From Actinomycetes bacterium (GTDB lineage: Bacteria > Actinomycetota > Thermoleophilia > Solirubrobacterales > 70-9): 64,000 nucleotides of DNA. The stretch covers positions 248,001 through 312,000 of the forward strand of contig BOKP01000004.1 of the NCBI GenBank assembly GCA_016861045.1. The letters are read 5' to 3'. The notes below the pieces were generated by a model. The model was given only the letters and a program-made list of their open reading frames with translations. It was not told the DNA's origin and made no database searches. How positions within the stretch are numbered: position 1 is the stretch's first letter; the number at the start of each line of letters is the position of its first letter. The translations under genes and the position numbers were made by a program. Positions 1 through 64,000 of this stretch are shown here, piece by piece.

Positions 1-1
1 C

Positions 2-748
2 ACCGCGACGGCGGGCGCCGTGCGCGCGTTCGGCAACCGCGAGCCGTACTTCACCGCCGACGTCGCCTCCGACCGCACCGTGCGGCAGGCGTTCTACGGC
101 GGCCTCGGGCTGGTCTCCGTCTACTGGGTGCCGATCCTGCAGTCGAGCGACGCGCTCGGGGTGATGATGATCGGCTGGCGGCTGCCGGTCGCCGCTCCGT
201 CGCCCCGGGTCGAGCGGCTGGTGCGGCTGCTCGCCGCCGAGGCCGCGGTCGCGATCGAGCGCGCGGCCCTGCTCGACCGGCTCGAGCGGATGGCGCACAC
301 CGACGACCTCACCGGGCTGGTCAACCGCCGCGCCTGGGACCGGGCGCTCGAGCGCGAGCTGGCAAGGGCGCGGCGCGAGCAGGAGCCGCTCGCCGTCGCG
401 ATGCTCGACCTCGACCGGTTCAAGAGCTACAACGATCGCCACGGCCACCAGGCCGGCGACCGCGTCCTCCGCGAGGCGGCGAGCGCGTGGCGCGCGGTCC
501 TTCGCGAGAGCGACCTGCTCGCCCGCTACGGCGGCGAGGAGTTCGCGGTGGCGTTTCCGGGCTGCGACCTCGACCGGGCGGAGGACCTCGTCGACCGCCT
601 CCGCCGGGCGACGCCGGCCGGGCAGTCCTGCTCCGCCGGCCTCGCCTGCTGGGACGGCGACGAGACGGCCGACCAGCTGCTCGGCCGGGCCGACTCGGCC
701 CTCTATGACGCCAAGCAGGCCGGCCGCGACCGGACGGTGGTGGCGTAG
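2..748 (+). CDS. GAF-GGDEF diguanylate cyclase (5' truncated by window)
   Basis: This is the C-terminal part of a cyclase that would make cyclic di-GMP from two GTP in the cytoplasm. The frame is open from base 2 with no convincing start, so the gene begins upstream of the window; the GTG at 20 is only the first start-like codon. The first ~80 residues look like the end of a GAF sensor domain (GVMMIGWRLP strand). The GGDEF domain follows, with DDLTGLVNRR, the metal-binding MLDLDRFKSYND segment and the active-site loop YGGEEF. An RxxD inhibitory I-site (RESD) lies five residues before GGEEF, so product feedback inhibition is expected. No EAL domain follows. The signal sensed is unknown. Confidence 0.9.
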   Translation, partial: TATAGAVRAFGNREPYFTADVASDRTVRQAFYGGLGLVSVYWVPILQSSDALGVMMIGWRLPVAAPSPRVERLVRLLAAEAAVAIERAALLDRLERMAHTDDLTGLVNRRAWDRALERELARARREQEPLAVAMLDLDRFKSYNDRHGHQAGDRVLREAASAWRAVLRESDLLARYGGEEFAVAFPGCDLDRAEDLVDRLRRATPAGQSCSAGLACWDGDETADQLLGRADSALYDAKQAGRDRTVVA

Positions 749-870
749 GGAGCGCTCACGCCCTCGCGGCGGTCGCCGCCCGGCCCCGCGGCCCGGTTCG
801 GGCACGGATCCGTCGCGGTCCTCCACTTCCGGGTGCTGATCGGTGACGGCGGCGGCGCTTTGCTGCGGCC

Positions 871-1548
871 ATGGCTTCGTCGCGGGATCTGGGAGCGGTG
901 CTGCTGGGCCTTCTCGCCCCTCCGCGCTGCCTGTCGTGCCGCGCGCCGCTCGTCCGGGCGGCGGCGGGTCCGGGGCTCTGCGGACCCTGCGCGGCCGCGG
1001 TCGAGCGATCGTCCCCCGTCGCCTTTCGCGCCGACGCGATCGACGGCGGCATCGCGCCGCTCCCCTACGAGGGCACCGGGCGCCGGCTCGTTGCGGCGCT
1101 CAAGTTCGGGCGGCTGGCGGTGGTCGCCGAGCTCGGCGCGACGCTGATCGCCGATCGGGCGCCGGCCGGGTGGCTGGAGGCGACGATCGTGCCGGTCCCG
1201 GCGGCGCCTCTCCGCGCGCGCCGGCGCGGGCTCGACCCCGCCTGGGAGCTGGCGTCGGCGCTGGTCGGGCAGACCGGCGCAGCGGCGGCCCCGGCGCTGC
1301 GCCGGCGCGACCGCCGGCACCAGCGCGGCCGCTCCCGGGCCGAGCGGCTGGCCCGCCCGCCGGTCGTCGACGCCGTCGCGGACGCCCCCCGGCGGGCGCT
1401 GCTGATCGACGACGTCGTCACGACCGGAGCGACGATCGACGCCTGCGCGCGGGCGCTCCGCCTCGCCGGCAGCGTCGAGGTGCGCGCCCTGGCGCTCGCC
1501 GCGGTGCCGCCGCGGCGAGCGGTTGGCGATCGAGAGCCCGCCCCATAG
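871..1548 (+). CDS. ComF family phosphoribosyltransferase-like protein
   Basis: A 225-residue ComFC-type protein. The N-terminus carries two Cys pairs (CLSC near residue 18, CGPC near residue 38), as in the zinc-binding head of ComF proteins. The C-terminal half has the PRPP-binding signature LLIDDVVTTGATID near residue 175. In competent bacteria ComFC helps DNA handling during transformation, but most homologues are unstudied and the substrate here is unknown. The ATG at 871 is preferred because the upstream alternatives in the track lie in other frames. It sits directly upstream of hpf and secA, a common neighbourhood. A hotspot of GC-rich sequence with no strong ribosome-binding site precedes it. 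Confidence 0.82.
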   Translation: MASSRDLGAVLLGLLAPPRCLSCRAPLVRAAAGPGLCGPCAAAVERSSPVAFRADAIDGGIAPLPYEGTGRRLVAALKFGRLAVVAELGATLIADRAPAGWLEATIVPVPAAPLRARRRGLDPAWELASALVGQTGAAAAPALRRRDRRHQRGRSRAERLARPPVVDAVADAPRRALLIDDVVTTGATIDACARALRLAGSVEVRALALAAVPPRRAVGDREPAP

Positions 1549-1586
1549 GATTGTCGGGCCCGGGGAAGGCGATGTGAGGAGGCACC

Positions 1587-1934
1587 GTGCAGATCGAGAT
1601 CGTCGGTCGCGGATTCGAGGTCGATGAGGAGACGCGCGAGAGCGTCCGCAAGCGCTTCGACCGGGTCGATCGCCAGGTCTTCGAGCATGCCCGTCTCGAG
1701 GTCGTGCTCCGCGAGGAGTCGAACCCGGCGATCGCCGACAAGTACGTCGCCGAGGCGACGCTGGGCCTGAAGCGCGTGACGCTCCACGCGGAGGAGCGCT
1801 CGCTGACGATGGACCACTCGATCAAGGAGGTCGCGCTCGACATCCGGCGCCAGGTCAAGCGGCACCGCGAGCAGCGTCGCAAGCGCTCGCTGAGGCGGCG
1901 CCTCGCCTCCCGGGCGCGCGGCCGCGAAGCCTGA
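1587..1934 (+). CDS. hpf: Short ribosome hibernation promoting factor (HPF/RaiA family)
   Basis: A 115-residue protein of the HPF/YfiA family, which binds the 30S decoding region and silences ribosomes in stationary phase. The GTG start follows a clear GAGGAGG ribosome-binding site. The N-terminal beta-alpha-beta-beta-beta-alpha domain is recognisable (QIEIVGRGFEVDEETRESV), with a basic second helix. The protein ends in an Arg/Lys-rich tail and lacks the ~60-residue C-terminal dimerisation domain of the long HPF usual in Gram-positives, so it may not make 100S dimers in the long-HPF manner. It lies 79 bp upstream of secA, the classic hpf-secA arrangement. A TAGGAT -10-like box lies about 35 bp upstream. 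Confidence 0.85.
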   Translation: MQIEIVGRGFEVDEETRESVRKRFDRVDRQVFEHARLEVVLREESNPAIADKYVAEATLGLKRVTLHAEERSLTMDHSIKEVALDIRRQVKRHREQRRKRSLRRRLASRARGREA

Positions 1935-2013
1935 GCCCGGCGCCCGGCGCGCGGCGGCGGGCCGGTGGCGAGGCGCCCGGGAGGCGGCCTGGCGTTCTGT
2001 ACCCTGACCTGCG

Positions 2014-4851
<2,838 letters not shown>

Positions 4852-4995
4852 GCGGGCGGGAGACGGCGGCGCTCTCGTCCGGCCCGGGCGGGGCGGTCGC
4901 TCGGTAGTGTGGGGGCCCTCCGCCGCGAACGCGCGCGGGCCGGAGGCGCAAAGGGGACGGTCGCGTCCCTCCCCGGCCCACCAGAGAAGGATGAG

Positions 4996-6051
4996 ATGAG
5001 AAAGCTCCCCCCTGCCGTTGCCCTGATCGCCGCCCTCGCCGCCCTCGCCGCCCCGGCCGGCGCCGGCGCCGGGACCGCCGACACGGTGACGATCTCGGGT
5101 CGCGCCTACACGTTCAACCACATGAGCGACTACATCGAGGGCGCGACGATCAAAGTCCGCGAGATCCCCGGCCTCGGCGCCACCACCGACGCCAGCGGCG
5201 ACTACACGCTCGAGGTGCCCGACGACAGCAACGTCACGCCGTACATCGACCCGCCGGACGGCTGGAACGAGATCGACCTGCAGACGTTCCACACCCGCGG
5301 CGAGGACATCGAGAACGCGAACTTCCAGACCCCGGCCGACCTCGAGTACAACGCGCTCGCGGCGATCCTCTCGGTGCCGATCGACGAGGCGACCGGCCGC
5401 CCGGCGCAATGCGTGATCGTCACCACCGCCTCGGCACGGAACGTGCGCGGCGTCGACTACGAGACCTTCCACGAGCGCACGCCGCACGGAGTCCCGGGCG
5501 CGACCTCGGAGGAGCTGCCGGCGCTGGAGGGCCCGGTCTACTTCAATGAGCACGTGATCCCCGACCGGACGAAGACCGAGACCTCGGAGGACGGCGGGAT
5601 CATCTGGAGCGTCGTCCCGGCCGGGACCTACCGGATCGTGACGACGAGCCCCAGCACCCGCTTCGCGAGCTTTCTCGCGACCTGCAGGGACGGCCGGATC
5701 GTCAACGCGAACCCGCCCTGGGGCGCCTACGAGCTGGCCGCCGGCGAGCAGCCGCTCGGGGCGAGCGTCGTCGCCGCCTCGGTGGCCGGAACGAAGATCC
5801 GGTCCGGCGAGCGCCGCAAGGTCGTGGTCGGGATCGAGAGCGGTGAGGCGACCCGGGTCAACGCCGTGCTCCGCAAGCAGGGCAGGCGGATCGGCCACGC
5901 GCGCGTCGACGTCGGCACCGGCGCCGGGAAGGTGAGGGTCCCGGTCCGGCGACGTGCCGGCATGGGCAGGGCGAGGCTGAGCGTCCGGCTCCGCGACGCG
6001 GCGGGGGACCGGGTGACCAGCCACCACCGGGTCGTCCTCCCGCCCCGCTGA
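4996..6051 (+). CDS. Secreted protein with carboxypeptidase-regulatory-like Ig-fold domain
   Basis: A 351-residue exported protein of unknown role. I place the start at 4996 because it follows the AGAAGGA ribosome-binding site and begins a typical Sec signal peptide (MRKLPP, then an Ala/Leu-rich core ending GAGAG); the track start at 4909 would put about 29 non-hydrophobic residues before it. The first ~75 mature residues resemble a carboxypeptidase-regulatory-like beta-sandwich (IEGATIKVREIPG, TTDASGDYTLEV). The rest is beta-rich with no catalytic motif that I recognise, and the last ~90 residues are Arg-rich beta-strands. It is convergent with the DUF2237 gene. A TAGTGT -10-like box lies near 4903. 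Confidence 0.72.
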   Translation: MRKLPPAVALIAALAALAAPAGAGAGTADTVTISGRAYTFNHMSDYIEGATIKVREIPGLGATTDASGDYTLEVPDDSNVTPYIDPPDGWNEIDLQTFHTRGEDIENANFQTPADLEYNALAAILSVPIDEATGRPAQCVIVTTASARNVRGVDYETFHERTPHGVPGATSEELPALEGPVYFNEHVIPDRTKTETSEDGGIIWSVVPAGTYRIVTTSPSTRFASFLATCRDGRIVNANPPWGAYELAAGEQPLGASVVAASVAGTKIRSGERRKVVVGIESGEATRVNAVLRKQGRRIGHARVDVGTGAGKVRVPVRRRAGMGRARLSVRLRDAAGDRVTSHHRVVLPPR

Positions 6052-6120
6052 CCGCCGGCCGCCAACCCTCGGGTGACCCAGGGCGGCCGATCGGCCGCGC
6101 CGAGCCTCGGAGGCGGTCAG
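6048..6120. terminator. Bidirectional terminator-like inverted repeat between convergent genes
   Basis: Nine-base arms CTGACCGCC (6048-6056) and GGCGGTCAG (6112-6120) are perfect inverted copies. Each contains the stop codon of one of the two converging genes. Inside lies a 16-bp perfect palindrome, GCGGCCGATCGGCCGC (6083-6098). No U-tract is visible, so the terminator role is an inference from position and symmetry. Confidence 0.5.
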
Positions 6121-6518
6121 CCGTCCGGTGCCACGCCCCCGGGGTCGGGCTCGACGGCGTTGGCGAGCAGCATCTCGATCGGGATGACCTCGAGCGCGCG
6201 CTCGTGCGTTGCCGCGAGGACGACGCCGGGGGCGCAGCCGGCCCGCTCCGCCTCGAGCCAGCGCGGCGCGCAGACGCACCAGCGGTCGCCGGGCGCGAGC
6301 CCGGGGAAGCCGAGCTGCGGCGCCGGGGTCGAGAGGTCGTTGCCGGCGAGCCGGCTGAACCGGAGGAACTCGCCGGTGACGATCGAGCAGACGGTGTGGC
6401 TGCCTGCGTCCTCGGGCCCGGTGGCGCAGCAGCCGTCCCGGTAGAACCCCGTCGTCGGTTCGGCCGAGCACTTCCGCAGCCCGCCGCCGACCACGTTGAT
6501 GTCGGGAACCCGGCCCAC
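6117..6518 (-). CDS. DUF2237 family protein
   Basis: A 133-residue cytoplasmic protein of the DUF2237 family, whose function is unknown. The family pattern is clear: NVVGGGLRKCS at the N-terminus, TGFYRDGCC, then GSHTVCSIVTGEFLRFSR and GDRWCVCAPRWLEA, with conserved Cys residues that may bind metal. I chose the GTG at 6518, which gives a length normal for the family; a GTG at 6494 (starting at NVV) is also possible, and the much longer track ORF runs into the prfB leader. It is divergent from prfB and convergent with the secreted protein gene. Confidence 0.82.
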   Translation of the reverse strand: MGRVPDINVVGGGLRKCSAEPTTGFYRDGCCATGPEDAGSHTVCSIVTGEFLRFSRLAGNDLSTPAPQLGFPGLAPGDRWCVCAPRWLEAERAGCAPGVVLAATHERALEVIPIEMLLANAVEPDPGGVAPDG

Positions 6519-6627
6519 GGGGCAATGTCTACTCCGCCGGACCCGCCCCTGCGCGTCCGGCCCCTCCGGGCCCGCCGGATCGTCCGCCCGGGGTCCGGTT
6601 CGGCCTCCACGGATACACTCGCCGTCG

Positions 6628-7744
6628 ATGAGCGAGGCGCCCGAGACCAACGCCCGCATCGCGGAGGTCCGCGAGCAGCTCACCCTGCTCCGGGACTACC
6701 TTTGACCCCGATTCGCTGAGCAAGGAGGTCGCCCGGCTCGAGGGCGAGATGCAGGCGCCGGGCTTCTGGGATGAGGCGGAGCGCGCGGCGAAGGTCTCGG
6801 CGGAGCACACCCGGGCGAAGCGCCGGCTCGAGCTCTGGAACGGGCTCTCCTCCGACGTCGACGACCTCGACGACCTCGCCGAGATGGCGACCGAGGACGA
6901 GGAGCTCGCCGCCGAGCTCGAATCCCAGCTCGACTCGATCGCGACGCGGCTCGCCGAGCTCGAGGAGCAGCGCTTGTTCAGCGGCGAGCACGACGGCGGT
7001 GACGCCGTCGTCACCGTGCGCTCCGGCGCCGGCGGCACCGACTCGCAGGACTGGGCCGAGATGCTTCTGCGGATGTACCTGCGCTGGGCCGAGGCGCGCG
7101 GGTTCGCGGTCGAGATGAAGGAGGCCTCCGAGGGCGAGGAGGCGGGGCTGAAGTCGGCGACCTTCGTCGTCCGCGGCGAGAACGCCTACGGCCTGTTCGC
7201 GGCCGAGCGCGGCGTCCACCGCCTCGTCCGGATCTCGCCGTTCGACTCGCAGTCGCGGCGCCACACCGCCTTCGCCCAGCTCGACGTCGCCCCGCTCGTC
7301 GACGACGACGTCGAGGTCGAGCTCGACGAGGGCGACATCCGCGTCGACACCTACCGCGCCTCCGGGGCCGGCGGCCAGCACGTCAACAAGACCGACTCTG
7401 CGGTCCGGCTCACCCACGTGCCGACCGGGATCGTCGTCCAGTGCCAGAACGAGCGCTCGCAGACCCAGAACAAGGCGACGGCGATGCAGATGCTGCGGGC
7501 GCGGCTGATCGCTGAGCAGGAGCGCAAGCGCGAGGAGGAGCTGGCAGCGGCGCGCGGCGAGCAGAAGGCGGTCGAGTGGGGCTCGCAGATCCGCAGCTAC
7601 ACGCTCCACCCGACGACCCGCGTCAAGGACCACCGGACCGGCCACGAGGCCGGCGACGCCCAGCGCGTCCTCGACGGCGACCTCGACGGCTTCGTCCGCG
7701 AGTACCTGCTGCAGAGCGCCGCCGGCACGACGGCGACCCCGTGA
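6628..7744 (+). CDS. prfB: Peptide chain release factor 2 with programmed +1 frameshift
   Basis: RF2 frees finished peptides at UGA and UAA codons. The gene is in two frames: residues 1-25 are read from 6628 to the CTT at 6700-6702, an in-frame TGA follows, and a +1 shift to GAC at 6704 continues to 7744 (371 residues in all). After the shift the protein has the stop-codon-reading tripeptide SPF ([13 protein letters not shown]) and the catalytic GGQ in [14 protein letters not shown]. Neither the track ORF ending at 6705 nor the one starting at 6749 is the whole gene. A TACACT -10-like box at 6614 lies just upstream. The 3' end overlaps nadC by GTGA. Confidence 0.95.
6700..6706 (+). promoter_or_regulatory. 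Programmed +1 ribosomal frameshift site of prfB
   Basis: The heptamer CTTTGAC is the classic RF2 recoding site: when RF2 is scarce, termination at TGA is slow and the ribosome slips from CTT to TTT and continues with GAC. The upstream Shine-Dalgarno-like stimulator, AGGGGG in E. coli, is weaker here (CGGGAC three bases before CTT). Confidence 0.93.
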
Positions 7745-8592
7745 CGCTCCGGCCCGACGACCTCGAGGCGCTGGTCGCCGCGGCGCTCGCCGAGGACCTC
7801 GGCGCCGGCGACGTGACGACCGACGCGACCGTTTCCTCCGACGCCCGCGGCCGCGCGAGGATCGTCCAGAAGCAGCCCGGCGTCCTCTTCGGACTCGACG
7901 CCGCCGCGGCCGCGTTCCGGCAGGCCGGCGCCGGCGATCTCGACAGGGTGATCGCCGAGGGCACCTGGTCGGACGCCGTTCCCCGCGACGTGGCCCTGGT
8001 CGCCGGACCCGCCCGCGCGCTGCTCGCCGCCGAGCGCGTCGCACTCAACCTGCTCGGGCACCTCTCCGGCGTCGCGACGCTGACCGCGCGCTACGTCGAG
8101 GCGGCGCGCGCCGAAGGCGGCCGGGCCGTGATCCTCGACACCCGCAAGACGACGCCGCTGCTCCGCACCCTCGAGAAGGCCGCCGTCCGCGCCGGCGGCG
8201 GCCGGAACCACCGCATGGGCCTCGACGACGCGATCCTGATCAAGGAGAACCACATCGCCCTCGCCGGCGGCGTCGCCGCGGCCGTCGCCCGCGCCCGCGA
8301 GGCCCGCCCCGACCTCCCGGTCGAGATCGAGTGCCGCGACGCGACCGAGCTCGCCGCCGCTCTCGCCGCCGGCGCCGACCGCCTGCTCCTCGACAACATG
8401 GACCCCGACGGCCTCCGCGCCGCCGTCGCCGCCCGCGACGAGGCCGGCTCCGCGGCAGCGCTCGAGGCATCCGGCGGCGTCACCCTCGACACGGTCGCCG
8501 CGATCTCCGCCACCGGCGTCGACTTCATCTCGGTCGGCGCCCTGACCCACTCGGCCCCGGCGCTCGACCTGTCGATGCTGCTCGAGGGGTAG
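7741..8592 (+). CDS. nadC: Nicotinate-nucleotide pyrophosphorylase (quinolinate phosphoribosyltransferase)
   Basis: NadC makes nicotinate mononucleotide from quinolinate and PRPP, the third step of de novo NAD synthesis. The 283-residue protein starts at the GTG overlapping the prfB stop; the track start at 7576 lies inside prfB and is rejected. Family signatures are [43 protein letters not shown] and [20 protein letters not shown], which carries substrate-binding residues. The C-terminus has the phosphate-binding [11 protein letters not shown] segment. Translation is probably coupled to prfB, an odd pairing. nadA is 1 kb away on a separate transcript, and nadB is not in the window. Confidence 0.95.
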
Positions 8593-9453
8593 CTACTTCA
8601 AGAGCCGCGAGAGGCGGCGGTCGGCGAGGACCCGGCCGCCGGTCTGCTCGGCCGGGCAGTAGCAGGTGATCCGATCCGAGTAGTGGATCGCGGCGATCGT
8701 GGTGCCGCAGCGCGGGCATGGCTCGCCCTCGCGGCGGTGGACCTCGAGCGGCATCGGCATCTTGTCGGGGATCGTGTCGCCGACGACCTCCTCGTAGTGG
8801 TCGATCGCGTCGCCGAGGACGTGGAGGGCGGCGTGCAGGCGATCGAGCTCGTCGGCGCTCAGTTCCGAGCCCTTCCTGAACGGCGACAGACTCGCCTCCC
8901 AGAGGATCTCGTCGACCCAGGAGCGGCCGATGCCGGCGATCGTCCGCTGGTCGCGCAGCAGCGGGTGGAGGTGGCGGGGCTGGTCGAGCGCGGTGGCGAG
9001 CTCCTCCCGGCCCGGCGCCGGCCAGGCCTCCGGGCCGAGCGTGGCGACCATCTCGTCGTCCTCGACGGCGCCGGCCTCGAGCAGCTTCGCCCAGGCCCGC
9101 TGCTTGGATCCGAACTCGCGCAGCCGCAGCTCGCGCCCGTCGCCGAGCCGGACGAGCACCCGCGAGGCGCGGTCGCGCAGCGAGGCCCGCCTGCCGAAGA
9201 CCTGCAGGCGCCCGGCCGACATCATGTGGACGAGCAGCGCGAGCTCGGGATCGCCGCCGCGGCCGAGCTCGACGACCGGCATCTTGCCGGCCCTGCGCAC
9301 GCCGGCGACCCGCATGCCGACGATTGCCTCGAGCGGCGGCTTGACGCTCTTCAGCGCGACCATCCCCGGAGCCAGCACCGACTCGACCTCGGCCCCGGTC
9401 AGGGCCGCGGCCAGTCTCCGCGCCGTGATCTCGACCTCGGGCAGCTCCGGCAC
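8593..9453 (-). CDS. mutM: Formamidopyrimidine-DNA glycosylase (Fpg/Nei family)
   Basis: A 286-residue base-excision-repair glycosylase/lyase that removes oxidised purines such as 8-oxoguanine. The N-terminal MPELPEVE supplies the catalytic Pro2 and Glu3, and the conserved lysine appears in RRAGKMPVVELG. The helix-two-turn-helix region (AGIGRSWVDEILWEASLSP) is present. The C-terminal zinc finger is unusual: it begins PCPRCGTTI as expected, but the last pair reads CYCPAEQ, where CPxCQ is usual, so the fourth ligand Cys is Glu and an extra Cys lies two residues before the third. Its stop codon abuts that of nadC. Nei-like specificity cannot be excluded. Confidence 0.9.
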   Translation of the reverse strand: MPELPEVEITARRLAAALTGAEVESVLAPGMVALKSVKPPLEAIVGMRVAGVRRAGKMPVVELGRGGDPELALLVHMMSAGRLQVFGRRASLRDRASRVLVRLGDGRELRLREFGSKQRAWAKLLEAGAVEDDEMVATLGPEAWPAPGREELATALDQPRHLHPLLRDQRTIAGIGRSWVDEILWEASLSPFRKGSELSADELDRLHAALHVLGDAIDHYEEVVGDTIPDKMPMPLEVHRREGEPCPRCGTTIAAIHYSDRITCYCPAEQTGGRVLADRRLSRLLK

Positions 9454-9635
9454 CGCCCCAGGGTAGTCCAGGGGGCCGGAGCCCCCCGCCTGCCTCCGCG
9501 ACGTTCGCCACCCATCCCGGCCCCGGTCAACGCGGGCGCTAGACTCAAGGCAGTCATTCGCACGCCCGCATGGCCGGTGGCCGGCGGCTTGCGAACATCA
9601 AGGATCAGTCCGCCCGATGAGGGTGGGAGGCACCG

Positions 9636-10685
9636 ATGCAGGAACTCGCGACCAGCCAGGAACCGCCCGCGACGATGCCGGGCTCGCCGGAGGCGTTGAC
9701 GCCGGTGGAGATCGCCGTGCTCAGCGCCGAGGTAAAGGAGCTCGCCGCCGAGCGCGACGCCGTCGTCCTCGCCCACAACTACCAGCTGCCCGAGCTGCAG
9801 GACCTCGCCGACTACGTCGGCGACTCGCTCGGCCTCTCGCGCGCCGCCGCCGCGGCCGACGCCGCGGTGATCGCCTTCTGCGGCGTCCACTTCATGGCCG
9901 AGACGGCATCGGTGCTGTCGCCCGAGAAGACCGTGCTGATCCCCGACCTCGAGGCCGGCTGCTCGCTCGCCGACTCGATCGACGCCGACCAGCTTCGCGC
10001 CTGGAAGGCCGAGCACCCGGGAGCGCTGGTCGTCATGTACGTCAACACCTCGGCCGCGGTCAAGGCGGAGACCGACTACTGCTGCACGTCCTCGAACGCG
10101 GTTGCGGTCGTCGAGCACATCTGGCGGGAGCACGGGCCCGAGACCGAGATCCTGTTCGGCCCCGACCTCTGGCTCGGCACGTTCGTCGAGCGCGAGACCG
10201 GCCTGGTCGACGATCCCGAGCGCCGGTCGCGCTTCCACGTCTGGGACGGCGAGTGCCACGTCCACGCCGGGATCCGCCCCGACGACATCACCGAGATGCG
10301 GGCCGAGCACCCGGGGGCCGAGTTCCTGATCCACCCCGAGTGCGGCTGCTCGACTCAGGCGATGGAGTACGTCGCCTCCGGTGACATCTCCGACGAGGGC
10401 GTCCACATGCTCTCGACCTCGGGGATGCTCCATCACGTCGAGGGGAACCCGGAGGGCGAGTTCATCGTCGCGACCGAGACCGGGATGCTCTACCCGCTCG
10501 AGCAGGCCGCCCCCGGCGCCGACCTGATCGCCGCCAACCGGATGGCCTTCTGCAAGTACATGAAGATGATCACGCTGCCGAAGCTCCGCGACTCGCTCCG
10601 CGACATGGTCCACGAGGTCAGGGTCCCGACCGAGATCGCCGAGCGGGCGCGGATCCCGATCGAGCGGATGGTCGCGATCGGCTGA
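9636..10685 (+). CDS. nadA: Quinolinate synthase A
   Basis: NadA condenses iminoaspartate with dihydroxyacetone phosphate to quinolinate, using a [4Fe-4S] cluster. The 349-residue protein starts at the ATG behind GGGAGG. The three cluster cysteines can be placed in FCGVHFMAET, GECHVHAGI and AFCKYMKMITL. Other signatures are AHNYQLPELQDLADYVGDS, CTSSNAVAVV, HPECGCSTQ and STSGMLHHV. It is monocistronic here, with a ~90-nt leader and a TAGACT -10-like box near 9540. Together with nadC in this window it supplies two of the three de novo NAD steps; the aspartate-oxidising partner is not visible. Confidence 0.95.
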   Translation: MQELATSQEPPATMPGSPEALTPVEIAVLSAEVKELAAERDAVVLAHNYQLPELQDLADYVGDSLGLSRAAAAADAAVIAFCGVHFMAETASVLSPEKTVLIPDLEAGCSLADSIDADQLRAWKAEHPGALVVMYVNTSAAVKAETDYCCTSSNAVAVVEHIWREHGPETEILFGPDLWLGTFVERETGLVDDPERRSRFHVWDGECHVHAGIRPDDITEMRAEHPGAEFLIHPECGCSTQAMEYVASGDISDEGVHMLSTSGMLHHVEGNPEGEFIVATETGMLYPLEQAAPGADLIAANRMAFCKYMKMITLPKLRDSLRDMVHEVRVPTEIAERARIPIERMVAIG

Positions 10686-10793
10686 CGGGCCGGGAGACGC
10701 GATGGCGCCGTCTTCGGCCCGCTCGCGCGCCCGAGCATGCATCGCCGGCACCTTCCCGGTCCCGTGCCCCGCCTTGTCGGCAGGCCGGCGGGC

Positions 10794-11702
10794 TCACCTG
10801 ATCCGCGCGCCGATCATCGCGGCGATCTCCGTCGCGACCGCCGTGCGGTCCGCGAGCGCGGTCCACGAGTAGCGGCGAATGAGGTAGCCGGCCAGGGCGA
10901 GGTCGGCATCGCGAGCGTTGTCCCTGTCGCGCTGCGCGCGAGCGAGGTGATCGGCTCCGTCGGCCTCGACGACGAGCATCGCATCCAGCCACAGGAAGTC
11001 GACCTCGTAGCCGAGCAAGGGGACGTTGACCGCAGGCAGCGGCAGACCGTGGTCGCGGCAGGTCGCGAGCAGGATCTCCTCGAGCCTCGAACGCGTCGCG
11101 GCGAGCGGCAGCGACCGCTCGCCGAGGAGCTTGCGGATCGTCCCCGATCCCTTCCGCGATGGTGAGGCGTCGAGCAGCGCGCCCAATCGCTCGCGGTCGA
11201 GCCCGCGTCGCTCCGCCTGCTCGAAGGCGCGCCGCGTCCCAAGCGGCGTCAGGACCGTGGCGAGGTCCCAGACCGTGCGGGTCACGGTGGTCACCGGGAT
11301 CCTGTTGCGAACGGTGATGTCACTCCGGGGAAGGCGGCGAGGGGAGTGGGTGACGATCCCGGTCGGGCCGCGGCGCCCGCGACCGGGCACCGAGACGTGG
11401 AGGGCGAAGCGCTCGCGGCGGGGGACGATCCCGTGAAGCTGTCCCGCCGGGCCATGGCTCAGGGCGGCGCCCGGGACGCAGGCGAGGACGGCGGCGAGCC
11501 AGCGCCCCTCCTGCGAGATCCTGGCGTGGCCGACCGCGTAGACGCCGCGGTGGAGGCGGTGAAGGTGGCCGCGACGAGCCAGGCCGTTGAGCCGATCGGA
11601 TGTGACTCCGATCGCGAGCAGCTGACGCCGGGCGACGACGCCGTGCTGGCGAGCGGCGAGATCGGCGATCGCAGCGGCCATCGGTCGGCATTTGCGGTCC
11701 AT
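10794..11702 (-). CDS. DUF559 endonuclease-like protein with AbiEi-type winged-helix N-terminus
   Basis: A ~302-residue protein of a family much expanded in actinobacteria. The N-terminal ~60 residues resemble the AbiEi antitoxin winged helix (AARQHGVVARRQLLAIGV, LHRGVYAVGH). The C-terminal ~120 residues resemble the DUF559/Vsr-like endonuclease fold, with EVDFLWLDAMLVVEADGADH as the acidic core and ARDADLALAGYLIRRYSW as the following strand-helix. I use the ATG at 11702; the track start at 11723 is TTG and an ATG at 11681 is also possible. No toxin partner lies next to it, so a toxin-antitoxin role is not supported. The function is unknown; such genes often occur singly. Confidence 0.7.
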   Translation of the reverse strand: MDRKCRPMAAAIADLAARQHGVVARRQLLAIGVTSDRLNGLARRGHLHRLHRGVYAVGHARISQEGRWLAAVLACVPGAALSHGPAGQLHGIVPRRERFALHVSVPGRGRRGPTGIVTHSPRRLPRSDITVRNRIPVTTVTRTVWDLATVLTPLGTRRAFEQAERRGLDRERLGALLDASPSRKGSGTIRKLLGERSLPLAATRSRLEEILLATCRDHGLPLPAVNVPLLGYEVDFLWLDAMLVVEADGADHLARAQRDRDNARDADLALAGYLIRRYSWTALADRTAVATEIAAMIGARIR

Positions 11703-11773
11703 GCGACACCAAACCCCGGCCAATCGGGGCGTGCCCCCGGGCCCGACCCCTTCTCTCCCCCGCCTGCTCCCGG

Positions 11774-12796
11774 CTACTCGGCCGCCGGCTCCTCGTCGGG
11801 ATCGACGTCAGCGCGGCGGCTGCGGCCGATCGGGAGGCCGGCCGTCGTGCGGGCGCGGTCGCTGAGATGGGCGCGGCGGCGGCGCATGTAGATGCGGCGC
11901 TGGAGCAGCAGCGTGACCAGCCCGGCGGCCATGATCGAGGCCAGGTTGAGGCCGAGCTGGATCGTCGCGCCCCGGGCCGTGGACCAGTCGGCGTAGGCGG
12001 CCGCGACCCCGATGTTCGATGCGGCCGGGACCGTGGCGACCGAGATCAGGACGCCGACGAGGGCGCTCGACTTGGCGGTCGTCAGGCTCAGCATCCCGAC
12101 GACGCCGGCGATGAGCGCGACGTAGACCGAGAAGATGTCGGGGTTGGAGATGAAGCGGACGAGCGTGTGCGAGTCGAAGTCGATCGTGCTCGGGATCTGG
12201 TCGATCTCGCGCAGCAGGATCGTCATCGCGCAGGTGGCCAGGGTGCCGATCAGGAAGCCGTAGAAGAGCGCCGCGGCGGAGCGGCGCGCCAGTCGCTCGC
12301 TGCGGTTGACGAGCGCCACGCAGATCCCCGCGATCGGCCCGAAGTCGGGCCCGACGACCATCGCCCCGACGATCAGGATCGGTTGGTTGAAGTAGATGCC
12401 GACGGCCGCGATCAGCATCGAGGCGACCATGAAGACGATGTAGCTCTGCGAGAGCTCGACGTTCTCCGACGTTCGCGAGGAGACGTTCTCCCAGACGACC
12501 GGGTCGGTGGCGAAGTCGTCGCGGCGACGCCGGAAGGCGTTCGAGCTCAGGGCCGAGATCTCGGAGTCGATCTCCTCGATCGCGATCGAGCCGTCGACGT
12601 CGACGTCGAGCTCGCGCAGGTCGGCGACGACGAGGCTGACGTCGGCGCGGGCGACGTCGCAGAGGACGAGGTCGCCGTCGGGCTTCGTCGCGACGTTCTC
12701 GAGGTGGACGATGTTGAAGGCCGAGTCGCTGCCGGTGAGCAGCTCGACGACGTGGCGGCACTCGGCGTGCGGGGCGACGATCCGCAGATGGACCAC
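11774..12796 (-). CDS. DUF389 family integral membrane protein
   Basis: A ~340-residue inner-membrane protein of unknown function in the DUF389 (TIGR00341-like) family. A soluble N-terminal domain of ~140 residues (HLRIVAPHAECRHVVELL) is followed by about six hydrophobic helices, beginning FMVASMLIAAVGIYF and PILIVGAMVVGPDFGPIAG, the family hallmark. I choose the GTG at 12796; the longer track ORF crosses into the intergenic region shared with ftsE. The C-terminus is Arg-rich and cytoplasmic. It is divergent from ftsE. Transport of a small solute has been suggested for relatives but is unproven. Confidence 0.82.
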   Translation of the reverse strand: MVHLRIVAPHAECRHVVELLTGSDSAFNIVHLENVATKPDGDLVLCDVARADVSLVVADLRELDVDVDGSIAIEEIDSEISALSSNAFRRRRDDFATDPVVWENVSSRTSENVELSQSYIVFMVASMLIAAVGIYFNQPILIVGAMVVGPDFGPIAGICVALVNRSERLARRSAAALFYGFLIGTLATCAMTILLREIDQIPSTIDFDSHTLVRFISNPDIFSVYVALIAGVVGMLSLTTAKSSALVGVLISVATVPAASNIGVAAAYADWSTARGATIQLGLNLASIMAAGLVTLLLQRRIYMRRRRAHLSDRARTTAGLPIGRSRRADVDPDEEPAAE

Positions 12797-12857
12797 GGCG
12801 GAGATCGTAGGGGCCGGCCGGGTCGCGTCGGGCGCACGAGCGAACCGTGTGCGCATT

Positions 12858-12873
12858 ATGAGCGTTCGCTTAT
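12858..12873. promoter_or_regulatory. Near-palindromic operator-like site between DUF389 and ftsE genes
   Basis: ATGAGCGTTCGCTTAT is an almost perfect inverted repeat (AGCG/CGCT core) in the 170-bp divergent intergenic region. It overlaps a CATAAT -10-like box on the minus strand (12854-12859), as expected for a repressor site on the DUF389 gene. The binding protein is unknown. Confidence 0.3.
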
Positions 12874-12966
12874 CATTCGTCCCCCTAACGACGCGCCTTG
12901 CAGGGCTCCGCCCACCGGGCCCGGCCGGAGGAACGTTCCCGGCGCCGACGAAGGAGGCTTCCGACA

Positions 12967-13818
12967 ATGGCCAGAGCACGCACACGCAGCCGCCTGCGGG
13001 CACGTCGCTCGCGGATGCCCGGGTCTCACCCGCGGCGGCGGCGCCCTCCGATCGTCGAGCTTCGCGACGCCACCGTCGTCTACCCCGGCGGCCACGTCGG
13101 GCTCGAGCGCGTCTCGATCTCGATCGACCGCGGCGAGTTCGTCTTCCTCGTCGGCCCGACCGGGTGCGGCAAGTCGACGTTCATCAAGCTGCTGCTCCGT
13201 GACCTCGAGCCGGCAAGCGGCACGGTCCGGGTCGCCGGCAAGGACATCAACGAGATGCCGCGGTCGAAGGTGCCGCTGCTGCGGCGCCGGATCGGCACCG
13301 TCTTCCAGGATTTCAAGCTGCTCCCGAACCGGACCGTCTACGACAACGTCGCCTACGCCCTGCAGGTGATCGGGACGCCGCGCTCGGAGATCAAGCGCCA
13401 GGTGCCCGAGATCCTCCGCATGGTCGGGCTCGGCGCGAAGATCCACAACTACCCCGACGAGCTCTCCGGCGGCGAGCAGCAGCGCGTCTCGGTCGCGCGC
13501 GCGTTCGTCAGCCACCCGCCGCTGCTGTTGGCCGACGAGCCGACCGGCAACCTCGATCCCGAGACCTCGATCGGGATCATGCAGCTCCTCTACCGGATCA
13601 ACCGGACCGGGACGACCGTCGTCGTCGTCACCCACGACCGCGAGATGGTCGACAAGATGCGCCGTCGGGTGATCCAGCTCCATGACGGCCGCGTCATCCG
13701 CGACCAGGCCGCGGGCATGTACGCGACCGACGAGGACACGTCCGAGTTCGGCGCCCGCGTCCGCAGCGAGATGGGGGTCGCCGAGCCCGACGACGAGGGC
13801 GGCGGGGCGCTGCTGTGA
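12967..13818 (+). CDS. ftsE: Cell division ABC ATPase FtsE
   Basis: FtsE pairs with FtsX at the septum and drives peptidoglycan hydrolase activation. The 283-residue protein has Walker [11 protein letters not shown] near residue 65, the Q-loop in [16 protein letters not shown], the signature [13 protein letters not shown] and Walker [13 protein letters not shown]. The ATG at 12967 follows an excellent AAGGAGG site, so the track start at 12898 is too early. Residues 1-28 form an Arg-rich extension not found in typical FtsE. A further ~40 residues follow the ATPase core. The stop overlaps the ftsX start as GTGA. It is the first gene of the ftsEX-S41-RNB-smpB operon. Confidence 0.95.
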
Positions 13819-14714
13819 GGCGGCTCCCGTTCTTTCTCGGCGAGGCCTATCGGGCGCTGCGCCGCAATGCCGCCCCGTCGCTGGCGGCGATCGTGACGAT
13901 CGCGGTGACCGTGCTGCTCGTCGGCGTCCTCGTTCCGGTCCTCGACGCGAGCGGGTCGAAGACCGAGGACGTCCGCTCCCAGCTCGAGCTCAAGGTCTTC
14001 CTCTTCGATGACGCCAGCAAGCAGGAGATCGCCAACCTCGAGGACCGGATCGGCCGCATCCCGCACGTCGAGAGGGTCGAGTACGTCTCGCCCGCGGCCG
14101 CCCTGAAGATCCTCGAGGAGGACCTCGAGGACAGGAGCCTGCTCGACGAGCTCAACAGCAACCCGCTGCCGCCCGCCTTCAACGTCAAGGCCGACGATCC
14201 CGACAACCTCGAGTCGGTGCAGACGGCGCTCTCGCCGCCGAGCTCGGCCGGCAAGCCGCAGCCGATCAGCCCGGCCATCGACGAGATCGTGACCGGCGAG
14301 CAGACGACGCAGATCCGTGAGGTGACCGGCGCCGTCAAGATCCTGCTCGCGGTGATCGCCGTGCTGCTCGCGGTCGCCTCGCTGTTCCTCGTCGGCAACA
14401 CGATCCGGCTCTCGATCTACGCCCGCCGCCGCGAGGTCGAGGTGATGCAGCTCGTCGGCGCCACGAACTGGTTCATCCGCTGGCCGTTCGTCATCGAGGG
14501 CCTCGTCGTCGGGCTGTTCGGCGCGCTGATCGCGGTCGGCATACTGTTCCTCGGCAAGGTGACCATCGTCGATCCGCTGTCCGATAACTTCGCTCTGGTC
14601 GAGAACCTCAACACGATCTCCTTCGCGCCCCTCGTCGCCGCGCTCGTGGCCGGCGCGATGGTGGTCGCGGCGCTTGGCAGCGGCGTGACGCTGCGCCGCT
14701 TCCTCCGCATTTGA
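13815..14714 (+). CDS. ftsX: Cell division permease FtsX
   Basis: A 299-residue membrane partner of FtsE. A first transmembrane helix (AIVTIAVTVLLVGVLVPVLD) is followed by a ~130-residue extracellular domain, which in relatives recruits a hydrolase or its activator. Three more helices follow (ILLAVIAVLLAVASLFLVGN and two at the C-terminus). The motif RREVEVMQLVGATNWFIR is typical of FtsX. GTG start overlapping ftsE; its stop overlaps the TTG start of the S41 protease gene. The tight coupling with a secreted protease suggests that the protease acts in the same envelope process, which is an inference. Confidence 0.94.
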   Translation: MRRLPFFLGEAYRALRRNAAPSLAAIVTIAVTVLLVGVLVPVLDASGSKTEDVRSQLELKVFLFDDASKQEIANLEDRIGRIPHVERVEYVSPAAALKILEEDLEDRSLLDELNSNPLPPAFNVKADDPDNLESVQTALSPPSSAGKPQPISPAIDEIVTGEQTTQIREVTGAVKILLAVIAVLLAVASLFLVGNTIRLSIYARRREVEVMQLVGATNWFIRWPFVIEGLVVGLFGALIAVGILFLGKVTIVDPLSDNFALVENLNTISFAPLVAALVAGAMVVAALGSGVTLRRFLRI

Positions 14715-15895
14715 GCCGCGGCGACGGCCGCCGGCGCGGCTTCGCCCCCGGGCTGCTCGCCGGGGCGGCGATCGCCGTCGCCCTGCTCGCCTTCGTCGGC
14801 CCGCTCCGGGACCTCCTCCCGGAGCGGGACCTCTCACGCGCGGCGGAGGCGCAGCGGGTGATCGAGGAGAGCTACTTCCGGCCGACCGGCTCCGAGGAGC
14901 TCGAGAACGCCTCGATCGAGGGCATGGTCCAGCGGATCAGCAAGGCCAACGACGATCGGTTCTCGCACTACTTCGACCCGGCGGCATACAAGCGGTTCCT
15001 GGCCGCCTCCTCGGGTGAGTTCTCGGGGATCGGGGTGACCGTGGCCGAGACGCCTCGCGGCCTCCGCGTCGCTCAGGTGTTCCCGGGCGCGCCGGCCCGG
15101 GAGGCCCGGATCGGCCCCGGCGACCTGATCGTCGGCGTCGACGGCGAGTCGCTCGCCGGCGTCTCCGCCGATGCCGCCGCGGCGCGGATCAAGGGCCCCG
15201 CGGGCACGACCGTCGAGCTGACGGTGGTCGACGGCCGCGGCGGCGAGCGCCGCCGGGTCGAGGTCGAGCGCGCCAAGGTGGAGATCCCGGCGGTGACCGG
15301 CAGGATCGAGCGGCGGGGCGCCCGCAGGATCGCCTACGTGCGGCTCGCCGGCTTCACCAAGGGCGCCCACGGCGAGCTCCGGGACGAGATCGAGAAGCTC
15401 GACGGCAGGGGCGCCGACGGCCTCGTCCTCGATCTGCGCGGCAACGGCGGGGGGCTGGTCGACGAAGCCGTCCTCGTGCAGTCGATCTTCCAGGAGGAGG
15501 GGCCGGTCCTGACGATCGACGGGCGCGCCCGCGACGAGCGGACCTTCGAGGTCACCGGCGACCCGCTCGAGGGGATCGGCCCGATCGCGGTCCTGGTCGA
15601 CGGCGACACCGCCTCGGCGTCGGAGATCGTCACCGCGGCGCTGAAGGAGAACGGCCTCGCGACGGTTATCGGGACGAGGACCTACGGCAAGGGCGTGTTC
15701 CAGGAGGTGATCCCGCTGGAGGCGGGAGGCGCCCTCGACCTGACGGTGGGCGAGTACCTGACCGCGGACGGCAGCTCGATCCTCGGCAAGGGGGTCGTTC
15801 CCGACATCCGCATCGAGGACGGCGATCCGAGCGGCGGTGACGAGGTCCTCGACGCCGGCCTGCGCCGCGTCGCCTCCGAGCTGCGGGCGCGGTGA
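14711..15895 (+). CDS. S41 family C-terminal processing protease with PDZ domain
   Basis: A 394-residue CtpA-type serine protease, probably anchored outside the membrane. An uncleaved signal or anchor helix (GLLAGAAIAVALLAFVGPL) follows a short Arg-rich head. A PDZ domain (GIGVTVAETPRGLRVAQV) spans about residues 95-180. The S41 catalytic core has the nucleophile Ser in GDTASASEIV near residue 302 and the catalytic Lys in RTYGKGVFQEV near residue 326. The start is TTG within TTGA, fully coupled to ftsX. In other bacteria Ctp enzymes trim cell-wall hydrolases, consistent with an operon led by ftsEX. All active-site residues are intact. Confidence 0.92.
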   Translation: MSRGDGRRRGFAPGLLAGAAIAVALLAFVGPLRDLLPERDLSRAAEAQRVIEESYFRPTGSEELENASIEGMVQRISKANDDRFSHYFDPAAYKRFLAASSGEFSGIGVTVAETPRGLRVAQVFPGAPAREARIGPGDLIVGVDGESLAGVSADAAAARIKGPAGTTVELTVVDGRGGERRRVEVERAKVEIPAVTGRIERRGARRIAYVRLAGFTKGAHGELRDEIEKLDGRGADGLVLDLRGNGGGLVDEAVLVQSIFQEEGPVLTIDGRARDERTFEVTGDPLEGIGPIAVLVDGDTASASEIVTAALKENGLATVIGTRTYGKGVFQEVIPLEAGGALDLTVGEYLTADGSSILGKGVVPDIRIEDGDPSGGDEVLDAGLRRVASELRAR

Positions 15896-17700
15896 TGACG
15901 CACGAGGTCGAGCCCGGGCGCCCGCGGGCGCTCGTCGTCTCCCGTCGCGGGCGCTTCCGGGTCGGTGAGCCGCTGTTCGAGCGCGGGCCGCAGGTGAGCC
16001 TCGCCCGCGGGCGCGTCGACGTCGGCCCCGGAGGGATCGCGCTCTGCCGGATCGACCGGCGCGGCGGGCAGCCGATCGCCGACCTCGGGCGCGCCGATCG
16101 CGCGCGCGACGTCGTCGCGGCGCTGCTCGCCGACCGCGGCCTGCGCCCGACCTTTCGCGACCGCCACGAGCGGGAGGCGCGCGACGTCGTCGCCCGGCTC
16201 GAACGGGACGCGGGGCCGCGGCGCGACCTGACCGCGGAGCCGACCTTCACCGTCGACCCGGCGAGCGCCCGCGACTTCGACGACGCGGTCTCGGCCCGCG
16301 CCGAGGGCGACGGCTTCCGGGTCTGGGTCCACATCGCCGACGTCGCCGCCCACGTCAAGCCCGAGAGCGGTCTCGACCGCGAGGCGCTCTCGCGTGGCAA
16401 CTCGACCTATGCTCCGGGCACCGTCAGCCCGATGCTGCCCGCGGCGCTGAGCAGCGACGCGTGCAGCCTCAACCCCGGGGTCGAGCGGCTCGCGGTCACC
16501 GCCGAGATCGAGCTCGCCGGGTCCGGTGAGCCCGTCGCGTCGTCCTTCTACCGCTCGCGGATCCGCTCCGACGCGCGCCTCGACTACGACCGTCTCGACC
16601 GCGTCTTCGCCGGTGCCGAGCCGGCTCCGGAGCCGGTTGCCGCCGCGATCGCCGCCGTGCGCAGGGCGACCGCGGCCATCGCGGGCGCCAGGCTCGGGGA
16701 GGGCTTGGCCGTCAGCAGCGCCGAGCCCGAGTTCACCTTCACGCCGTCCGGCGACGTCGAGGGCGCCCACGCGCTCGTCCAGACCGAGGCCCACCGGTTG
16801 ATCGAGAGGCTGATGATCCTGACCAACGAGCTCGTCGCGCGGTTGCTCGAGCGCAGGCGCGTGCCGACGCTCTACCGGGTCCACGAGCAGCCCGATCCGG
16901 CCCGGGTGCGTCTGCTGATCGACCAGCTCGCGGCGCTCGACGTCCCGACGCCGGCGCTGGCGAAGACCGCGGGGCCGGCCGAGGCGGGCGCGGCCGCGGT
17001 CGAGGCGAGCCGGCTCGTCGCCGCCGAGGCGGAGCGGCGCGGCCATGGCGCAGCCAGCCTCTCGTCGCTCGTCCTGCGAGCGCTCAAGCAGGCCCGCTAC
17101 AGCGAGGTCAACCTCGGCCACGCCGGCCTCGGCAGCGTCGCCTACGCGCACTTCACCTCCCCGATCCGCCGCTACCCGGACCTGATCGCCCACCGGGGGC
17201 TGCTCGCGGCGATCGGCGGCGGCGAGCAGCCGCCGGGCGCGCACGAGGCGGCCGGCGCTGCCGTCCACTGCTCCGACACCGAGCGGGACTCGATGCGGAT
17301 CGAGCGCGACGGGGACGACATCTGCGCCGCCTTCCTGCTCCGGCGCGAGCTCTTCGAGCGCGGCCCGGAGGCGAGGTTCGCGGGCGAGGTCTCCGGGGTG
17401 ATCCCCGCGGGTGCTTTCATCCGCTTCGGTGGCGAGCGCGCGGACGTCTACGAGGGTTTCCTGCCGGCCCGGCGGATGCCGGGCGACCGCTTCGAGATCA
17501 ACGAGGTCGAGTCGGCCTTGATCGGGATCCGGACGGGTCGCAGGGTCGGGATCGGCGACGCGGTCGAGGTCGCTGTCGACGCCGTCGAGCCGGCCCGGGG
17601 GCGGGTCGACCTCAGCGTGGACCGCGATGGCGACCGCGACGGGCGTCCGAGCCGGCGCCCCCCGGGACGGGGGCGGCAGGCGGGACGGGGGCGGCGATGA
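15892..17700 (+). CDS. RNB-domain exoribonuclease (RNase II/R family)
   Basis: A 602-residue 3'-5' exoribonuclease. The N-terminal ~115 residues form a short region in place of the usual tandem cold-shock domains. The RNB catalytic domain starts with FTVDPASARDFDDAVSA, whose Asp residues bind the metal, and continues through HIADVAAHV and YAHFTSPIRRYPDLIAHR. A C-terminal S1 domain (GVIPAGAFIRFGG) is followed by an Arg/Gly-rich tail. RNase R works with tmRNA-SmpB to degrade nonstop mRNA, so its overlap with smpB makes functional sense. It is shorter than E. coli RNase R (813 residues). Start GTG at 15892 or ATG at 15895 cannot be told apart. Confidence 0.9.
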   Translation: MMTHEVEPGRPRALVVSRRGRFRVGEPLFERGPQVSLARGRVDVGPGGIALCRIDRRGGQPIADLGRADRARDVVAALLADRGLRPTFRDRHEREARDVVARLERDAGPRRDLTAEPTFTVDPASARDFDDAVSARAEGDGFRVWVHIADVAAHVKPESGLDREALSRGNSTYAPGTVSPMLPAALSSDACSLNPGVERLAVTAEIELAGSGEPVASSFYRSRIRSDARLDYDRLDRVFAGAEPAPEPVAAAIAAVRRATAAIAGARLGEGLAVSSAEPEFTFTPSGDVEGAHALVQTEAHRLIERLMILTNELVARLLERRRVPTLYRVHEQPDPARVRLLIDQLAALDVPTPALAKTAGPAEAGAAAVEASRLVAAEAERRGHGAASLSSLVLRALKQARYSEVNLGHAGLGSVAYAHFTSPIRRYPDLIAHRGLLAAIGGGEQPPGAHEAAGAAVHCSDTERDSMRIERDGDDICAAFLLRRELFERGPEARFAGEVSGVIPAGAFIRFGGERADVYEGFLPARRMPGDRFEINEVESALIGIRTGRRVGIGDAVEVAVDAVEPARGRVDLSVDRDGDRDGRPSRRPPGRGRQAGRGRR

Positions 17701-18155
17701 GCGACCGCGGGCCGGACGTGGCCACCAACCGGGCCGCCCGGCACGCCTACGAGATCGTCGAGACGTTCGAGGCCGGCATCGCCCTGACGGGCACGGAGGT
17801 CAAGTCGCTGCGGGACGGCAAGGCCCGCCTGCAGGACTCCTACGCGGCGATCGAGGAGGGGGAGCTGCAGCTCCGGGGCGCCTACATCCCGCCCTACCCG
17901 CCGGCCCGCGACAACCATGATCCCGAACGCCCGCGGAAGCTGCTCATGCACCGCTGGGAGATCGAGCGCCTGATCGGTCGCATGCAGCGCAAGGGCCTGA
18001 CGCTGATCCCGACCCGGATCTACTTCAAGGGCAGGCGCGCCAAGGTGGAGCTGGCGCTGGCGCGGGGCAGGCAGCAGCGGGACAAGCGCCGCCAGATCCG
18101 CGATCGCGACGTTGCGCGGGACATCGAGCGCGAGATCAAGCATCGCAACCGCTGA
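17697..18155 (+). CDS. smpB: tmRNA-binding protein SmpB
   Basis: A 152-residue SmpB, which binds tmRNA and guides it into stalled ribosomes for trans-translation. Family marks are NRAARHAYEIVETFEAGIAL, the tRNA-domain-binding strand LTGTEVKSLRDGKARLQDSY, and PYPPARDNHDPERPRKLL. The basic C-terminal tail (KRRQIRDRDVARDIEREI) is the helix that reads the empty mRNA channel. ATGA overlap with the RNB gene. The tmRNA gene itself is 3 kb downstream. A 10-bp hairpin over the stop codon closes the operon. Confidence 0.97.
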   Translation: MSDRGPDVATNRAARHAYEIVETFEAGIALTGTEVKSLRDGKARLQDSYAAIEEGELQLRGAYIPPYPPARDNHDPERPRKLLMHRWEIERLIGRMQRKGLTLIPTRIYFKGRRAKVELALARGRQQRDKRRQIRDRDVARDIEREIKHRNR

Positions 18156-18172
18156 ACGCCCCCGTTCAGCGG
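18149..18172 (+). terminator. Hairpin terminator at the smpB stop codon
   Basis: CCGCTGAACG and CGTTCAGCGG are perfect 10-bp complementary arms around a CCCC loop. The 5' arm contains the smpB TGA. No T-run follows, which is normal for terminators in high-GC actinobacteria; the end of the ftsE-smpB operon is the natural place for it. Confidence 0.6.
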
Positions 18173-18295
18173 CCCGCGACGGCCCTTCGCGATCGGCTCC
18201 GCCCTTGCTTGAATGTGCCGAGATGGCCGATCCGGCGAGCTCGCGCGCGACCGATCGTGTGGAATCGGCCACCTAGTCAGGACGGAGGAGGACGA

Positions 18296-20317
18296 GTGAA
18301 CGAGCAGGACCAACAGCAAGCGCCGGCCGATCCGCAGCCCGGGGCCCCGCAGCCGCCCGCTCAGGGTGCCCCCCCGCCGGCGGGCCCGGCCGCTCCTCCG
18401 CCCGCGAGCGCCCCGCCGCCGGGCACCCCGCCGCCGGTGCAGCCGCAGGCGGCCCCGCCGCCCGCGCCGCCGGGCGAGAGCCCCCGCGACCGCAAGCGGC
18501 GGGAGCGTCAGGAGAAGCAGCGTGAGCGGCAGGCGCTCCGCCTCCGCAAGCAGGCCGAGCGGGAGGAGAAGAAGCGCCTGCGGGCGGAGCAGCGCGAGGC
18601 GCGCCGCCGCGGTGGCGCTCCCCCGCCCGCTCCCGTCGCCGAGCAACCGCCGGCGACGCCCGCGGCCGAGGCGTCGGGAGTCGCCACGCCGGCCGCCGCC
18701 GCCCAGGTAGGGGGAGCGGCACCGGCGCCGCAGGCCCCCGGGGCGCCGTCAGGCCCGGTCGATCGCAGGGCTCGGCGGGAGCAGCGGAAGCATGAGCGTG
18801 AGGCGAAGAAGGCGGCGGCGCGGGCGGAGCGCGACCGCGCCCGCGAAGCCCGCCGCCGGGCGATCGCCGAGAAGAAGGCGGCGCGGGCCGCGGCCAAGGG
18901 CCGGCCGGCCCCACCCCAGGCCCCACCGGCTCCCCCCGCGTGGACACCGCAGGCCGAACCTGGTTCCGATCCCAAGCTCGCGCTCGGCGCCGCCGCCGCG
19001 GCGGCGGCGGGTGCCGGCGCGGCCGCAGCCGCTTCCCGTGGCGGGGGGGCCGGCGAAGCCCAGGCCCCGCCGCCGCCCCCGGCCGCCGGGCCGCCCCCGC
19101 CGCCGCCGGCCGCCGGCGAGCCCCCGGCCGCCGGGCCGCCCCCGCCGCCGCCGGCCGCCGGCGAGTCCCCCGCCGCCGCCCAGGCCCCGGGCGGGCCGCC
19201 TCCGCCGCAGGTGCCGCCTCCGCCGCCCGGCGTGGCTCCCGCCGCGCCTCCGCCCGCCGAGCGGGTCGAGGCCGCCGAGCGGCGCGAGGAGGAGGCTTCG
19301 GTCCGGGCGGCCGCCGAGCGGGCGTCCGCGGAGGCCGACCGCGACATCCGCGAGGTCGAGGCGATCGGGATGGAGGCGGAAGGGCGGGCAGCCGACGCGG
19401 AGATGGCCGCCGCCGCGCGCGAGCGCGAGGCCGCGGCGGCCGCGGATCCGTTCGCGGAGGAGCTGCGCGTGGCCGATCAGCTGATCGACCGCCGCCGGCA
19501 GCGGGACCGCGAGCTCGTCGAGGAGCTGGACGCGACCGAGCGCCAGATCGGCGAGCGGCGCGAGCAGACCGAGCGGGCGATCGAGGAGGCCCAGGCCCGG
19601 CTCGACAAGATCGAGGCACAGGCCGGCGAGGCGGAGCTGCGGGCCGAGCGCGCGGAGAAGCTGGCCGCGCTGCGCAGCCAGGAGGCCGACCGCGAGCGCC
19701 GGCTGCACGACATGCTGGCGCGGATCAACGAGGCCGAGGAGCGCGCTCGGCAGGCCGAGGCTCGTGCGCGCGACGTCGTCGCCGGCGTCGCCGAGCCGTC
19801 CCCGTCGGGGAGCGCTCCGACGCCGTCGGTGCCGGTACCGCCCGCGCAGGAGCCCGCGCCGCCACCCGAGCCGACGCCGCCGCCGGCCGAGCCCCCGGCG
19901 CCGCCGCCCGCCGTCCGCGAGCCCGAGACGCCGCGGGCAGAGCCCGGGTCCACGGCGCCGCCCCCCGGACCCGAGCCCGAGGCGCGCCCCGAGCCGATCG
20001 CGGCCGCCGAGCCGGAGCCGGCCGGAGCCGGTGCGGGGGCTGGCGACTCCGAGCCCCCGGCGGGGCCGGAGGCGGCTGGAGGCTCGATCCGGCTCCCGTC
20101 CCCGTCGGAGATGAGCTCGGTCCAGTTCCTGCCGCTGAACCTGAACGACGCGACGTTCGAGCAGCTCCGCGACATCGGCATGTCGGTGACCCAGACCGGC
20201 CGGGTGCTCGCCCACCGCGAGCGCTCCGGACGGTTCGGGTCGATCGACGAGCTCGAGGACATCCCCGGGTTCCCGCGCGACTTCCTGGACCAGATCAAGA
20301 CCCGCCTGACCGTCTGA
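18296..20317 (+). CDS. Large proline-rich, coiled-coil protein with C-terminal helix-hairpin-helix domain
   Basis: A ~673-residue protein that I do not recognise as a whole. The GTG at 18296 follows GGAGGAGG, so the track start at 18209 is too early. Residues 1-60 are Pro/Ala/Gln-rich. About 60-110 and 160-210 are highly charged Arg/Glu/Lys helices, and about 245-345 is low-complexity Pro/Ala/Gly. About 345-505 is a long Glu/Arg/Ala coiled coil, and another Pro/Glu linker follows. The last ~60 residues form a ComEA-like helix-hairpin-helix repeat (NLNDATFEQLRDIGMS, FGSIDELEDIPGFPRDF), a fold that usually binds DNA non-specifically. No signal peptide is seen, so a cytoplasmic DNA-bridging or scaffolding role is possible but unproven. 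Tandem 87-bp repeats follow the gene. Confidence 0.7.
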   Translation: MNEQDQQQAPADPQPGAPQPPAQGAPPPAGPAAPPPASAPPPGTPPPVQPQAAPPPAPPGESPRDRKRRERQEKQRERQALRLRKQAEREEKKRLRAEQREARRRGGAPPPAPVAEQPPATPAAEASGVATPAAAAQVGGAAPAPQAPGAPSGPVDRRARREQRKHEREAKKAAARAERDRAREARRRAIAEKKAARAAAKGRPAPPQAPPAPPAWTPQAEPGSDPKLALGAAAAAAAGAGAAAAASRGGGAGEAQAPPPPPAAGPPPPPPAAGEPPAAGPPPPPPAAGESPAAAQAPGGPPPPQVPPPPPGVAPAAPPPAERVEAAERREEEASVRAAAERASAEADRDIREVEAIGMEAEGRAADAEMAAAAREREAAAAADPFAEELRVADQLIDRRRQRDRELVEELDATERQIGERREQTERAIEEAQARLDKIEAQAGEAELRAERAEKLAALRSQEADRERRLHDMLARINEAEERARQAEARARDVVAGVAEPSPSGSAPTPSVPVPPAQEPAPPPEPTPPPAEPPAPPPAVREPETPRAEPGSTAPPPGPEPEARPEPIAAAEPEPAGAGAGAGDSEPPAGPEAAGGSIRLPSPSEMSSVQFLPLNLNDATFEQLRDIGMSVTQTGRVLAHRERSGRFGSIDELEDIPGFPRDFLDQIKTRLTV

Positions 20318-20320
20318 CGG

Positions 20321-20513
20321 CCCGAGAGCCCGCGACCCGGCGTCCTCGTCGGCTCACGACCGGAGGTCGCTTCGCCTCCTGCGTCCTGGATTCGCGGGCT
20401 CTCGGGCTCGTCAGAGTCGGCCCTCCGAGCCCGCGACCCGGCGTCCTCGTCGGCTCACGACCGGAGGTCGCTTCGCCTCCTGCGTCCTGGATTCGCGGGC
20501 TCTCGGGCTCGTC
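20321..20513. repeat. Two identical 87-bp direct repeats, each able to form a long hairpin
   Basis: Positions 20326-20412 and 20427-20513 are identical over 87 bp and separated by 14 bp. Each unit runs from GAGCCCGCGACCCGGCG to CTCTCGGGCTCGTC. In the first copy CCCGAGAGCCCGCGA (20321-20335) is the exact inverse of TCGCGGGCTCTCGGG (20391-20405); in the second copy the arms match over 10 bp. A smaller inverted repeat, GGAGG/CCTCC, lies inside each. The units lie between the helix-hairpin-helix gene and a small gene and could act as a double terminator or a REP-like element. Confidence 0.9.
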
Positions 20514-20542
20514 GGCGAGCAGGCGCTGGCAGACTCATCGGC

Positions 20543-20887
20543 GTGGCGAAGCGGAAGCGGAGGAGGCGGCGCGAGCCGGCCGCGACGAGCGAGTACCGGG
20601 ACGAGGAGGGCAACGTGCTGGAGTTGCGGCAGACGCTCAGCCCGGCGACGATCCGCAAGCTCGCCGAGCCGCCGGCGAGCGCGGCCGCCTCGGTCGACGA
20701 CGCCTGGCAGCGTCGCGAGGAGATGCTGTTCGAGCGGCTCGCGGTGCGCTGGGAGGTCGCCGGGCTGCCGATCGACCGGCAGGCGTTGCTCCTCGGCCGC
20801 TACCGGATGGCCTCGCCGCGGGAGCGCCGCTGGGTGCGGGAGGCGATCGCGACGCACGTCGCCCGGTACCTGCCGGAGCTGAGCTGA
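20543..20887 (+). CDS. Small basic hypothetical protein
   Basis: A 114-residue protein starting at GTG. The first ~12 residues are Lys/Arg-rich (AKRKRRRRREP). The remainder is mostly helical with a Trp/Arg-rich end (YRMASPRERRWVREAIATHV). I recognise no family. The coding frame fits the local GC pattern, and the convergent gene starts only 17 bp after its stop. The lack of a strong ribosome-binding site and a CAGACT box about 10 nt upstream suggest a leaderless message. Confidence 0.55.
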   Translation: MAKRKRRRRREPAATSEYRDEEGNVLELRQTLSPATIRKLAEPPASAAASVDDAWQRREEMLFERLAVRWEVAGLPIDRQALLLGRYRMASPRERRWVREAIATHVARYLPELS

Positions 20888-20903
20888 GCGGTGCCGGGCC
20901 GCG

Positions 20904-21179
20904 TCAGCCCGAGCTGCGCCGGTTGCCGATCAGCCCGTAGCCGGCGAGGTCGGCGAGGAAGGCGAGGATGACGATGAACCACTCGAAGCCGCTCACCGCG
21001 TCGCCGCCGAGGCTCCACATGCAGGCGTAGGCCAGGGTCGTCCAGGGCAGCAGGAAGAAGCCGAGGAACGGGATCAGCCAGGAATCGAACGCGCGGCCGA
21101 GCAGGTCGGAGAAGATCGCGACGAACAGGAGCGCCAGGCGCGGTGAGATCAGCGCGAACAGGGCGATCAAGCAGGCCAT
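20904..21179 (-). CDS. Small integral membrane protein
   Basis: A 91-residue hydrophobic protein. I start it at the ATG at 21179, where the first membrane helix begins (MACLIALFALISPRLALLFVAIF); the track ORF runs on through the tmRNA gene and is not credible upstream. Three membrane segments are likely (the start, FLGFFLLPWTTLAYACMW, and FIVILAFLADLAGYGLIG). Family unknown. It is divergent from ssrA, with only ~77 bp between them. Confidence 0.7.
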   Translation of the reverse strand: MACLIALFALISPRLALLFVAIFSDLLGRAFDSWLIPFLGFFLLPWTTLAYACMWSLGGDAVSGFEWFIVILAFLADLAGYGLIGNRRSSG

Positions 21180-21256
21180 GCCACCCAAACCTATCGGGAC
21201 GGCTGGATTCGGGCGCGGCCGGCCCGTACAATGCGGCTCACATAGACACCACATAC

Positions 21257-21624
21257 GGGGGCGAACCAGATTCGACGTGAACGGTTCTCGTCCCGGTGTT
21301 GCGAGTCGAGGTCCCTGGGCCGGCCTCGTTAAAAAGCCCAGGAAAACCAAGAAGTGCGGACTCTCACGAGTTCGCTCTCGCTGCCTAAGGCAGTCTGAGA
21401 GCAGTCGCCCCGGGCCGCCCACGCCCCGGGTAGCGGCTTCATCATGTGGGCTCACCCGACCGGCAGCTTCCTCGGCCGGACGGGGACACCACCAGGAGGA
21501 TCTGGCGCCGGCGACGTGCCCCTCGGATCGACCGAGCCGGATGCCGAGAGAGACTCCGTAGGGAACGCTCGTTGACGCATCGGGGCGTCCTTCGCGGACG
21601 CCGGGGCAGTACCGGCCGCCTCCA
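21257..21624 (+). ncRNA. ssrA: tmRNA (transfer-messenger RNA), tag ADSHEFALAA
   Basis: tmRNA rescues ribosomes stalled on broken mRNA by adding a degradation tag. The 5' end GGGGGCGAACCAGATTCGACG is canonical, and its first seven bases pair with CGCCTCC at 21617-21623. The tag frame reads GCG GAC TCT CAC GAG TTC GCT CTC GCT GCC TAA, that is ADSHEFALAA and stop, close to the ADSH...ALAA tags of actinobacteria. A P2 helix can be drawn between CCCGGTGTTGCGAG and CTCGTTGACGCATCGGGG. Two oddities: the T-arm is GCCGG-GGCAGTA-CCGGC, so its loop is not the usual TTCRANY, and CCA is not encoded (TCCATCG follows). A TACAAT -10 box lies at 21227. SmpB is encoded 3 kb upstream. Confidence 0.9.
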
Positions 21625-21654
21625 TCGCTCGCCATCGGCAACAATACGCCGGCG

Positions 21655-22170
21655 ATGGCGGGCCCCACCGAGCCGATCACCTTCGCCGAGGCCAACGTCG
21701 CGCAGCGGGCGATGCGGAGGTTCGCCTCCAGCGGGCCCGGCTCCTGGGTCTTCGCCCGGGTCGCCCACCACCTCGACAGGCCGGTCTACCGGATGACCGA
21801 CGGCCGCCACACGGCCGCCTCGTTGATCACCGGGTTGCCGATCCTGATGCTGACCACGACCGGGGCGAGGAGCGGCAAGCGGCGCACGGTCCCGGTCCTC
21901 GGCCTGCCGACCGGCGAGGGACTGGCGATCATCGCCTCCAACTACGGGCAGGAGCGTCACCCGGCCTGGTATCACAACCTGCGCAAGAACCCGGAGGCCG
22001 ACGTCGGGATGAACGAGCGCACCTGGTCGGCGCGGGCGGTCGAGGCCGAGGGCGAGCGGCGCGAGCGGATCTGGCGGGAGGCGCTGAAGATCTACCCCGG
22101 CTACGCCACCTATGAGAAGCGCGCCGACCGCCGCCGGATCCACGTCTTCGTCCTCGAGCCGGCCGACTGA
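21655..22170 (+). CDS. F420-type nitroreductase family (DUF385/DDN-like) protein
   Basis: A 171-residue protein of the deazaflavin-dependent nitroreductase family, split-barrel enzymes that use coenzyme F420 or bind flavin or fatty acids. Signatures are LPILMLTTTGARSGKRRTVPV and NYGQERHPAWYHNLRKNPEA, followed by the RIWREALKIYPGYATYEKRA helix. The ATG at 21655 lies 30 bp after the tmRNA. The substrate is unknown; the family reduces nitroimidazoles in mycobacteria but has diverse natural roles. A working F420 pathway would be needed and is not in this window. Confidence 0.87.
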   Translation: MAGPTEPITFAEANVAQRAMRRFASSGPGSWVFARVAHHLDRPVYRMTDGRHTAASLITGLPILMLTTTGARSGKRRTVPVLGLPTGEGLAIIASNYGQERHPAWYHNLRKNPEADVGMNERTWSARAVEAEGERRERIWREALKIYPGYATYEKRADRRRIHVFVLEPAD

Positions 22171-22191
22171 CCGCGGCGGCCGAGCTCCGGG

Positions 22192-22887
22192 TCAGAATCC
22201 GGGGCCGCCACCGCCGGTCCCGGTTACGAGATCGGCCGGTGCGGTCGGCGCCATCCAGGTGACACAGCGCCAGCCGTCGATGTCGGCCGGGTCCTCGCTG
22301 CCGCCGGAGCGGACGTGGTCGAAGGTCGACAGCCCGCAGTTCAGCGAGCCGATCCGCCAGAGCCGGTCGGCGTGGCGGGGCGCGAACTCGGCGCCGAGCA
22401 GCGTCGAGGCGAACATGAACCGGAAGAAGACCCCGTGGCCGACGAGCAGGGTGCGATCGACGGCGTCGGCGACGAGCCGCTCCCGCGTCCGCCCGACCCG
22501 TGCGAGCAGGTCGGCGAACGACTCGCCGTCGCCCGGGCGGTGGGCGGGGTCGGGGTTCTGCGACATCCGGTTCGACCAGCGCTGCCGCTCCTGCTCGACC
22601 CGCGGCAGCGCCGGGTACCCCGAGGGCTCGCGGAGCTCGTGGAGCCAGTCCCAGACGACCGGCTCGAGCCCGGTCCGGGCGGCGAGGATCGCTGCGGTCT
22701 CCCGCGCCCTGCCCATCGGGCTCGAGACGATGCGCGCGATCCCGAGGTCGGCGACGAAGGCCGCCGCCGCGGCGGCCTGCTTCCGGCCACGGTCGCTGAG
22801 CGCGTCGCCCTCGTGCTCGGGGATCGCGATCCGCTCCGGATCGGCGTTCGACCGCGATTCGCCGTGGCGCAGGAGGTGGATGCGCAC
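22192..22887 (-). CDS. Histidine phosphatase superfamily protein
   Basis: A 231-residue phosphatase of the phosphoglycerate-mutase-like branch. The catalytic phospho-His is in LRHGES at residues 6-11, an Arg/Ser pair is in VSSPMGRARETA, and the second active-site His is in LVGHGVFFRF. Substrate unknown. It is convergent with the nitroreductase gene (21-bp gap). A 28-residue ORF lies 6 bp upstream on the same strand and may be a remnant of another gene. Confidence 0.9.
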   Translation of the reverse strand: MRIHLLRHGESRSNADPERIAIPEHEGDALSDRGRKQAAAAAAFVADLGIARIVSSPMGRARETAAILAARTGLEPVVWDWLHELREPSGYPALPRVEQERQRWSNRMSQNPDPAHRPGDGESFADLLARVGRTRERLVADAVDRTLLVGHGVFFRFMFASTLLGAEFAPRHADRLWRIGSLNCGLSTFDHVRSGGSEDPADIDGWRCVTWMAPTAPADLVTGTGGGGPGF

Positions 22888-22893
22888 CGGTGC

Positions 22894-22980
22894 TCAGGTC
22901 CCCGGGCGGGAGCCGTCGAGGTCGAGCTCGCGCTCGATGGTGCGGAGGGCGTCGTCGCCGATCTCGCCATCGTCGCGCAT
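22894..22980 (-). pseudogene. Possible 3' remnant of a CPA1 Na+/H+ antiporter gene, or a 28-residue ORF
   Basis: The ORF reads MRDDGEIGDDALRTIERELDLDGSRPGT. From memory of the family, many actinobacterial CPA1-type Na+/H+ antiporters end in a cytoplasmic helix of the form GEIxDExxRRxERELDLEExR, so this resembles an orphaned C-terminus. No membrane-spanning sequence precedes it; the upstream DNA is the HMG-CoA reductase promoter. It ends 6 bp before the phosphatase start and could be translated with it. The evidence is resemblance only. Confidence 0.3.
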
Positions 22981-23040
22981 CCGGGGCCGGATCGAGTCGC
23001 CGGGCTCCTCCGCTCGCGGCCGCGGTCGTGGCCGCTCGGC

Positions 23041-23046
23041 GATAAT
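23041..23046 (+). promoter_or_regulatory. -10 box of a probable leaderless promoter for HMG-CoA reductase
   Basis: GATAAT lies exactly six bases before the GTG at 23053, so transcription should begin at or next to the start codon. No good -35 box and no ribosome-binding site are seen, consistent with a leaderless actinobacterial message. Confidence 0.55.
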
Positions 23047-23052
23047 CCCACC

Positions 23053-24234
23053 GTGAGCGACGAGCGAGCGAGAGCGCGGGTCCCGCGCGACGCCGAGGAC
23101 GACTACACGCCCGCGGCCGCCGAGCGCCGGCGCGAGTTCCTCGCCGGGCGGGCCGGCGCCGGGCTCGGCCACGTCGGCAGCTTCTCCTTCGATCCCGCGG
23201 TCCTGCCGGGGAACATCGAGAGCTTCATCGGGGTCGCACAGGTGCCGATCGGGGTCGCCGGGCCGCTCCTGGTCGACGGCGAGCACGCCAAGGGGGAGTT
23301 CTACGTGCCGCTGGCGACGGCGGAGGGAACGCTGGTCGCGAGCTACAACCGCGGCATGAAGCTGCTCCACGAGGTCGGCGGCGTGAAGACGACGATCATG
23401 GACGACGCGATGCAGCGGGCGCCGTCGTTCCTGTTCGCCAGCGCCCGCGAGGCGCGTCAGTTCGGGGTCTGGCTCGACGAGCACTTCGGCGAGGTCAAGG
23501 CGGCGGCCGAGGCGACGACCTCCTCGGGCCGCCTTCGCGACGTCGAGCAGTACTCGGCCGGGCGGATCCTGTTCACGCGCTTCAACTACACGACCGGCGA
23601 CGCGGCCGGCCAGAACCTCTCCGGCAAGGCGACGGCGGCCGCCTGCGCCTGGATCCTCGCCAACTGCCCCGACGTCGAGCAGTTCTTCCTCGAGTCGAAC
23701 TTCGCGACCGACAAGAAGAGCTCGCAGGTGAACATGCTGCGGACCCGCGGCAAGCGGGTCGTCGCCGAGGCCGTGATCCCGAACGAGCTCGTCGCTCGCG
23801 TCATGCGCTCCGACACCGAGCTGATGTTCAAGGCCCGCCAGGTCTCCAACCTCGGCGGCTTCATGTCCGGCGTCAACAACAACGGGTCCCACTCCGCCAA
23901 CGGCATCACGGCGATGTTCATCGCCACCGGCCAGGACGTCGCCAACGTCGCGGAGTCGTCGGCCGCCTTCGTCTACGCCGAGCTCCGCGACGGCGGCGAC
24001 TACTACTACTCGGTGACGATCCCCTCCCTGATCGTCGCCACCTACGGCGGCGGCACCGGCCTGCCGACCCAGCGCGAGTGCCTCGAGCTGCTCGGATGCG
24101 CCGGCGCCGGCAAGGTCAACAAGCTCGCCGAGATCGTCGCCGCGACCGTCCTCTGCGGCGAGCTCTCGCTCGGCTCGGCGATCGTCGCCGAGGAGTGGGT
24201 CGCCGCCCACGACCTCTACGGGCGGAACCGCTGA
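23053..24234 (+). CDS. Divergent HMG-CoA reductase
   Basis: A 393-residue hydroxymethylglutaryl-CoA reductase, which yields mevalonate for isoprenoids or a related product. The GTG at 23053 replaces the far-upstream track start, which lies in antisense of the phosphatase gene. Catalytic residues can be placed: Glu in ATAEGTLVAS, Lys in TDKKSSQVN, Asp in GQDVANVAES and His near the end in AAHDLYGRN. GGGTGLPTQRECLELLG is also typical. The class I cofactor motif DAMGMNM is replaced by DAAGQNL, so this belongs to a divergent bacterial group and cofactor choice is uncertain. No other mevalonate genes are in the window. Confidence 0.87.
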   Translation: MSDERARARVPRDAEDDYTPAAAERRREFLAGRAGAGLGHVGSFSFDPAVLPGNIESFIGVAQVPIGVAGPLLVDGEHAKGEFYVPLATAEGTLVASYNRGMKLLHEVGGVKTTIMDDAMQRAPSFLFASAREARQFGVWLDEHFGEVKAAAEATTSSGRLRDVEQYSAGRILFTRFNYTTGDAAGQNLSGKATAAACAWILANCPDVEQFFLESNFATDKKSSQVNMLRTRGKRVVAEAVIPNELVARVMRSDTELMFKARQVSNLGGFMSGVNNNGSHSANGITAMFIATGQDVANVAESSAAFVYAELRDGGDYYYSVTIPSLIVATYGGGTGLPTQRECLELLGCAGAGKVNKLAEIVAATVLCGELSLGSAIVAEEWVAAHDLYGRNR

Positions 24235-24360
24235 GCGACCGGCTCGGCCGGCCGCGCTGCGCGGTCGGGCCGGGCGATGCTTTCCGCTTCGAGCGAGCAC
24301 GGCGGGGTGTCGCGGCCGGCGCTGCCGGCGGCCGCCCTCCGACGGGGGTCGGGCCCTGGA

Positions 24361-24402
24361 CCCGGGTCATCTGGCCCACGCATGGCGCGGGCAGGATTAC
24401 CC
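24361..24402 (-). repeat. Structured ~41-bp dispersed repeat, copy C
   Basis: Read on the minus strand this is GGGTAATCCTG, an 8-bp hairpin with a CAT loop, then AGATGACCCGG. It matches copies A and B near 56.2 kb. The first bases contain the TAA stop of the membrane-protein gene. The outer arms GGGT-ATC and GAT-ACCC can also pair. The element lies between convergent genes, so it may act as a terminator. Confidence 0.7.
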
Positions 24403-25194
24403 ACCCTCGGGGCCGGGATCACGGCCGCGCGGGCGACGACCCGCCGCCGCCCGCTCCTCCCGCGCCGTGAGCTCGAAGTAGAGAGCGAGGACGGTCAGCG
24501 CGTAGAGCGGTGAGGCGAGGAGGTTGGCGGCGACCTCGGCGAGCCAGTTGCCGAGGTAGCCCTCGCCGAGGAGCGAGTGGCCGAGGGAGTCGCCGGCGGC
24601 CTCGAGGGTGGCCTGGAGGAAGGCGAGCGGGACCACGACGCCGGCGACGCGCCAGAAGTACGGGCGGACGAGGGTGCGGCTGCGGCGGAACGCGGCCCGG
24701 ACCCCGAGGCCCTCGATCTCGATCAGGGGCGCGATCAGGGCGAACCAGGTGGCGACGATGAAGCCGGGGACGATGAGGACTACGAGGCCGGCGGCGACGA
24801 GCGCGAAGAGCAGCAGGTCGGCCAGGATCAGGGTCCGGTAGGGGAGGCTGCGGGCGACGGCGACGATCCCGTGGCCGGCGCCGTGGCGGCGGCGCTGCTC
24901 GCCGGCGGCGGCGACGCCCGAGTAGAAGACGTCGCCGAGCAGTGGGATCGAGACCTGGGCGGTGATCAGGAGGACCAGCCCCGCGATCGCGGAGCCGTCC
25001 CAGTCATCGACCGCCTCGGTGTCGAAGGGATCGAGCGCGCTGACCAGCCCGATCACACCGAACAGGATCAGGCCGGTGCCGAGCAACAGCCTCCAGTTGT
25101 GGCGGTAGCCGTCGGCGACCTGGCGGAGGAGCGGCCGGAGGTGAAGGGGCCCGGGCGCCGCGCCCGGGTCCGCTCTGCCGCCGCTCGCTCGCAC
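24397..25194 (-). CDS. Multi-pass membrane protein of unknown function
   Basis: A ~265-residue integral membrane protein with about six hydrophobic segments, among them LLLGTGLILFGVIGLVSAL, AGLVLLITAQVSIPLLG and LILADLLLFALVAAGLVVLIV. The spacing and the PGFIVATWFALIAPLIEIEGLGVRAAFRRS segment recall the membrane domain of glycerophosphodiester phosphodiesterases and DUF975-like proteins, in which an amphipathic helix follows VIEGxGxxxAxxRS. No catalytic domain is attached. GTG start. The stop codon is embedded in repeat copy C. Confidence 0.7.
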   Translation of the reverse strand: MRASGGRADPGAAPGPLHLRPLLRQVADGYRHNWRLLLGTGLILFGVIGLVSALDPFDTEAVDDWDGSAIAGLVLLITAQVSIPLLGDVFYSGVAAAGEQRRRHGAGHGIVAVARSLPYRTLILADLLLFALVAAGLVVLIVPGFIVATWFALIAPLIEIEGLGVRAAFRRSRTLVRPYFWRVAGVVVPLAFLQATLEAAGDSLGHSLLGEGYLGNWLAEVAANLLASPLYALTVLALYFELTAREERAAAGRRPRGRDPGPEGG

Positions 25195-25247
25195 GACGGC
25201 AGCCTAAGCCGCCGCTCCGGCGGGCGCGGCCCGCCTCGCCGGGCCCG

Positions 25248-26162
25248 TTACTCGGCGCGGAACAGGCCGAGGGCGCCGGCGTCGGCCCAGCGGAAGGCGT
25301 GGGTGACGAACGGGTAGCTGCCGGGCTCGTCGAAGGTGAGCTCGAACAGCGACGCGCCGCCGGCCGGGACGCCGTAGGTCGAGACGCCGGTGAGCACGTT
25401 GGCGGGGTTGCCGTCGACCTGGACGGCGTCGAAGATCTCGCCGACGACGTGGAAGTCGCTGCCCAGGGTCGGGCCCGCGGCCACGACGTAGACCCGCTGC
25501 GGCTCGCCGACCTCGACGTCGATCGGATGCCGCTGGTAGCGGAATGCCTTGCCGTTGAAGGCGGTGTACTTCGGGTCCTTCGTCCGCATCGCCTTGTAGC
25601 TCGACTTGAGCGTCTTGCCCTTGTTCTTCAGCTTGCCGTAGAACTCGCTCTGGACGAGGACCGTCTCGTTCGCCGGCGGGCGGCCTCCGATCGGGTCGAC
25701 GATGATCGCCCCGTACATGCCCATCCCGATGTGCTGGAGCACCGGGCTGGTGCCGCAGTGGTAGAGGAACACGCCCGGCTGGTTGACCTCGAAGGAGACC
25801 GTCTCGGTCGCGCCCGGCGCGACGTCGCGAAAGACGACCTGCGGGGAGACCTGCGCGGCGTGGAAGTCGACCGAGTGGGCCATGTGTTGATCGGCGTTGT
25901 GGAGGCGGACCTCGACGGTGTCGCCGACGTCGGCGCGGACGACGGGTCCGGGCACGGTGCCGTTGAAGGTCCACGCCTTCATGTGGACGCCGGGCGCGAT
26001 CTTCACCTTCTTGTGCTTGGCGGTGAGCTTGACCTCGACGACGTCGGCCGCCGCCGATGCGGCCGCCACGCCGCCCAGCGCGAAGCTCGCCGTCACGAGC
26101 GTCGCCGCGAGGCGCAGCCTGCGGCTCGCGGCCGGACGGGACTTGGGCTGCCGGAAAGGCAT
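25248..26162 (-). CDS. nirK: Two-domain copper nitrite reductase homologue (AniA/NirK type)
   Basis: A 304-residue exported cupredoxin pair. The signal region carries a twin-Arg-like SRRLRLAATLV. The type 1 copper ligands fit HSVDFH, YHCGTSPVLQHIGMGM (Cys, His, Met with AniA spacing). Type 2 copper and catalytic residues also fit: Asp and His of VDFH, His of YHC, the active-site His in FHVVGEIFD and the inter-subunit His in FVTHAF. NirK reduces nitrite to nitric oxide, so either denitrification or NO detoxification is possible. No nitric oxide reductase, accessory NirV or other denitrification gene is near. A two-domain multicopper oxidase of other function remains possible. Confidence 0.75.
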   Translation of the reverse strand: MPFRQPKSRPAASRRLRLAATLVTASFALGGVAAASAAADVVEVKLTAKHKKVKIAPGVHMKAWTFNGTVPGPVVRADVGDTVEVRLHNADQHMAHSVDFHAAQVSPQVVFRDVAPGATETVSFEVNQPGVFLYHCGTSPVLQHIGMGMYGAIIVDPIGGRPPANETVLVQSEFYGKLKNKGKTLKSSYKAMRTKDPKYTAFNGKAFRYQRHPIDVEVGEPQRVYVVAAGPTLGSDFHVVGEIFDAVQVDGNPANVLTGVSTYGVPAGGASLFELTFDEPGSYPFVTHAFRWADAGALGLFRAE

Positions 26163-26250
26163 CGCTGGAGCGGACCCTAGCGGCTGCCCCGCCGCCGGTT
26201 GCCAGTAGTCGGCGCCGTCCCCGAGTCCGTAGTGGCCCCGCGCCGTCGCT

Positions 26251-26937
26251 CTAGCGGGGGATCCGCTGGTAGGTGTTCTTGAGGGCGTCCTGGACGATCG
26301 TCGCCCGGCCGCGCGCGCGGAGGACGAGGTTGCGCTTCGGCTTCCGCGCGCGGTACGTCCAGCCCGCCGGAAGGCCGATCTCCCGACCGAGGCCGCGCAG
26401 CTGCCGGTAGCGGAGGCCGGGGTCGACGATCCGCGCGTAGGACTGCATCACCCAGCGGCGGCCGTCCGGGTCGGTGAGCTCGAAGATCCGCCTGCCGGCG
26501 CGGAACACGAACCTGGTGTCGCGCTGGATCCTCACCGTGGTGAAGGGCGGGGGCGGGGCGAGGCCGACCCGCGCCAGGTCGATCGTCGCGACCTCGCGCA
26601 TCCGCTTGCCGCCGAGCGTCGAGACGGGGCCCGGATCGGTCACCGAGACCCTGTCCATCAGCCAGTACCGGGGGCCGTTGAGGAGGACGAGGTCGGCGCC
26701 GGCCTCGTCGGCGAGCGCGGCCGCGTCGAGCGACTCCCACCAGCCCTGGCGGCAGTTGTTGAGCCCGTAGGAGTTGTTGATCCTCGCGATCGGCGCCGGC
26801 GAGAGGAAGACCGTGAAGATCTCGCAGTAGCGCGTGTCGCGCATTCCCGAGTCCTTGATCGCGGCGCCGGCCGCGCTCGCCATGGTCAGCGTCGCAAGCG
26901 CCGCAGCGAGCAGCGCGACGGTCGTTCTCAGCCGCAT
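26251..26937 (-). CDS. Secreted hypothetical protein
   Basis: A 228-residue exported protein of no family I recognise. The ATG at 26937 follows GGAGATGAG and opens a clear Sec signal peptide (RLRTTVALLAAALATLTMASAAGAA); the longer track ORF adds 43 unlikely residues. The mature part contains YCEIFTVFL, a single second Cys in GLNNCRQGWWESLD, and repeated basic beta-strands toward the C-terminus. The two Cys residues could form a disulphide. It stands alone between the nirK-like and glcD-like genes on the minus strand. Confidence 0.65.
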   Translation of the reverse strand: MRLRTTVALLAAALATLTMASAAGAAIKDSGMRDTRYCEIFTVFLSPAPIARINNSYGLNNCRQGWWESLDAAALADEAGADLVLLNGPRYWLMDRVSVTDPGPVSTLGGKRMREVATIDLARVGLAPPPPFTTVRIQRDTRFVFRAGRRIFELTDPDGRRWVMQSYARIVDPGLRYRQLRGLGREIGLPAGWTYRARKPKRNLVLRARGRATIVQDALKNTYQRIPR

Positions 26938-27081
26938 CTCATCTCCTGTCGACGGGGCCCGGGGAAGCGTTGACTTCAAGTTAGCAAGGTTCCGGGAGGC
27001 GCGTCCCCGGTCGGAGGAGCCGCCGGGAATGCCCGGGCCGCCGGCGGCGGCCCGGCCGGCGCGCACCGACCCGGGGGAAGA

Positions 27082-28578
27082 TCAGCGCACGCCGGCCCGA
27101 CCGCCGCCGGGCCCGGATTCCGTCGCCCCGGCGTCGCGGGGGCCCGCGATCGGGACCTTCTTGCCGGGGTTGAGGAGGAGCTTCGGGTCGAAGGTCCGCT
27201 TGATCTCGCCCTGGGCGCGGACGAGCGCCGGTCCGAGCGCCGGCTCGACCCAGCCGGTCTTGAGGCTCCCGATCCCGTGCTCGCCGCTGATCGAGCCGCC
27301 GAGCTCGATCGCGAGGTCGAACGTCTCGCCGGCGGCGCGCTCGGCGCGGGCGAGCTCGTCCCCGTTTCCGGGCTCGATCAGGAAGGAGGCGTGGATGTTG
27401 CCGTCGCCGGCGTGCCCCCAGGAGCAGGCGGGCAGCCCGTGCCGCTCGCCGATCGCGAGCGTTCCCCGGATCGCGTCGGCGAGGCGGTCGACCGGGACGA
27501 CGATGTCCTCGGAGACCTTGCCGCCGCGCTGGGCGTTGACCGCGATCGAGACCCCGTCGCGCCAGCCCCACAGCGACCTGGCGTCGCGGCGGCCGGAGAG
27601 CCGGAGCGCGTCGCCCACCGCGGCCGCGGACATCGCCGCGACGACCTCGGTCGCCGCCGCCTCGACCTCGGCGGCGCTGCCGTCGACCTCGGCGATCACC
27701 GCGAACGCGGGGTCGCCCGGAGCCGCGAAGGGGAACGAGCCGATGCTCGCCGCGAGCGCCCCCGCATCGAGGTACTCGAGCACGGCCGGCTGCAGGCCGC
27801 TGCCCATCACGTCGGCGACCGCGGAGCAGCCGGACTCGACGTCGTCGTAGAAGCCGACGACGATCGTCTGCGCCTCCGGCGCCGGCACGAGTCGCAGCCA
27901 GGCCGCGGTGATGACCCCGAGCGTGCCCTCGCTGCCGGTCATCAGGTGGAGCAGGTCGAAGCCGGCGACGTCCTTGCGGACGGGTCCGCCGATCGTGACG
28001 ACGTCGCCGGGCGGCAGCACGACCTCGAGCCCGGTGACCCAGCTTCCGGTCACCCCGTACTTGAACGCGTGCGGGCCGCCGGCGTTGGTGGCGATGTTGC
28101 CGCCGAGGGTGGATTGCTCGCCGGCGCCCGGGTCGGGCGGGAACAGGAGGCCGTTCTCGCGCGCGACCCTCTGGACGCGGGCGGTGCGGACGCCGGCCTC
28201 GGCCTCCATCCGCCACTGCCCCGGATCGACGGCCCGGATCGCGTGCATCCCCTCGAGCGAGAGCACGATCCCGCCGTCGGGAACGGCGCCGCCGGCGAGG
28301 CCGGTGCCGCCGCCGCGGGTGAAGATCGGGACGTCGCGCTCGTAGCACCAGGCCATGACCGCGGCGACCTCGGCGGCGCTGCCGGGGAGGACCAGGGCCG
28401 CGGTCGCGCCGCGCAGCCCCCGCGACTCGGTCGCGTCGCTGCAGGCGTCGCGCAGCCGCCCTCCCTCGCTGATGACCTCGCCGAGTGGCACCAGGGTGGC
28501 GAGCTCGGCGGCGAGCGCGCCGTCCCTGACCGCGGCGGCGGGGTTGGAATCGTGGCTGTGACGTGGTGCGGGTTTCAT
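27082..28578 (-). CDS. FAD-linked oxidase, glycolate oxidase GlcD-like
   Basis: A 498-residue flavoenzyme of the GlcD/D-lactate dehydrogenase family. The PCMH FAD domain is marked by PIFTRGGGTGLAGGAVP and STLGGNIATNAGGPHAFKYG. The C-terminal catalytic domain has the metal or substrate His motif WGHAGDGNIHASFL and SGEHGIGSLKTGW. It would oxidise a 2-hydroxy acid such as glycolate or D-lactate. The usual partners GlcE and GlcF are absent here, so the electron acceptor is unknown. It is divergent from the APC permease of the accessory island and shares its palindrome-bearing promoter region. Confidence 0.88.
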   Translation of the reverse strand: MKPAPRHSHDSNPAAAVRDGALAAELATLVPLGEVISEGGRLRDACSDATESRGLRGATAALVLPGSAAEVAAVMAWCYERDVPIFTRGGGTGLAGGAVPDGGIVLSLEGMHAIRAVDPGQWRMEAEAGVRTARVQRVARENGLLFPPDPGAGEQSTLGGNIATNAGGPHAFKYGVTGSWVTGLEVVLPPGDVVTIGGPVRKDVAGFDLLHLMTGSEGTLGVITAAWLRLVPAPEAQTIVVGFYDDVESGCSAVADVMGSGLQPAVLEYLDAGALAASIGSFPFAAPGDPAFAVIAEVDGSAAEVEAAATEVVAAMSAAAVGDALRLSGRRDARSLWGWRDGVSIAVNAQRGGKVSEDIVVPVDRLADAIRGTLAIGERHGLPACSWGHAGDGNIHASFLIEPGNGDELARAERAAGETFDLAIELGGSISGEHGIGSLKTGWVEPALGPALVRAQGEIKRTFDPKLLLNPGKKVPIAGPRDAGATESGPGGGRAGVR

Positions 28579-28604
28579 GTCGTGGGCGATCGGCTATGCA
28601 AATT

Positions 28605-28630
28605 CTACGCGTAGGCGGTAGCATGCTACC
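28605..28630. promoter_or_regulatory. Two palindromic operator-like sites in the glcD/permease divergent promoter
   Basis: CTACGCGTAG (28605-28614) and GGTAGCATGCTACC (28617-28630) are perfect palindromes three bases apart in the 121-bp divergent region. Both share the GTAG/CTAC half-site, as expected for one dimeric repressor binding twice. The GntR protein encoded at 35.2 kb is the obvious candidate, but this is an inference. Confidence 0.45.
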
Positions 28631-28699
28631 TGCTGCATGTGAGAAACGCAGAGTGTGCTCGCGTCCCGTGGGCGCAAGGATCCAGAGGAGAGGAAAGAA

Positions 28700-30205
28700 A
28701 TGGCTGCAAACGACGCCACACAGAAGGGTTCGCCGATGCTGGCGGAGCTCGTCCCGCCGAAGCTGCTGCCCAAGAACCTGGGGCGGATGGAGTTGGTCAC
28801 GATCTACTTCGCGATCATCTTCGGGGCATACGGCGCCTCCCAGCTCGCTGCCGGAGGCTGGGCCGTCTTCTCGATGCTCGCGCTGGCGGTCGTGGTCTTC
28901 CTGCTGCCCGCGATCCTCGCCTCGTATGAGCTCGGGACGCTGTTCCCCGGGGAGGGCGGAATCTACATCTGGGCCGACAAGACCATGGGGAAGATCCATG
29001 GATTCATCGCGGGTTGGCTTTCCTGGGTGGCCGTGTTCCTTCTCCTTCCGCTCGTGTCGACCGCGTTCGCCGCGCACCTGCAGGTAGCGCTCGGTGTCGA
29101 ATGGCCGCTGTGGGCGACGGTCCTGACCCAGGTTGCAGTCGTCTGTCTGATCACCGGACTTTGCCTGGCCCGGCTGGACCTCTCCATGTCGCTGATCAAG
29201 TGGATCTTCTTCATTGCCATCACCACCGCGATCGTCTGCCTGGTCTGCGGCCTCTACAACGGGCTCACCGACGGCGGCCCGAATCCGGTCTCGTCCGCCG
29301 ACGAGATCCTCACGCTCAACCTTGGTACGTACGGGTTCCTCTTCAGCGCCGCCGTGCTTTGGCTGATCGGCGTCGAGATCCCGTTCAACATGGGCGCCGA
29401 GTTCAAGGATCAGAAGCGAGGGGTTGGCCAGATGCTCACCTGGGGCACGGTCGCCCTGCTCTTCGGATATGTCTGCGGCATTCTCGGGACGCTCCTGATC
29501 ACGCCGATCGCCGACATCAACCCGACCACCGGGGTTGCCGATGCCGTCAAGACCGTTTCGGGCTTTCTCGGCGTGATCGTCGCCCTTGGCATCTGCGCGG
29601 CGGTGCTGTCGCAGGGGCTGGCCTACATGAACGCGTACTCGCGGCTGCTGTTCGTTTCCGGGATCGAGCGCCGGCTTCCGCGGATCTTCGCCCATGTCGG
29701 ACAGCGGTCACGGCAGCCCGTGCCGGCGATCCTGCTCCAGGCGGTGATCGGAATCGCCGTCATCGCGTTGTTCTTCTCGCTCGAATCGTTGAACACCGCG
29801 TTCCAGCTCTACATCGCGACGCTCGTCGCGATCTGGTCGTTGTCGTTGTTCTACCTCTACACGGGAATCGTGCAGGCGCGGCGCAACTGGAAGGCGCTGT
29901 ACGCCGAGCGGGGCGACAAGGTCTGGAGGATCCCCGGTGGCGGCCTCGGCGTGGCGTTGACCGCGATCATCGGCACGATCGGCACAGGCGCTTCCATCTA
30001 CTACGTGTTCAAGCTCCCGTTCACGGACGAGATCTCGGCCAGCGAGTGGCGGCTCTGGGTCTTCGGACTGGTCGCGGTCGCTTGTATCGTCGGCGTCATC
30101 GTCTACGCGGTCAGCGAGATGCGTAATCGTGGCAAGTCGATCGATGACCAGCTCGCCGAGCTCGCCGTCGACGAACCCTCCCCCGAGCTCAGCAGCGCCC
30201 CGTGA
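28700..30205 (+). CDS. APC superfamily amino acid/amine permease (first copy)
   Basis: A 501-residue, about 12-helix permease of the amino acid-polyamine-organocation superfamily. The ATG at 28700 follows GGAGAGGAAAG; the track start at 28655 is too early. The segment TLFPGEGGIYIWADKTMG is typical of APC glutamate/GABA-antiporter-like members. It leads unit 1 of the island and is probably the uptake step for an amine substrate. Its codon use is less GC-extreme than that of the enzymes after it, hinting at separate origin. A perfect 15-bp hairpin covers its stop codon. Substrate unknown. Confidence 0.86.
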   Translation: MAANDATQKGSPMLAELVPPKLLPKNLGRMELVTIYFAIIFGAYGASQLAAGGWAVFSMLALAVVVFLLPAILASYELGTLFPGEGGIYIWADKTMGKIHGFIAGWLSWVAVFLLLPLVSTAFAAHLQVALGVEWPLWATVLTQVAVVCLITGLCLARLDLSMSLIKWIFFIAITTAIVCLVCGLYNGLTDGGPNPVSSADEILTLNLGTYGFLFSAAVLWLIGVEIPFNMGAEFKDQKRGVGQMLTWGTVALLFGYVCGILGTLLITPIADINPTTGVADAVKTVSGFLGVIVALGICAAVLSQGLAYMNAYSRLLFVSGIERRLPRIFAHVGQRSRQPVPAILLQAVIGIAVIALFFSLESLNTAFQLYIATLVAIWSLSLFYLYTGIVQARRNWKALYAERGDKVWRIPGGGLGVALTAIIGTIGTGASIYYVFKLPFTDEISASEWRLWVFGLVAVACIVGVIVYAVSEMRNRGKSIDDQLAELAVDEPSPELSSAP

Positions 30206-30220
30206 GGCGCTGCTGAGCTC
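30185..30220 (+). terminator. Perfect 15-bp hairpin over the permease stop codon
   Basis: GAGCTCAGCAGCGCC and GGCGCTGCTGAGCTC are exact inverse copies around a six-base loop (CCGTGA) holding the TGA stop. No T-run follows. It may be a terminator that limits read-through from permease to enzymes, or an RNA-stabilising hairpin that sets their ratio. Confidence 0.65.
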
Positions 30221-30256
30221 TCATCGAATGATCAACCCAACCGAAAGGAGCGGCAG

Positions 30257-32014
30257 ATGGCATTGACGGGTGGCGAGATGGTCGCCGATTATCTGGTGGC
30301 CGAGGGGGTGCCCTACGTCTTCGGGATCCCCGGGCACGGCGACATGGCCGCGTTCGACGCGCTCAAGGACCGCGAGGACGAGATCACCGTGATCGCGCCC
30401 CGCCACGAGCAGGCGGCCGCGCACATGGCCGACGCCTACTTCCGCGCCTCCGGCCGGCCGCTCGCCACGCTGACCTCGATCGGCCCGGGGTCGATGAACG
30501 TCGCGACCGGGTTGACGACCTCGTTCATCGACTCGATCCCGCTGATCTCGTTCACCGGCGGCCCCCAGACGTACATGCTCGGTCGCGGCGTCCTGCAGGA
30601 GCTCGAGCGCCAGCAGGACAACGTCTTCCCGCACATCATCCAGCCGATGGTGAAGCGGAACTGGGACGTCCAGCACGTCGACCTCCTCGCCGACGTCCTC
30701 CCGCGCGCGTTCAACACGATGCTCTCGGGCCGCCCCGGCCCGGTCCACGTCGAGCTGCCGATGGACGTGCAGGCGCAGACGACCGAGCTGCCGGTTCCCG
30801 ACCCCGTCCGGCGCCGGCCCGCCCGCGGCGCCACCCGTCCCGACCCCGATGCGGTCGACGCCGCCGCGGCGAAGCTGCTCGCCGCCGAGCGCCCGGTCGT
30901 CCTCGCGGGCGGCGGCTGTCTCACCGCCGGCGCGGCGGCCGAGGTGCGGGCGGTCGCCGAGTACCTCGATGCGCCGGTGATCGTGACGATGATGGGCAAG
31001 GGGATCTTCCCCGAGGACCACCCGCTGGCCGCCGAGCACACCGGCGCCAACGGAACCGTCGTCGGCAACCACATGTCGCGCGAGGCGGACGTGATCCTCG
31101 CGGTCGGGACCAGGTTCGCCGAGCAGACCTCCTCCTCCTACGTCGAGGGCCAGTCGTTCTCGGTCCCGCCGACCGAGATCGTGCACTTCGACATCGATCC
31201 GACCGAGATCGGCAAGAACTACCCGACCGCGGTCGGCGCCGTCTGCGACGCCCGCTCCGGGCTGGCCGACCTGCTCGCGGCGCTCACCGACCGCGGCGGT
31301 CCCGACGGTCGCTCGCGCCCCGAGTACAGGGCCGAGCTCGCCCAGTGGCGCAAGAAGTGGCGGGAGGCGATCACCGGCCGCTGGACCGACGAGCTCTCGA
31401 TGAGCCGGGTGCTGCACGAGGTCCGCCAGGCGACGCCGCGGGAGACGATCGCGATCGCCTCCGCGGGCCATCCCCAGATCCAGGCCTTCCAGGAGTTCCT
31501 CTCCTACGAGCCGCGGACCTGGCTCAGCCCCGGCGGCTACTCGACGATGGGCTACACGCTGCCGGCGGCGATCGGCGCCAAGCTCGCCCAGCCCGACCGG
31601 CCGGTGGTCGGGTTCGCCGGCGACGGCGACCTGCAGCAGACGATCCAGGAGCTCGCGGTGGCGGCCGAGACCGGCGCCGCCTGCATCGTCGCCTGCCTCA
31701 ACAACACCGGGTGGATCTCGATCCGCGACTTCCAGCGCGGCATGTTCGGCGAGGACCGGGCGTTCTCGGTCGAGTTCCGCTCGCGTCGCGGCGACGAGCT
31801 GATGCCGGTCGACTTCACCGCGATCGCGAAGGCATTCAACTGCGGCGCCGAGCGGGTCGAGAGCGCCGATCAGGTCGCGGGCGCGGTCGGCCGCGCGCTC
31901 GCCTCCGAGGGCCCGTACCTGATCGAGTTCATGCTCTCCCGCCGCCCCGAGGACACCGAGGGCATCAACGTCGGCCACTGGGACCTGCCGAAGCCCGAAT
32001 ATCTTCCGGAGTGA
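30257..32014 (+). CDS. Thiamine-diphosphate-dependent enzyme, acetolactate-synthase-like
   Basis: A 585-residue ThDP enzyme. The ATG follows GAAAGGAG. The catalytic Glu lies in RHEQAAAHMADAYFRASG near residue 53, the central domain is present, and the cofactor motif is GDGDLQQTIQ with the closing NN in ACLNNTGW near residues 454-485. The overall pattern is like acetolactate synthase, glyoxylate carboligase and the IolD diketone hydrolase, but the substrate loops match none that I can name. There is no small regulatory subunit, which argues against valine-isoleucine synthesis. Its neighbours (aminotransferase, TIM barrel, dehydrogenase) suggest a C-C bond step in catabolism of an amino sugar, cyclitol or amine. 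Confidence 0.85.
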   Translation: MALTGGEMVADYLVAEGVPYVFGIPGHGDMAAFDALKDREDEITVIAPRHEQAAAHMADAYFRASGRPLATLTSIGPGSMNVATGLTTSFIDSIPLISFTGGPQTYMLGRGVLQELERQQDNVFPHIIQPMVKRNWDVQHVDLLADVLPRAFNTMLSGRPGPVHVELPMDVQAQTTELPVPDPVRRRPARGATRPDPDAVDAAAAKLLAAERPVVLAGGGCLTAGAAAEVRAVAEYLDAPVIVTMMGKGIFPEDHPLAAEHTGANGTVVGNHMSREADVILAVGTRFAEQTSSSYVEGQSFSVPPTEIVHFDIDPTEIGKNYPTAVGAVCDARSGLADLLAALTDRGGPDGRSRPEYRAELAQWRKKWREAITGRWTDELSMSRVLHEVRQATPRETIAIASAGHPQIQAFQEFLSYEPRTWLSPGGYSTMGYTLPAAIGAKLAQPDRPVVGFAGDGDLQQTIQELAVAAETGAACIVACLNNTGWISIRDFQRGMFGEDRAFSVEFRSRRGDELMPVDFTAIAKAFNCGAERVESADQVAGAVGRALASEGPYLIEFMLSRRPEDTEGINVGHWDLPKPEYLPE

Positions 32015-32044
32015 GCGGGTGAGCGCCGACGGGAAGGAGTCGCG

Positions 32045-33361
32045 ATGAGCAAGAGCCGTGAGCTGCGTGCCGCCTCCGACGAGCACGTGATCAAGTGCAT
32101 GGGGGACGTCGACATGGCGCTCGTCACCGGCGAGGGGCTGCGGGTCACCGACGCCGACGGGAGGGAGTACCTCGACGCGATCTCGGCCGAGTGGGTGCTC
32201 AACCTCGGCTTCCGCCATCCCGAGGTCAAGCAGGCGATCATCGACCAGCTCGACACGATCGACTACGTCTCGCCGGTGTTCGAGAGCGAGGCGCGGACCG
32301 AGCTCGCCGAGAAGCTCGCCGAGCTCGCTCCCGGGCGCCTCTCGAAGGTCCTCTACGCGCTCTCGGGGGCGGGGGCGGTCGAGGGCGCGGTCCACCTCGC
32401 GATGCGGGCCACCGGCGGCACCGACTTCGTCGTCCTCGACGCCGCCTTCCACGGCCGCAGCTTCGCGACGATCGGGATGACCTACGTCGATCCGGGGATG
32501 GTCGAGGGCTCCAACAAGGGCCTCGACCGCTACCTGCCGCGACAGATGCGGGTGCCGAACTACGACTGCTACCGCTGCCCGCTCGGCCTCGAGCGCTCCA
32601 GCTGTGACCTCGCCTGCGCCGACTACGTCGACTTCGCGCTCGAGAAGGGCCACACCAACGGGCCCGCCGGCGTCGTCGTCGAGCCGCTCCAGGCCAACGG
32701 CGGCATGATCCCGGCGCCGGAGGGCTACCTCGAGCGGGTCCACGAGATCTGCCGCGACCACGAGGTGCCGCTGATCGTCGACGAGGTCCAGGGCGCGCTC
32801 TGCCGCTGCGGGCCGATGTACGCGACGCAGCGGACGAGCGTCGAGCCGGAGATGATCGTCCTCGGCAAGGCGCTCGGCGGCGGGCTGCCGCTGTCGGCGA
32901 CGATCACCACTCCCGAGTACTCGGAGCTGCTGCCCTGGGAGTACGGCTTCACCCAGGCCGGCAACCCGGTCGCCTGCGCGGCGGCGCTGGCGATGATCGA
33001 GGTGATGGTCCGCGACGACCTGCCGGCGAACTCGGAGCGGATGGGGGCTCTCCTCGTCGATCGCCTGCGCGAGATCGAGAAGGGCTCGAAGCTGATCGGC
33101 GACATCCGCGCCCAGGGGCTGATGGTCGGGGTCGAGCTCGTCCGCGACCGCGAGACCAAGGAGCGCGCCTGCACGGAGACCGACCGGGTGATGGCGGCCT
33201 GCCTCGAGCACGGGCTGATGGTCGGCAAGAGCGGCCCCGTGTTCGGCTCGAACGGGAACGTGATCAAGTTCAAGCCCGCGGTCAACGTCGGCGAGGACGA
33301 GATCGTCGAGATGGCCGAGCTGTTCGGCACGGCGCTGGCCGAGGTCGAGGCGACGCTTTGA
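32045..33361 (+). CDS. Class III PLP-dependent aminotransferase
   Basis: A 438-residue fold-type I aminotransferase. The PLP lysine is in VLGKALGGGLPLSA near residue 280, and the cofactor-binding Asp is in LIVDEVQGAL. An insertion with paired cysteines (YDCYRCPLGLERSSCDLACADY) is found in a subset of this family. Substrates of the class include GABA, putrescine, beta-alanine, taurine and dialkylglycines; which applies is unclear. GGAAGGAG precedes the ATG. The stop overlaps the TTG start of the next gene. It probably moves the amino group of an intermediate, with the aldehyde dehydrogenase at 38 kb oxidising the resulting aldehyde. Confidence 0.9.
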   Translation: MSKSRELRAASDEHVIKCMGDVDMALVTGEGLRVTDADGREYLDAISAEWVLNLGFRHPEVKQAIIDQLDTIDYVSPVFESEARTELAEKLAELAPGRLSKVLYALSGAGAVEGAVHLAMRATGGTDFVVLDAAFHGRSFATIGMTYVDPGMVEGSNKGLDRYLPRQMRVPNYDCYRCPLGLERSSCDLACADYVDFALEKGHTNGPAGVVVEPLQANGGMIPAPEGYLERVHEICRDHEVPLIVDEVQGALCRCGPMYATQRTSVEPEMIVLGKALGGGLPLSATITTPEYSELLPWEYGFTQAGNPVACAAALAMIEVMVRDDLPANSERMGALLVDRLREIEKGSKLIGDIRAQGLMVGVELVRDRETKERACTETDRVMAACLEHGLMVGKSGPVFGSNGNVIKFKPAVNVGEDEIVEMAELFGTALAEVEATL

Positions 33362-34161
33362 CGACGGCGCGCCCGATCGGCTTCATCGCGGCGCTCGGCT
33401 ACGAGGAGATGGCGGCGGACGCCGTCGTCGAGTCGCTGCTCGGCGCCGGCTACGACGGGGTCGAGTGGACGATGGCGCACGCCGACGAGCTGCGCGAGCC
33501 GGCGCTCGCGCTCGCCTGCCAGCAGGATCTCGTGAGCGGCGGCGAGGTGGCGCTGGCGACGACGATCGGCGCCGTCGAGCGCGCGTCGGAGGCCGGCATC
33601 GAGCTCGTCAACGTCCTCACCGGGCCGAACCTCTGGGAGGCGGGGGCGGGCCCGCGCGACGACGAGGAGGCGTGGGGGGTCGCCCTGCGCGGCCTCGAGG
33701 CCGCATGCCGCCGCGGCGAGGAGCTCGGGGTGACGATCGGGTTCGAGCCCTGCTGGGGCACGCTCGCCCACGACGCCGCCACCGCCGACCGCGTCCTCGA
33801 CGCGGTGCCGGTCTCGGTCACGTTCGACCCGAGCCACTTCGTGATGAGCGGCGACGACATCCCGGCGCTCGCGCGCCGCTGGGGCGAGCGGATCGTCCAC
33901 GTCCACCTCAAGGACGCGTTCGGACGGCCCGGCATCGACGGCGAGGACTTCATCTTCTGCCTGCTCGGCGAGGGCGGCGTGCCCTGGCCGGAGCTCCTCG
34001 ACGCGCTCGACGAGGTCGGCTACGCCGGGGGGATGTCGGTCGAGTTCGAGGCCTACCGCTACTACGAGCAGATCCTCGGGAGCGATCCCACCCGGGCGGC
34101 GGCGCTCGCCCGCGAGCAGGTGGCGGCGCTGCTGGCCGACCGCGGCGGAGCGCCGGCGTGA
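33358..34161 (+). CDS. Sugar phosphate isomerase/epimerase-like TIM barrel
   Basis: A 267-residue xylose-isomerase-like (AP endonuclease 2 superfamily) TIM barrel. Metal-binding acids and His are visible in GFEPCWG, VTFDPSHFVMSGDD, HVHLKDAFG and MSVEFEAY, the pattern found in IolE and hydroxypyruvate isomerases. The start is TTG within TTGA, coupled to the aminotransferase. The next gene overlaps by GTGA. Together with the MocA-type dehydrogenase it resembles an inositol-type sugar oxidation module, but no iolB or iolC lies near. Confidence 0.85.
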   Translation: MTTARPIGFIAALGYEEMAADAVVESLLGAGYDGVEWTMAHADELREPALALACQQDLVSGGEVALATTIGAVERASEAGIELVNVLTGPNLWEAGAGPRDDEEAWGVALRGLEAACRRGEELGVTIGFEPCWGTLAHDAATADRVLDAVPVSVTFDPSHFVMSGDDIPALARRWGERIVHVHLKDAFGRPGIDGEDFIFCLLGEGGVPWPELLDALDEVGYAGGMSVEFEAYRYYEQILGSDPTRAAALAREQVAALLADRGGAPA

Positions 34162-35198
34162 GCGGCCTGCGGACCGGGATCGTCGGGCTCGGCGAGATCG
34201 GCCAGCATCATCTCGGCGCGATCCGGACCAGCGCCGATGCGACGCTCGCCGCCGTCTGCGACCTCGACCCGGAGCTGGCGCGGTCGAGCGCCGGCGGCGA
34301 GGTCCCCGCCTTCTCCGACCTCGACGAGATGCTCGCCGCGACCGATCTCGACGCCGTCGCCGTCTGCCTGCCGCACTCGCTTCACGTCGATGCCGCCCTG
34401 GCGGCGATCGGGAGCGGCTGCCACGTGCTGCTCGAGAAGCCGTTCGCGATCGATCTCGCGGGCTGCGATCGGATCGCCGCCGCCGCCGCCGCGGCCGGGG
34501 TCGAGGTCGCGGTCTCCCACAACCAGCTCGCCTACCTGCCGCACCGCCGCCTCGGCGAGCTGATCGCGGCCGGCGGCCTCGGCGATCTCCGGGCGCTCTA
34601 CGCGCGCCTCTGGATCGGCGACCGCTACCGGGGCTGGCGCGAGGACCCGGCGATCGTCGGCGGCGGGCTGCTGATGGACGCCGGCGTCCACCGCGTCTAC
34701 CTGATGCAGGCGCTCGGCGGCGAGGTCGTCGCGGTCACGGCGACGATGGATTCCCCCCGCGCCGAGGAGCGGTTCGAGATCGTGCTCGAGCACGCCGGCG
34801 GGCCCGTCGCGCTCGTCCAGGGCAGCTACTTCGGTCCCGCCGGGACCTTCGACGACCGGGTCGACGCCGTCGGCACCGACGGCGCGGCCGTCGTCGCCGG
34901 CTGCGAGGCCTACTTCGAGGGCGACCTGCGCGACGAGCCGCGGCTGCGCGTGCGGCTCGGCGGCGAGTGGCGCGCCGAGGATGTCGGCGACGCCTGGGAC
35001 GCCTCGGTGGCCCGCTCGGTCCACGAGGCCCTGGCCGCGTTCGCCGCCGGTCGCCCCGCGCCCGTCGGAGCGACCGCTGCGCGTGCGACAGTCGCGATCA
35101 TCGAAGCCGCATACAGGTCCGCCGAACGCGGCGAACGGGTCGAGCTCGACGAGGTCGACGCGACCGCCGGCGCCGGGGCGGGCGGAGAGGGACGATGA
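34158..35198 (+). CDS. Gfo/Idh/MocA family oxidoreductase
   Basis: A 346-residue NAD(P)-dependent dehydrogenase. The Rossmann fold opens with GIVGLGEIGQHH, and the family motif appears as HVLLEKPFAID near residue 93. The C-terminal alpha/beta domain has GGGLLMDAGVHRVYLM, with the catalytic His. Typical substrates are inositols, sugars and amino-sugars. The GTG start at 34158 overlaps the TIM-barrel stop, so the track start at 33465 is wrong. ATGA overlap with the GntR gene. Confidence 0.9.
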   Translation: MSGLRTGIVGLGEIGQHHLGAIRTSADATLAAVCDLDPELARSSAGGEVPAFSDLDEMLAATDLDAVAVCLPHSLHVDAALAAIGSGCHVLLEKPFAIDLAGCDRIAAAAAAAGVEVAVSHNQLAYLPHRRLGELIAAGGLGDLRALYARLWIGDRYRGWREDPAIVGGGLLMDAGVHRVYLMQALGGEVVAVTATMDSPRAEERFEIVLEHAGGPVALVQGSYFGPAGTFDDRVDAVGTDGAAVVAGCEAYFEGDLRDEPRLRVRLGGEWRAEDVGDAWDASVARSVHEALAAFAAGRPAPVGATAARATVAIIEAAYRSAERGERVELDEVDATAGAGAGGEGR

Positions 35199-35902
35199 CC
35201 GAGGCATCGCTGCAGGAGATCAAGGCCGACCCGAGCATCACCGATCGCGTCCGCGACTCGATCCGGGAGGCGATCATCGACGGCCGCCTGGCGCCGGGGT
35301 CGCTGCACTCGGTGCAGAGCCTGGCCTCCTCGTTCGGCGTCTCACGGACGCCGGTGCGCGAGGCCCTGATCGACCTCGAGGGCCGCGGCATGGTCCGGTT
35401 CGAGCGCAACCGCGGGGTTCGCATCCTCCAGACCTCGATCCACGACCTCGAGGAGATCCTCTCGCTGCGGATCCTGCTCGAGGTCCCTGCGGCCTACCGG
35501 GCGGCCGAGCAGGCGACCGAGGAGACCGCGACCGAGCTCAGCGACGAGCTGATGGCGATGCGGAAGGCGGCGCGGGAGCGGGACGAGCGGACGATGATGG
35601 AGCACGATCGGCGCTTCCACGAGATCATCAACGAGGCGTCCGGCAACAGCCGCCTCGCCGTCTACGTCGACTCGCTCCGCGACCTGATCCTGACCCGCGG
35701 CGTCTCGACGGTCGGGCGCTCCCGCGACCTGCCGGCGATCGTCCGCGAGCACGAGGCGATCATCACCGCGATCGAGGCGAACGACCCCGACGCCGCCGCG
35801 GCGGCGATGAAGGCCCACCTCGTCAACACGGCATCGCTGCTGCTTCGCCAGGAGGCTGGCACGGAGCTGAGCCTGCGTTGGGCCGGATTGGTGATCGGCT
35901 GA
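35195..35902 (+). CDS. GntR/FadR family transcriptional regulator
   Basis: A 235-residue regulator. The N-terminal winged helix is clear (SLASSFGVSRTPVREALIDL, then FERNRGVRIL), and the C-terminal all-helical FCD domain binds a small acid or sugar-acid ligand (HDRRFHEIINEASGN, with metal-binding-type His). ATG at 35195 behind GGAGAGG, ATGA overlap with the dehydrogenase. Encoded within unit 1, it probably controls that unit, perhaps through the palindromes at 28.6 kb. Its stop overlaps the next start as TGATG. Confidence 0.9.
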   Translation: MTEASLQEIKADPSITDRVRDSIREAIIDGRLAPGSLHSVQSLASSFGVSRTPVREALIDLEGRGMVRFERNRGVRILQTSIHDLEEILSLRILLEVPAAYRAAEQATEETATELSDELMAMRKAARERDERTMMEHDRRFHEIINEASGNSRLAVYVDSLRDLILTRGVSTVGRSRDLPAIVREHEAIITAIEANDPDAAAAAMKAHLVNTASLLLRQEAGTELSLRWAGLVIG

Positions 35903-36810
35903 TGCCGAAGCTCCTCAAGCTCGCGTTGTCGAACTGGCGCCGCCAGCGGCTCCGCACCGCGTTGACGATCAGCTCGCTGGTCCTCTCCGTTGGCGCGGTG
36001 GTCTTTGTCTATGCGCTCTCGATCTCATTCCAGGACGCGGGGTCGGCAGCGATCGATTCAGCGATCGGGGAAGCCGACATCTGGATCGTCCCTGCCGACG
36101 GCGTTGTGGTCGATCGCGACGCGGGTGGAGTCGAGGCCGTGGGTGAGCTGCCGGCGGAGCTCGCCCAGGAGGTCGGGTCGCTGCCTGCGGTCGATGCGGT
36201 GGTCGCGCCGAGGGGCTCCGGGGCGGGAACCCTGCAAGTCATCTCGAGCGATCCGAAGGCGACCGGGGACGCGCTCGGGGCGCTCGATCTGACGGTCAGC
36301 AGCGATCCGGCTCGGACCCAAGCCGAGGACGGCGACGCTGCTCTCGCATACTTGGTGACCGCGAACGCAAGCCGCTTCTCAGCCTATTCCTTCGCGCAGG
36401 AGTTCGAATCCGTCCAGGTCAACGAGGTGGCCTCGAGCGTTCTCGGCGTGGTCGGCAGGGTGACGTTGGCGCTTGGCTTCCTGTCCGTGCTGACGTCGCT
36501 GTTGATCTCGATCGAGGAGCGACGCCGCGAGTTCGGCATCCTCGCCGCGGTTGGCATCACCGACGACGTCCTCTATCTGTTCCTGACGGAGTCGGCGATG
36601 TTGGTCGCTGCGGGCCTGCTCGGGGGGGTCCTGATGGGTGGGATCCTGTTCGCCACGCTGCTGCCGGCGATCTTCTCTGCCGCGACCGTCTTCAAAGCCA
36701 TCGCGCTCGTCTCCGTCTACTTCCCGATCATGCTGATCGGGGGAGCGTTGATTCCCGCCTGGCGGCTGCTGCAGCGCAGCCCGCTCGAGCTGCTCCGGTC
36801 ATCGCCATGA
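35902..36810 (+). CDS. FtsX-like ABC transporter permease, subunit 1
   Basis: A 302-residue permease of the MacB/LolC type. An N-terminal helix (TALTISSLVLSVGAVVFVYAL) is followed by a ~140-residue extracellular region and three helices with the family motif EERRREFGILAAVGITDD. It forms a small exporter with the 184-residue second permease and the ATPase. Its codons are noticeably less GC-biased than those of the preceding enzymes. Such mechanotransmission-type transporters move lipids, lipoproteins or peptides, not small polar nutrients. Why one sits inside a catabolic operon is unclear. Confidence 0.85.
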   Translation: MPKLLKLALSNWRRQRLRTALTISSLVLSVGAVVFVYALSISFQDAGSAAIDSAIGEADIWIVPADGVVVDRDAGGVEAVGELPAELAQEVGSLPAVDAVVAPRGSGAGTLQVISSDPKATGDALGALDLTVSSDPARTQAEDGDAALAYLVTANASRFSAYSFAQEFESVQVNEVASSVLGVVGRVTLALGFLSVLTSLLISIEERRREFGILAAVGITDDVLYLFLTESAMLVAAGLLGGVLMGGILFATLLPAIFSAATVFKAIALVSVYFPIMLIGGALIPAWRLLQRSPLELLRSSP

Positions 36811-37361
36811 TCAGGTCGCTCCGCTACACCCTGCGGATGATCGGCCGTTCCCGGGGGCCGGTCCTGCTGCGATCGTTGGCGATAGCGGTTGCGAGCGCGT
36901 TGACCTTCTTCGTCCTCGCTCAGAGCGGCACCGTTCGGGCGCAGGCCGGGGAGCTTGCGGTCGGGGGGATCGGCTCGTCGTTGGTCGAGCGTGCGACCTT
37001 CTCGCTGACGGTGATCGCAATCGTCGTAGGTGCCCTGCAGGTGGGCGTGCTCATGACCCGGATCGTGCTCCAGCGGATGCATGAGATCGGCATCCTCAAG
37101 GCTTCGGGCGTAGCGACCCGCAGCATCTTCCTCGTCTTCCTGTTCGAGGCGTTGATGTACGGCTTCATCGGCGGCGTGCTCGGATGCCTCGCGGGTCTGC
37201 TGATCGCCGCCGCCGGGCCGATGCCGGAAGCCGGCGAGGCGGTTCGGGCGGCTGTGGTGACGATCGTGCTCGCAACCGTCGTCTCCACGCTCGCTGGCCT
37301 TGCGCCTGCCCGCCGTGCGGTCAGGTCGTCCGCCGTTGAAGCGATCTCACACGCATGGTGA
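36807..37361 (+). CDS. FtsX-like ABC transporter permease, short subunit 2
   Basis: A 184-residue protein with four membrane helices and the FtsX-domain motif LQRMHEIGILKASGVATRS. It has only ~35 residues between the first and second helices, so the usual large extracellular domain is missing, and it is about half the normal size. ATGA overlap with subunit 1. With one larger and one truncated subunit the exporter may be an asymmetric heterodimer. No frameshift or stop is seen, so it looks like a genuine short form. Confidence 0.8.
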   Translation: MIRSLRYTLRMIGRSRGPVLLRSLAIAVASALTFFVLAQSGTVRAQAGELAVGGIGSSLVERATFSLTVIAIVVGALQVGVLMTRIVLQRMHEIGILKASGVATRSIFLVFLFEALMYGFIGGVLGCLAGLLIAAAGPMPEAGEAVRAAVVTIVLATVVSTLAGLAPARRAVRSSAVEAISHAW

Positions 37362-37387
37362 ATCCCAAACGAAAGGAGGACGACCCG

Positions 37388-38155
37388 GTGGGCAAGCAGG
37401 TTCCCGAGCAGGACGCCGGCCCGCTGACGACCGCCACGGACGTCGTCCGGACTGCCGATCTCTGGAAGCTCTTCAAGCTGGGGGATGAGGTCGTCAAGGC
37501 GCTACGGGGGGTCACCGTCTCGGTCCGCCCTGGCGAGTTCGTCTGCGTGATGGGGCCGAGCGGTAGCGGGAAGTCCACTCTCCTGCATCTGCTGGGAGGG
37601 CTCGAGCGTCCAACCAAGGGGACCATCGAGCTCCTCGGTCAGCCATACGCAGGGTTGACGGAGAGCCAGCTCTCGCTCCTCCGCCACCAGACGATCGGCT
37701 TCATCTTCCAGTCGTTCAACCTGATTCCGCTCTTGACCGCCGTTGAGAACGTTGAGCTGCCGCTCATGTTCGACGATGCCGACCCGGGGCAGGTCAAGGC
37801 CGACTGCCGTGAGTTGCTGACGCGGGTTGGCTTGGAGCACCGCCTCGACCACGTCCCGGCGAAGATGTCCGGTGGCGAGCAGCAGCGCGTCGCGATCGCC
37901 AGGGCCTTGATAGGCGGGCCCGACCTCCTGCTCGCGGACGAGCCGACCGCGAACCTCGATCGGAGCAACGGGGCGGCGATCATTCGCCTGCTCACCGAGC
38001 TCAACCACGAGCGCGGTATGACCACCGTGGTCTCGACTCACGATGCCTCCGTTGCCGAGCACGCCTCGCGGGTCATCGAGATGCGAGACGGCAAGGTGAT
38101 CGCCGATTCCGGGGTGGTCGAGCCGGACGGCCACGGAGCTGGGTCGGCCCGATGA
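37388..38155 (+). CDS. ABC transporter ATP-binding protein, MacB/LolD type
   Basis: A 255-residue ATPase for the FtsX-type permeases. Walker A GPSGSGKSTLL, Q-loop FIFQSFNLIPLLTAVEN, signature [15 protein letters not shown] and Walker [14 protein letters not shown] are intact. I choose the GTG at 37388 because AAAGGAGG lies just upstream; the ATG at 37355 in the track would overlap the permease gene and lacks a site. The last bases overlap the aldehyde dehydrogenase start. Confidence 0.9.
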   Translation: MGKQVPEQDAGPLTTATDVVRTADLWKLFKLGDEVVKALRGVTVSVRPGEFVCVMGPSGSGKSTLLHLLGGLERPTKGTIELLGQPYAGLTESQLSLLRHQTIGFIFQSFNLIPLLTAVENVELPLMFDDADPGQVKADCRELLTRVGLEHRLDHVPAKMSGGEQQRVAIARALIGGPDLLLADEPTANLDRSNGAAIIRLLTELNHERGMTTVVSTHDASVAEHASRVIEMRDGKVIADSGVVEPDGHGAGSAR

Positions 38156-39531
38156 CGATCGCCAGCATCGACCCGGCCCGCCCGGGCGAGATCGTCGCCA
38201 GCGCCGAGCCGCCGGATGCGGGTGAGGTGGGGGCCGCGGTCGACGTCGCCGTCGACGCCCAGCGCCGCTGGGCCGCGTCGGCGCCGGACCGGGCCGCCGC
38301 GCTGCACCGATTCGCCGATGCGCTCGCAGCGCGCGCGGGGCTCGCCGAGCTGATCACCCGCGAGGTCGGCAAGCCGATCGTCGAGTCGCGCGGCGAGCTC
38401 GCCCGCGCCGTCGCGATCCTCCGCTACTACGCCCAGGCCGCGTTCGACCCGATCGGCGAGATCTACCCCGGCTCGGCGCCCGGGGCGAGCGTCCTCGTGC
38501 GGCGCGAGCCGCTCGGCGTCGTCCTCGCGATCTGCCCGTGGAACTTCCCGCTGGCGATCCCGCTCTGGAAGGCGGCGCCGGCGCTCGCCTACGGCAACGC
38601 GGCGATCGTCAAGCCGGCCGCACCGGCGATCGGCGTCGCCGCCGAGATCGCCGCGGTCGCCGCCGACGTCCTGCCGAAGGGTGTGCTGACGGTCCTCAAC
38701 GTCCCCGGCGCCGGGCTCGGCCCGCTGCTCGACGACGAGCGGATCGCTGCGGCGACCTTCACCGGCTCGACCGCGACCGGGCTCTCGGTCGCCGAGCGCC
38801 TCGCCCGGCGCGGCGCCCCGGCGCAGGCCGAGATGGGCGGGCAGAACCCGGCGGTCGTGCTCGCCGACGCCGACCCCGCGGCGGCCGCGGAGAAGATCGT
38901 CGCCGGGGCGATGCACTACGCCGGCCAGAAGTGCACGGCGACCCGGCGGGTCATCGCGCTCGACGCCGTCGCCGACCGGCTCGAGGGGGAGCTCGCGAGC
39001 GCCGTCTCCGCGCTGCCCGTGGGCGACCCGGCGACGCCGGCGACGCTGGTCGGCCCGCTGATCGACCGCGCCGCGGTCGATCAGTTCGAGGAGCGGGTCG
39101 CCGGCGCGATCGCTCGCGGGGCGCGCTCGCTCGCGACCGCCCCGCCCCCGGCCGGCGGCGACGGCTTCTACGTGGCGCCGACCCTGCTCGCGACGGACGA
39201 CCCAGGCGACGAGGTCAACCGCGAGGAGACCTTCGGGCCGCTGTTGACCCTGATCAGGGTCGAGGACGAGGCCGCCGCCGTCGCCGCCGCCAACGCGACC
39301 AGCTACGGGCTCGTCGGGGCCGTCCACGGCACGGACGTCGCCGCCGCCACCGCGGTCGCCGAGCGCCTCGACTGCGGCCTGATCCGGGTCAACGCGGCGA
39401 CCCCGGGGGTCGACTACTACGCGCCCTTCGGCGGCGAGAAGCGCTCCAGCTTCGGCCCGCGCGAGCAGGGCCGCGCCGCCCGCGACTTCTTCACTACGAC
39501 GCGAACGGTGACGGTCGTCGAGCCGGCCTGA
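38152..39531 (+). CDS. NAD(P)-dependent aldehyde dehydrogenase
   Basis: A 459-residue enzyme that oxidises an aldehyde to the acid. The catalytic Glu is in QAEMGGQNPAVVL and the nucleophile Cys in GQKCTATRRV. The cofactor pocket shows CPWNFPLAIPLWKAAPAL and FTGSTATG. Closest in pattern to semialdehyde dehydrogenases (succinic, 4-aminobutyraldehyde, ketoglutarate types). It would complete the route from an aminotransferase-derived aldehyde. ATGA overlap with the ABC ATPase gene; a hairpin follows and ends unit 1. Confidence 0.92.
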   Translation: MTIASIDPARPGEIVASAEPPDAGEVGAAVDVAVDAQRRWAASAPDRAAALHRFADALAARAGLAELITREVGKPIVESRGELARAVAILRYYAQAAFDPIGEIYPGSAPGASVLVRREPLGVVLAICPWNFPLAIPLWKAAPALAYGNAAIVKPAAPAIGVAAEIAAVAADVLPKGVLTVLNVPGAGLGPLLDDERIAAATFTGSTATGLSVAERLARRGAPAQAEMGGQNPAVVLADADPAAAAEKIVAGAMHYAGQKCTATRRVIALDAVADRLEGELASAVSALPVGDPATPATLVGPLIDRAAVDQFEERVAGAIARGARSLATAPPPAGGDGFYVAPTLLATDDPGDEVNREETFGPLLTLIRVEDEAAAVAAANATSYGLVGAVHGTDVAAATAVAERLDCGLIRVNAATPGVDYYAPFGGEKRSSFGPREQGRAARDFFTTTRTVTVVEPA

Positions 39532-39573
39532 TGATCACGCCGCAACGGGGCCTCGTCGCCCCGCGACGGGCTG

Positions 39574-39593
39574 CTACCGGCCGGCACCGGTAG
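39574..39593. terminator. Terminator hairpin between unit 1 and the lacI-type gene
   Basis: CTACCGG and CCGGTAG pair around CCGGCA, between the convergent aldehyde dehydrogenase and regulator genes. It is suited to stop transcription from both sides. No T-run is visible. Confidence 0.5.
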
Positions 39594-39604
39594 GCGCCCA
39601 CGGC

Positions 39605-40624
39605 TCATCCGACCTCGGCCGTCGACCCCCGGGGGATCATCGAGTACGGCACGATGCGCTGCCCGTCCTCGGGGGTGCCGTCCTCGATCAGCTCGACGAG
39701 CAGTCCGATGGCCTCCTGTCCGATACGTTCCGGGTTGAGGCTGAGCGCGGTCAGCGACGGGCGGGCCGCCCGGCTCGCGGTGCTGTCGGTGCAGCCCGCG
39801 ATCCGCAGCTGCTGCGGAACGCTGATCCCCTTTGCCTCAGCGGCGAGCAGCGCGCCCAGCGCAACGCGATCGAGCGTCGCGTAGATGCCGTCAGGCGGTT
39901 TCGGCGACTCGAGCAGCCGCGACGCGGCGGCATATGCCCCGCTCTCACTCAATGCCTCTCCGGGGAGGTGCTCCACGATCGACTCGACGCCACGCTCGTC
40001 GCAGCGCGCCTCGAACGCGCCGAGCGCATCCTGGGTGTAGGTCGAGAGCACGGGGGCCGTCAGCAGGGCGATCCGCGTCGAACCTCGGTCGACCAGGTGG
40101 TCGACCATGATCCGGGTCCCCGCCACGTGATCGTTGTCGACCCAGCAGGCATCCGGGGGCCCGTCGGGTCGACGACCGGTTGTGACGACGGGAATCCCAC
40201 GCTTGTCGAGGATGTCCACGATCTCGTCGCCGGGGACGGGATCCATCACGATGGCGCCATCGAGCGGGAGCTGGACGAACGGGTCCCGTCGCGAATCCGT
40301 CGGCAGCAGCATCAGCGAGAGCCCGCGCTTGAGCGCCTCGGCGGAGGCGCCGTTCATCACCTGCAGGAAGTAGTCGAAGTCGGCCACCGCAAGCGGCTCG
40401 TCCTCGACGAACGACACCGTCACCGCGAGCATCCCGGTTCGGCCCCCGGCGAGCCCTCGTGCGAGCACGCTGGGCTGGTAGCCGAGCTTCCGTGCGACCG
40501 CGCGGACCCGCTCCCGGGTCGCTTCCGGCAGCCGGCCCTTGCCGTTCAGCGCGTGGGAGACCGTGGTGTTGGAAACCCCCGCCGCAGCGGCAACATCGCT
40601 GATTCGAACCGCCCGCTTGACCAA
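39605..40624 (-). CDS. LacI family transcriptional repressor
   Basis: A 339-residue repressor. The N-terminal helix-turn-helix and hinge (RISDVAAAAGVSNTTVSHALNGKGRLPEATRERV) precede a periplasmic-binding-protein-like ligand domain. I place the start at the TTG at 40624 (MVKRAVRI), the usual distance from the helix-turn-helix; the track adds 13 residues from a TTG at 40663. A promoter fits well: -35 TTGCAT, 17-bp spacer, -10 TACAGT, then only 10 nt to the start, so the message is nearly leaderless. One of the two putative operators covers this -35 box, implying self-repression. It most likely controls unit 2 in response to its substrate. Confidence 0.9.
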   Translation of the reverse strand: MVKRAVRISDVAAAAGVSNTTVSHALNGKGRLPEATRERVRAVARKLGYQPSVLARGLAGGRTGMLAVTVSFVEDEPLAVADFDYFLQVMNGASAEALKRGLSLMLLPTDSRRDPFVQLPLDGAIVMDPVPGDEIVDILDKRGIPVVTTGRRPDGPPDACWVDNDHVAGTRIMVDHLVDRGSTRIALLTAPVLSTYTQDALGAFEARCDERGVESIVEHLPGEALSESGAYAAASRLLESPKPPDGIYATLDRVALGALLAAEAKGISVPQQLRIAGCTDSTASRAARPSLTALSLNPERIGQEAIGLLVELIEDGTPEDGQRIVPYSMIPRGSTAEVG

Positions 40625-40652
40625 GTCACCGATGACTGTAGCTAGGAAGGGG

Positions 40653-40712
40653 TTGACATGCAAAAGCGGTTCTGCAAGGGTAGTGGCCGCGAGGGTGCAA
40701 AAGCGCTTCTGC
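40653..40712. promoter_or_regulatory. Twin LacI-type operators in the lacI/ureohydrolase divergent promoter
   Basis: GCAAAAGCGGTTCTGC (40660-40675) and GCAAAAGCGCTTCTGC (40697-40712) differ at one base. Each is a 16-bp near-palindrome with the central CG that LacI-family proteins recognise; centres are 37 bp apart. The first overlaps the -35 box of the repressor gene and the second ends 20 bp before the ureohydrolase start. A TTGACA at 40653 lacks a good -10 at normal spacing. Confidence 0.75.
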
Positions 40713-40731
40713 GCGGGAAGGAGAAAGACCG

Positions 40732-41712
40732 GTGGCCACGGCTGCTGAGAAGAAGGACCCGACGATGTGGAGCAGCCTGCTGCACGCCGGCCTGGCGGGG
40801 TCGTTCATGCGGTTTCCCCACGTCGCGGCCGAGGCGCGGGGGCTGCGCGACGCGCGAGCGGGAGCCGCGGTCTACGGCGTTCCCTTCGATGCGACCAACA
40901 TCAGCAGGACCGGTTCCAACTATGGGCCGAGGGGGATGCGGGACGTCTCCTGCCAGTTCCTGGCCTACAACGCCATGCTCGACTTCGACCTGGTGGAGGC
41001 GCTTCGGCCGGTCGACTGCGGCGACTGCGAGGTGATCCCCGGGGACCCTGCCAGGACCTTCGAGCGTGCCGAGGCGGACATCGGCCAGATCCTCGACGCC
41101 GGTGCCCTGCCGGTCACGCTCGGCGGCGAGCACTCGGTGACGATTCCCGCGGTCCGGGCCGTTTGCGATCGCCACAGCGATCCCGGCCTGGTCCTCGTTG
41201 ATACTCATCTCGATACCGCTCCCGACGTCGGCGGCGAGCCGCTGAGTCATTGCTGCCCGGTCTCACGGGCAGTCGACGCCGGCTTCGATCCCGCCAACAT
41301 CGTCCTCGTCGCCATCTCCGGCTGGATGAACCCCCGTACCGAGCTCGAGTACTGCCGGGACAACGGGATCACCGTGATCTGGCTCGAGGAGATCTGGGAG
41401 CGGGGCACCGCCTGGGCAGTGGAACGATGCCTGGAGGTGGTCGGCGCCGCGGCTGATGGTGCCTATCTGTCGTTCGACATCGACAGCCTCGATGCTGCCC
41501 ATGCCCCTGGCACCTGCTGTCCGACGCCCGGCGGCCTGACGAGCCGGGAGGCCATCGAGCTCGTCCGGGGGATCAGTGCCGGTGGCCTTCTCGGTGTCGA
41601 CGTGGTCGAGGTTGCGCCCAGCCTCGACGCCACGGCGACCACGGCGGTTCTCGGCTGCAGGATCGCGCTCGAGGCGATGGCCTTCCACGCGGGTGCGGGT
41701 CGCCAGGCATGA
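40732..41712 (+). CDS. Ureohydrolase (agmatinase/guanidino-acid hydrolase family)
   Basis: A 326-residue Mn-dependent ureohydrolase that would split urea from a guanidino group. Metal ligands are seen in GGEHSVT, DTHLDTAPD and SFDIDSLD. Where agmatinases have HGTPFRRA this protein has HCCPVSRA, so the substrate pocket differs. GTG start after AAGGAG. First gene of unit 2, directly behind the LacI operators. Agmatine, guanidinobutyrate, guanidinopropionate or a larger guanidino compound are possible. Overlaps the next gene as ATGA, which fits agmatine-type degradation followed by amide hydrolysis. Confidence 0.88.
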   Translation: MATAAEKKDPTMWSSLLHAGLAGSFMRFPHVAAEARGLRDARAGAAVYGVPFDATNISRTGSNYGPRGMRDVSCQFLAYNAMLDFDLVEALRPVDCGDCEVIPGDPARTFERAEADIGQILDAGALPVTLGGEHSVTIPAVRAVCDRHSDPGLVLVDTHLDTAPDVGGEPLSHCCPVSRAVDAGFDPANIVLVAISGWMNPRTELEYCRDNGITVIWLEEIWERGTAWAVERCLEVVGAAADGAYLSFDIDSLDAAHAPGTCCPTPGGLTSREAIELVRGISAGGLLGVDVVEVAPSLDATATTAVLGCRIALEAMAFHAGAGRQA

Positions 41713-42491
41713 GGGCTCTCCTCGTTCAGATCGAGGCTGCGAGCGAGCCCCACGTGGGCGCGTCCGAGGCGGCGGCCCTGCTCGAGTCCGACGTCGATCT
41801 TGCGGTCTTCCCGGAGCTGCACCTGACCGGATACGACCTCGCCCGGGTCGACGAGCGGGCGATCGCGGCCGACTCGGCGCCGATGATGGCTCTCCGCGAT
41901 GCCGCAGCCGGCACCGATACCGCCGTCATCGTTGGCTTCGCCGAGCGAATCGAGACTGGGATCGCCAACTCCCTCGCGCTCATCGACAGCGACGGGGAGC
42001 TCGCGGGCGTCTACCGCAAGACCCACCTGTTCGCCCGTGAGAGGGAGGTGTTCGAGCAGGGCAACGAGCTGATGGTCACCGAGCTCGCGGGCGTCCGGAT
42101 CGGACCGATGATCTGCTTCGACTGCGAGTTCCCCGAGCCGGCTCGAGCTCTGGCCGGCGCGGGCGCCGAGCTCCTCGTCACCTCCTCGGCGAACATGGCA
42201 CCGTATTTCCATGACCATCTGATCGCCTCGCAGGCGCGAGCGCTCGACAATCGCCGGCCGCATCTGTACGTGAACCGGATTGGCGAGCAGGGCGGCCACC
42301 GGTTTGTCGGCGGTACGCGTTACGTGACGGCCGACGGCCGGATCGAGGCCGCGGTCGATGACGAGGAGAAGGGCTTGCTTCGTGTCGAGCTCCACCCCGG
42401 AGCCGTGCGCGAGATCGAAGTGGACTACCTGCCGCGAGTGCGGGAGGACATCGAGGTAATCGGACCAAGAGACCATGGGAGGATCACATGA
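41709..42491 (+). CDS. Carbon-nitrogen hydrolase (nitrilase superfamily, active)
   Basis: A 260-residue amidase with an intact catalytic triad: Glu in FPELHLTGYD, Lys in VYRKTHLF and Cys in ICFDCEFPEP. A fourth conserved acid follows in the usual place. Relatives include N-carbamoylputrescine amidohydrolase, omega-amidase and aliphatic amidases. Placed after a ureohydrolase it may hydrolyse a carbamoyl or amide intermediate. A second, catalytically dead paralogue is encoded 5 kb downstream. ATGA overlaps at both ends tie it to the ureohydrolase and permease. Confidence 0.9.
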   Translation: MRALLVQIEAASEPHVGASEAAALLESDVDLAVFPELHLTGYDLARVDERAIAADSAPMMALRDAAAGTDTAVIVGFAERIETGIANSLALIDSDGELAGVYRKTHLFAREREVFEQGNELMVTELAGVRIGPMICFDCEFPEPARALAGAGAELLVTSSANMAPYFHDHLIASQARALDNRRPHLYVNRIGEQGGHRFVGGTRYVTADGRIEAAVDDEEKGLLRVELHPGAVREIEVDYLPRVREDIEVIGPRDHGRIT

Positions 42492-44122
42492 GCGAGCCTG
42501 GACAGGCTGCACCGACACAGGCCGCGCCGGGCCTGTTCACGCGCAAGGCGACCGGCCTCGTGCGCGAAGCGCGTACCAGCGACGCACTGTTCTACAACGT
42601 GATGTGGGCGAGCGTCGCGCTCGCCTTCACGTTTGCGTGGCTGCTGTACGGCTTCGCCTACCCGGGCTCGAACATGTTCGTCGCCTTCCTGATCGCCGCC
42701 GTGCTCGGGATTCCCGGGGCCTTCCTGTACGCGATGCTCGCTCAGGTGATGCCGAGAACGGGAGGGGACTACGTGTTCAACAGCCGCTCGCTGCACCCGG
42801 CGATCGGGTTCGCCGGCAACTTCAGCTTCTGCTTCTGGCTCGCGGTCATCTACGGCGTCTACACGACCTACATGGCGACATACGGGTTCGGGGCGTTCGG
42901 GCGGATGATGGCCGGCTTCACGGGGTCGAGCGGGTGGCTCGACTTCGGCGATTGGTTCGCGAACGACTATGCCCTGTTCATCACCGGGACGGTCGCGATC
43001 CTGATCTCCGCGTTCGTGTTCGTGCTCGGCGGTCTGCGCCTGTTCCTCAAGCTCCAGGTCGCGACGTTCGCCCTGTACATCCTCGGCACCTTCCTGATTC
43101 CGGTCATCGTCGGAATCCTGCAGTCGAAGGCCGGGTTCTTCGAGAACTTCAATGACTACGCGGCCAACCTCGGCGTGACCGGTGCGAGCGGCCAACTGGC
43201 GAAGTCGGCTGCTGATGCGGGCTTTGCGCCCTCGGGGTTCGACACGGAGATGACCCTGAAGTCGGTGACGGTGTTCTGGTACATCTTCGGCTTCCTCTAC
43301 TCCAGCAACTACTTTGCCGGTGAGATCCGGATGAAGAAGCGGACGCACCTGCTGTCGATCCCGGGCGCGACGCTGGTATCGGTCATCTTCATCGGGATCC
43401 TGATCCCGGTCTACCTCGGTCTCACGGGGTACGACTTCAACGGCGCGCTCGGGTTCGCCGATCCGGCGGCATACGGATTCGTAGCCGGGGCCCCCGGATA
43501 CCCGGAGATCATGAGCATCGCCTCCGGATCGTGGGTGTTCGGAGCGGTCATCATCATCGGGTTCTCGGTCGGGCTTCTGGTCTGGCTGCCGCAGACCATG
43601 CTGCTGATCAGCCGCAGCATGTTCGCATGGTCGTTCGACCGGATCATGCCCGCGCGGCTCTCATCGGTCGATCGCCGTACCCACTCGCCGCTGCTGGCGA
43701 TCGGGATCGTCACCGTGCTGGCCATCGGGAGCACTGCGATCTATGCGTTCACGGACTGGTTCAGCACGCTGTCGGTCCTGCTCGGGCTCACGTCCACGCT
43801 CCTGATCACGGCGATCGGAGGCATCGTGTTGCCGTACCGGCAGCGCGCGATGGTCGAGAACTCTCCCTACGGAGGCCGGATCGCCGGCATTCCCGTGCTG
43901 AGCATCGTCGGGGGGCTCGCGTTGCTCGGCTTCGGAGCAGCAATCGCCGTCCTTCTCTGGGATCCGGGATCGGGCGCGAGCCTGAGCGCGAACCCGGGCA
44001 AGCTCTGGCTCACCCTTGGCGTGCTGGCGCTCGGCGTCGTGATCTACTTCGTCTCGCGCGCGGCTCGCGCCCGCCAGGGGATCGACCTCTCGCTCAACTA
44101 CCGAGAGCTACCTCCGGAGTGA
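42488..44122 (+). CDS. APC superfamily permease (second copy)
   Basis: A 544-residue, about 12-helix permease. The family motif MPRTGGDYVFNSRSLHP lies after the second helix. It shares little obvious sequence with the permease at 28.7 kb, so it is not a recent duplicate. GGGAGGATCAC precedes the ATG, which overlaps the C-N hydrolase stop. It is probably the importer for the substrate of unit 2; polyamines, amino acids and amides are typical for the superfamily. Confidence 0.88.
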   Translation: MSEPGQAAPTQAAPGLFTRKATGLVREARTSDALFYNVMWASVALAFTFAWLLYGFAYPGSNMFVAFLIAAVLGIPGAFLYAMLAQVMPRTGGDYVFNSRSLHPAIGFAGNFSFCFWLAVIYGVYTTYMATYGFGAFGRMMAGFTGSSGWLDFGDWFANDYALFITGTVAILISAFVFVLGGLRLFLKLQVATFALYILGTFLIPVIVGILQSKAGFFENFNDYAANLGVTGASGQLAKSAADAGFAPSGFDTEMTLKSVTVFWYIFGFLYSSNYFAGEIRMKKRTHLLSIPGATLVSVIFIGILIPVYLGLTGYDFNGALGFADPAAYGFVAGAPGYPEIMSIASGSWVFGAVIIIGFSVGLLVWLPQTMLLISRSMFAWSFDRIMPARLSSVDRRTHSPLLAIGIVTVLAIGSTAIYAFTDWFSTLSVLLGLTSTLLITAIGGIVLPYRQRAMVENSPYGGRIAGIPVLSIVGGLALLGFGAAIAVLLWDPGSGASLSANPGKLWLTLGVLALGVVIYFVSRAARARQGIDLSLNYRELPPE

Positions 44123-44126
44123 CCCG

Positions 44127-45107
44127 ATGGGGCTGTTCGGAAAGCGCCGAAACGAAGACGGTGGCGAGCGGACGCGGGTCTACTATGCGTCCGACATCCA
44201 CGGCACGGAGGTCCTGTGGCGGAAGTTCCTGCGGGCGCCGGAGGTGTATGGCGCCGGCGTGATCGTCATGGGCGGCGATGTGACCGGCAAGGTGGTGATT
44301 CCGCTCGTCGACGAGGGTGGTGCCCTGGCGGCCGAGCTGTTCGGCCAGCCTGAGCGCGCGGTCACCGACCAGGAGCGTGAAGAGCTCGAGCACAAGATCC
44401 GCTCGAACGGCATGTATCCACACGTCATGTCGCCTGACGAGGTCGAACGCGTCGCCGGCTTGTCCGAGGACGAGCGTGAGCTCTGGTTCGCGCGGGTCAT
44501 GCTGGAGACGTTCGACCGCTGGATGGCGCTGGCCGAGGAGCGGCTCTCGCGAGCGGACGTCAGGTGCTTCGTGATGCCGGGCAATGATGACCCTCCCGGT
44601 GTCGACGACGCGATCGAGCGGGCGAGTCGCGTCGAGGCATGCGATGAGCGGGTGGTCGAGTTCGGGCCCTATTCCATGGTTTCCCTCGGATACTCGAACC
44701 CGACCCCCTTCGATTCACCACGGGAGCTCGATGAGGATGAGCTCTACAGGCGCGTCGAAGCGCTCATGGAGGGTGTCGACGCCTCGCACGCGATCCTCAA
44801 CCTCCACGTGCCTCCCTACGACTCCCAACTCGACACGGCACCTGAGCTCGATGAGGAGCTAAGGGTGGTGGCGACGGCGGGCCAGCCGCGCCTGGTGCCG
44901 GTCGGATCCACCGCGGTGCGCGACCTGATCGAGCGCTATCAGCCGATGCTCACCCTCCACGGACACGTCCACGAGTCGCGCGGCGCGACGAAGATAGGGC
45001 GAACGCTCTGCATCAATCCCGGAAGCGATTACCACACCGGGCGCATCTCGGGAGTCCTGGTCCATCTCGATGGGGCTCGCGCCGACTATCAGTTCGTGAT
45101 CGGCTGA
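44127..45107 (+). CDS. Calcineurin-like metallophosphoesterase
   Basis: A 326-residue dimetal phosphoesterase. The metal motifs occur in order: YYASDIHG, VMGGDVTGK, VMPGNDDPP (GNDD where GNHD is usual), NLHVPPYDS and TLHGHVHES. No signal peptide is seen, so it is cytosolic. Four bases separate it from the permease stop and three from the next start, so it belongs to unit 2. Its substrate is unknown; the following nucleotidyltransferase-fold protein hints at a nucleotide or RNA substrate. Confidence 0.85.
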   Translation: MGLFGKRRNEDGGERTRVYYASDIHGTEVLWRKFLRAPEVYGAGVIVMGGDVTGKVVIPLVDEGGALAAELFGQPERAVTDQEREELEHKIRSNGMYPHVMSPDEVERVAGLSEDERELWFARVMLETFDRWMALAEERLSRADVRCFVMPGNDDPPGVDDAIERASRVEACDERVVEFGPYSMVSLGYSNPTPFDSPRELDEDELYRRVEALMEGVDASHAILNLHVPPYDSQLDTAPELDEELRVVATAGQPRLVPVGSTAVRDLIERYQPMLTLHGHVHESRGATKIGRTLCINPGSDYHTGRISGVLVHLDGARADYQFVIG

Positions 45108-45110
45108 CCC

Positions 45111-45884
45111 GTGCCGGGGCCTCCGGAAAGCCCGATCCATGACGACCTCGAGCAGGAGGCGAAGCGTCTCCTGGACGAGGTGGTCCGCCGCGACCTGCGC
45201 ATGCGCCTGATCGGCGGCATGGCGATACGACTGCTGGCGGGCGACGCGCTGCATCCAGCGTTCCATCGCGAGATCCAGGACCTGGACTTCATCGTGGCAA
45301 GGCGTCACGGACGTGAGGCGGAGAGCCTGCTGGAGGATGCGGGCTACGTCGGGGACGAGAGATTCAACGCGCTCAACGGGGCTCGGCGCATGCTCTTCGT
45401 GGATCCCGGCCACGATCGCCAGATCGACATCTTCGTCGAGACGTTCGAGATGTGTCACTCGTTGCCGCTGGCGGAGCGACTCGACGTCGTCCCGTGCACG
45501 CTTCCCGCGGCCGAGGTCTTGATGACCAAGCTCCAGATCGTCGACCTGAACGCCAAGGACCGGGCGGACCTCTATGCGCTCCTGCTCAGCCATGACGTGG
45601 ACGAGGTCGACGAGGGGTTCGTCAACGGCCGCAGGATCGCCGAGCTGTCCTCCCGGGACTGGGGCCTGCAGCGAACCTTCGAGCTCAACCTCGAGCGGCT
45701 TCGCGCCGGCCTTGACGAGCAGCCGCTGAACGACGTCGAGCGGGCCGAGCTGACCCGCCGTATCGAAGCGCTCGGCGAGTTGATGGAGCAGGCGCCGAAG
45801 TCGAGGAAATGGAAGCTGCGGGCTCGGGTTGGCGAGCGCAAGCGCTGGTACGAGCAACCCGAGGAAGTCGACCGCGCAGGCTGA
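45111..45884 (+). CDS. Nucleotidyltransferase-fold protein
   Basis: A 257-residue protein with the polymerase-beta-type nucleotidyltransferase pattern: GGMAIRLL, then DLDFIV about 20 residues later, and the third acid in QIDIFVE. The rest is helical with a long basic C-terminus (SRKWKLRARVGERKRW). It resembles AbiEii-like or DUF-type nucleotidyltransferases but has no adjacent AbiEi antitoxin. GTG start, three bases after the phosphoesterase stop. All three acids are intact, so activity is plausible. Function in a catabolic operon is unknown. Confidence 0.65.
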   Translation: MPGPPESPIHDDLEQEAKRLLDEVVRRDLRMRLIGGMAIRLLAGDALHPAFHREIQDLDFIVARRHGREAESLLEDAGYVGDERFNALNGARRMLFVDPGHDRQIDIFVETFEMCHSLPLAERLDVVPCTLPAAEVLMTKLQIVDLNAKDRADLYALLLSHDVDEVDEGFVNGRRIAELSSRDWGLQRTFELNLERLRAGLDEQPLNDVERAELTRRIEALGELMEQAPKSRKWKLRARVGERKRWYEQPEEVDRAG

Positions 45885-45929
45885 ATCGGCGCGGCGGGAC
45901 ACAAGCCAAGACCAAAGGACGGAGGAACG

Positions 45930-47180
45930 ATGGAAGCGATGCCGAGTCGAATGGGAGGCCGAGGACAAGTGCCTCCGATCCCGGCAGCCGAGTATTCAGA
46001 TCGCCGCGAGCGGCTTCGTCGGCTTGCGGCGGAGCGCGGGCTCGACGGGTTGCTCGTCGTCAGCCGGGGGGCGAATGGCGCCGATTGGGGTGCCGACGTG
46101 ATCTACCTCACCAACCACTACTCGGCCTTCCCGCAGATTCCCGATCGGCCAGGGCATTGGTCGGGCCGTGGGCATTCCGGTCTCGTCATGCCGGCCGACA
46201 GCGACGGGACGCTGGTCGTCGAGATCCCGGACTGGCGCGAGGATCTCGTAGCGATCGAGGATGTCCGTGTCGAGCTCGATCTCTGGGCCGGCCTGGCGGC
46301 GACCCTGCGGGACAGCGGGTTGTCCACGGGGCGGGTCGGCCTGGTCGGTCGTGAGAGCCTTCTTCACGCCGCGGTCGATCGCATCGGGGAGCAGCTGCCC
46401 GGGATACGGCTCGAATGGGCCGATGATCTGATCGAGGGGATGCGGCGGATCAAGTCGCCGGCCGAGCTCGATCTGATCCGTGAGTCCACACGGGTCGGCT
46501 GCGCGATGGTGGAGGCGTTCGTTGCGGCGGCCGAGCCCGGTGCGACCGAGGCCGACTGCGTGCTTGCGGCGCTCAACCGGGGCATTCCCATGGGGGCGTT
46601 CCCGCTCGACATCCCCGTTGCATCGGGACCGCACGTCGATCACTTCCTCTGGGACCGGATGCCCTCCTGGAACAGCGAGAGGAGGCTCGAGCCCGGCGAC
46701 ATGATCCACCCCGACATGTACGGGACGGTCAACGGCTACTTCTATGACCTGGTTCGCACCACGGTTGCGGGCAGGAAGGTCACACCGGAGCAGCGGGAGG
46801 TGCTGGAAGCATCGATCGGGGTCGTCGAGCACATCATCGACGGGATGGGTCCCGGCGTGAGCTGTGGCTCGCTCTTCGATCGAGGAGCCGCATGGCTCCG
46901 TGAGCACGGGTTCGAGGTTCCCGGGGCGGCGGAAAGCGAAGGGGTCGCCCTCCTCGGTCAGAGCTATCCCTCCTTCGGCCACAGCCTCGGGCTTGCTTGG
47001 GAGAACCCCTCCCTGGTGCCCGGCGAGGCGGCGATCCTCGAGCCAGGAATGGTGATGGCGGTCGAGGCGGAGGTGGGACGCCCGGGCGCCGGCACGGGAG
47101 CGTTCGAGCACAACCTGATCGTGACCGACGACGGAGTCGAGATCCTGACCGATCACGTCGCCAACGTCTGGTGGGAGTGA
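45930..47180 (+). CDS. M24 family metallohydrolase (aminopeptidase P/creatinase-like)
   Basis: A 416-residue pita-bread hydrolase with a creatinase-type N-terminal domain (about residues 20-170) and an M24 catalytic domain. All five metal ligands can be placed: Asp in HPDMYG, Asp in YDLVRT, His in SFGHSLGL, Glu in AVEAEV and Glu in FEHNLIV. That favours a metal peptidase or amidohydrolase such as Xaa-Pro dipeptidase over metal-free creatinase. ATG after GGACGGAGG. It is followed after three bases by the dead nitrilase gene. In this cluster it may cut a peptide-like or guanidino amide bond. Confidence 0.88.
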   Translation: MEAMPSRMGGRGQVPPIPAAEYSDRRERLRRLAAERGLDGLLVVSRGANGADWGADVIYLTNHYSAFPQIPDRPGHWSGRGHSGLVMPADSDGTLVVEIPDWREDLVAIEDVRVELDLWAGLAATLRDSGLSTGRVGLVGRESLLHAAVDRIGEQLPGIRLEWADDLIEGMRRIKSPAELDLIRESTRVGCAMVEAFVAAAEPGATEADCVLAALNRGIPMGAFPLDIPVASGPHVDHFLWDRMPSWNSERRLEPGDMIHPDMYGTVNGYFYDLVRTTVAGRKVTPEQREVLEASIGVVEHIIDGMGPGVSCGSLFDRGAAWLREHGFEVPGAAESEGVALLGQSYPSFGHSLGLAWENPSLVPGEAAILEPGMVMAVEAEVGRPGAGTGAFEHNLIVTDDGVEILTDHVANVWWE

Positions 47181-47183
47181 TCC

Positions 47184-47861
47184 TTGCGGATCGGGCTCGT
47201 CTCCGGTCTTGACTGGCGCGACGGCATCGCACGGCTGCGAGCGGCAGGCGCCGAGCTGATTTGCCTGCCCCTGCTGAGCTTCGCCCCGTGGGTAGCGGCG
47301 AAACGCGACCGTGCCGGCCTCGAGCACGCGGAGCGCCCGCCGTCACCGTCGCTTCTGGAGGCGATCGAGTTAGCCGATGGCGCGTGGATCTCGGCCTCGG
47401 CCTATGAATCCGAAGGGGAGGGTGTCTTCTACGTCAGCTCCTATATCGCCGGACCGGACGGACCGGTCAGCCGATACCGGCAGGCCGCGGTCGTGGCCGA
47501 GCCCGGACGGTATGAGCAGATGTTCTGGTCGCCGGGACACGAGGGCAACGAGGTCGCCGCGAGCCCGCTGGGGCCAACCGGGTCGCTGGTCGGCTCCGAC
47601 GTCCGGTCGGCGCCGGCCTGGGAGGAGCTCGTTTCGGCGGGGGCTCGGGCGGTCGTCTGCGGGGTCGCCGAAGATGCCGAGTCCTGGCCCCAGACGATGA
47701 CCGCCGTCGCGGGCCTTGCGGCTCTCCACAGCGTGATTGCGGTAATCGTCAATCGAGGCGGTCGGAGCAACGACGTCGAGTTCCCGGGTGGCGGCGCGGC
47801 GTTCGACCGCCACGGCGCCGAGATCGGCACCGGCGAGCTGATCGAGGTCGCCCCAGGATGA
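47184..47861 (+). CDS. Nitrilase-fold protein lacking the catalytic triad
   Basis: A 225-residue protein that aligns along the nitrilase fold but has lost every catalytic residue: LPLLSF stands where PELxL is expected (Glu to Leu), RYRQAAV replaces YRKxxL (Lys to Gln) and GSDVRSAPAW replaces ICYDxRFPE (Cys gone). Strand order and the late HSVIAVIVNRGG segment are otherwise kept, and the frame is intact. The TTG start follows GGGAGTGA. The gene is translationally coupled on both sides, so it is maintained. It could be a regulatory or scaffolding partner of the active paralogue at 41.7 kb, a binding protein, or an enzyme with altered chemistry. Confidence 0.72.
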   Translation: MRIGLVSGLDWRDGIARLRAAGAELICLPLLSFAPWVAAKRDRAGLEHAERPPSPSLLEAIELADGAWISASAYESEGEGVFYVSSYIAGPDGPVSRYRQAAVVAEPGRYEQMFWSPGHEGNEVAASPLGPTGSLVGSDVRSAPAWEELVSAGARAVVCGVAEDAESWPQTMTAVAGLAALHSVIAVIVNRGGRSNDVEFPGGGAAFDRHGAEIGTGELIEVAPG

Positions 47862-48979
47862 GCCGCACGAGCGAGATCCAGGGGGTGGGCAGCGTTCCGC
47901 ACGCCTACTACGAGCGCTCCGAGCCCCTGACGGGGGTGGTGCTCCTGCCGAGCCAGGAACGCCATGACCCCGGAGAGCATCCGGAGAACGTACGGCGCCT
48001 CCCGGGCGTGGTCGATCGGCTTCGAGATGCCCCCGAATGGGATCGGCTGTTCGTCCTCTACCCGCGTTACGCCAGGACCGAGGATGCCCTGCGGGTCCAC
48101 TCCGAGGGATTCGTCGAGATCCTCGAGAGCACCGGCGCGGACGCACCGCTCTGGCTCGACACCGACACGAGGGTGTCACGGGACAGCTACCCGAACTCCC
48201 TGCTGGCCGCCGGCGCGGCGCTTGCGGCGGTCGATGCGGTCGCGATGGAGGCCTACCACCGCCCCGACAGCCTGTTCGCGTTGACGCGGCCTCCGGGACA
48301 CCACACCGGCATCGACAAGGCGATGGGCTTCTGCCTGCTCAACAACGTCTCCATCGCGGCCCGTTACGCGCAGGCGACCTACGGGATCGAGCGGGTTGCC
48401 ATCCTCGATTGGGACGTTCACCACGGCAACGGCACCCAGGAGATCCATTACGCTGACCCGAGCGTCCTGTTCTGCTCGCTCCACGAGTGGCCCCTGTATC
48501 CGGGGACCGGCTGGGTGGACGAGACGGGCGCCGGCGACGGCACCGGTTTCAACATCAACATCCCGATGCCGACCGGCTCCGGAGATGTGGAGTACCTCGA
48601 GGCGCTCGATCGGGTCGCCCTTCCCGTCATCGAGGAGTTCCGCCCGGAGATCCTGCTGGTCTCGGCCGGCCAGGATTGCCATGCTGCGGATCCGCTCTGC
48701 GGGCAGCTCGTCTCGGCCTCCGGGTTCAAGGCGATGGCCACGCGGTCGGCGGAGCTCGCAAGGAGGCTCGGGATCGGGCTGGTGGTCATTCACGAAGGCG
48801 GGTACAACGTCTCGACCCTTCCGCTCCTCGACCGTTCCATAGTGGCCGGCCTCGGAGGATTCGAGGTCGAGGAGCCCGATCCGTTCGCCCCCCTGGATGC
48901 GGAGCCTCCCGGGGCCTGGGACGAGCGCCTCGAGTCCGTGATCGCTACCCATGCCCCACGCTGGGAAGCCTTGCGCTGA
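47858..48979 (+). CDS. Histone-deacetylase/acetylpolyamine amidohydrolase family protein
   Basis: A 373-residue zinc amidohydrolase of the arginase-deacetylase superfamily. Active-site motifs are RPPGHHTGIDKAMGFCLLNN, zinc-binding DWDVHHGNGTQ, SAGQDCHAADPL and catalytic-Tyr HEGGYN. Bacterial members remove acetyl groups from polyamines (APAH), acetoin-related AcuC substrates or lysine. Given the neighbouring ureohydrolase, permease and PotD-like protein, deacylation of a polyamine or acylated guanidine is the simplest idea. ATGA overlap with the dead nitrilase gene. Confidence 0.9.
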   Translation: MSRTSEIQGVGSVPHAYYERSEPLTGVVLLPSQERHDPGEHPENVRRLPGVVDRLRDAPEWDRLFVLYPRYARTEDALRVHSEGFVEILESTGADAPLWLDTDTRVSRDSYPNSLLAAGAALAAVDAVAMEAYHRPDSLFALTRPPGHHTGIDKAMGFCLLNNVSIAARYAQATYGIERVAILDWDVHHGNGTQEIHYADPSVLFCSLHEWPLYPGTGWVDETGAGDGTGFNINIPMPTGSGDVEYLEALDRVALPVIEEFRPEILLVSAGQDCHAADPLCGQLVSASGFKAMATRSAELARRLGIGLVVIHEGGYNVSTLPLLDRSIVAGLGGFEVEEPDPFAPLDAEPPGAWDERLESVIATHAPRWEALR

Positions 48980-48991
48980 TGGCGTGAGCCG

Positions 48992-49919
48992 ATGCGTGCG
49001 TTGACTTGGCCGGGCATGCCCGCCCGCGAGCCTCTCGCGGAGGCGGGTCGACGGCTGTCGTGCGAGGTGGACGTCGTGGAGATCGCTTCGAACGAGGATC
49101 TTGCGAACGAGATGTCGGGAGGTCGGTTCGACATCGTCTTCCCCTCCGACTACATGGTGGAACGGCTTCGCGGGGAGCGTGCGATCGTTCCTCTCGAACC
49201 CGGGGCCCTGCCTCTCGACCTGCTCGAGGACTGGGCCATCGACTGCGCTCACGACCCGGGGTGCCGATGGTCGGTTCCCTTCGCATACGGGACGACCGGG
49301 GTTCTGGCGGGCCCCGAGTGCCCTTCCACCGGATGGGATGCCCTGTTCGCGATCGACGGACCGGTCCTGATGCTCGACGAGGTGCGCGAGGTGTTCGGGG
49401 CCGCCCTGATCGCTTCGGGGCGGGATCCGAACGATCTCTCGCCCGCGGCGCTCCGCCTCGCACGGCGATGCCTGCTCGGCCGGATGCCTCTGATCGCCGC
49501 TTTCGACAGCGATGATTTCGTCGGGCCCGTCGCAACGGGACAGGTCGTTGCGGCCCATGCCTGGAGCGGGCCGGCTTCGGGGGCCGTGCGCGCCAATCGG
49601 AATCTGCGCTACTTCGTGCCCGAGGAGGGGGCGATCCTGTGGGTGACCAGCGCAGCGATACCGGCCGATGCGCCCGACCCGGAGCTGTCTACTTCCCTGC
49701 TGCGGGAGCTGATGGACCCGCGCCTGGCCGCCGGCACGACCGAGCGCAACGGCTACGCGACGCCGAATCGGGAGGCGCGCCGACTTCTCCCGCCCGCTCT
49801 CGACCGGGACCCGTCGCTGTTCCCGGACGAGGAGACGCTGAAGCGATGCGTGACGCTAACCGCCCAGGGGGAGGCGGAGGCGCGGCTCAGCGAGGAATGG
49901 AAGACCCTGACGGGAGCCG

Positions 49920-49927
<8 letters not shown>
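48992..49927 (+). CDS. PotD-like polyamine-binding-protein homologue without signal peptide
   Basis: A 311-residue protein with the fold of spermidine/putrescine-binding proteins: FDIVFPSDYMVERL, the hinge region WSVPFAYGTTGVLAG, and AYATPN-like GYATPNREARRLL near the end, typical of PotD and PotF. It starts straight at the first beta-strand (MRALTWPGM); the codon frame runs into the upstream stop four codons earlier, so there is no signal peptide or lipobox. No PotA, PotB or PotC genes are present. A cytosolic ligand-binding, buffering or sensing role is suggested. Its 3' end overlaps gltD (opposite strand) by 8 bp. Confidence 0.72.
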
Positions 49928-51338
<1,411 letters not shown>

Positions 51339-51353
51339 CCGCAGCCCGGGTCC

Positions 51354-54300
51354 CTACGCGAGGTTGATCGTCCGGCCCTTCGCCGGCGGGGTCGTGTGGG
51401 CGAGCGCGGCGCGGAAGCCGGGAGGGATCACGACCACGAACTCGCTCGCGGCCTCATCCCAGCGCTCGAGCAGCGCGGCGGCCACCGTCGAGGCGGTCCG
51501 CCGCTCGTGCTCGGCGATCAGGTCGCGGAGGAACTCGTTGCCGTCGGGATGGACCGGCTCGAACTCGACCATCCCCATGTTGCAGTTCGGCGGGAACTCG
51601 TCCCCGGGGTCCCAGATGCAGGCGATGCCGCCGCTCATCCCGGCCGCGAAGTTGCGGCCGGTCGGGCCGAGCACGACGACGCAGCCCCCGGTCATGTACT
51701 CGCAGCCGTGCTCGCCGATCCCCTCGACGACGGCGAGCGCCCCCGAGTTGCGGACGGCGAAGCGCTCGCCGGCGAGCCCGCGGAAGAAGGCCTTGCCGGC
51801 GGTGGCGCCGTAGAGGGCGACGTTGCCGGCGATCACGTTGCGCTCGGCGCGGAAGCCGGCCGTGCTCGCCGGCCGCACCGCGAGGACGCCGCCGGAGAGG
51901 CCCTTGCCCGCGTAGTCGTTGACGTCGCCGGCGACGTTGATCGTCACCCCGGGGGCGAGCCAGGCGCCGGCGCTCTGGCCCGCGGAGCCGGTCAGGTCGA
52001 AGCGGATCGTGTCCTCGGGCAGGCCGTCGGGACCGCGGGCGACGACGAGCGCGTTCGAGACGCGACCGCCGACGGCGAGGTCGATGTTGGTGACCGATGT
52101 CGCGTAGGAGACCGGATCGCCGCGCTCGATCGCCGCCGCCGCCGGGCCGAGCAGCTTGCGCTCGTCGAACGAGGCCCCGACCGGGTGCTCCTTGGCGTCG
52201 CCGGGCACGAACCCGCGCGGCGCGTTGCGGGCCCGCGCCGGGACCGCGAGCAGCGGGCTCAGGTCGAGCGAGCCCGCCTTCCAGTGATCGGTCCGGTCGC
52301 TCTGCCGCAGAAGCTCGGTGCGCCCGACGAGGTCGCTGAAGCGGCGCACGCCGAGCGCCGCCATCAGCCCCCGCGCCTCCTCCGCCACGAGCGCCAGGTA
52401 GTTGATGACGTGCTCGGGCTGACCCGAGAAGCGCGCCCGCAGCTCCGGATCCTGGGTCGCGACGCCGACCGGGCAGGTGTTGAGGTGGCAGACGCGCATC
52501 ATGATGCAGCCGGTGGCGATCAGCGGGGCCGTCGAGAGCCCGAGCTCGTCGGCGCCGAGGAGGCCGCCGACGACGATGTCGCGCCCGGTCCGCATCTGCC
52601 CGTCGGTCTGGAGCACCACCCTGGTCCGGAGGCCGCTATCGAGCAGCGCCTGCTGGGTCTCGGCGAGGCCGATCTCCCAGGGGACGCCGGCCCCCTGGAT
52701 CGAGGAGAGCGGCGATGCGCCGGTGCCGCCGTCGTGGCCGGCGATGACGACGTGGTCGGCGCCGGCCTTGACGCAGCCGACGGCGACCGTGCCCACCCCG
52801 GACTCGGCCGCGAGCTTGACCGATACCCCGGCGCGCGGGTTCGCCGCGCGGAGGTCGTAGATGAGCTGCTTGAGGTCCTCGATCGAGTAGATGTCGTGGT
52901 GCGGCGGCGGCGAGATCAGCTCGGTCCCGGGCAGCGCATAGCGCAGCGCCCCGATGTACTCGTCGACCTTGTGGCCGGGGAGCTGGCCGCCCTCGCCCGG
53001 CTTCGCGCCCTGGGCGATCTTGATCTGGATCTGGTCGGCGCGGGAGAGGTACTCGACGTCGACCCCGAAGCGCCCGGAGGCGACCTGGCGGATCCGCGAG
53101 CGCCGCTCGTCGCCGTTCGGGTCGGGCGTGTTGCGGCGGCGGTCCTCGCCGCCCTCGCCGCTGTTGGAGAGGGCGCCGAGCCGGTTCATCGCGATCGCGA
53201 GCGTCTCGTGCGCCTCCGGCGACAGCGCGCCGAGGCTCATCGCGCCGGTCGAGAACCGCCGCATGATCTCCGCCGCCGGCTCGACCTCCTCGATCGGGAC
53301 CGGATCGCCGGGCTCGACGAGCTCGAGGAGGCCGCGCAGCAGCGCCCTGCCCGCGTTCTCGTCGTCGACCCGGCGCCGGAACTCCTCGTAGGACTCGGGG
53401 CTGCCGTCTTCGGCCCGGGCCGCCCGCTGCAGGGCGGCGATCGTCTCCGGGTCCCACATGTGCCGCTCGCCGTCGCGACGCCAGCGGTAGACGCCGCCCT
53501 GGGGCAGCAGCCGTTCGCTGTCGGCCGCGAGCCGCGCCTCCTCGACGTGCTCGGGCAGGGCCAGCCCGTGTGCCTCCGGGTAGGCGCGGGCGTGCCGGTC
53601 GAGCGCCTCGCGGGCGAGCTCGCCGATGCCGATGCCGCCGAGCCGCGACGGGGTGCCGGTGAAGTGCGCGTCGACCACGCCCTGGTCGATGCCGACGATC
53701 TCGAAGATCTGGGCGCCGCGGTAGGAGCGGATCGTCGCGATCCCGATCTTCGAGAGGATCTTCAGAAGGCCCTTGCCGATCGCGGCGATCGCGAGCTCGT
53801 TGGCGTCGGCGAGCGGGCCGTCGAGGCCGACGGTCGGCTCGTCGAGCATCGTCATCGTCTCCAGCATCAGGTACGGGTTGACCGCCGTCGCGCCGTAGCC
53901 GATCAGCGCCGCCAGGTGGTGGGTCTCGCGCGGCTCGCCGGACTCGACGACGAGGGCCGCCCGCAGCCGCGTCCCCTTCAGGACGAGCGCGTGGTGGACC
54001 GTCGAGCAGGCGAGCAGCGACGGGATCGGGACCCGGTCGCGGCTCGTCGCGCGGTCGCTGAGCACGAGCAGGGTGGCCCCGTCCTCGATCGCGGTGACCG
54101 CCTCGGCGCGGATCCGCTCCAGCGCCGCCGCGAGGCCGTCCTCGCCGCCGTCGAGCGGCCAGGTGATGTCGATCGTCGTGCCGTCGAGCGCGTTGTGGGG
54201 GTTGCGGCGCAGCCGCTCGAGCTCGAAGTCGGTGAGGATCGGCTGCGCGAGCTCGACGTGGCTGACGATCTGGGGTTCGTCGCTGAGCAGGTTGCCCTGC

Positions 54301-55964
54301 GGTCCGATGTCGGTGCGGAGGCTCATCACGCACTGCTCGCGGACCGAGTCGATAGCCGGGTTGGTGACCTGGGCGAAGCGCTGCTTGAAGTAGCTGTAGA
54401 GCGAGGGCCGCTGGTCGGAGAAGACCGCCAGAGCGAGGTCGTTGCCCATCGAGCCGGTCGGCTCGCGGCCGTCGCGGAGCAGCGGCGCGAGGATCGTCCG
54501 CAGGTCCTCCTGGGTGTAGCCGAACGCGAGCTGGCGCTTGAGCAGCGGCTCGACCGGCTCGATCGTCGCCATCGGGTCGGGCAGCTGGCGGACGCCGAGC
54601 TTGCCCTCCGCGTACCACTCGCCGTAGGGGCGGGCCGAGGCGACCGCGAGCTCGGGCTCGCCATCGGTGCTGACGAGGCCCGTGTCGAGATCGACGACGA
54701 AGAGCTGGGCCGGCTCGAGCCGGCCCATCCGGGCGATCTTGCTCGGCGTCGTCGTGAAGATGCCCGACTCGGAGCCGAGGCAGACCCAGCCGTCCCGCGT
54801 GATCGTCCAGCGCCCCGGCCGCAGCCCGTTGCGGTCGAGCATGGCGCCGAGCCTGCGGCCGTCGCTGAAGGCGATCGCTGCCGGGCCGTCCCAGGGCTCG
54901 ACCAGGCGCGAGTGATAGCGGTAGAAGCCCTCGAGCTCGGCCGGCACGTCCTCGCGGCCCTCCCAGGCGGCCGGGATCATCATCATCATCGCGTGCTCGG
55001 GCGAGCGGCCGCCGAGCACCATCAGCTCGAAGGCGCGGTCGAAGGCCGCCGAGTCGGAGACGCCCTCGTCGATCAGCGGCAGGCAGTCGGCGAGGTCGCG
55101 GCCGAAGGCCCCGGAGGAGAGCACCGCCTCGCGGGCCCGCATCCAGTTGACGTTGCCGAGGAGCGTGTTGATCTCGCCGTTGTGGGCGATCATCCGCAGC
55201 GGCTGCGCCAGCTCCCAGCTCGGCGCCGTGTTCGTCGAGAACCGCGAGTGGACGATCGCGAAGCGGCTGAGCAGCGACAGGTCGCGCAGGTCGGGGTAGA
55301 ACTGCGGCAGCTGCGGCGCCGTCAGCATGCCCTTGTAGACGATCGTCCGGCACGACATGCTCGGGAACGAGACGTCCCGGCCACATTCGCGCTCGGCTCG
55401 CCGGCGGACGACGAAGAGGCTGCGGTCGAAGTCCTCGGCGCTCGCCACGCTCGCCCCGGCCTCGATGAAGAGCTGGCTGATCCGCGGCGCGGACTCGCGC
55501 GCCAGCCGACCGCAGGACGTCTCGTCGACTGGGACCTGGCGCCAGCCGACCACCCTGTGGCCGGCCTCGGCGACGAGCTCGCCGATCCGGCGCTGGATCC
55601 GCTCGGTGCCGCCGGTCGAGTCGCGGCGGAGGAAGCACATCGCGACCGCGAGCCTGCCGGGACCGGGGAGGACGACGGGCCGGGTGTCGATCTCGGCGGT
55701 GCGCGAGCGGAAGAACTCGTGCGGGAGCTCGAACATGATCCCGGCGCCGTCGCCGGTGGACTCGTCGGCGCCCGCCGCGCCGCGGTGCTCGAGCCGGTCG
55801 AGGGCGACCAGCCCGCGGTCGATCGTCTCGTGGATCGCCTTGCCGTCGAGCCGCGCGACGCAGGCGACCCCGCAGCCGTCGCGGAACGACGACGGGTCGT
55901 GCAGGCCGCCGAAGCCGATCCCGGCCGGTCCGGCGGATGGGGCGCTGTCGGTGCTGCGGGTCAT
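51354..55964 (-). CDS. gltB: Glutamate synthase large subunit
   Basis: A ~1536-residue GltB. The ATG at 55964 (MTRSTDS) is chosen because the further 78 residues of the track ORF run through tandem repeats. A ~30-residue propeptide precedes the glutaminase nucleophile Cys in RDGCGVACVAR. The central domain, the FMN/synthase domain (IKIAQGAKPGEGGQLPG) and the [3Fe-4S] cysteines in CIMMRVCHLNTCPVG follow, then the C-terminal GXGXG beta-helix. The antisense ORF of 2064 residues on the plus strand is a GC-driven shadow of this gene. Regulation may involve the repeats upstream. Confidence 0.96.
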   Translation of the reverse strand: MTRSTDSAPSAGPAGIGFGGLHDPSSFRDGCGVACVARLDGKAIHETIDRGLVALDRLEHRGAAGADESTGDGAGIMFELPHEFFRSRTAEIDTRPVVLPGPGRLAVAMCFLRRDSTGGTERIQRRIGELVAEAGHRVVGWRQVPVDETSCGRLARESAPRISQLFIEAGASVASAEDFDRSLFVVRRRAERECGRDVSFPSMSCRTIVYKGMLTAPQLPQFYPDLRDLSLLSRFAIVHSRFSTNTAPSWELAQPLRMIAHNGEINTLLGNVNWMRAREAVLSSGAFGRDLADCLPLIDEGVSDSAAFDRAFELMVLGGRSPEHAMMMMIPAAWEGREDVPAELEGFYRYHSRLVEPWDGPAAIAFSDGRRLGAMLDRNGLRPGRWTITRDGWVCLGSESGIFTTTPSKIARMGRLEPAQLFVVDLDTGLVSTDGEPELAVASARPYGEWYAEGKLGVRQLPDPMATIEPVEPLLKRQLAFGYTQEDLRTILAPLLRDGREPTGSMGNDLALAVFSDQRPSLYSYFKQRFAQVTNPAIDSVREQCVMSLRTDIGPQGNLLSDEPQIVSHVELAQPILTDFELERLRRNPHNALDGTTIDITWPLDGGEDGLAAALERIRAEAVTAIEDGATLLVLSDRATSRDRVPIPSLLACSTVHHALVLKGTRLRAALVVESGEPRETHHLAALIGYGATAVNPYLMLETMTMLDEPTVGLDGPLADANELAIAAIGKGLLKILSKIGIATIRSYRGAQIFEIVGIDQGVVDAHFTGTPSRLGGIGIGELAREALDRHARAYPEAHGLALPEHVEEARLAADSERLLPQGGVYRWRRDGERHMWDPETIAALQRAARAEDGSPESYEEFRRRVDDENAGRALLRGLLELVEPGDPVPIEEVEPAAEIMRRFSTGAMSLGALSPEAHETLAIAMNRLGALSNSGEGGEDRRRNTPDPNGDERRSRIRQVASGRFGVDVEYLSRADQIQIKIAQGAKPGEGGQLPGHKVDEYIGALRYALPGTELISPPPHHDIYSIEDLKQLIYDLRAANPRAGVSVKLAAESGVGTVAVGCVKAGADHVVIAGHDGGTGASPLSSIQGAGVPWEIGLAETQQALLDSGLRTRVVLQTDGQMRTGRDIVVGGLLGADELGLSTAPLIATGCIMMRVCHLNTCPVGVATQDPELRARFSGQPEHVINYLALVAEEARGLMAALGVRRFSDLVGRTELLRQSDRTDHWKAGSLDLSPLLAVPARARNAPRGFVPGDAKEHPVGASFDERKLLGPAAAAIERGDPVSYATSVTNIDLAVGGRVSNALVVARGPDGLPEDTIRFDLTGSAGQSAGAWLAPGVTINVAGDVNDYAGKGLSGGVLAVRPASTAGFRAERNVIAGNVALYGATAGKAFFRGLAGERFAVRNSGALAVVEGIGEHGCEYMTGGCVVVLGPTGRNFAAGMSGGIACIWDPGDEFPPNCNMGMVEFEPVHPDGNEFLRDLIAEHERRTASTVAAALLERWDEAASEFVVVIPPGFRAALAHTTPPAKGRTINLA

Positions 55965-55980
55965 CAGAAGCGTCGGCTGC

Positions 55981-56049
55981 GGATGGTCTGGGTGTCGGGT
56001 TGCGGGTGGTCTGGGGGTCGGGTTGCTGCGGGTGGTCTGAGGGTCCGAG
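55981..56049. repeat. Three tandem ~20-bp imperfect repeats just upstream of gltB
   Basis: GGATGGTCTGGGTGTCGGGT, GGGTGGTCTGGGGGTCGGGT and GGGTGGTCTGAGGGTCCGAG follow each other with TGC or TGCTGC spacers, starting 17 bp upstream of the gltB start. They lie in the leader or promoter of gltB. They could be regulator sites or a slippage-prone minisatellite. The remaining bases to the ABC ATPase stop at 56321 hold only the two structured repeats. Confidence 0.7.
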
Positions 56050-56208
56050 AGGTGGCCGCGAGCCGCGCGCGGTCGGTGCCGGCGCACGCGAGAGCCCCTC
56101 GGCTGCCCGGCAAGCGGCCTGCGCGGCGGTCCCGAAAGGGTACGGCAACCCGGACCGGCCCGTTCGGTGGGCGGGGGCCGACCGGCAGGCGCCGCCAACC
56201 CCGCACCC

Positions 56209-56249
56209 GGGTAGTCCTGACCCCGCCATGCGGGGTTGAGATGACCCAG
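56209..56249 (+). repeat. Structured ~41-bp dispersed repeat, copy A
   Basis: GGGTAGTCCTG, then the perfect inverted repeat ACCCCGC-CAT-GCGGGGT, then TGAGATGACCCAG. It matches copy B 22 bp away and copy C at 24.4 kb. Outer arms (GGGT..GTC with GAT..ACCC) also pair, with a wobble, giving a two-stem hairpin. Confidence 0.75.
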
Positions 56250-56270
56250 CGCGTCCCGAGCCCCGGCCTG

Positions 56271-56310
56271 GGGAATCCTGGCCCTCCTGTACGGGGTTGA
56301 GATGACCCGG
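56271..56310 (+). repeat. Structured ~41-bp dispersed repeat, copy B
   Basis: GGGAATCCTGGCCCTCCTGT followed by ACGGGGTTGAGATGACCCGG. The right half is identical to copy A over 17 bases; the inner stem is weaker, keeping the CCC/GGG core. It ends 11 bp before the stop codon of the ABC ATPase gene. Confidence 0.7.
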
Positions 56311-56320
56311 TTGGCGGGCG

Positions 56321-57073
56321 CTACGCGCGGCCGGCCTCGAGGAGGCGGCGGAGGAAACGCTGGGTCTCGGGGTCCCGGGGGTCCTCGAGGACCTGCTCGG
56401 GCGGGCCGACCTCGACGAGGCGTCCCTCGTGCAGGAACCCGACCTTGTCGGCGACCTCGCGGGCGAAGCCCATCTCGTGGGTCGCGATCAGCATCGTCAC
56501 CCCCTCCTGCTTGAGGTCGCGGACCGCGCGCAGGACCTCGCCGACGAGCTCGGGGTCGAGCGCGCTCGTCACCTCGTCGAGCAGCATCGCCCGCGGCCGG
56601 GTCGCGAACGCGCGGGCGATCGCGACGCGCTGCTGCTGGCCGCCGGAGAGGTTGGACGGGCTCTCCTCCTCGCGGCCCTCGAGGCCGAAGCGGGCGAGCG
56701 TCGCCCGCGCCGCCTCGCGCGCGTCCTCGCGGCCGAGGCCGTGGGCGCGGGTGATCCCGAGGGTCACGTTGTCGATCACGTTCAGGTGCGGGAACAGGTT
56801 GTAGGCCTGGAAGACGAAGCCGAGGCGGCGTCGAACCGCGACCGGGTCGGCGGCGGGGTCGGTGATCACCTCGCCGTCGAGGAGGATGTCGCCGTCGTCG
56901 ATCTCGATAAGGAGGTCGACGCAGCGCAGCAGGGTCGACTTGCCCGATCCCGACGCCCCGATCACCGCGACCGCCTCGTGCTCGGCGATCTCGAGGTCGA
57001 TGCCGCGCAGCACGCCGCGATCGCCGAAGGCCTTGGTGACGCCCTCGATCGCGATCACCGGGGTCCCGCTCAC
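56321..57073 (-). CDS. Polar amino acid ABC transporter ATP-binding protein
   Basis: A 250-residue GlnQ-type ATPase. Walker A GASGSGKSTLLRC, Q-loop FVFQAYNLFPHLNVIDN, signature LSGGQQQRVAIARAF and Walker B AMLLDEVTSALDPEL are intact. GTG/ATG start overlaps the permease stop. It energises uptake through the adjoining permease and lipoprotein. Placement next to gltBD suggests glutamine or glutamate as cargo, which is inference. Confidence 0.93.
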   Translation of the reverse strand: MSGTPVIAIEGVTKAFGDRGVLRGIDLEIAEHEAVAVIGASGSGKSTLLRCVDLLIEIDDGDILLDGEVITDPAADPVAVRRRLGFVFQAYNLFPHLNVIDNVTLGITRAHGLGREDAREAARATLARFGLEGREEESPSNLSGGQQQRVAIARAFATRPRAMLLDEVTSALDPELVGEVLRAVRDLKQEGVTMLIATHEMGFAREVADKVGFLHEGRLVEVGPPEQVLEDPRDPETQRFLRRLLEAGRA

Positions 57074-57930
57074 CGGACCCGTCCCCGGTCCCAGCGGTCG
57101 AGCATCCGCGCCAGCGGGATCGTCACCGCCATGTAGAGGACCGCGGCGCAGAGCAGCGGCGTGTAGTTGAAGTCGGTCGAGGCCATGATCTGCGCGACCT
57201 GGAACGCCTCGCCGGTGACGCCGATGATCGCGATCAGCGCGACGTCCTTCTGCAGCGAGATGAAGTCGTTGAGCAGCGGCGGGCCGACGTTGCGGACGGC
57301 CTGCGGGATGACCACGTGGCGCATCGCCTGCCGCTCGGTCAGCCCGATCGCGAGCGCCGCGTCGCGCTGGCCGGGATGGACCGAGCGCAGCCCCGCGCGG
57401 TAGACCTCGGAGACGTAGGCGCCGTAGGAGAGGGTGAGGGCGATCGCGCCGAGCACGACCGGCTCGGTCGGCAGCCAGGAGAGCGTCGAGCTGCCCTCGG
57501 CATCGGAGTTGGCCAACGCCGGGATCCCGAAGCCGATGAGATAGACGAGCAGGATCGTCGGGATCCCGCGGAAGATGTCGGCGTAGAGAATCGCGAGGAG
57601 CCGGAGCGGGAACATCGCCGCCGCCCGCGAGGTCCGGATCAGGGCGACCAGGAGCCCGAGGGCGAGCACGGCGACCTCGACGATCAGGAAGACCCTGATG
57701 TCGAGCCAGAACGCCTTGGCGACATCGGGGAACGACTCCTTGAAGACGGTCGCGTTGAAGAAGGTCTCGCGGACAGCCGGCCAGCCGCTGCTGGTCAGGA
57801 TCAGCGCCGTGAGGCCGCCGATGACGAGGACCGTCGAGGCCGCCGCGATCGCGAAGCCGCGACGGTCGCGGCGGCGCCTGGCCGCCGCCCGCTCGGCTCG
57901 CCGATCGGGCCTGGCCGCCTCCGCTTCCAC
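57070..57930 (-). CDS. Polar amino acid ABC transporter permease
   Basis: A 286-residue HisM/GlnP-type permease. A basic N-terminal tail and one helix (GFAIAAASTVLVIGGLTALIL) precede an extracellular loop and the core permease, with LADIFRGIPTILLVYL-like YADIFRGIPTILLVYLIGFG and the coupling EAA loop (EVYRAGLRSVHPGQRDAALAIGL). Five to six membrane spans in all. Only one permease gene is present, so a homodimer is likely. Confidence 0.92.
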   Translation of the reverse strand: MEAEAARPDRRAERAAARRRRDRRGFAIAAASTVLVIGGLTALILTSSGWPAVRETFFNATVFKESFPDVAKAFWLDIRVFLIVEVAVLALGLLVALIRTSRAAAMFPLRLLAILYADIFRGIPTILLVYLIGFGIPALANSDAEGSSTLSWLPTEPVVLGAIALTLSYGAYVSEVYRAGLRSVHPGQRDAALAIGLTERQAMRHVVIPQAVRNVGPPLLNDFISLQKDVALIAIIGVTGEAFQVAQIMASTDFNYTPLLCAAVLYMAVTIPLARMLDRWDRGRVR

Positions 57931-57963
57931 CTACTCAGATCGTCACGCGGCGCGCCGCCCCGG

Positions 57964-58848
57964 CTACTGCAGCTCTTCGACGCCGCCGACGCTGTTGATC
58001 CACTTGTCCTGGATCCGGTCGAGCTCGCCCGAGCCCTCCAGCTCCTCGATCGCCGCCGACACGCAGCCGGTCAGCGACGAGTCCTTGGCCAGCAGCGCTC
58101 CCCACTCGTCGCCGCCGGGCGCCGGGAACTCGCCGACGATCGCCGCGTCGGGGACCTGCACCGCTGTCAGGTAGAGCGCGGTCGGGGTGTCGACGACGAC
58201 GGCATCGACCTGGCCCTGCTTGATGGCGCTGACCACGTCGTTCGAGTTCTGGAACACCCGCGGCTCGTCATCGGGCTGGATCACGTCGTTGACCGCGTCG
58301 AGGCTCGTCGTCCCGATCTGGACGCCGAACGTCGCGCCCTTGAGCTCCTCGAGGGACGTCGCGCCCGCGAACTCGGAGTCCTTGAGGGTCACCACCGCCT
58401 GGTCGGCCGTGTAGTAGGGGGTCGAGAAGTCGACCTGCTGGGCGCGCTTCGGCGTGATCGAGATCTGGTTGATGTCGAAATCGAAGTCCTTCGGGCCCGG
58501 CGCGTAGGAGGAGTTGAACGGCACCACGGTCCATTCGACCTGGTCCTCGCCGAACCCGAGCCGGTCGGCGATCGCGTAGGCGACCGCGCTCTCGAAGCCC
58601 CTGCCGTTGGAGGGGTCGTTGTCCTCGAAGTAGGGCGGATAGGCGGGCTTGTCGGTGCCGATCGTCAACGTCCCCGGCTGCCGCGTGTCGAGCGTCTCGG
58701 GGGTGCATTCGTCGAGCGACGCGGTCGCCGCCGTCCCGTCGGCCGAAGTCGCCACGGTCGAGTCATCCCCGCCACAGGCGGCGAGGGCTACGGCGGCGCC
58801 GATCAGGCATGAGAGCAGCAGGAACTTGAGTGTGCGGGGCTGATACAC
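57964..58848 (-). CDS. Polar amino acid ABC transporter substrate-binding lipoprotein
   Basis: A 294-residue family 3 solute-binding protein. The GTG at 58848 follows CCGGAGG; the track start at 58944 is too early. The signal peptide ends in lipobox LAAC followed by GGDD, so it is membrane-tethered. Binding-domain signatures include TIGTDKPAYPPY, GFESAVAYAIADRLG, FDINQISITPKRAQQVDFS and the hinge FGVQIGTTSLDAV. Specificity is probably for a polar amino acid. First gene of the minus-strand transporter operon. Confidence 0.93.
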   Translation of the reverse strand: MYQPRTLKFLLLSCLIGAAVALAACGGDDSTVATSADGTAATASLDECTPETLDTRQPGTLTIGTDKPAYPPYFEDNDPSNGRGFESAVAYAIADRLGFGEDQVEWTVVPFNSSYAPGPKDFDFDINQISITPKRAQQVDFSTPYYTADQAVVTLKDSEFAGATSLEELKGATFGVQIGTTSLDAVNDVIQPDDEPRVFQNSNDVVSAIKQGQVDAVVVDTPTALYLTAVQVPDAAIVGEFPAPGGDEWGALLAKDSSLTGCVSAAIEELEGSGELDRIQDKWINSVGGVEELQ

Positions 58849-58886
58849 GACGAACCTCCGGCGGCAACGTCCGATTGGGAACGCGG

Positions 58887-58903
58887 GCATCCTACGCGGA
58901 TGC
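58887..58903. promoter_or_regulatory. Palindrome over the promoter of the amino acid transporter operon
   Basis: GCATCC-TACGC-GGATGC is an exact 6-bp inverted repeat. On the minus strand it contains TAGGAT (58889-58894), a -10 box about 40 bp before the binding-protein start. A repressor bound here would block the promoter. The regulator is unknown. Confidence 0.4.
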
Positions 58904-58978
58904 GGGCGATCGGCGTCGCCGGCGCCGCATCGTGTCCGCCGCACACACCGGCGGTCGCGGCCGTGCGAGATTGCCGGG

Positions 58979-59782
58979 ATGCCACCCGTCCGTCATCGGA
59001 GCCTCGCCGCCGACACCGCCGTGACCGCCGCCGGCGACGGCCGCTGGCGGGGAACGATCACGCCCGAGTGGTTCGGGCCTCCCGGACCCAACGGCGGCTT
59101 CATCGCGGCGCTGGTCCTGCGCGCGATCCGGGCCGAGGTCGGCGATCGGTCCCGATATCCCCGGTCGCTCACGCTCCACTACCTGCGCCCGCCGGTCGCC
59201 GGCGCGGCCGAGCTTGCGGTGACGGTCGAGCGCTCGGGCCGGTCGGCGAGCACCTGCTCGGCCCGGTTGATCCAGGACGGCCGCGATTTGACGCTCGCGC
59301 TCTGCGTGCTCACGACCGATTACGAGCCGGCCCTGAGCTGGGCCGCGGAGCCGCCACCGGCGCCGCCTCCAGATCGCGTCGAGCCGCTCGCGGCCGTATC
59401 CGGCGTCCCGCCGATCTTCCACCAGCTCGAGACGCGCAACGTCTTCGGGCCGCCGCCCTTCAGCGGCGGCGAGGAGCCCGTGTCGGGCGGCTGGCTTCGG
59501 GCCCGCTCCGGCGAGGAGATGAGCCCGGAGCTGATCGCCCTCTACACCGACGCCTGGTGGCCGGCCCCGTTCAGCTTCATGACCGACTTCGCTCCCGCCC
59601 CGACCCTCGAGCTGACGATCCACTTCCGCGCCCGTCCCGACCCGGCCGACCCGATGGCGCTGGTCCGGTTCCGCGCCGAGGCGTCGATCGACGGCCTCTT
59701 CGACGAGCAGGGCGAGGTCTGGGACCGTCACGGGCGGCTGCTGGCGCAGTCGCGCCAGCTGGCGCTGCTGCGGAGAGGATGA
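58979..59782 (+). CDS. Acyl-CoA thioesterase-like double hot-dog protein
   Basis: A 267-residue protein of the TesB/4HBT_3 type. The first hot-dog domain holds FGPPGPNGGFIAALVLRAI and SLTLHYLRPPVAG; the second holds MTDFAPAPTLELTIHFRA and the conserved end WDRHGRLLAQSRQLALL. Such enzymes hydrolyse acyl-CoA to free acid and CoA. It lies before two acyl-CoA dehydrogenases and a thiolase, in keeping with fatty-acid turnover. A 9-bp hairpin follows its stop. Confidence 0.85.
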   Translation: MPPVRHRSLAADTAVTAAGDGRWRGTITPEWFGPPGPNGGFIAALVLRAIRAEVGDRSRYPRSLTLHYLRPPVAGAAELAVTVERSGRSASTCSARLIQDGRDLTLALCVLTTDYEPALSWAAEPPPAPPPDRVEPLAAVSGVPPIFHQLETRNVFGPPPFSGGEEPVSGGWLRARSGEEMSPELIALYTDAWWPAPFSFMTDFAPAPTLELTIHFRARPDPADPMALVRFRAEASIDGLFDEQGEVWDRHGRLLAQSRQLALLRRG

Positions 59783-60153
59783 CCCCGACCGAATGCTCCG
59801 CCGGCCGTCCGCTTCGGTCGGCTCCGGTGGCCACGCACGGCGGCACGAGGATCACGGCGCCGCTCACGAGGCGCCGGTTCCGCAGCGCCGCCCTTGAGTT
59901 GGCATCCCCCGTCCGCTTCCGTCGGCTTGCCGGTCGACCGACGGTTCGCCCGGATCACGGCAGCCCCGTTCGGGCTGCCGGAGGCGCTGCCGCTGATCGC
60001 TGCGCCGCCCGCCGGCGGGCGCGACCGTTGACGCCCGGTCAACTGCGAATCGGTGCTCTCGGGGGGACCCGATTCGCACCTCAACGGCGAAGCGGCGGAC
60101 GGCCGGCGCCATTGGCCGATGTGCCACCGTTCGGTGTTAGCCTTGCGCGGGCG
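59783..60153. other. 371-bp non-coding region with several strong inverted repeats
   Basis: No credible gene is seen. CCGACCGAA/TTCGGTCGG (59785-59821) is a likely terminator of the thioesterase gene. CGGCAGCCC-CGTTC-GGGCTGCCG (59958-59980) is a tight 9-bp hairpin. GTTGAC/GTCAAC (60027-60043) and TGCGAATCGG/CCGATTCGCA (60044-60078) are adjacent palindromes suitable as operators for the acyl-CoA dehydrogenase operon. Confidence 0.6.
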
Positions 60154-61464
60154 ATGAACCTGACCGAGCGGGGAACGAGCGCCGGGCTGCGCGCCCTGAG
60201 CCGGATGGCGAGCTCCGGGCTCCTCGACCGCCTCGGCGTTCGCGAGCACGCCGAGCGCCTCGTCCATCGCGGCACCCGGGACGGCTTTCGGGCCGCGAAC
60301 GCCGCGGGCCGCCGCTTCGCCGCCGCGCGAAGGCTCGCCCGGCCGGCCCGGCAGCAGCGGCCGCGGCCGGCGACGGCTTTCGACCTCGAGCCGACCGAGG
60401 AGCAGGCGATGCTGATCGACTCCTTCGGCGACTACGCCGCGAACGTGCTCCGCCCCGCCGCCCGGGAGGCAGATGCCGCCTGCTCGGCGCCGGAGGAGAT
60501 CCTCGCCCGGAGCGCCGAGCTCGGGATCGCCGTTCTCGGCGTTCCCGAGGAGCTCGGCGGCGCCGTCGCCGAGCGCTCCGCGGTCACCTCTGCCCTCGTC
60601 ACCGAGGCGCTGGCGAGCGGCGACATGGGGCTCGCCTTCGCCGCCCTCGCCCCCGCCGCGGTCAGCACCGCGCTCGGACTCTGGGGGGACGCCGACCAGC
60701 AGGCCACCTACCTGCCGTCGTTCGCCGGCGACGAGGTCCCGGCGGCGGCGCTGGCGATCCACGAGCCCGGCGCCGTGTTCGATCCGTTCGCGCTCGCGAC
60801 GACGGCCCGCGCCGACGGTGACGGGTTCGTGATCGACGGCGTCAAGGCCCTGGTGCCGCGTGCCGACGCGGCAGAGCTGTTCGTGATCGCCGCCGCCCTC
60901 GAGGGCGAGGGGCCGACGCTGTTCGTCGTCGAGGCCGCGACCGGCGGCCTCGGGGTCAGGGACGAGCCAGCGATCGGCCTTCGCGCGGCGGCGACCGGAA
61001 GGGTTCGGCTCGACGGGGTTGGGGTCGGCCCCGGCGCCCGCCTCGGCGGCCCCGGCGAGTACGCCGACTGCGTCCGCCTCGGCCGGATCGCCTGGGCCGC
61101 GATGTCCGTCGGGACCTCCCAGGGCGCGCTCGACTTCCTGATCCCCTACGTCAACGAGCGCCGGGCCTTCGGCGAGCCGATCAGCCACCGTCAGGCGGTC
61201 GCCTTCAACATGTCCGACCTCGCGATCGAGATCGAGGGGATGCGGCTCGCGACCTACCGGGCGGCGGCGCTCGCCGACCGGGGTGCGGACCTGGCCCGCC
61301 CGGCGGCGATCGCCCGCCGGCTCGCGGCGGCGAAGGGCATGAAGGTCGGCTCCGACGCCGTCGGCCTGCTCGGCGGGCACGGCTACGTCAAAGAGCACCC
61401 GGTCGAGCGCTGGTACCGTGACCTCCGCGCCGCCGGCGTCCTCGAGGGGGGCCTGCTGGTCTGA
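60154..61464 (+). CDS. Acyl-CoA dehydrogenase, shorter partner of a pair
   Basis: A 436-residue flavoprotein of the acyl-CoA dehydrogenase family. I start at the ATG at 60154; the track ORF extends far upstream through non-coding DNA. Residues 1-75 are an Arg-rich extension. The FAD/substrate domains follow with ERRAFGEPISHRQAVAF and LLGGHGYVKEHPVERWYRD. It ends at LEGGLLV, just where the family normally has the catalytic Glu and another ~25 residues (EGTxxI). The Glu is kept but the tail is gone. It is fused by TGATG to a second dehydrogenase gene, as in heteromeric FadE pairs of actinobacteria. Confidence 0.87.
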   Translation: MNLTERGTSAGLRALSRMASSGLLDRLGVREHAERLVHRGTRDGFRAANAAGRRFAAARRLARPARQQRPRPATAFDLEPTEEQAMLIDSFGDYAANVLRPAAREADAACSAPEEILARSAELGIAVLGVPEELGGAVAERSAVTSALVTEALASGDMGLAFAALAPAAVSTALGLWGDADQQATYLPSFAGDEVPAAALAIHEPGAVFDPFALATTARADGDGFVIDGVKALVPRADAAELFVIAAALEGEGPTLFVVEAATGGLGVRDEPAIGLRAAATGRVRLDGVGVGPGARLGGPGEYADCVRLGRIAWAAMSVGTSQGALDFLIPYVNERRAFGEPISHRQAVAFNMSDLAIEIEGMRLATYRAAALADRGADLARPAAIARRLAAAKGMKVGSDAVGLLGGHGYVKEHPVERWYRDLRAAGVLEGGLLV

Positions 61465-62678
61465 TGGCGATCGACCTCGAGGTCCCGCGGAGGTTCGAGC
61501 AGCTGGTCGAGCAGGCGCACATGGTCGCCGCCGAGGTGCTGCGCCCGATCTCGCGCAAGTACGACCTCGCCGAGCACGAGTACCCGAAGGAGCTCGACAT
61601 GCTCGCCGCGATGATCGACGGGCTCGAGGAGGGCGGCTCCTCGAGCGGCGCCGGCGCCGCCGGCGTCAGCAGGGCGAGCGGGAACGACGACGACGGCAAC
61701 CGCAACGGCTCCAACCTGGCGTCGGTGCTGTCGGTGATGGAGATGTGCTGGGGGGACGTCGGACTGCTCCTGTCGCTGCCGCGGCAGGGGCTCGGCAACT
61801 CGGCTATCGCCGCGGTCGCCGACGAGGACCAGAAGCGCCGCTTCGCCGGCAAGTGGGCGGCGATGGCGATCACCGAGCCGGAGGCGGGATCCGACTCCGC
61901 GGCGATCCGGACGACCGCGGTCCTCGACGGCGACGAGTACGTGCTCAACGGCGAGAAGATCTACGTGACCGCGGGCGAGCGCGCCGAGCTCGTCGTCGTC
62001 TGGGCGAGCCTCGATCCGGACCGGGGGCGGGCGGCGATCAAGTCGTTCGTGGTTCCGCGCTCGAATCCCGGGCTGAAGCTCGACCGGCTCGAGCACAAGC
62101 TCGGGATCCGCGCCTCCGACACGGCGGCGTTCATCCTCGACGACTGCCGGGTGCCGAAGGAGAACCTGCTCGGCAGCCCCGAGATCGACACCGAGAAGAG
62201 CTTCGGAGGGGCGATGCGGACCTTCGACAGCACGCGGCCGCTCGTCGCGGCGATGGCGGTCGGGTTGACCCGCGCCTGCCTCGAGCGAACGGGCGAGCTG
62301 CTCGCCGAGGCCGGCATCGAGCCCGACCCCGACCGCCCGGCGGGCCGGCAGAGCGCCGCCGCGGCGGCGCTGCTCGAGATCGAGGCCGACTACGAGGCGG
62401 CGCGCCTGCTGACCATGGAGGCCGCCTGGATGGCCGACAACGGCAAGCCGAACTCGCTCCACGCCTCTTACGCGAAGGCGAAGGCGGGGCGGACCTGCGT
62501 CGACGCCGCCCTCCGCTGCGTCGAGCTTTGCGGCGCCGCCGGCCTCGGCGAGGACGAGCTGCTCGAGAAGTGGGCCCGCGATGCGAAGATCCTCGACATC
62601 TTCGAGGGCACCCAGAACATCCAGCTCCTGATCATCGCCCGCCAGCTCCTCGGGCTGAGCTCGGCGGAGCTGAAGTAA
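61464..62678 (+). CDS. Acyl-CoA dehydrogenase, complete partner
   Basis: A 404-residue acyl-CoA dehydrogenase that introduces the first double bond in beta-oxidation. MAITEPEAGSDSAAIRTTA marks the FAD/substrate site and the catalytic Glu lies in DIFEGTQNIQLLIIARQLL near residue 385. The N-terminal domain has an unusual Gly/Ser/Asn-rich insertion (GGSSSGAGAAG..GNDDDGNRNGSN) near residue 55. The start overlaps the previous stop. An electron-transfer flavoprotein would accept its electrons but is not in the window. Confidence 0.92.
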   Translation: MAIDLEVPRRFEQLVEQAHMVAAEVLRPISRKYDLAEHEYPKELDMLAAMIDGLEEGGSSSGAGAAGVSRASGNDDDGNRNGSNLASVLSVMEMCWGDVGLLLSLPRQGLGNSAIAAVADEDQKRRFAGKWAAMAITEPEAGSDSAAIRTTAVLDGDEYVLNGEKIYVTAGERAELVVVWASLDPDRGRAAIKSFVVPRSNPGLKLDRLEHKLGIRASDTAAFILDDCRVPKENLLGSPEIDTEKSFGGAMRTFDSTRPLVAAMAVGLTRACLERTGELLAEAGIEPDPDRPAGRQSAAAAALLEIEADYEAARLLTMEAAWMADNGKPNSLHASYAKAKAGRTCVDAALRCVELCGAAGLGEDELLEKWARDAKILDIFEGTQNIQLLIIARQLLGLSSAELK

Positions 62679-62797
62679 CAGGTCCGGGCCCGGATGGGAC
62701 CGATGACGGAGCGGCGCGCCGAAGCGGTGGGAGACGGCCGGCCGAGGCCGGTGGACGGCGGACGGATGCCCGTCACGCTCGCCGCGGTTCCCCGGCG

Positions 62798-64000
62798 ATG
62801 AGCCCGTCGCCGCGACAGGCCGTGGTCCTCGCCTCGAACCGGATCCCGTTCGCGCGCCAGAGCGGACCATACGCGCGAGCGTCGAACCAGGACATGCTGA
62901 CGGCGGCGCTCGACGGCCTCGTCGATCGCGCCGGGATCGCGGGCGAGCGGCTCGGGGAGGTGGCCGGCGGCGCCGTGCTCAAGCACAGCCGCGACTTCAA
63001 CCTCACGCGCGAGTCCCTGCTGGGGACCCGGATCGCGCCCGAGACGCCGGCCTGCGATGTTGGCCAGGCCTGCGGGACGGGGCTCGAAGCGGCGATCCTC
63101 GTCGCCAACAAGATCGCCCTCGGCCAGGTCGAGAGCGGCATCGCCTGCGGCGTCGACTCCACCTCCGACGCTCCGATCGCGATCAACGAGGGCCTGCGGG
63201 GGGTCCTGCTCGAGATCAACGCGGCGCGGTCGAACCTCGACCGGGTCCGGGCGCTCGGGAAGGTCCGGCCGGGGCAGATCGTGCCGGAGATCCCGCGCAA
63301 CGAGGAGCCGCGCACCGGGATGTCGATGGGCGAGCACGCGGCGATCATGGCCCGCGAGTGGGGGATCGCCCGCGAGCCCCAGGACGAGCTCGCCGCCGTC
63401 AGCCATCGCAACCTCGCCGCCGCCTACGACGGCGGGTTCGAGGACGACCTCGTCACCGCCTACCTCGGCCTCGAGCGCGACCACAACCTCCGTCCCGACT
63501 CGACCCCGGAGCAGCTCGCGAAGCTGGATCCCGTCTTTGGCGGCGCCGAAGGGACGATGACCGCGGGCAACTCGACGCCGCTCAGCGACGGCGCCTCGGC
63601 GGTCCTGCTCGGCACCGAGGAGTGGGGGGCCGAGCGCGGGCTCGCCCCGCTCGCCCGCCTCGTCGACGCCGAGACCGCCGCGATCGACCACGTCGGCGCC
63701 CGCGAGGGCCTGCTGATGGCGCCCGCCTACGCCGTGCCGCGGCTGCTGGCGCGCCGCGGGCTCGAGCTGCAGGACTTCGACCTCTACGAGATCCACGAGG
63801 CCTTCGCCTCGCAGGTCCTCTGCACGCTCGCCGCGTGGGAGGACCCCGTGTTCTGCCGCGAGCGACTCGGGCGTGACGGGCCGCTCGGGCCGATCGACCG
63901 CGACAGGCTCAACGTCCGCGGCGGCTCGCTCGCCGCCGGGCACCCGTTCGCGGCGACCGGCGGCCGGATCGTCGGCAACCTCGCGAAGCTGCTCAGCGCC
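62798..64000 (+). CDS. Thiolase, FadI-like acetyl-CoA C-acyltransferase (3' truncated by window)
   Basis: The first 401 residues of a thiolase; the ORF track misses it because it runs off the end. The frame from the ATG at 62798 is open to 64000. VLKHSRDFNLTRESLLG and the nucleophile Cys in VGQACGTGLEAAI are typical of FadI. HEAFAS and GGSLAAGHPFAATGGRI supply catalytic His residues; the C-terminal Cys motif would lie beyond the window. It cleaves 3-ketoacyl-CoA to acetyl-CoA and follows the dehydrogenases by 119 bp on the same strand. A FadJ-like partner is expected next. Confidence 0.9.
   Translation, partial: MSPSPRQAVVLASNRIPFARQSGPYARASNQDMLTAALDGLVDRAGIAGERLGEVAGGAVLKHSRDFNLTRESLLGTRIAPETPACDVGQACGTGLEAAILVANKIALGQVESGIACGVDSTSDAPIAINEGLRGVLLEINAARSNLDRVRALGKVRPGQIVPEIPRNEEPRTGMSMGEHAAIMAREWGIAREPQDELAAVSHRNLAAAYDGGFEDDLVTAYLGLERDHNLRPDSTPEQLAKLDPVFGGAEGTMTAGNSTPLSDGASAVLLGTEEWGAERGLAPLARLVDAETAAIDHVGAREGLLMAPAYAVPRLLARRGLELQDFDLYEIHEAFASQVLCTLAAWEDPVFCRERLGRDGPLGPIDRDRLNVRGGSLAAGHPFAATGGRIVGNLAKLLSA

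What the first reader, a model, noticed from the sequence alone, without database searches (positions are those of the whole stretch)
21257..21624. tmRNA with an aberrant T-loop and no encoded CCA
The 5' end, tag frame and 7-bp acceptor stem are canonical, and the 3' end aligns with known tmRNAs except that the T-loop reads GGCAGTA instead of TTCRANY and the end is TCCATCG. The T-loop is among the most conserved parts of tRNA-like domains, needed for the D-loop contact and EF-Tu.
Basis: seen in the sequence. Interest (0 to 1): 0.58.

Follow-up and report, generated by a model that had tools for sequence, protein, structure and literature searches.

The report
tmRNA with a swapped elbow contact
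The ribosome-rescue RNA of this actinobacterium has a T-loop that looks broken, but its D-loop has changed to match, and the same paired swap turns up in unrelated bacterial phyla, so it is most likely a working alternative form of the tRNA-like elbow rather than a defect.

Summary
In detail: the genome's only tmRNA (window 21257-21624, Rfam RF00023, 95 bits) has T-loop GGCAGTA instead of TTCRANY and encodes no CCA. Neither is a defect. Two congeners have the identical T-loop and a third genus GGCAGTG, so it is not a read error. Missing CCA is ordinary: none of 30 tRNA genes read here encodes it. So G18-Psi55 is replaced by A18/G55 and U54-A58 by G54/G58, while G19-C56 is kept. The swap arose several times and is the rule in alphaproteobacterial two-piece tmRNAs, of which Caulobacter's is reported to function. 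In the window's order the swapped tmRNAs form one divergent lineage that disagrees with rpoB and SmpB trees, suggesting displacement between lineages. ARAGORN misses all ten GGCAG one-piece tmRNAs tested. G55 in Caulobacter was already published; I found no report of the D-loop coupling in the library searched. The geometry of the new pairs is inferred.

The parts
21257..21624 (+). tmRNA gene (ssrA), one-piece, 368 nt to the discriminator base
   Evidence: Rfam RF00023 95.1 bits, model 1-374; only tmRNA of the genome
21257..21263 (+). 5' strand of acceptor stem GGGGGCG, including G3 of the G3-U70 alanine identity pair
   Evidence: sequence and Rfam alignment
21264..21276 (+). D-loop AACCAGATTCGAC; A18 = 21268 and G19 = 21269 (tRNA numbering)
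   Evidence: A18 is diagnostic of all 9 variant tmRNAs of the order against G18 in all 27 canonical ones compared
21356..21388 (+). tag reading frame ADSHEFALAA with stop TAA
   Evidence: sequence; Rfam alignment places GCG at the resume codon; relatives end EFALAA
21600..21604 (+). T-stem 5' strand GCCGG
21605..21611 (+). T-loop GGCAGTA: G54 G55 C56 A57 G58 T59 A60
   Evidence: identical in G001 and G002
21612..21616 (+). T-stem 3' strand CCGGC
21617..21624 (+). 3' strand of acceptor stem CGCCTCC and discriminator A; no CCA encoded after it
17697..18155 (+). smpB, the protein partner, 3.1 kb upstream of the tmRNA
   Evidence: NCBIfam TIGR00086, 163 bits, over the cut-off

Best explanation
This is a functional tmRNA whose tRNA-like elbow uses an alternative, mutually fitted set of contacts. 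The inner D-loop/T-loop contact G18-Psi55 is replaced by A18/G55, and the T-loop closing pair U54-A58 is replaced by G54/G58, while the outer G19-C56 pair is unchanged. Steps shown by sequence: the letters at these sites, their strict coupling in 227 genes, several independent origins, an intact tag frame, G3-U70 and acceptor/T-stems, and the absence of a second tmRNA. Steps inferred: that residues 18/55 and 54/58 touch in the same places as in tRNA, that the RNA is charged, binds SmpB and works, and that it lacks m5U54, Psi55 and m1A58 because the target bases are gone. Within its order this tmRNA belongs to one divergent ssrA lineage whose distribution disagrees with the species tree. The likeliest cause is displacement of one ssrA by the other between lineages.
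For: Same T-loop in two congeners and a near-identical one in another genus. A scan of 84,980 genomes for an A18 5' end, blind to the T-loop: every tmRNA whose T-loop could be read has G55. The reverse scan of 399 genomes for a G55 T-loop, blind to the D-loop: all 8 tmRNAs found have A18. Census of 227 genes: GG/TTCRA 164, AG/KGCRR 63, mixed 0. One alphaproteobacterial two-piece tmRNA has both sites canonical together (L316). Variants group with their own phylum in a tmRNA tree with the elbow masked, at least 6 changes by parsimony, plus the alphaproteobacteria. All 30 own-genome tRNA genes read keep TTCRA. Tree conflict: rpoB and SmpB scatter the variants while tmRNA unites them with support 1.0. 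Literature: D/T-loop contact is needed for SmpB binding and function (PMC3968760 citing Barends 2002); Caulobacter tmRNA has G at position 342, i.e. 55 (PMC1168896).
Against: No expression, charging or structure data. Base-pair geometry for A18/G55 and G54/G58 was not modelled. One alphaproteobacterial gene (L311) has an extra D-loop base and cannot be assigned, and two viral ones are similar. The census is a sample of groups, partly chosen because variants were seen there, and one subset (11 genes) was selected on A18. No SmpB residue was found that tracks the variant, so no protein-side signature supports it.
Confidence: 0.82

Rival explanations
1. Sequencing or assembly error at 21600-21612.
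For: Only the T-loop is scrambled while both flanking stems are perfect.
Against: Independent assemblies of two congeners have the same seven letters, another genus has six of seven, and the matching D-loop change lies 340 bases away.
Confidence: 0.01
2. A decaying or inactive tmRNA, tolerated because other rescue factors suffice.
For: Lower covariance-model score than most relatives (95 against roughly 130-195 bits).
Against: Tag frame, G3-U70, acceptor and T-stems and the smpB gene are intact; the changes are coupled rather than random; the loop is unchanged across species whose tmRNAs differ elsewhere; the same loop occurs throughout alphaproteobacteria.
Confidence: 0.05
3. The altered loops no longer contact each other; both are read by a protein, SmpB or another, that changed with them.
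For: SmpB binds at the D-loop and T-stem (PMC3989591).
Against: No SmpB position separates variant from canonical genomes in the order, and the SmpB tree follows species rather than tmRNA type. G19 and C56 never vary in the census, as expected if the elbow still forms.
Confidence: 0.12
4. Patchiness in the order reflects two ancient ssrA paralogs with differential loss, not transfer.
For: Both forms lie within about 1-12 kb of smpB where both genes share a contig; double ssrA genes exist (G373, G497).
Against: No genome with both types was found; canonical and variant occur within one genus twice (G005/G015, G280/G296), which would need long coexistence.
Confidence: 0.3

Closest known systems
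Alphaproteobacterial two-piece tmRNA (Rfam RF01849; Caulobacter)
   Same: T-loop GGCRG with AG in the D-loop; GGCAGTA is letter-for-letter the window's loop in many of them.
   Different: Those genes are circularly permuted and give two RNA pieces; the window's gene is one-piece in the usual order, encodes no CCA, and branches with actinobacterial tmRNAs.
Standard one-piece bacterial tmRNA (Rfam RF00023)
   Same: Acceptor stem with G3-U70, tag ending ALAA, overall covariance model end to end, smpB nearby.
   Different: T-loop GGCAGTA instead of TTCRANY and A18 instead of G18.
Reclinomonas americana mitochondrial tmRNA
   Same: Two guanines in place of T-loop U54 U55 (PMC1168896).
   Different: Organellar and two-piece; its D-loop was not examined here.

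Membership tests
tmRNA (Rfam RF00023) | Covariance-model score above the curated threshold over the full model | tested here: met
   95.1 bits against 47, positions 1-374
tmRNA (Rfam RF00023) | Acceptor stem with G3-U70 and A73 for alanylation | tested here: met
   GGGGGCG / CGCCTCC-A in sequence
tmRNA (Rfam RF00023) | Tag reading frame ending in ALAA-stop | tested here: met
   ADSHEFALAA* at 21356-21388
tmRNA (Rfam RF00023) | 7-nt T-loop on a 5-bp T-stem | tested here: met
tmRNA (Rfam RF00023) | T-loop consensus TTCRANY with D-loop GG (usual but not defining: alphaproteobacterial tmRNAs lack it) | tested here: not met
   GGCAGTA with AG; 63 of 227 tmRNA genes read share this departure
tmRNA (Rfam RF00023) | Aminoacylation, SmpB binding and tagging activity | not testable with these tools
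   no experimental data
alpha_tmRNA (Rfam RF01849), two-piece | Circularly permuted gene, acceptor 3' part upstream of the 5' part | tested here: not met
   5' end precedes tag and 3' end in one continuous RF00023 match
Swapped-elbow tmRNAs (group defined here) | A18 together with G55 and with U54-A58 or G54/G58, G19 and C56 kept | tested here: met

The most novel reading that the evidence does not exclude
The G18-Psi55 / U54-A58 elbow, treated as near-universal, has a second self-consistent state, A18/G55 with G54/G58. tmRNAs have reached it repeatedly by a fixed path (18 and 55 together, then 54 and 58), which removes the need for T-loop modification, and in Solirubrobacterales-like actinobacteria the swapped ssrA gene has displaced the standard one between lineages without its SmpB.
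Probability: 0.5. Interest if true: 0.66.

Novelty: new variant of a known kind. Interest (0 to 1): 0.56.

Why it matters
The D-loop/T-loop elbow is among the most conserved tertiary contacts in biology, and natural replacements that keep the fold are rare. A strictly coupled four-base swap, reached several times, is a ready natural experiment on what the contact requires and on why tRNAs do not use it. It also matters in practice: ARAGORN missed every one-piece GGCAG tmRNA tested, so such genes will be under-annotated and species may be wrongly scored as lacking trans-translation.

Tried and rejected
A second, normal tmRNA elsewhere in the genome: none above threshold. A general change in T-loops of the organism: all 30 tRNA genes read keep TTCRA. 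A group I intron in the T-loop: the 7-nt loop and both stems are contiguous; intron-like forms were recognised in other genomes. Origin from a known phage or plasmid: blastn found nothing in either annotated collection; viral contigs with this T-arm were mostly alphaproteobacterial-type permuted genes. SmpB co-change: no tracking residue. A promoter or T-run terminator by consensus: none found, uninformative in high-GC DNA. Three older papers on two-piece tmRNA were not held, so prior mention of the D-loop coupling there cannot be excluded.

Full report
What is there. The window holds one tmRNA gene at 21257-21624. Rfam RF00023 covers it from end to end at 95 bits and it is the only one over threshold in the 2.7 Mb genome. 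The acceptor stem (with G3-U70), the T-stem, and the tag frame ADSHEFALAA are normal. The T-loop is GGCAGTA (21605-21611) and CCA is not encoded. ARAGORN does not find the gene.

The missing CCA is ordinary. None of 30 own tRNA genes read has CCA after the discriminator base (by inspection of the listed ends; the script's own counter there also counted stem letters and should be ignored), and most tmRNAs of the order end ...CTCCA followed by non-CCA letters.

The T-loop is not an error. Among 61 genomes of the genus, family and order, two congeners have exactly GGCAGTA, another genus GGCAGTG and another TGCAATT; the rest that were read have TTCRANY. Exactly those five variant genes have CAGA(A/T)TCGAC in the D-loop where the others have a GG-type loop. 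Right-anchored on the conserved TCGAC, this is A18 instead of G18, with G19 kept.

Two blind scans. First, the A18 5' end was searched in 84,980 genomes without looking at the T-loop. Apart from four hits that are not tmRNA and two cut by contig ends, every tmRNA found has G55: Thermoleophilia, Acidobacteriota, Chloroflexota, Symbiobacteria-like and other Bacillota, and alphaproteobacterial two-piece genes, where the loop is GGCAGTA or GGCGGTA. Second, a G55-type T-arm was searched in 399 genomes of the window's class without looking at the D-loop. Of 18 hits, 8 are tmRNAs, and all 8 have A18, including three from a second family.

Census. tmRNAs were collected by covariance model from about 40 genomes each of Chloroflexota, Bacillota, Acidobacteriota and Alphaproteobacteria, adding the low-scoring matches so that variants would not be lost. 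They were read by a script that uses stem pairing and not the loop letters, with failures read by hand. Result for 227 genes: GG with TTCGA or TTCAA 164; AG with GGCAG 35, GGCGG 18, TGCAA 9, TGCGA 1; no mixed case. T54 always goes with A58 and G54 always with G58, and G54/G58 occurs only where A18/G55 is present, which suggests an order of events. C56 and G19 never change. One alphaproteobacterial gene (L316) is canonical at all sites, and one (L311) could not be assigned because of an extra D-loop base.

Independence. In a tmRNA tree with the elbow and acceptor removed, variants fall with their own phyla, with at least six changes by parsimony even after weak nodes are collapsed. Alphaproteobacteria, not in that tree, add another. 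The coupling is therefore not one inherited accident, although the exact number of origins depends on a tree of short, divergent sequences.

A separate lineage in this order. With the elbow masked, the nine variants of the order form one clade with support 1.0 on a long branch, and some thirty columns along the molecule separate them from 27 canonical ones. rpoB places the same genomes in scattered positions, next to canonical relatives. Two genera contain both types (G005/G015; G280 and G361/G296). SmpB follows the species pattern and no SmpB residue tracks the type (the G006 smpB contig looks foreign). Displacement of one ssrA by another explains this most simply; differential loss of old paralogs is not excluded.

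How it probably works. In tRNA, G18 reaches into the T-loop and touches Psi55, U54 and A58 close the loop, and G19-C56 forms the exposed face (PMC4810234; PMC7912444). In tmRNA, D/T-loop contact is needed for SmpB binding and function (PMC3968760). The sequence pattern says the two inner layers have been exchanged as pairs while the outer pair is kept, so the fold and the surface seen by the ribosome are probably preserved. The modified bases m5U54, Psi55 and m1A58 cannot exist in the GGCRG form. This is inference from sequence. Caulobacter, whose two-piece tmRNA was reported to function (Keiler 2000, known here by title only), carries G at this position according to PMC1168896, which is the best available evidence that G55 is compatible with activity.

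What was known. PMC1168896 (2005) noted GG in the Reclinomonas mitochondrial T-loop and G in place of U342 in Caulobacter, without comment on the D-loop in the section read. The 2025 tmRNA database paper (PMC11915505) relies on Aragorn and BLASTN for its main search. ARAGORN missed all ten one-piece GGCAG genes tested here but found four of four TGCRA and three of three TTCRA genes, so this form is probably under-represented. I did not find the coupling described, but key older papers were not held.

Verdict. The feature is real, not a defect, and a new variant of a known kind: a one-piece tmRNA with the swapped elbow known by sequence from alphaproteobacteria, here shown to be a coupled and recurrent state.

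Noticed in passing
L316 (G450, alphaproteobacterium): A two-piece alphaproteobacterial tmRNA that is canonical at both sites (GG with TTCGAC), unlike the other 37 assigned in the class sample; reversion or ancestral state.
   Followed up: partly
L395, L424, L430, L436, L468, L485 (IMG/VR contigs): Viral contigs with a GGCAG T-arm and acceptor ending CCA followed at once by a protein frame, with no tmRNA 5' part recognised in the next 200 bases: possible acceptor pieces without a coding piece.
   Followed up: partly
L376-L495 (IMG/VR contigs): At least 120 viral contigs carry alphaproteobacterial-type T-arms; 100 of 120 have the 5' piece with the AG D-loop just downstream, so phages carry the swapped elbow too.
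   Followed up: partly
L254, L257, L299, L309: tmRNA T-loops interrupted after TTCGAT, consistent with the known group I intron form, in Bacillota and Acidobacteriota.
   Followed up: no
G373 (L326, L343) and G497 (L301, L302): Genomes with two tmRNA genes each: both canonical in G373, both AG/TGCAA in G497.
   Followed up: no
L128 (G006:C32): The smpB of this genome is far from its relatives in sequence; the short contig is probably contamination of the metagenome assembly.
   Followed up: no
window 22900-24234 (+): Frame that looks like an HMG-CoA reductase, unusual for an actinobacterium; recognised from memory, not tested.
   Followed up: no

Follow-up and report, generated by a model that had tools for sequence, protein, structure and literature searches.

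A 39-bp extragenic palindromic repeat, probably REP-like, in two sequence families and often paired at fixed periods

What is the short palindrome that recurs at gene borders in this stretch of DNA? The window, by which we mean the whole 64,000-bp stretch analyzed (C4:248001-312000), comes from a 2.70-Mb, five-contig, high-GC genome that is 97% complete. The first-pass annotation had described three copies of a structured repeat in it and held that pairing, rather than sequence, was conserved among them. All three copies are present (Table 1). Each is exactly 39 bp rather than the ~41 bp annotated, and the second copy of the pair begins at 56270, one base before the position originally assigned (56271). 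This copy reads GGGGAATCCTG and opens GGGG, not GGGT; the motif GGGTARTCCTG, thought to be common to the copies, thus holds except at its position 4. A strict pattern for the repeat matched the window twice, compared to 0.00 matches expected from shuffled windows, and had 5 matches genome-wide compared to 0 for a reversed-pattern control. These controls exclude chance as the source of the repeat. Convergent genes flank the single copy, and the TAA at 24397-24399 within it is the stop codon of the gene at 24397-25194. The nearby HMG-CoA reductase-like gene has no match in either of two congeners, a possible gain or loss.

Table 1 Repeat copies in the window and the genes beside them (window coordinates)
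Feature	Position	Strand	Sequence	Remarks
Family A copy, first in head-to-tail pair	56209..56247	+	GGGTAGTCCTGACCCCGCCATGCGGGGTTGAGATGACCC	53.2 bits, E 8e-9
Spacer of the 56209/56270 pair, 22 bp	56248..56269	unstranded		no homology to other spacers
Family A copy, second in pair, period 61	56270..56308	+	GGGGAATCCTGGCCCTCCTGTACGGGGTTGAGATGACCC	43.2 bits
Family A single copy	24364..24402	-	GGGTAATCCTGCCCGCGCCATGCGTGGGCCAGATGACCC	
ABC-transporter ATP-binding protein gene	56321..57073	-		named from sequence; stop codon 12 bp from the 56209-56308 pair
Glutamate synthase large subunit gene	51354..55964	-		named from sequence; start 244 bp from the 56209-56308 pair
HMG-CoA reductase-like gene	23053..24234	+		named from sequence; end 129 bp before single copy

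The annotation had proposed a covariance model as a check for further copies. Such a model, built on 11 copies and combined with inspection, recovered 28 full-length copies of the window's repeat (family A) at 20 loci, every one 39 bp long; one extra copy, at C2:189420, has a 5-bp deletion. Similarly, a pattern free to vary from 32 to 52 bp in total length matched only at 39 bp. A weak model match led to a second family, B, which has 19 copies of 39 bp at 12 loci on C1, C2, and C4. Altogether, pattern and model searches yielded ~48 repeats of 39 bp in the genome, in two sequence families and at ~32 loci. This inventory and the gene positions bear out the annotation of a dispersed, palindromic, intergenic repeat at gene borders; the fixed length, the second family, and doublets with quantized spacing go beyond it.

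Family A has the consensus T-GGGTMATCYNGMCC-N12-GGKTRAGATGACCC-AGG. Its conserved part comprises ~14 bp at either end together with one or two adjoining bases (a T ahead of the repeat and A/G-G behind it), while the middle 12 bp are weakly conserved except for a central A/T. Family B reads GGGGCATTCTSAGCACCGTATGCGGCCGCGRAATGCCCC (ends GGGGCATT...AATGCCCC) and is more homogeneous than A (~88% identity between paired loci), suggesting that it is probably the younger family and A the older, diverged one. Relative to A, family B carries complementary replacements at positions 4/36 (T-A to G-C), 8/32 (C-G to T-A), and 13/27 (C-G to G-C), indicating that outer-arm complementarity was kept between the families. 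It is retained in the outer arms only, and several inner columns of B are unpaired in the register of A. These replacements amount to one change per position, and judged from sequence a DNA dyad fits them as well as an RNA hairpin. One copy, at C2:416221-416259 (GGGGCACTTTGACCACCGTATGCGGCGTTCAGATGCCCC), is intermediate between A and B. We also noted, on contig C4, 2-3 copies of what may be a third family of intergenic palindromes, GGTGAGRTGCRGATC...CCCGATTCGCACCTCACC (window 60037-60085, C4:86209-86247, and C4:373070-373120; loci L116 and L128).

Are deviations in one arm compensated in the other, as had been proposed? For the 28 family A copies, we compared the base pairs formed within one copy's two arms with those formed by arms drawn from different copies. 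The outer columns (1-8) had 190 within-copy pairs compared to 188.5+/-1.6 between copies, the middle columns (9-13) had 96 compared to 93.5+/-3.4, and the inner columns (14-18) had 83 compared to 80.4+/-4.2. The totals were 369 and 362.4+/-5.6, respectively (P 0.13, with a range of 0.13 to 0.3 across tests). Re-orienting the copies by their centers left this result unchanged. Consistent with it, arm likeness was 11.4/18 within one copy and 11.6/18 between different copies, and no covariation measure exceeded shuffles on 11 family A copies (75/500). Since pairing within copies equals pairing between them, the palindrome is a property of the consensus, and copies that deviate do so without compensation. 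We therefore reject covariation in family A and, with it, the claim that compensating changes conserve pairing within the family. The two pair changes on which the claim was built do exist between two of the window copies (A12-T28 to C12-G28 and C15-G25 to G15-T25); they are not general over the 28 copies. Likewise, the proposed outer-arm pairing holds as complementarity between families A and B, but not as compensation within family A. The original interpretation is thus partly supported, and a striking compensating pair between two copies may vanish once every copy is counted.

We next consider where the copies lie, using genes predicted with a custom finder based on codon usage. Family A loci, 20 in all, fall between tandem (12), convergent (4), and divergent (4) genes. 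In tandem gaps, family A copies lie near the upstream stop codon (median 0.11 of the way, 9/11, Wilcoxon P 0.002), typically 7-35 bp from it, whereas family B copies show no such closeness. We found no function common to the genes that flank the copies. At C1:1115682-1117787, a DUF559/Vsr-like endonuclease gene that immediately follows xerD has family B copies on both sides; nowhere else do copies of this family bracket a nuclease-type gene.

The many copies 7-35 bp after stop codons, including those between convergent genes, are what would be expected if the element acted at the 3' ends of mRNAs as an RNA hairpin, either a terminator or a 3' stabilizer. Single copies also fold, on one strand or the other, with energies of approximately -10 to -31 kcal/mol. 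However, in addition to the missing within-family compensation, no T-run that could provide a U-tract is found in the flanks of the copies, and a terminator scan of 48000-64000 flagged no copy, including both members of the 56209/56270 pair. Copies occupy just 9 of ~260 intergenic regions in the examined part of contig C4, and some lie between divergent genes. Finally, an Rfam scan of the window matched the repeat to no described family and returned only the tmRNA gene at 21257-21627 (RF00023, 95 bits). On balance, we consider it quite improbable that the element is primarily an RNA hairpin. A role at RNA 3' ends is possible as a by-product, with position as its sole positive support.

Of the ~32 loci, 15 consist of two same-family copies close together, with periods of 61-62 or 70-72 bp only. 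Family B doublets have periods of 61 bp (four) and 62 bp (three); those of family A have periods of 61 (two), 62 (one), 70 (one), and 72 bp (four). Copies less than 500 bp apart showed no other spacing. All family B pairs are direct repeats (identity of 35-39 of 39 in direct orientation compared to 18-23 inverted), as are the family A pairs apart from two in which orientation is undecidable. Identity is higher within pairs than between copies at separate loci in both family B (37.9/39 compared to 34.5) and family A (29.1/39 compared to 25.9), which indicates that doublets were formed or homogenized locally. Their spacers have a fixed length of 22-23 or 31-33 bp and are mostly unrelated, both to the spacers of other loci and to local flanks. 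Accordingly, simple tandem duplication fails for most doublets. A spacer-flank match is clear only at C1:795994, where the spacer of a 61-bp period consists of two local flanks (21/22), and is partial at C4:357208, where 18 bp of flank next to a single copy recur on its other side, 61 bp further along. Other tandem duplications bear no relation to the element: a local intergenic one at window 20353-20492 (C4:268353, period 101) and 26-bp repeats at C4:316010-316219 beside a family B pair.

Near-identical repeats at each locus, separated by unique spacers of fixed length, resemble miniature CRISPR-like arrays in which repeats are duplicated together with newly captured spacers. By contrast, loci hold at most two repeats, the spacers are too short, and the neighbors are housekeeping genes. 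Moreover, the spacer at C1:795994 derives from local flanks and is homologous to that at C1:1117687. We regard such arrays as a very remote prospect.

The two classes of period differ by roughly one turn of the helix (Rayleigh R 0.93, n=15, although the doublets may not all be independent). The fixed periods may reflect same-face protein contact or a fixed-size duplication step. The first of these belongs to a reading in which a nucleoid or regulatory host protein binds the 39-bp dyad as duplex DNA and the site is maintained for it, with two inverted ~13-bp half-sites at a fixed distance and neighboring sites facing the same side of the helix. Consistent with this idea, 28 of the 29 family A copies keep the fixed length despite their divergence, and the arms vary independently, without pairing compensation. 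The near-total lack of indels among diverged copies suggests a stronger constraint on length than a decaying mobile relic would be expected to show. A maintained binding site accounts for the fixed length and spacing; it does not account for the absence of the element from relatives, described below. Sites of a conserved host protein would not be expected to be missing from congeners and the order, nor would one genome be expected to hold two distinct families of them. In addition, the flanking genes share no function, and a 3'-end position is unusual for regulator sites. We judge a maintained binding site to be unlikely.

The strict family A pattern was absent from 60 relatives, including two congeners, with the exception of one match in a genome of the same order and a different family (G056), whose interior is unlike the element and which we take as chance. 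Family B was likewise absent from 60 relatives, including two congeners, in a pattern search. Among 232 genomes of the order, family A at 1e-4 was found in its own genome and in one other (G150), where the match lies inside a coding gene and is also taken as chance. The R1 search gave weak matches only, in two family members, and R2 gave only noise-level matches in relatives. The PEPCK 3' region illustrates this distribution: it holds a family A pair in the element's own genome and none in congener G001 or in the other relatives that were readable with the gene finder, G002 not being among these. A scan of genome contigs returned 13 single matches in unrelated taxa, which we take as chance, and viral contigs, plasmids, and phages had no matches. 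A de novo search of ~36 kb of congener non-coding DNA, of limited power, found no tandem palindromes of this type.

We then looked for an enzyme that could mobilize the element. A search with PF01797 detected no Y1/RAYT transposase or RAYT/IS200-type gene in the element's own genome, and controls were positive. XerD, encoded beside a family B copy (C1:1115682-1116644), is of the housekeeping type, indicating that its adjacency is coincidental, and the DUF559 gene between family B copies is unsupported as a mobilizer. To our knowledge, the GTAG group of REPs has a cognate RAYT (Y1_Tnp) and the CGTC group is without one. We know of no means by which RAYT-less palindromic repeats spread, a question that the CGTC REPs pose equally.

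Taken together, we think it reasonably probable that the repeat is a REP-like extragenic palindrome, is non-autonomous, and spread in one lineage. From sequence comparison, we infer both its mobility and a mobilizing enzyme. The 39-bp dyad would have spread in at least two waves, family A and then family B, the latter with the same length and architecture and with outer arms that had changed and were still complementary. Copying was presumably carried out by a transposase or recombinase that recognizes the dyad as a duplex or a single-strand hairpin. Copies would persist mainly just behind stop codons because insertion is tolerated there. At many loci, local copying would have added a second, head-to-tail unit at a period of 61-62 or 70-72 bp. 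An unlikely extension of this model is that a RAYT-less palindrome duplicates itself head-to-tail at its locus, with the geometry of the DNA helix setting the step at 61-62 or 70-72 bp. If so, the 39-bp unit would be replaced or homogenized as spacer DNA, either unrelated or local, is taken up, and a hypothetical recombinase would be amplifying repeats in a new way. With an old and a young family of identical architecture, near-identical doublets, and a fixed step, the means by which the element spreads could be tested by sequencing close strains.

How does this REP-like repeat compare with known systems? Like MITEs, it is short and non-autonomous and has inverted ends. However, it is very short for one, lacks a consistent short target-site duplication, and has no identified parent transposon with matching ends (the transposase search covered Y1_Tnp). 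With REPINs (Bertels and Rainey 2011, PMC3116915), it shares conserved inverted arms, a less conserved middle of fixed length, inferred mobility, and doublets at preferred distances, which are 71 and 110 bp in REPINs. Unlike REPINs, in which one REP is inverted relative to the other and compensatory changes have been reported to be common, the doublets here repeat a complete 39-bp palindrome in direct orientation, compensatory changes were undetected, and a RAYT was not found. Most REPs carry a GTAG or CGTC end tag, and head-to-tail dimers have been called negligible among CGTC REPs, which are mainly head-to-head (Di Nocera et al. 2013, PMC3733652). By contrast, no GTAG or CGTC consensus tag is present in the columns flanking the 28 family A copies or in family B flanks, doublets are head-to-tail where readable and have periods of 61-62 or 70-72 bp only, copy number is low for a REP, and the PF01797 search found no RAYT. 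In other respects the element resembles the GTAG and CGTC superfamilies (PMC3733652). Both are 20-40 bp imperfect palindromes that are extragenic and often species-specific, with several families per genome. Both are often found as dimers and cluster behind stop codons and between tandem or convergent genes, REPs favoring the upstream 3' end in tandem intergenic regions, and both can supply the stop codon itself.
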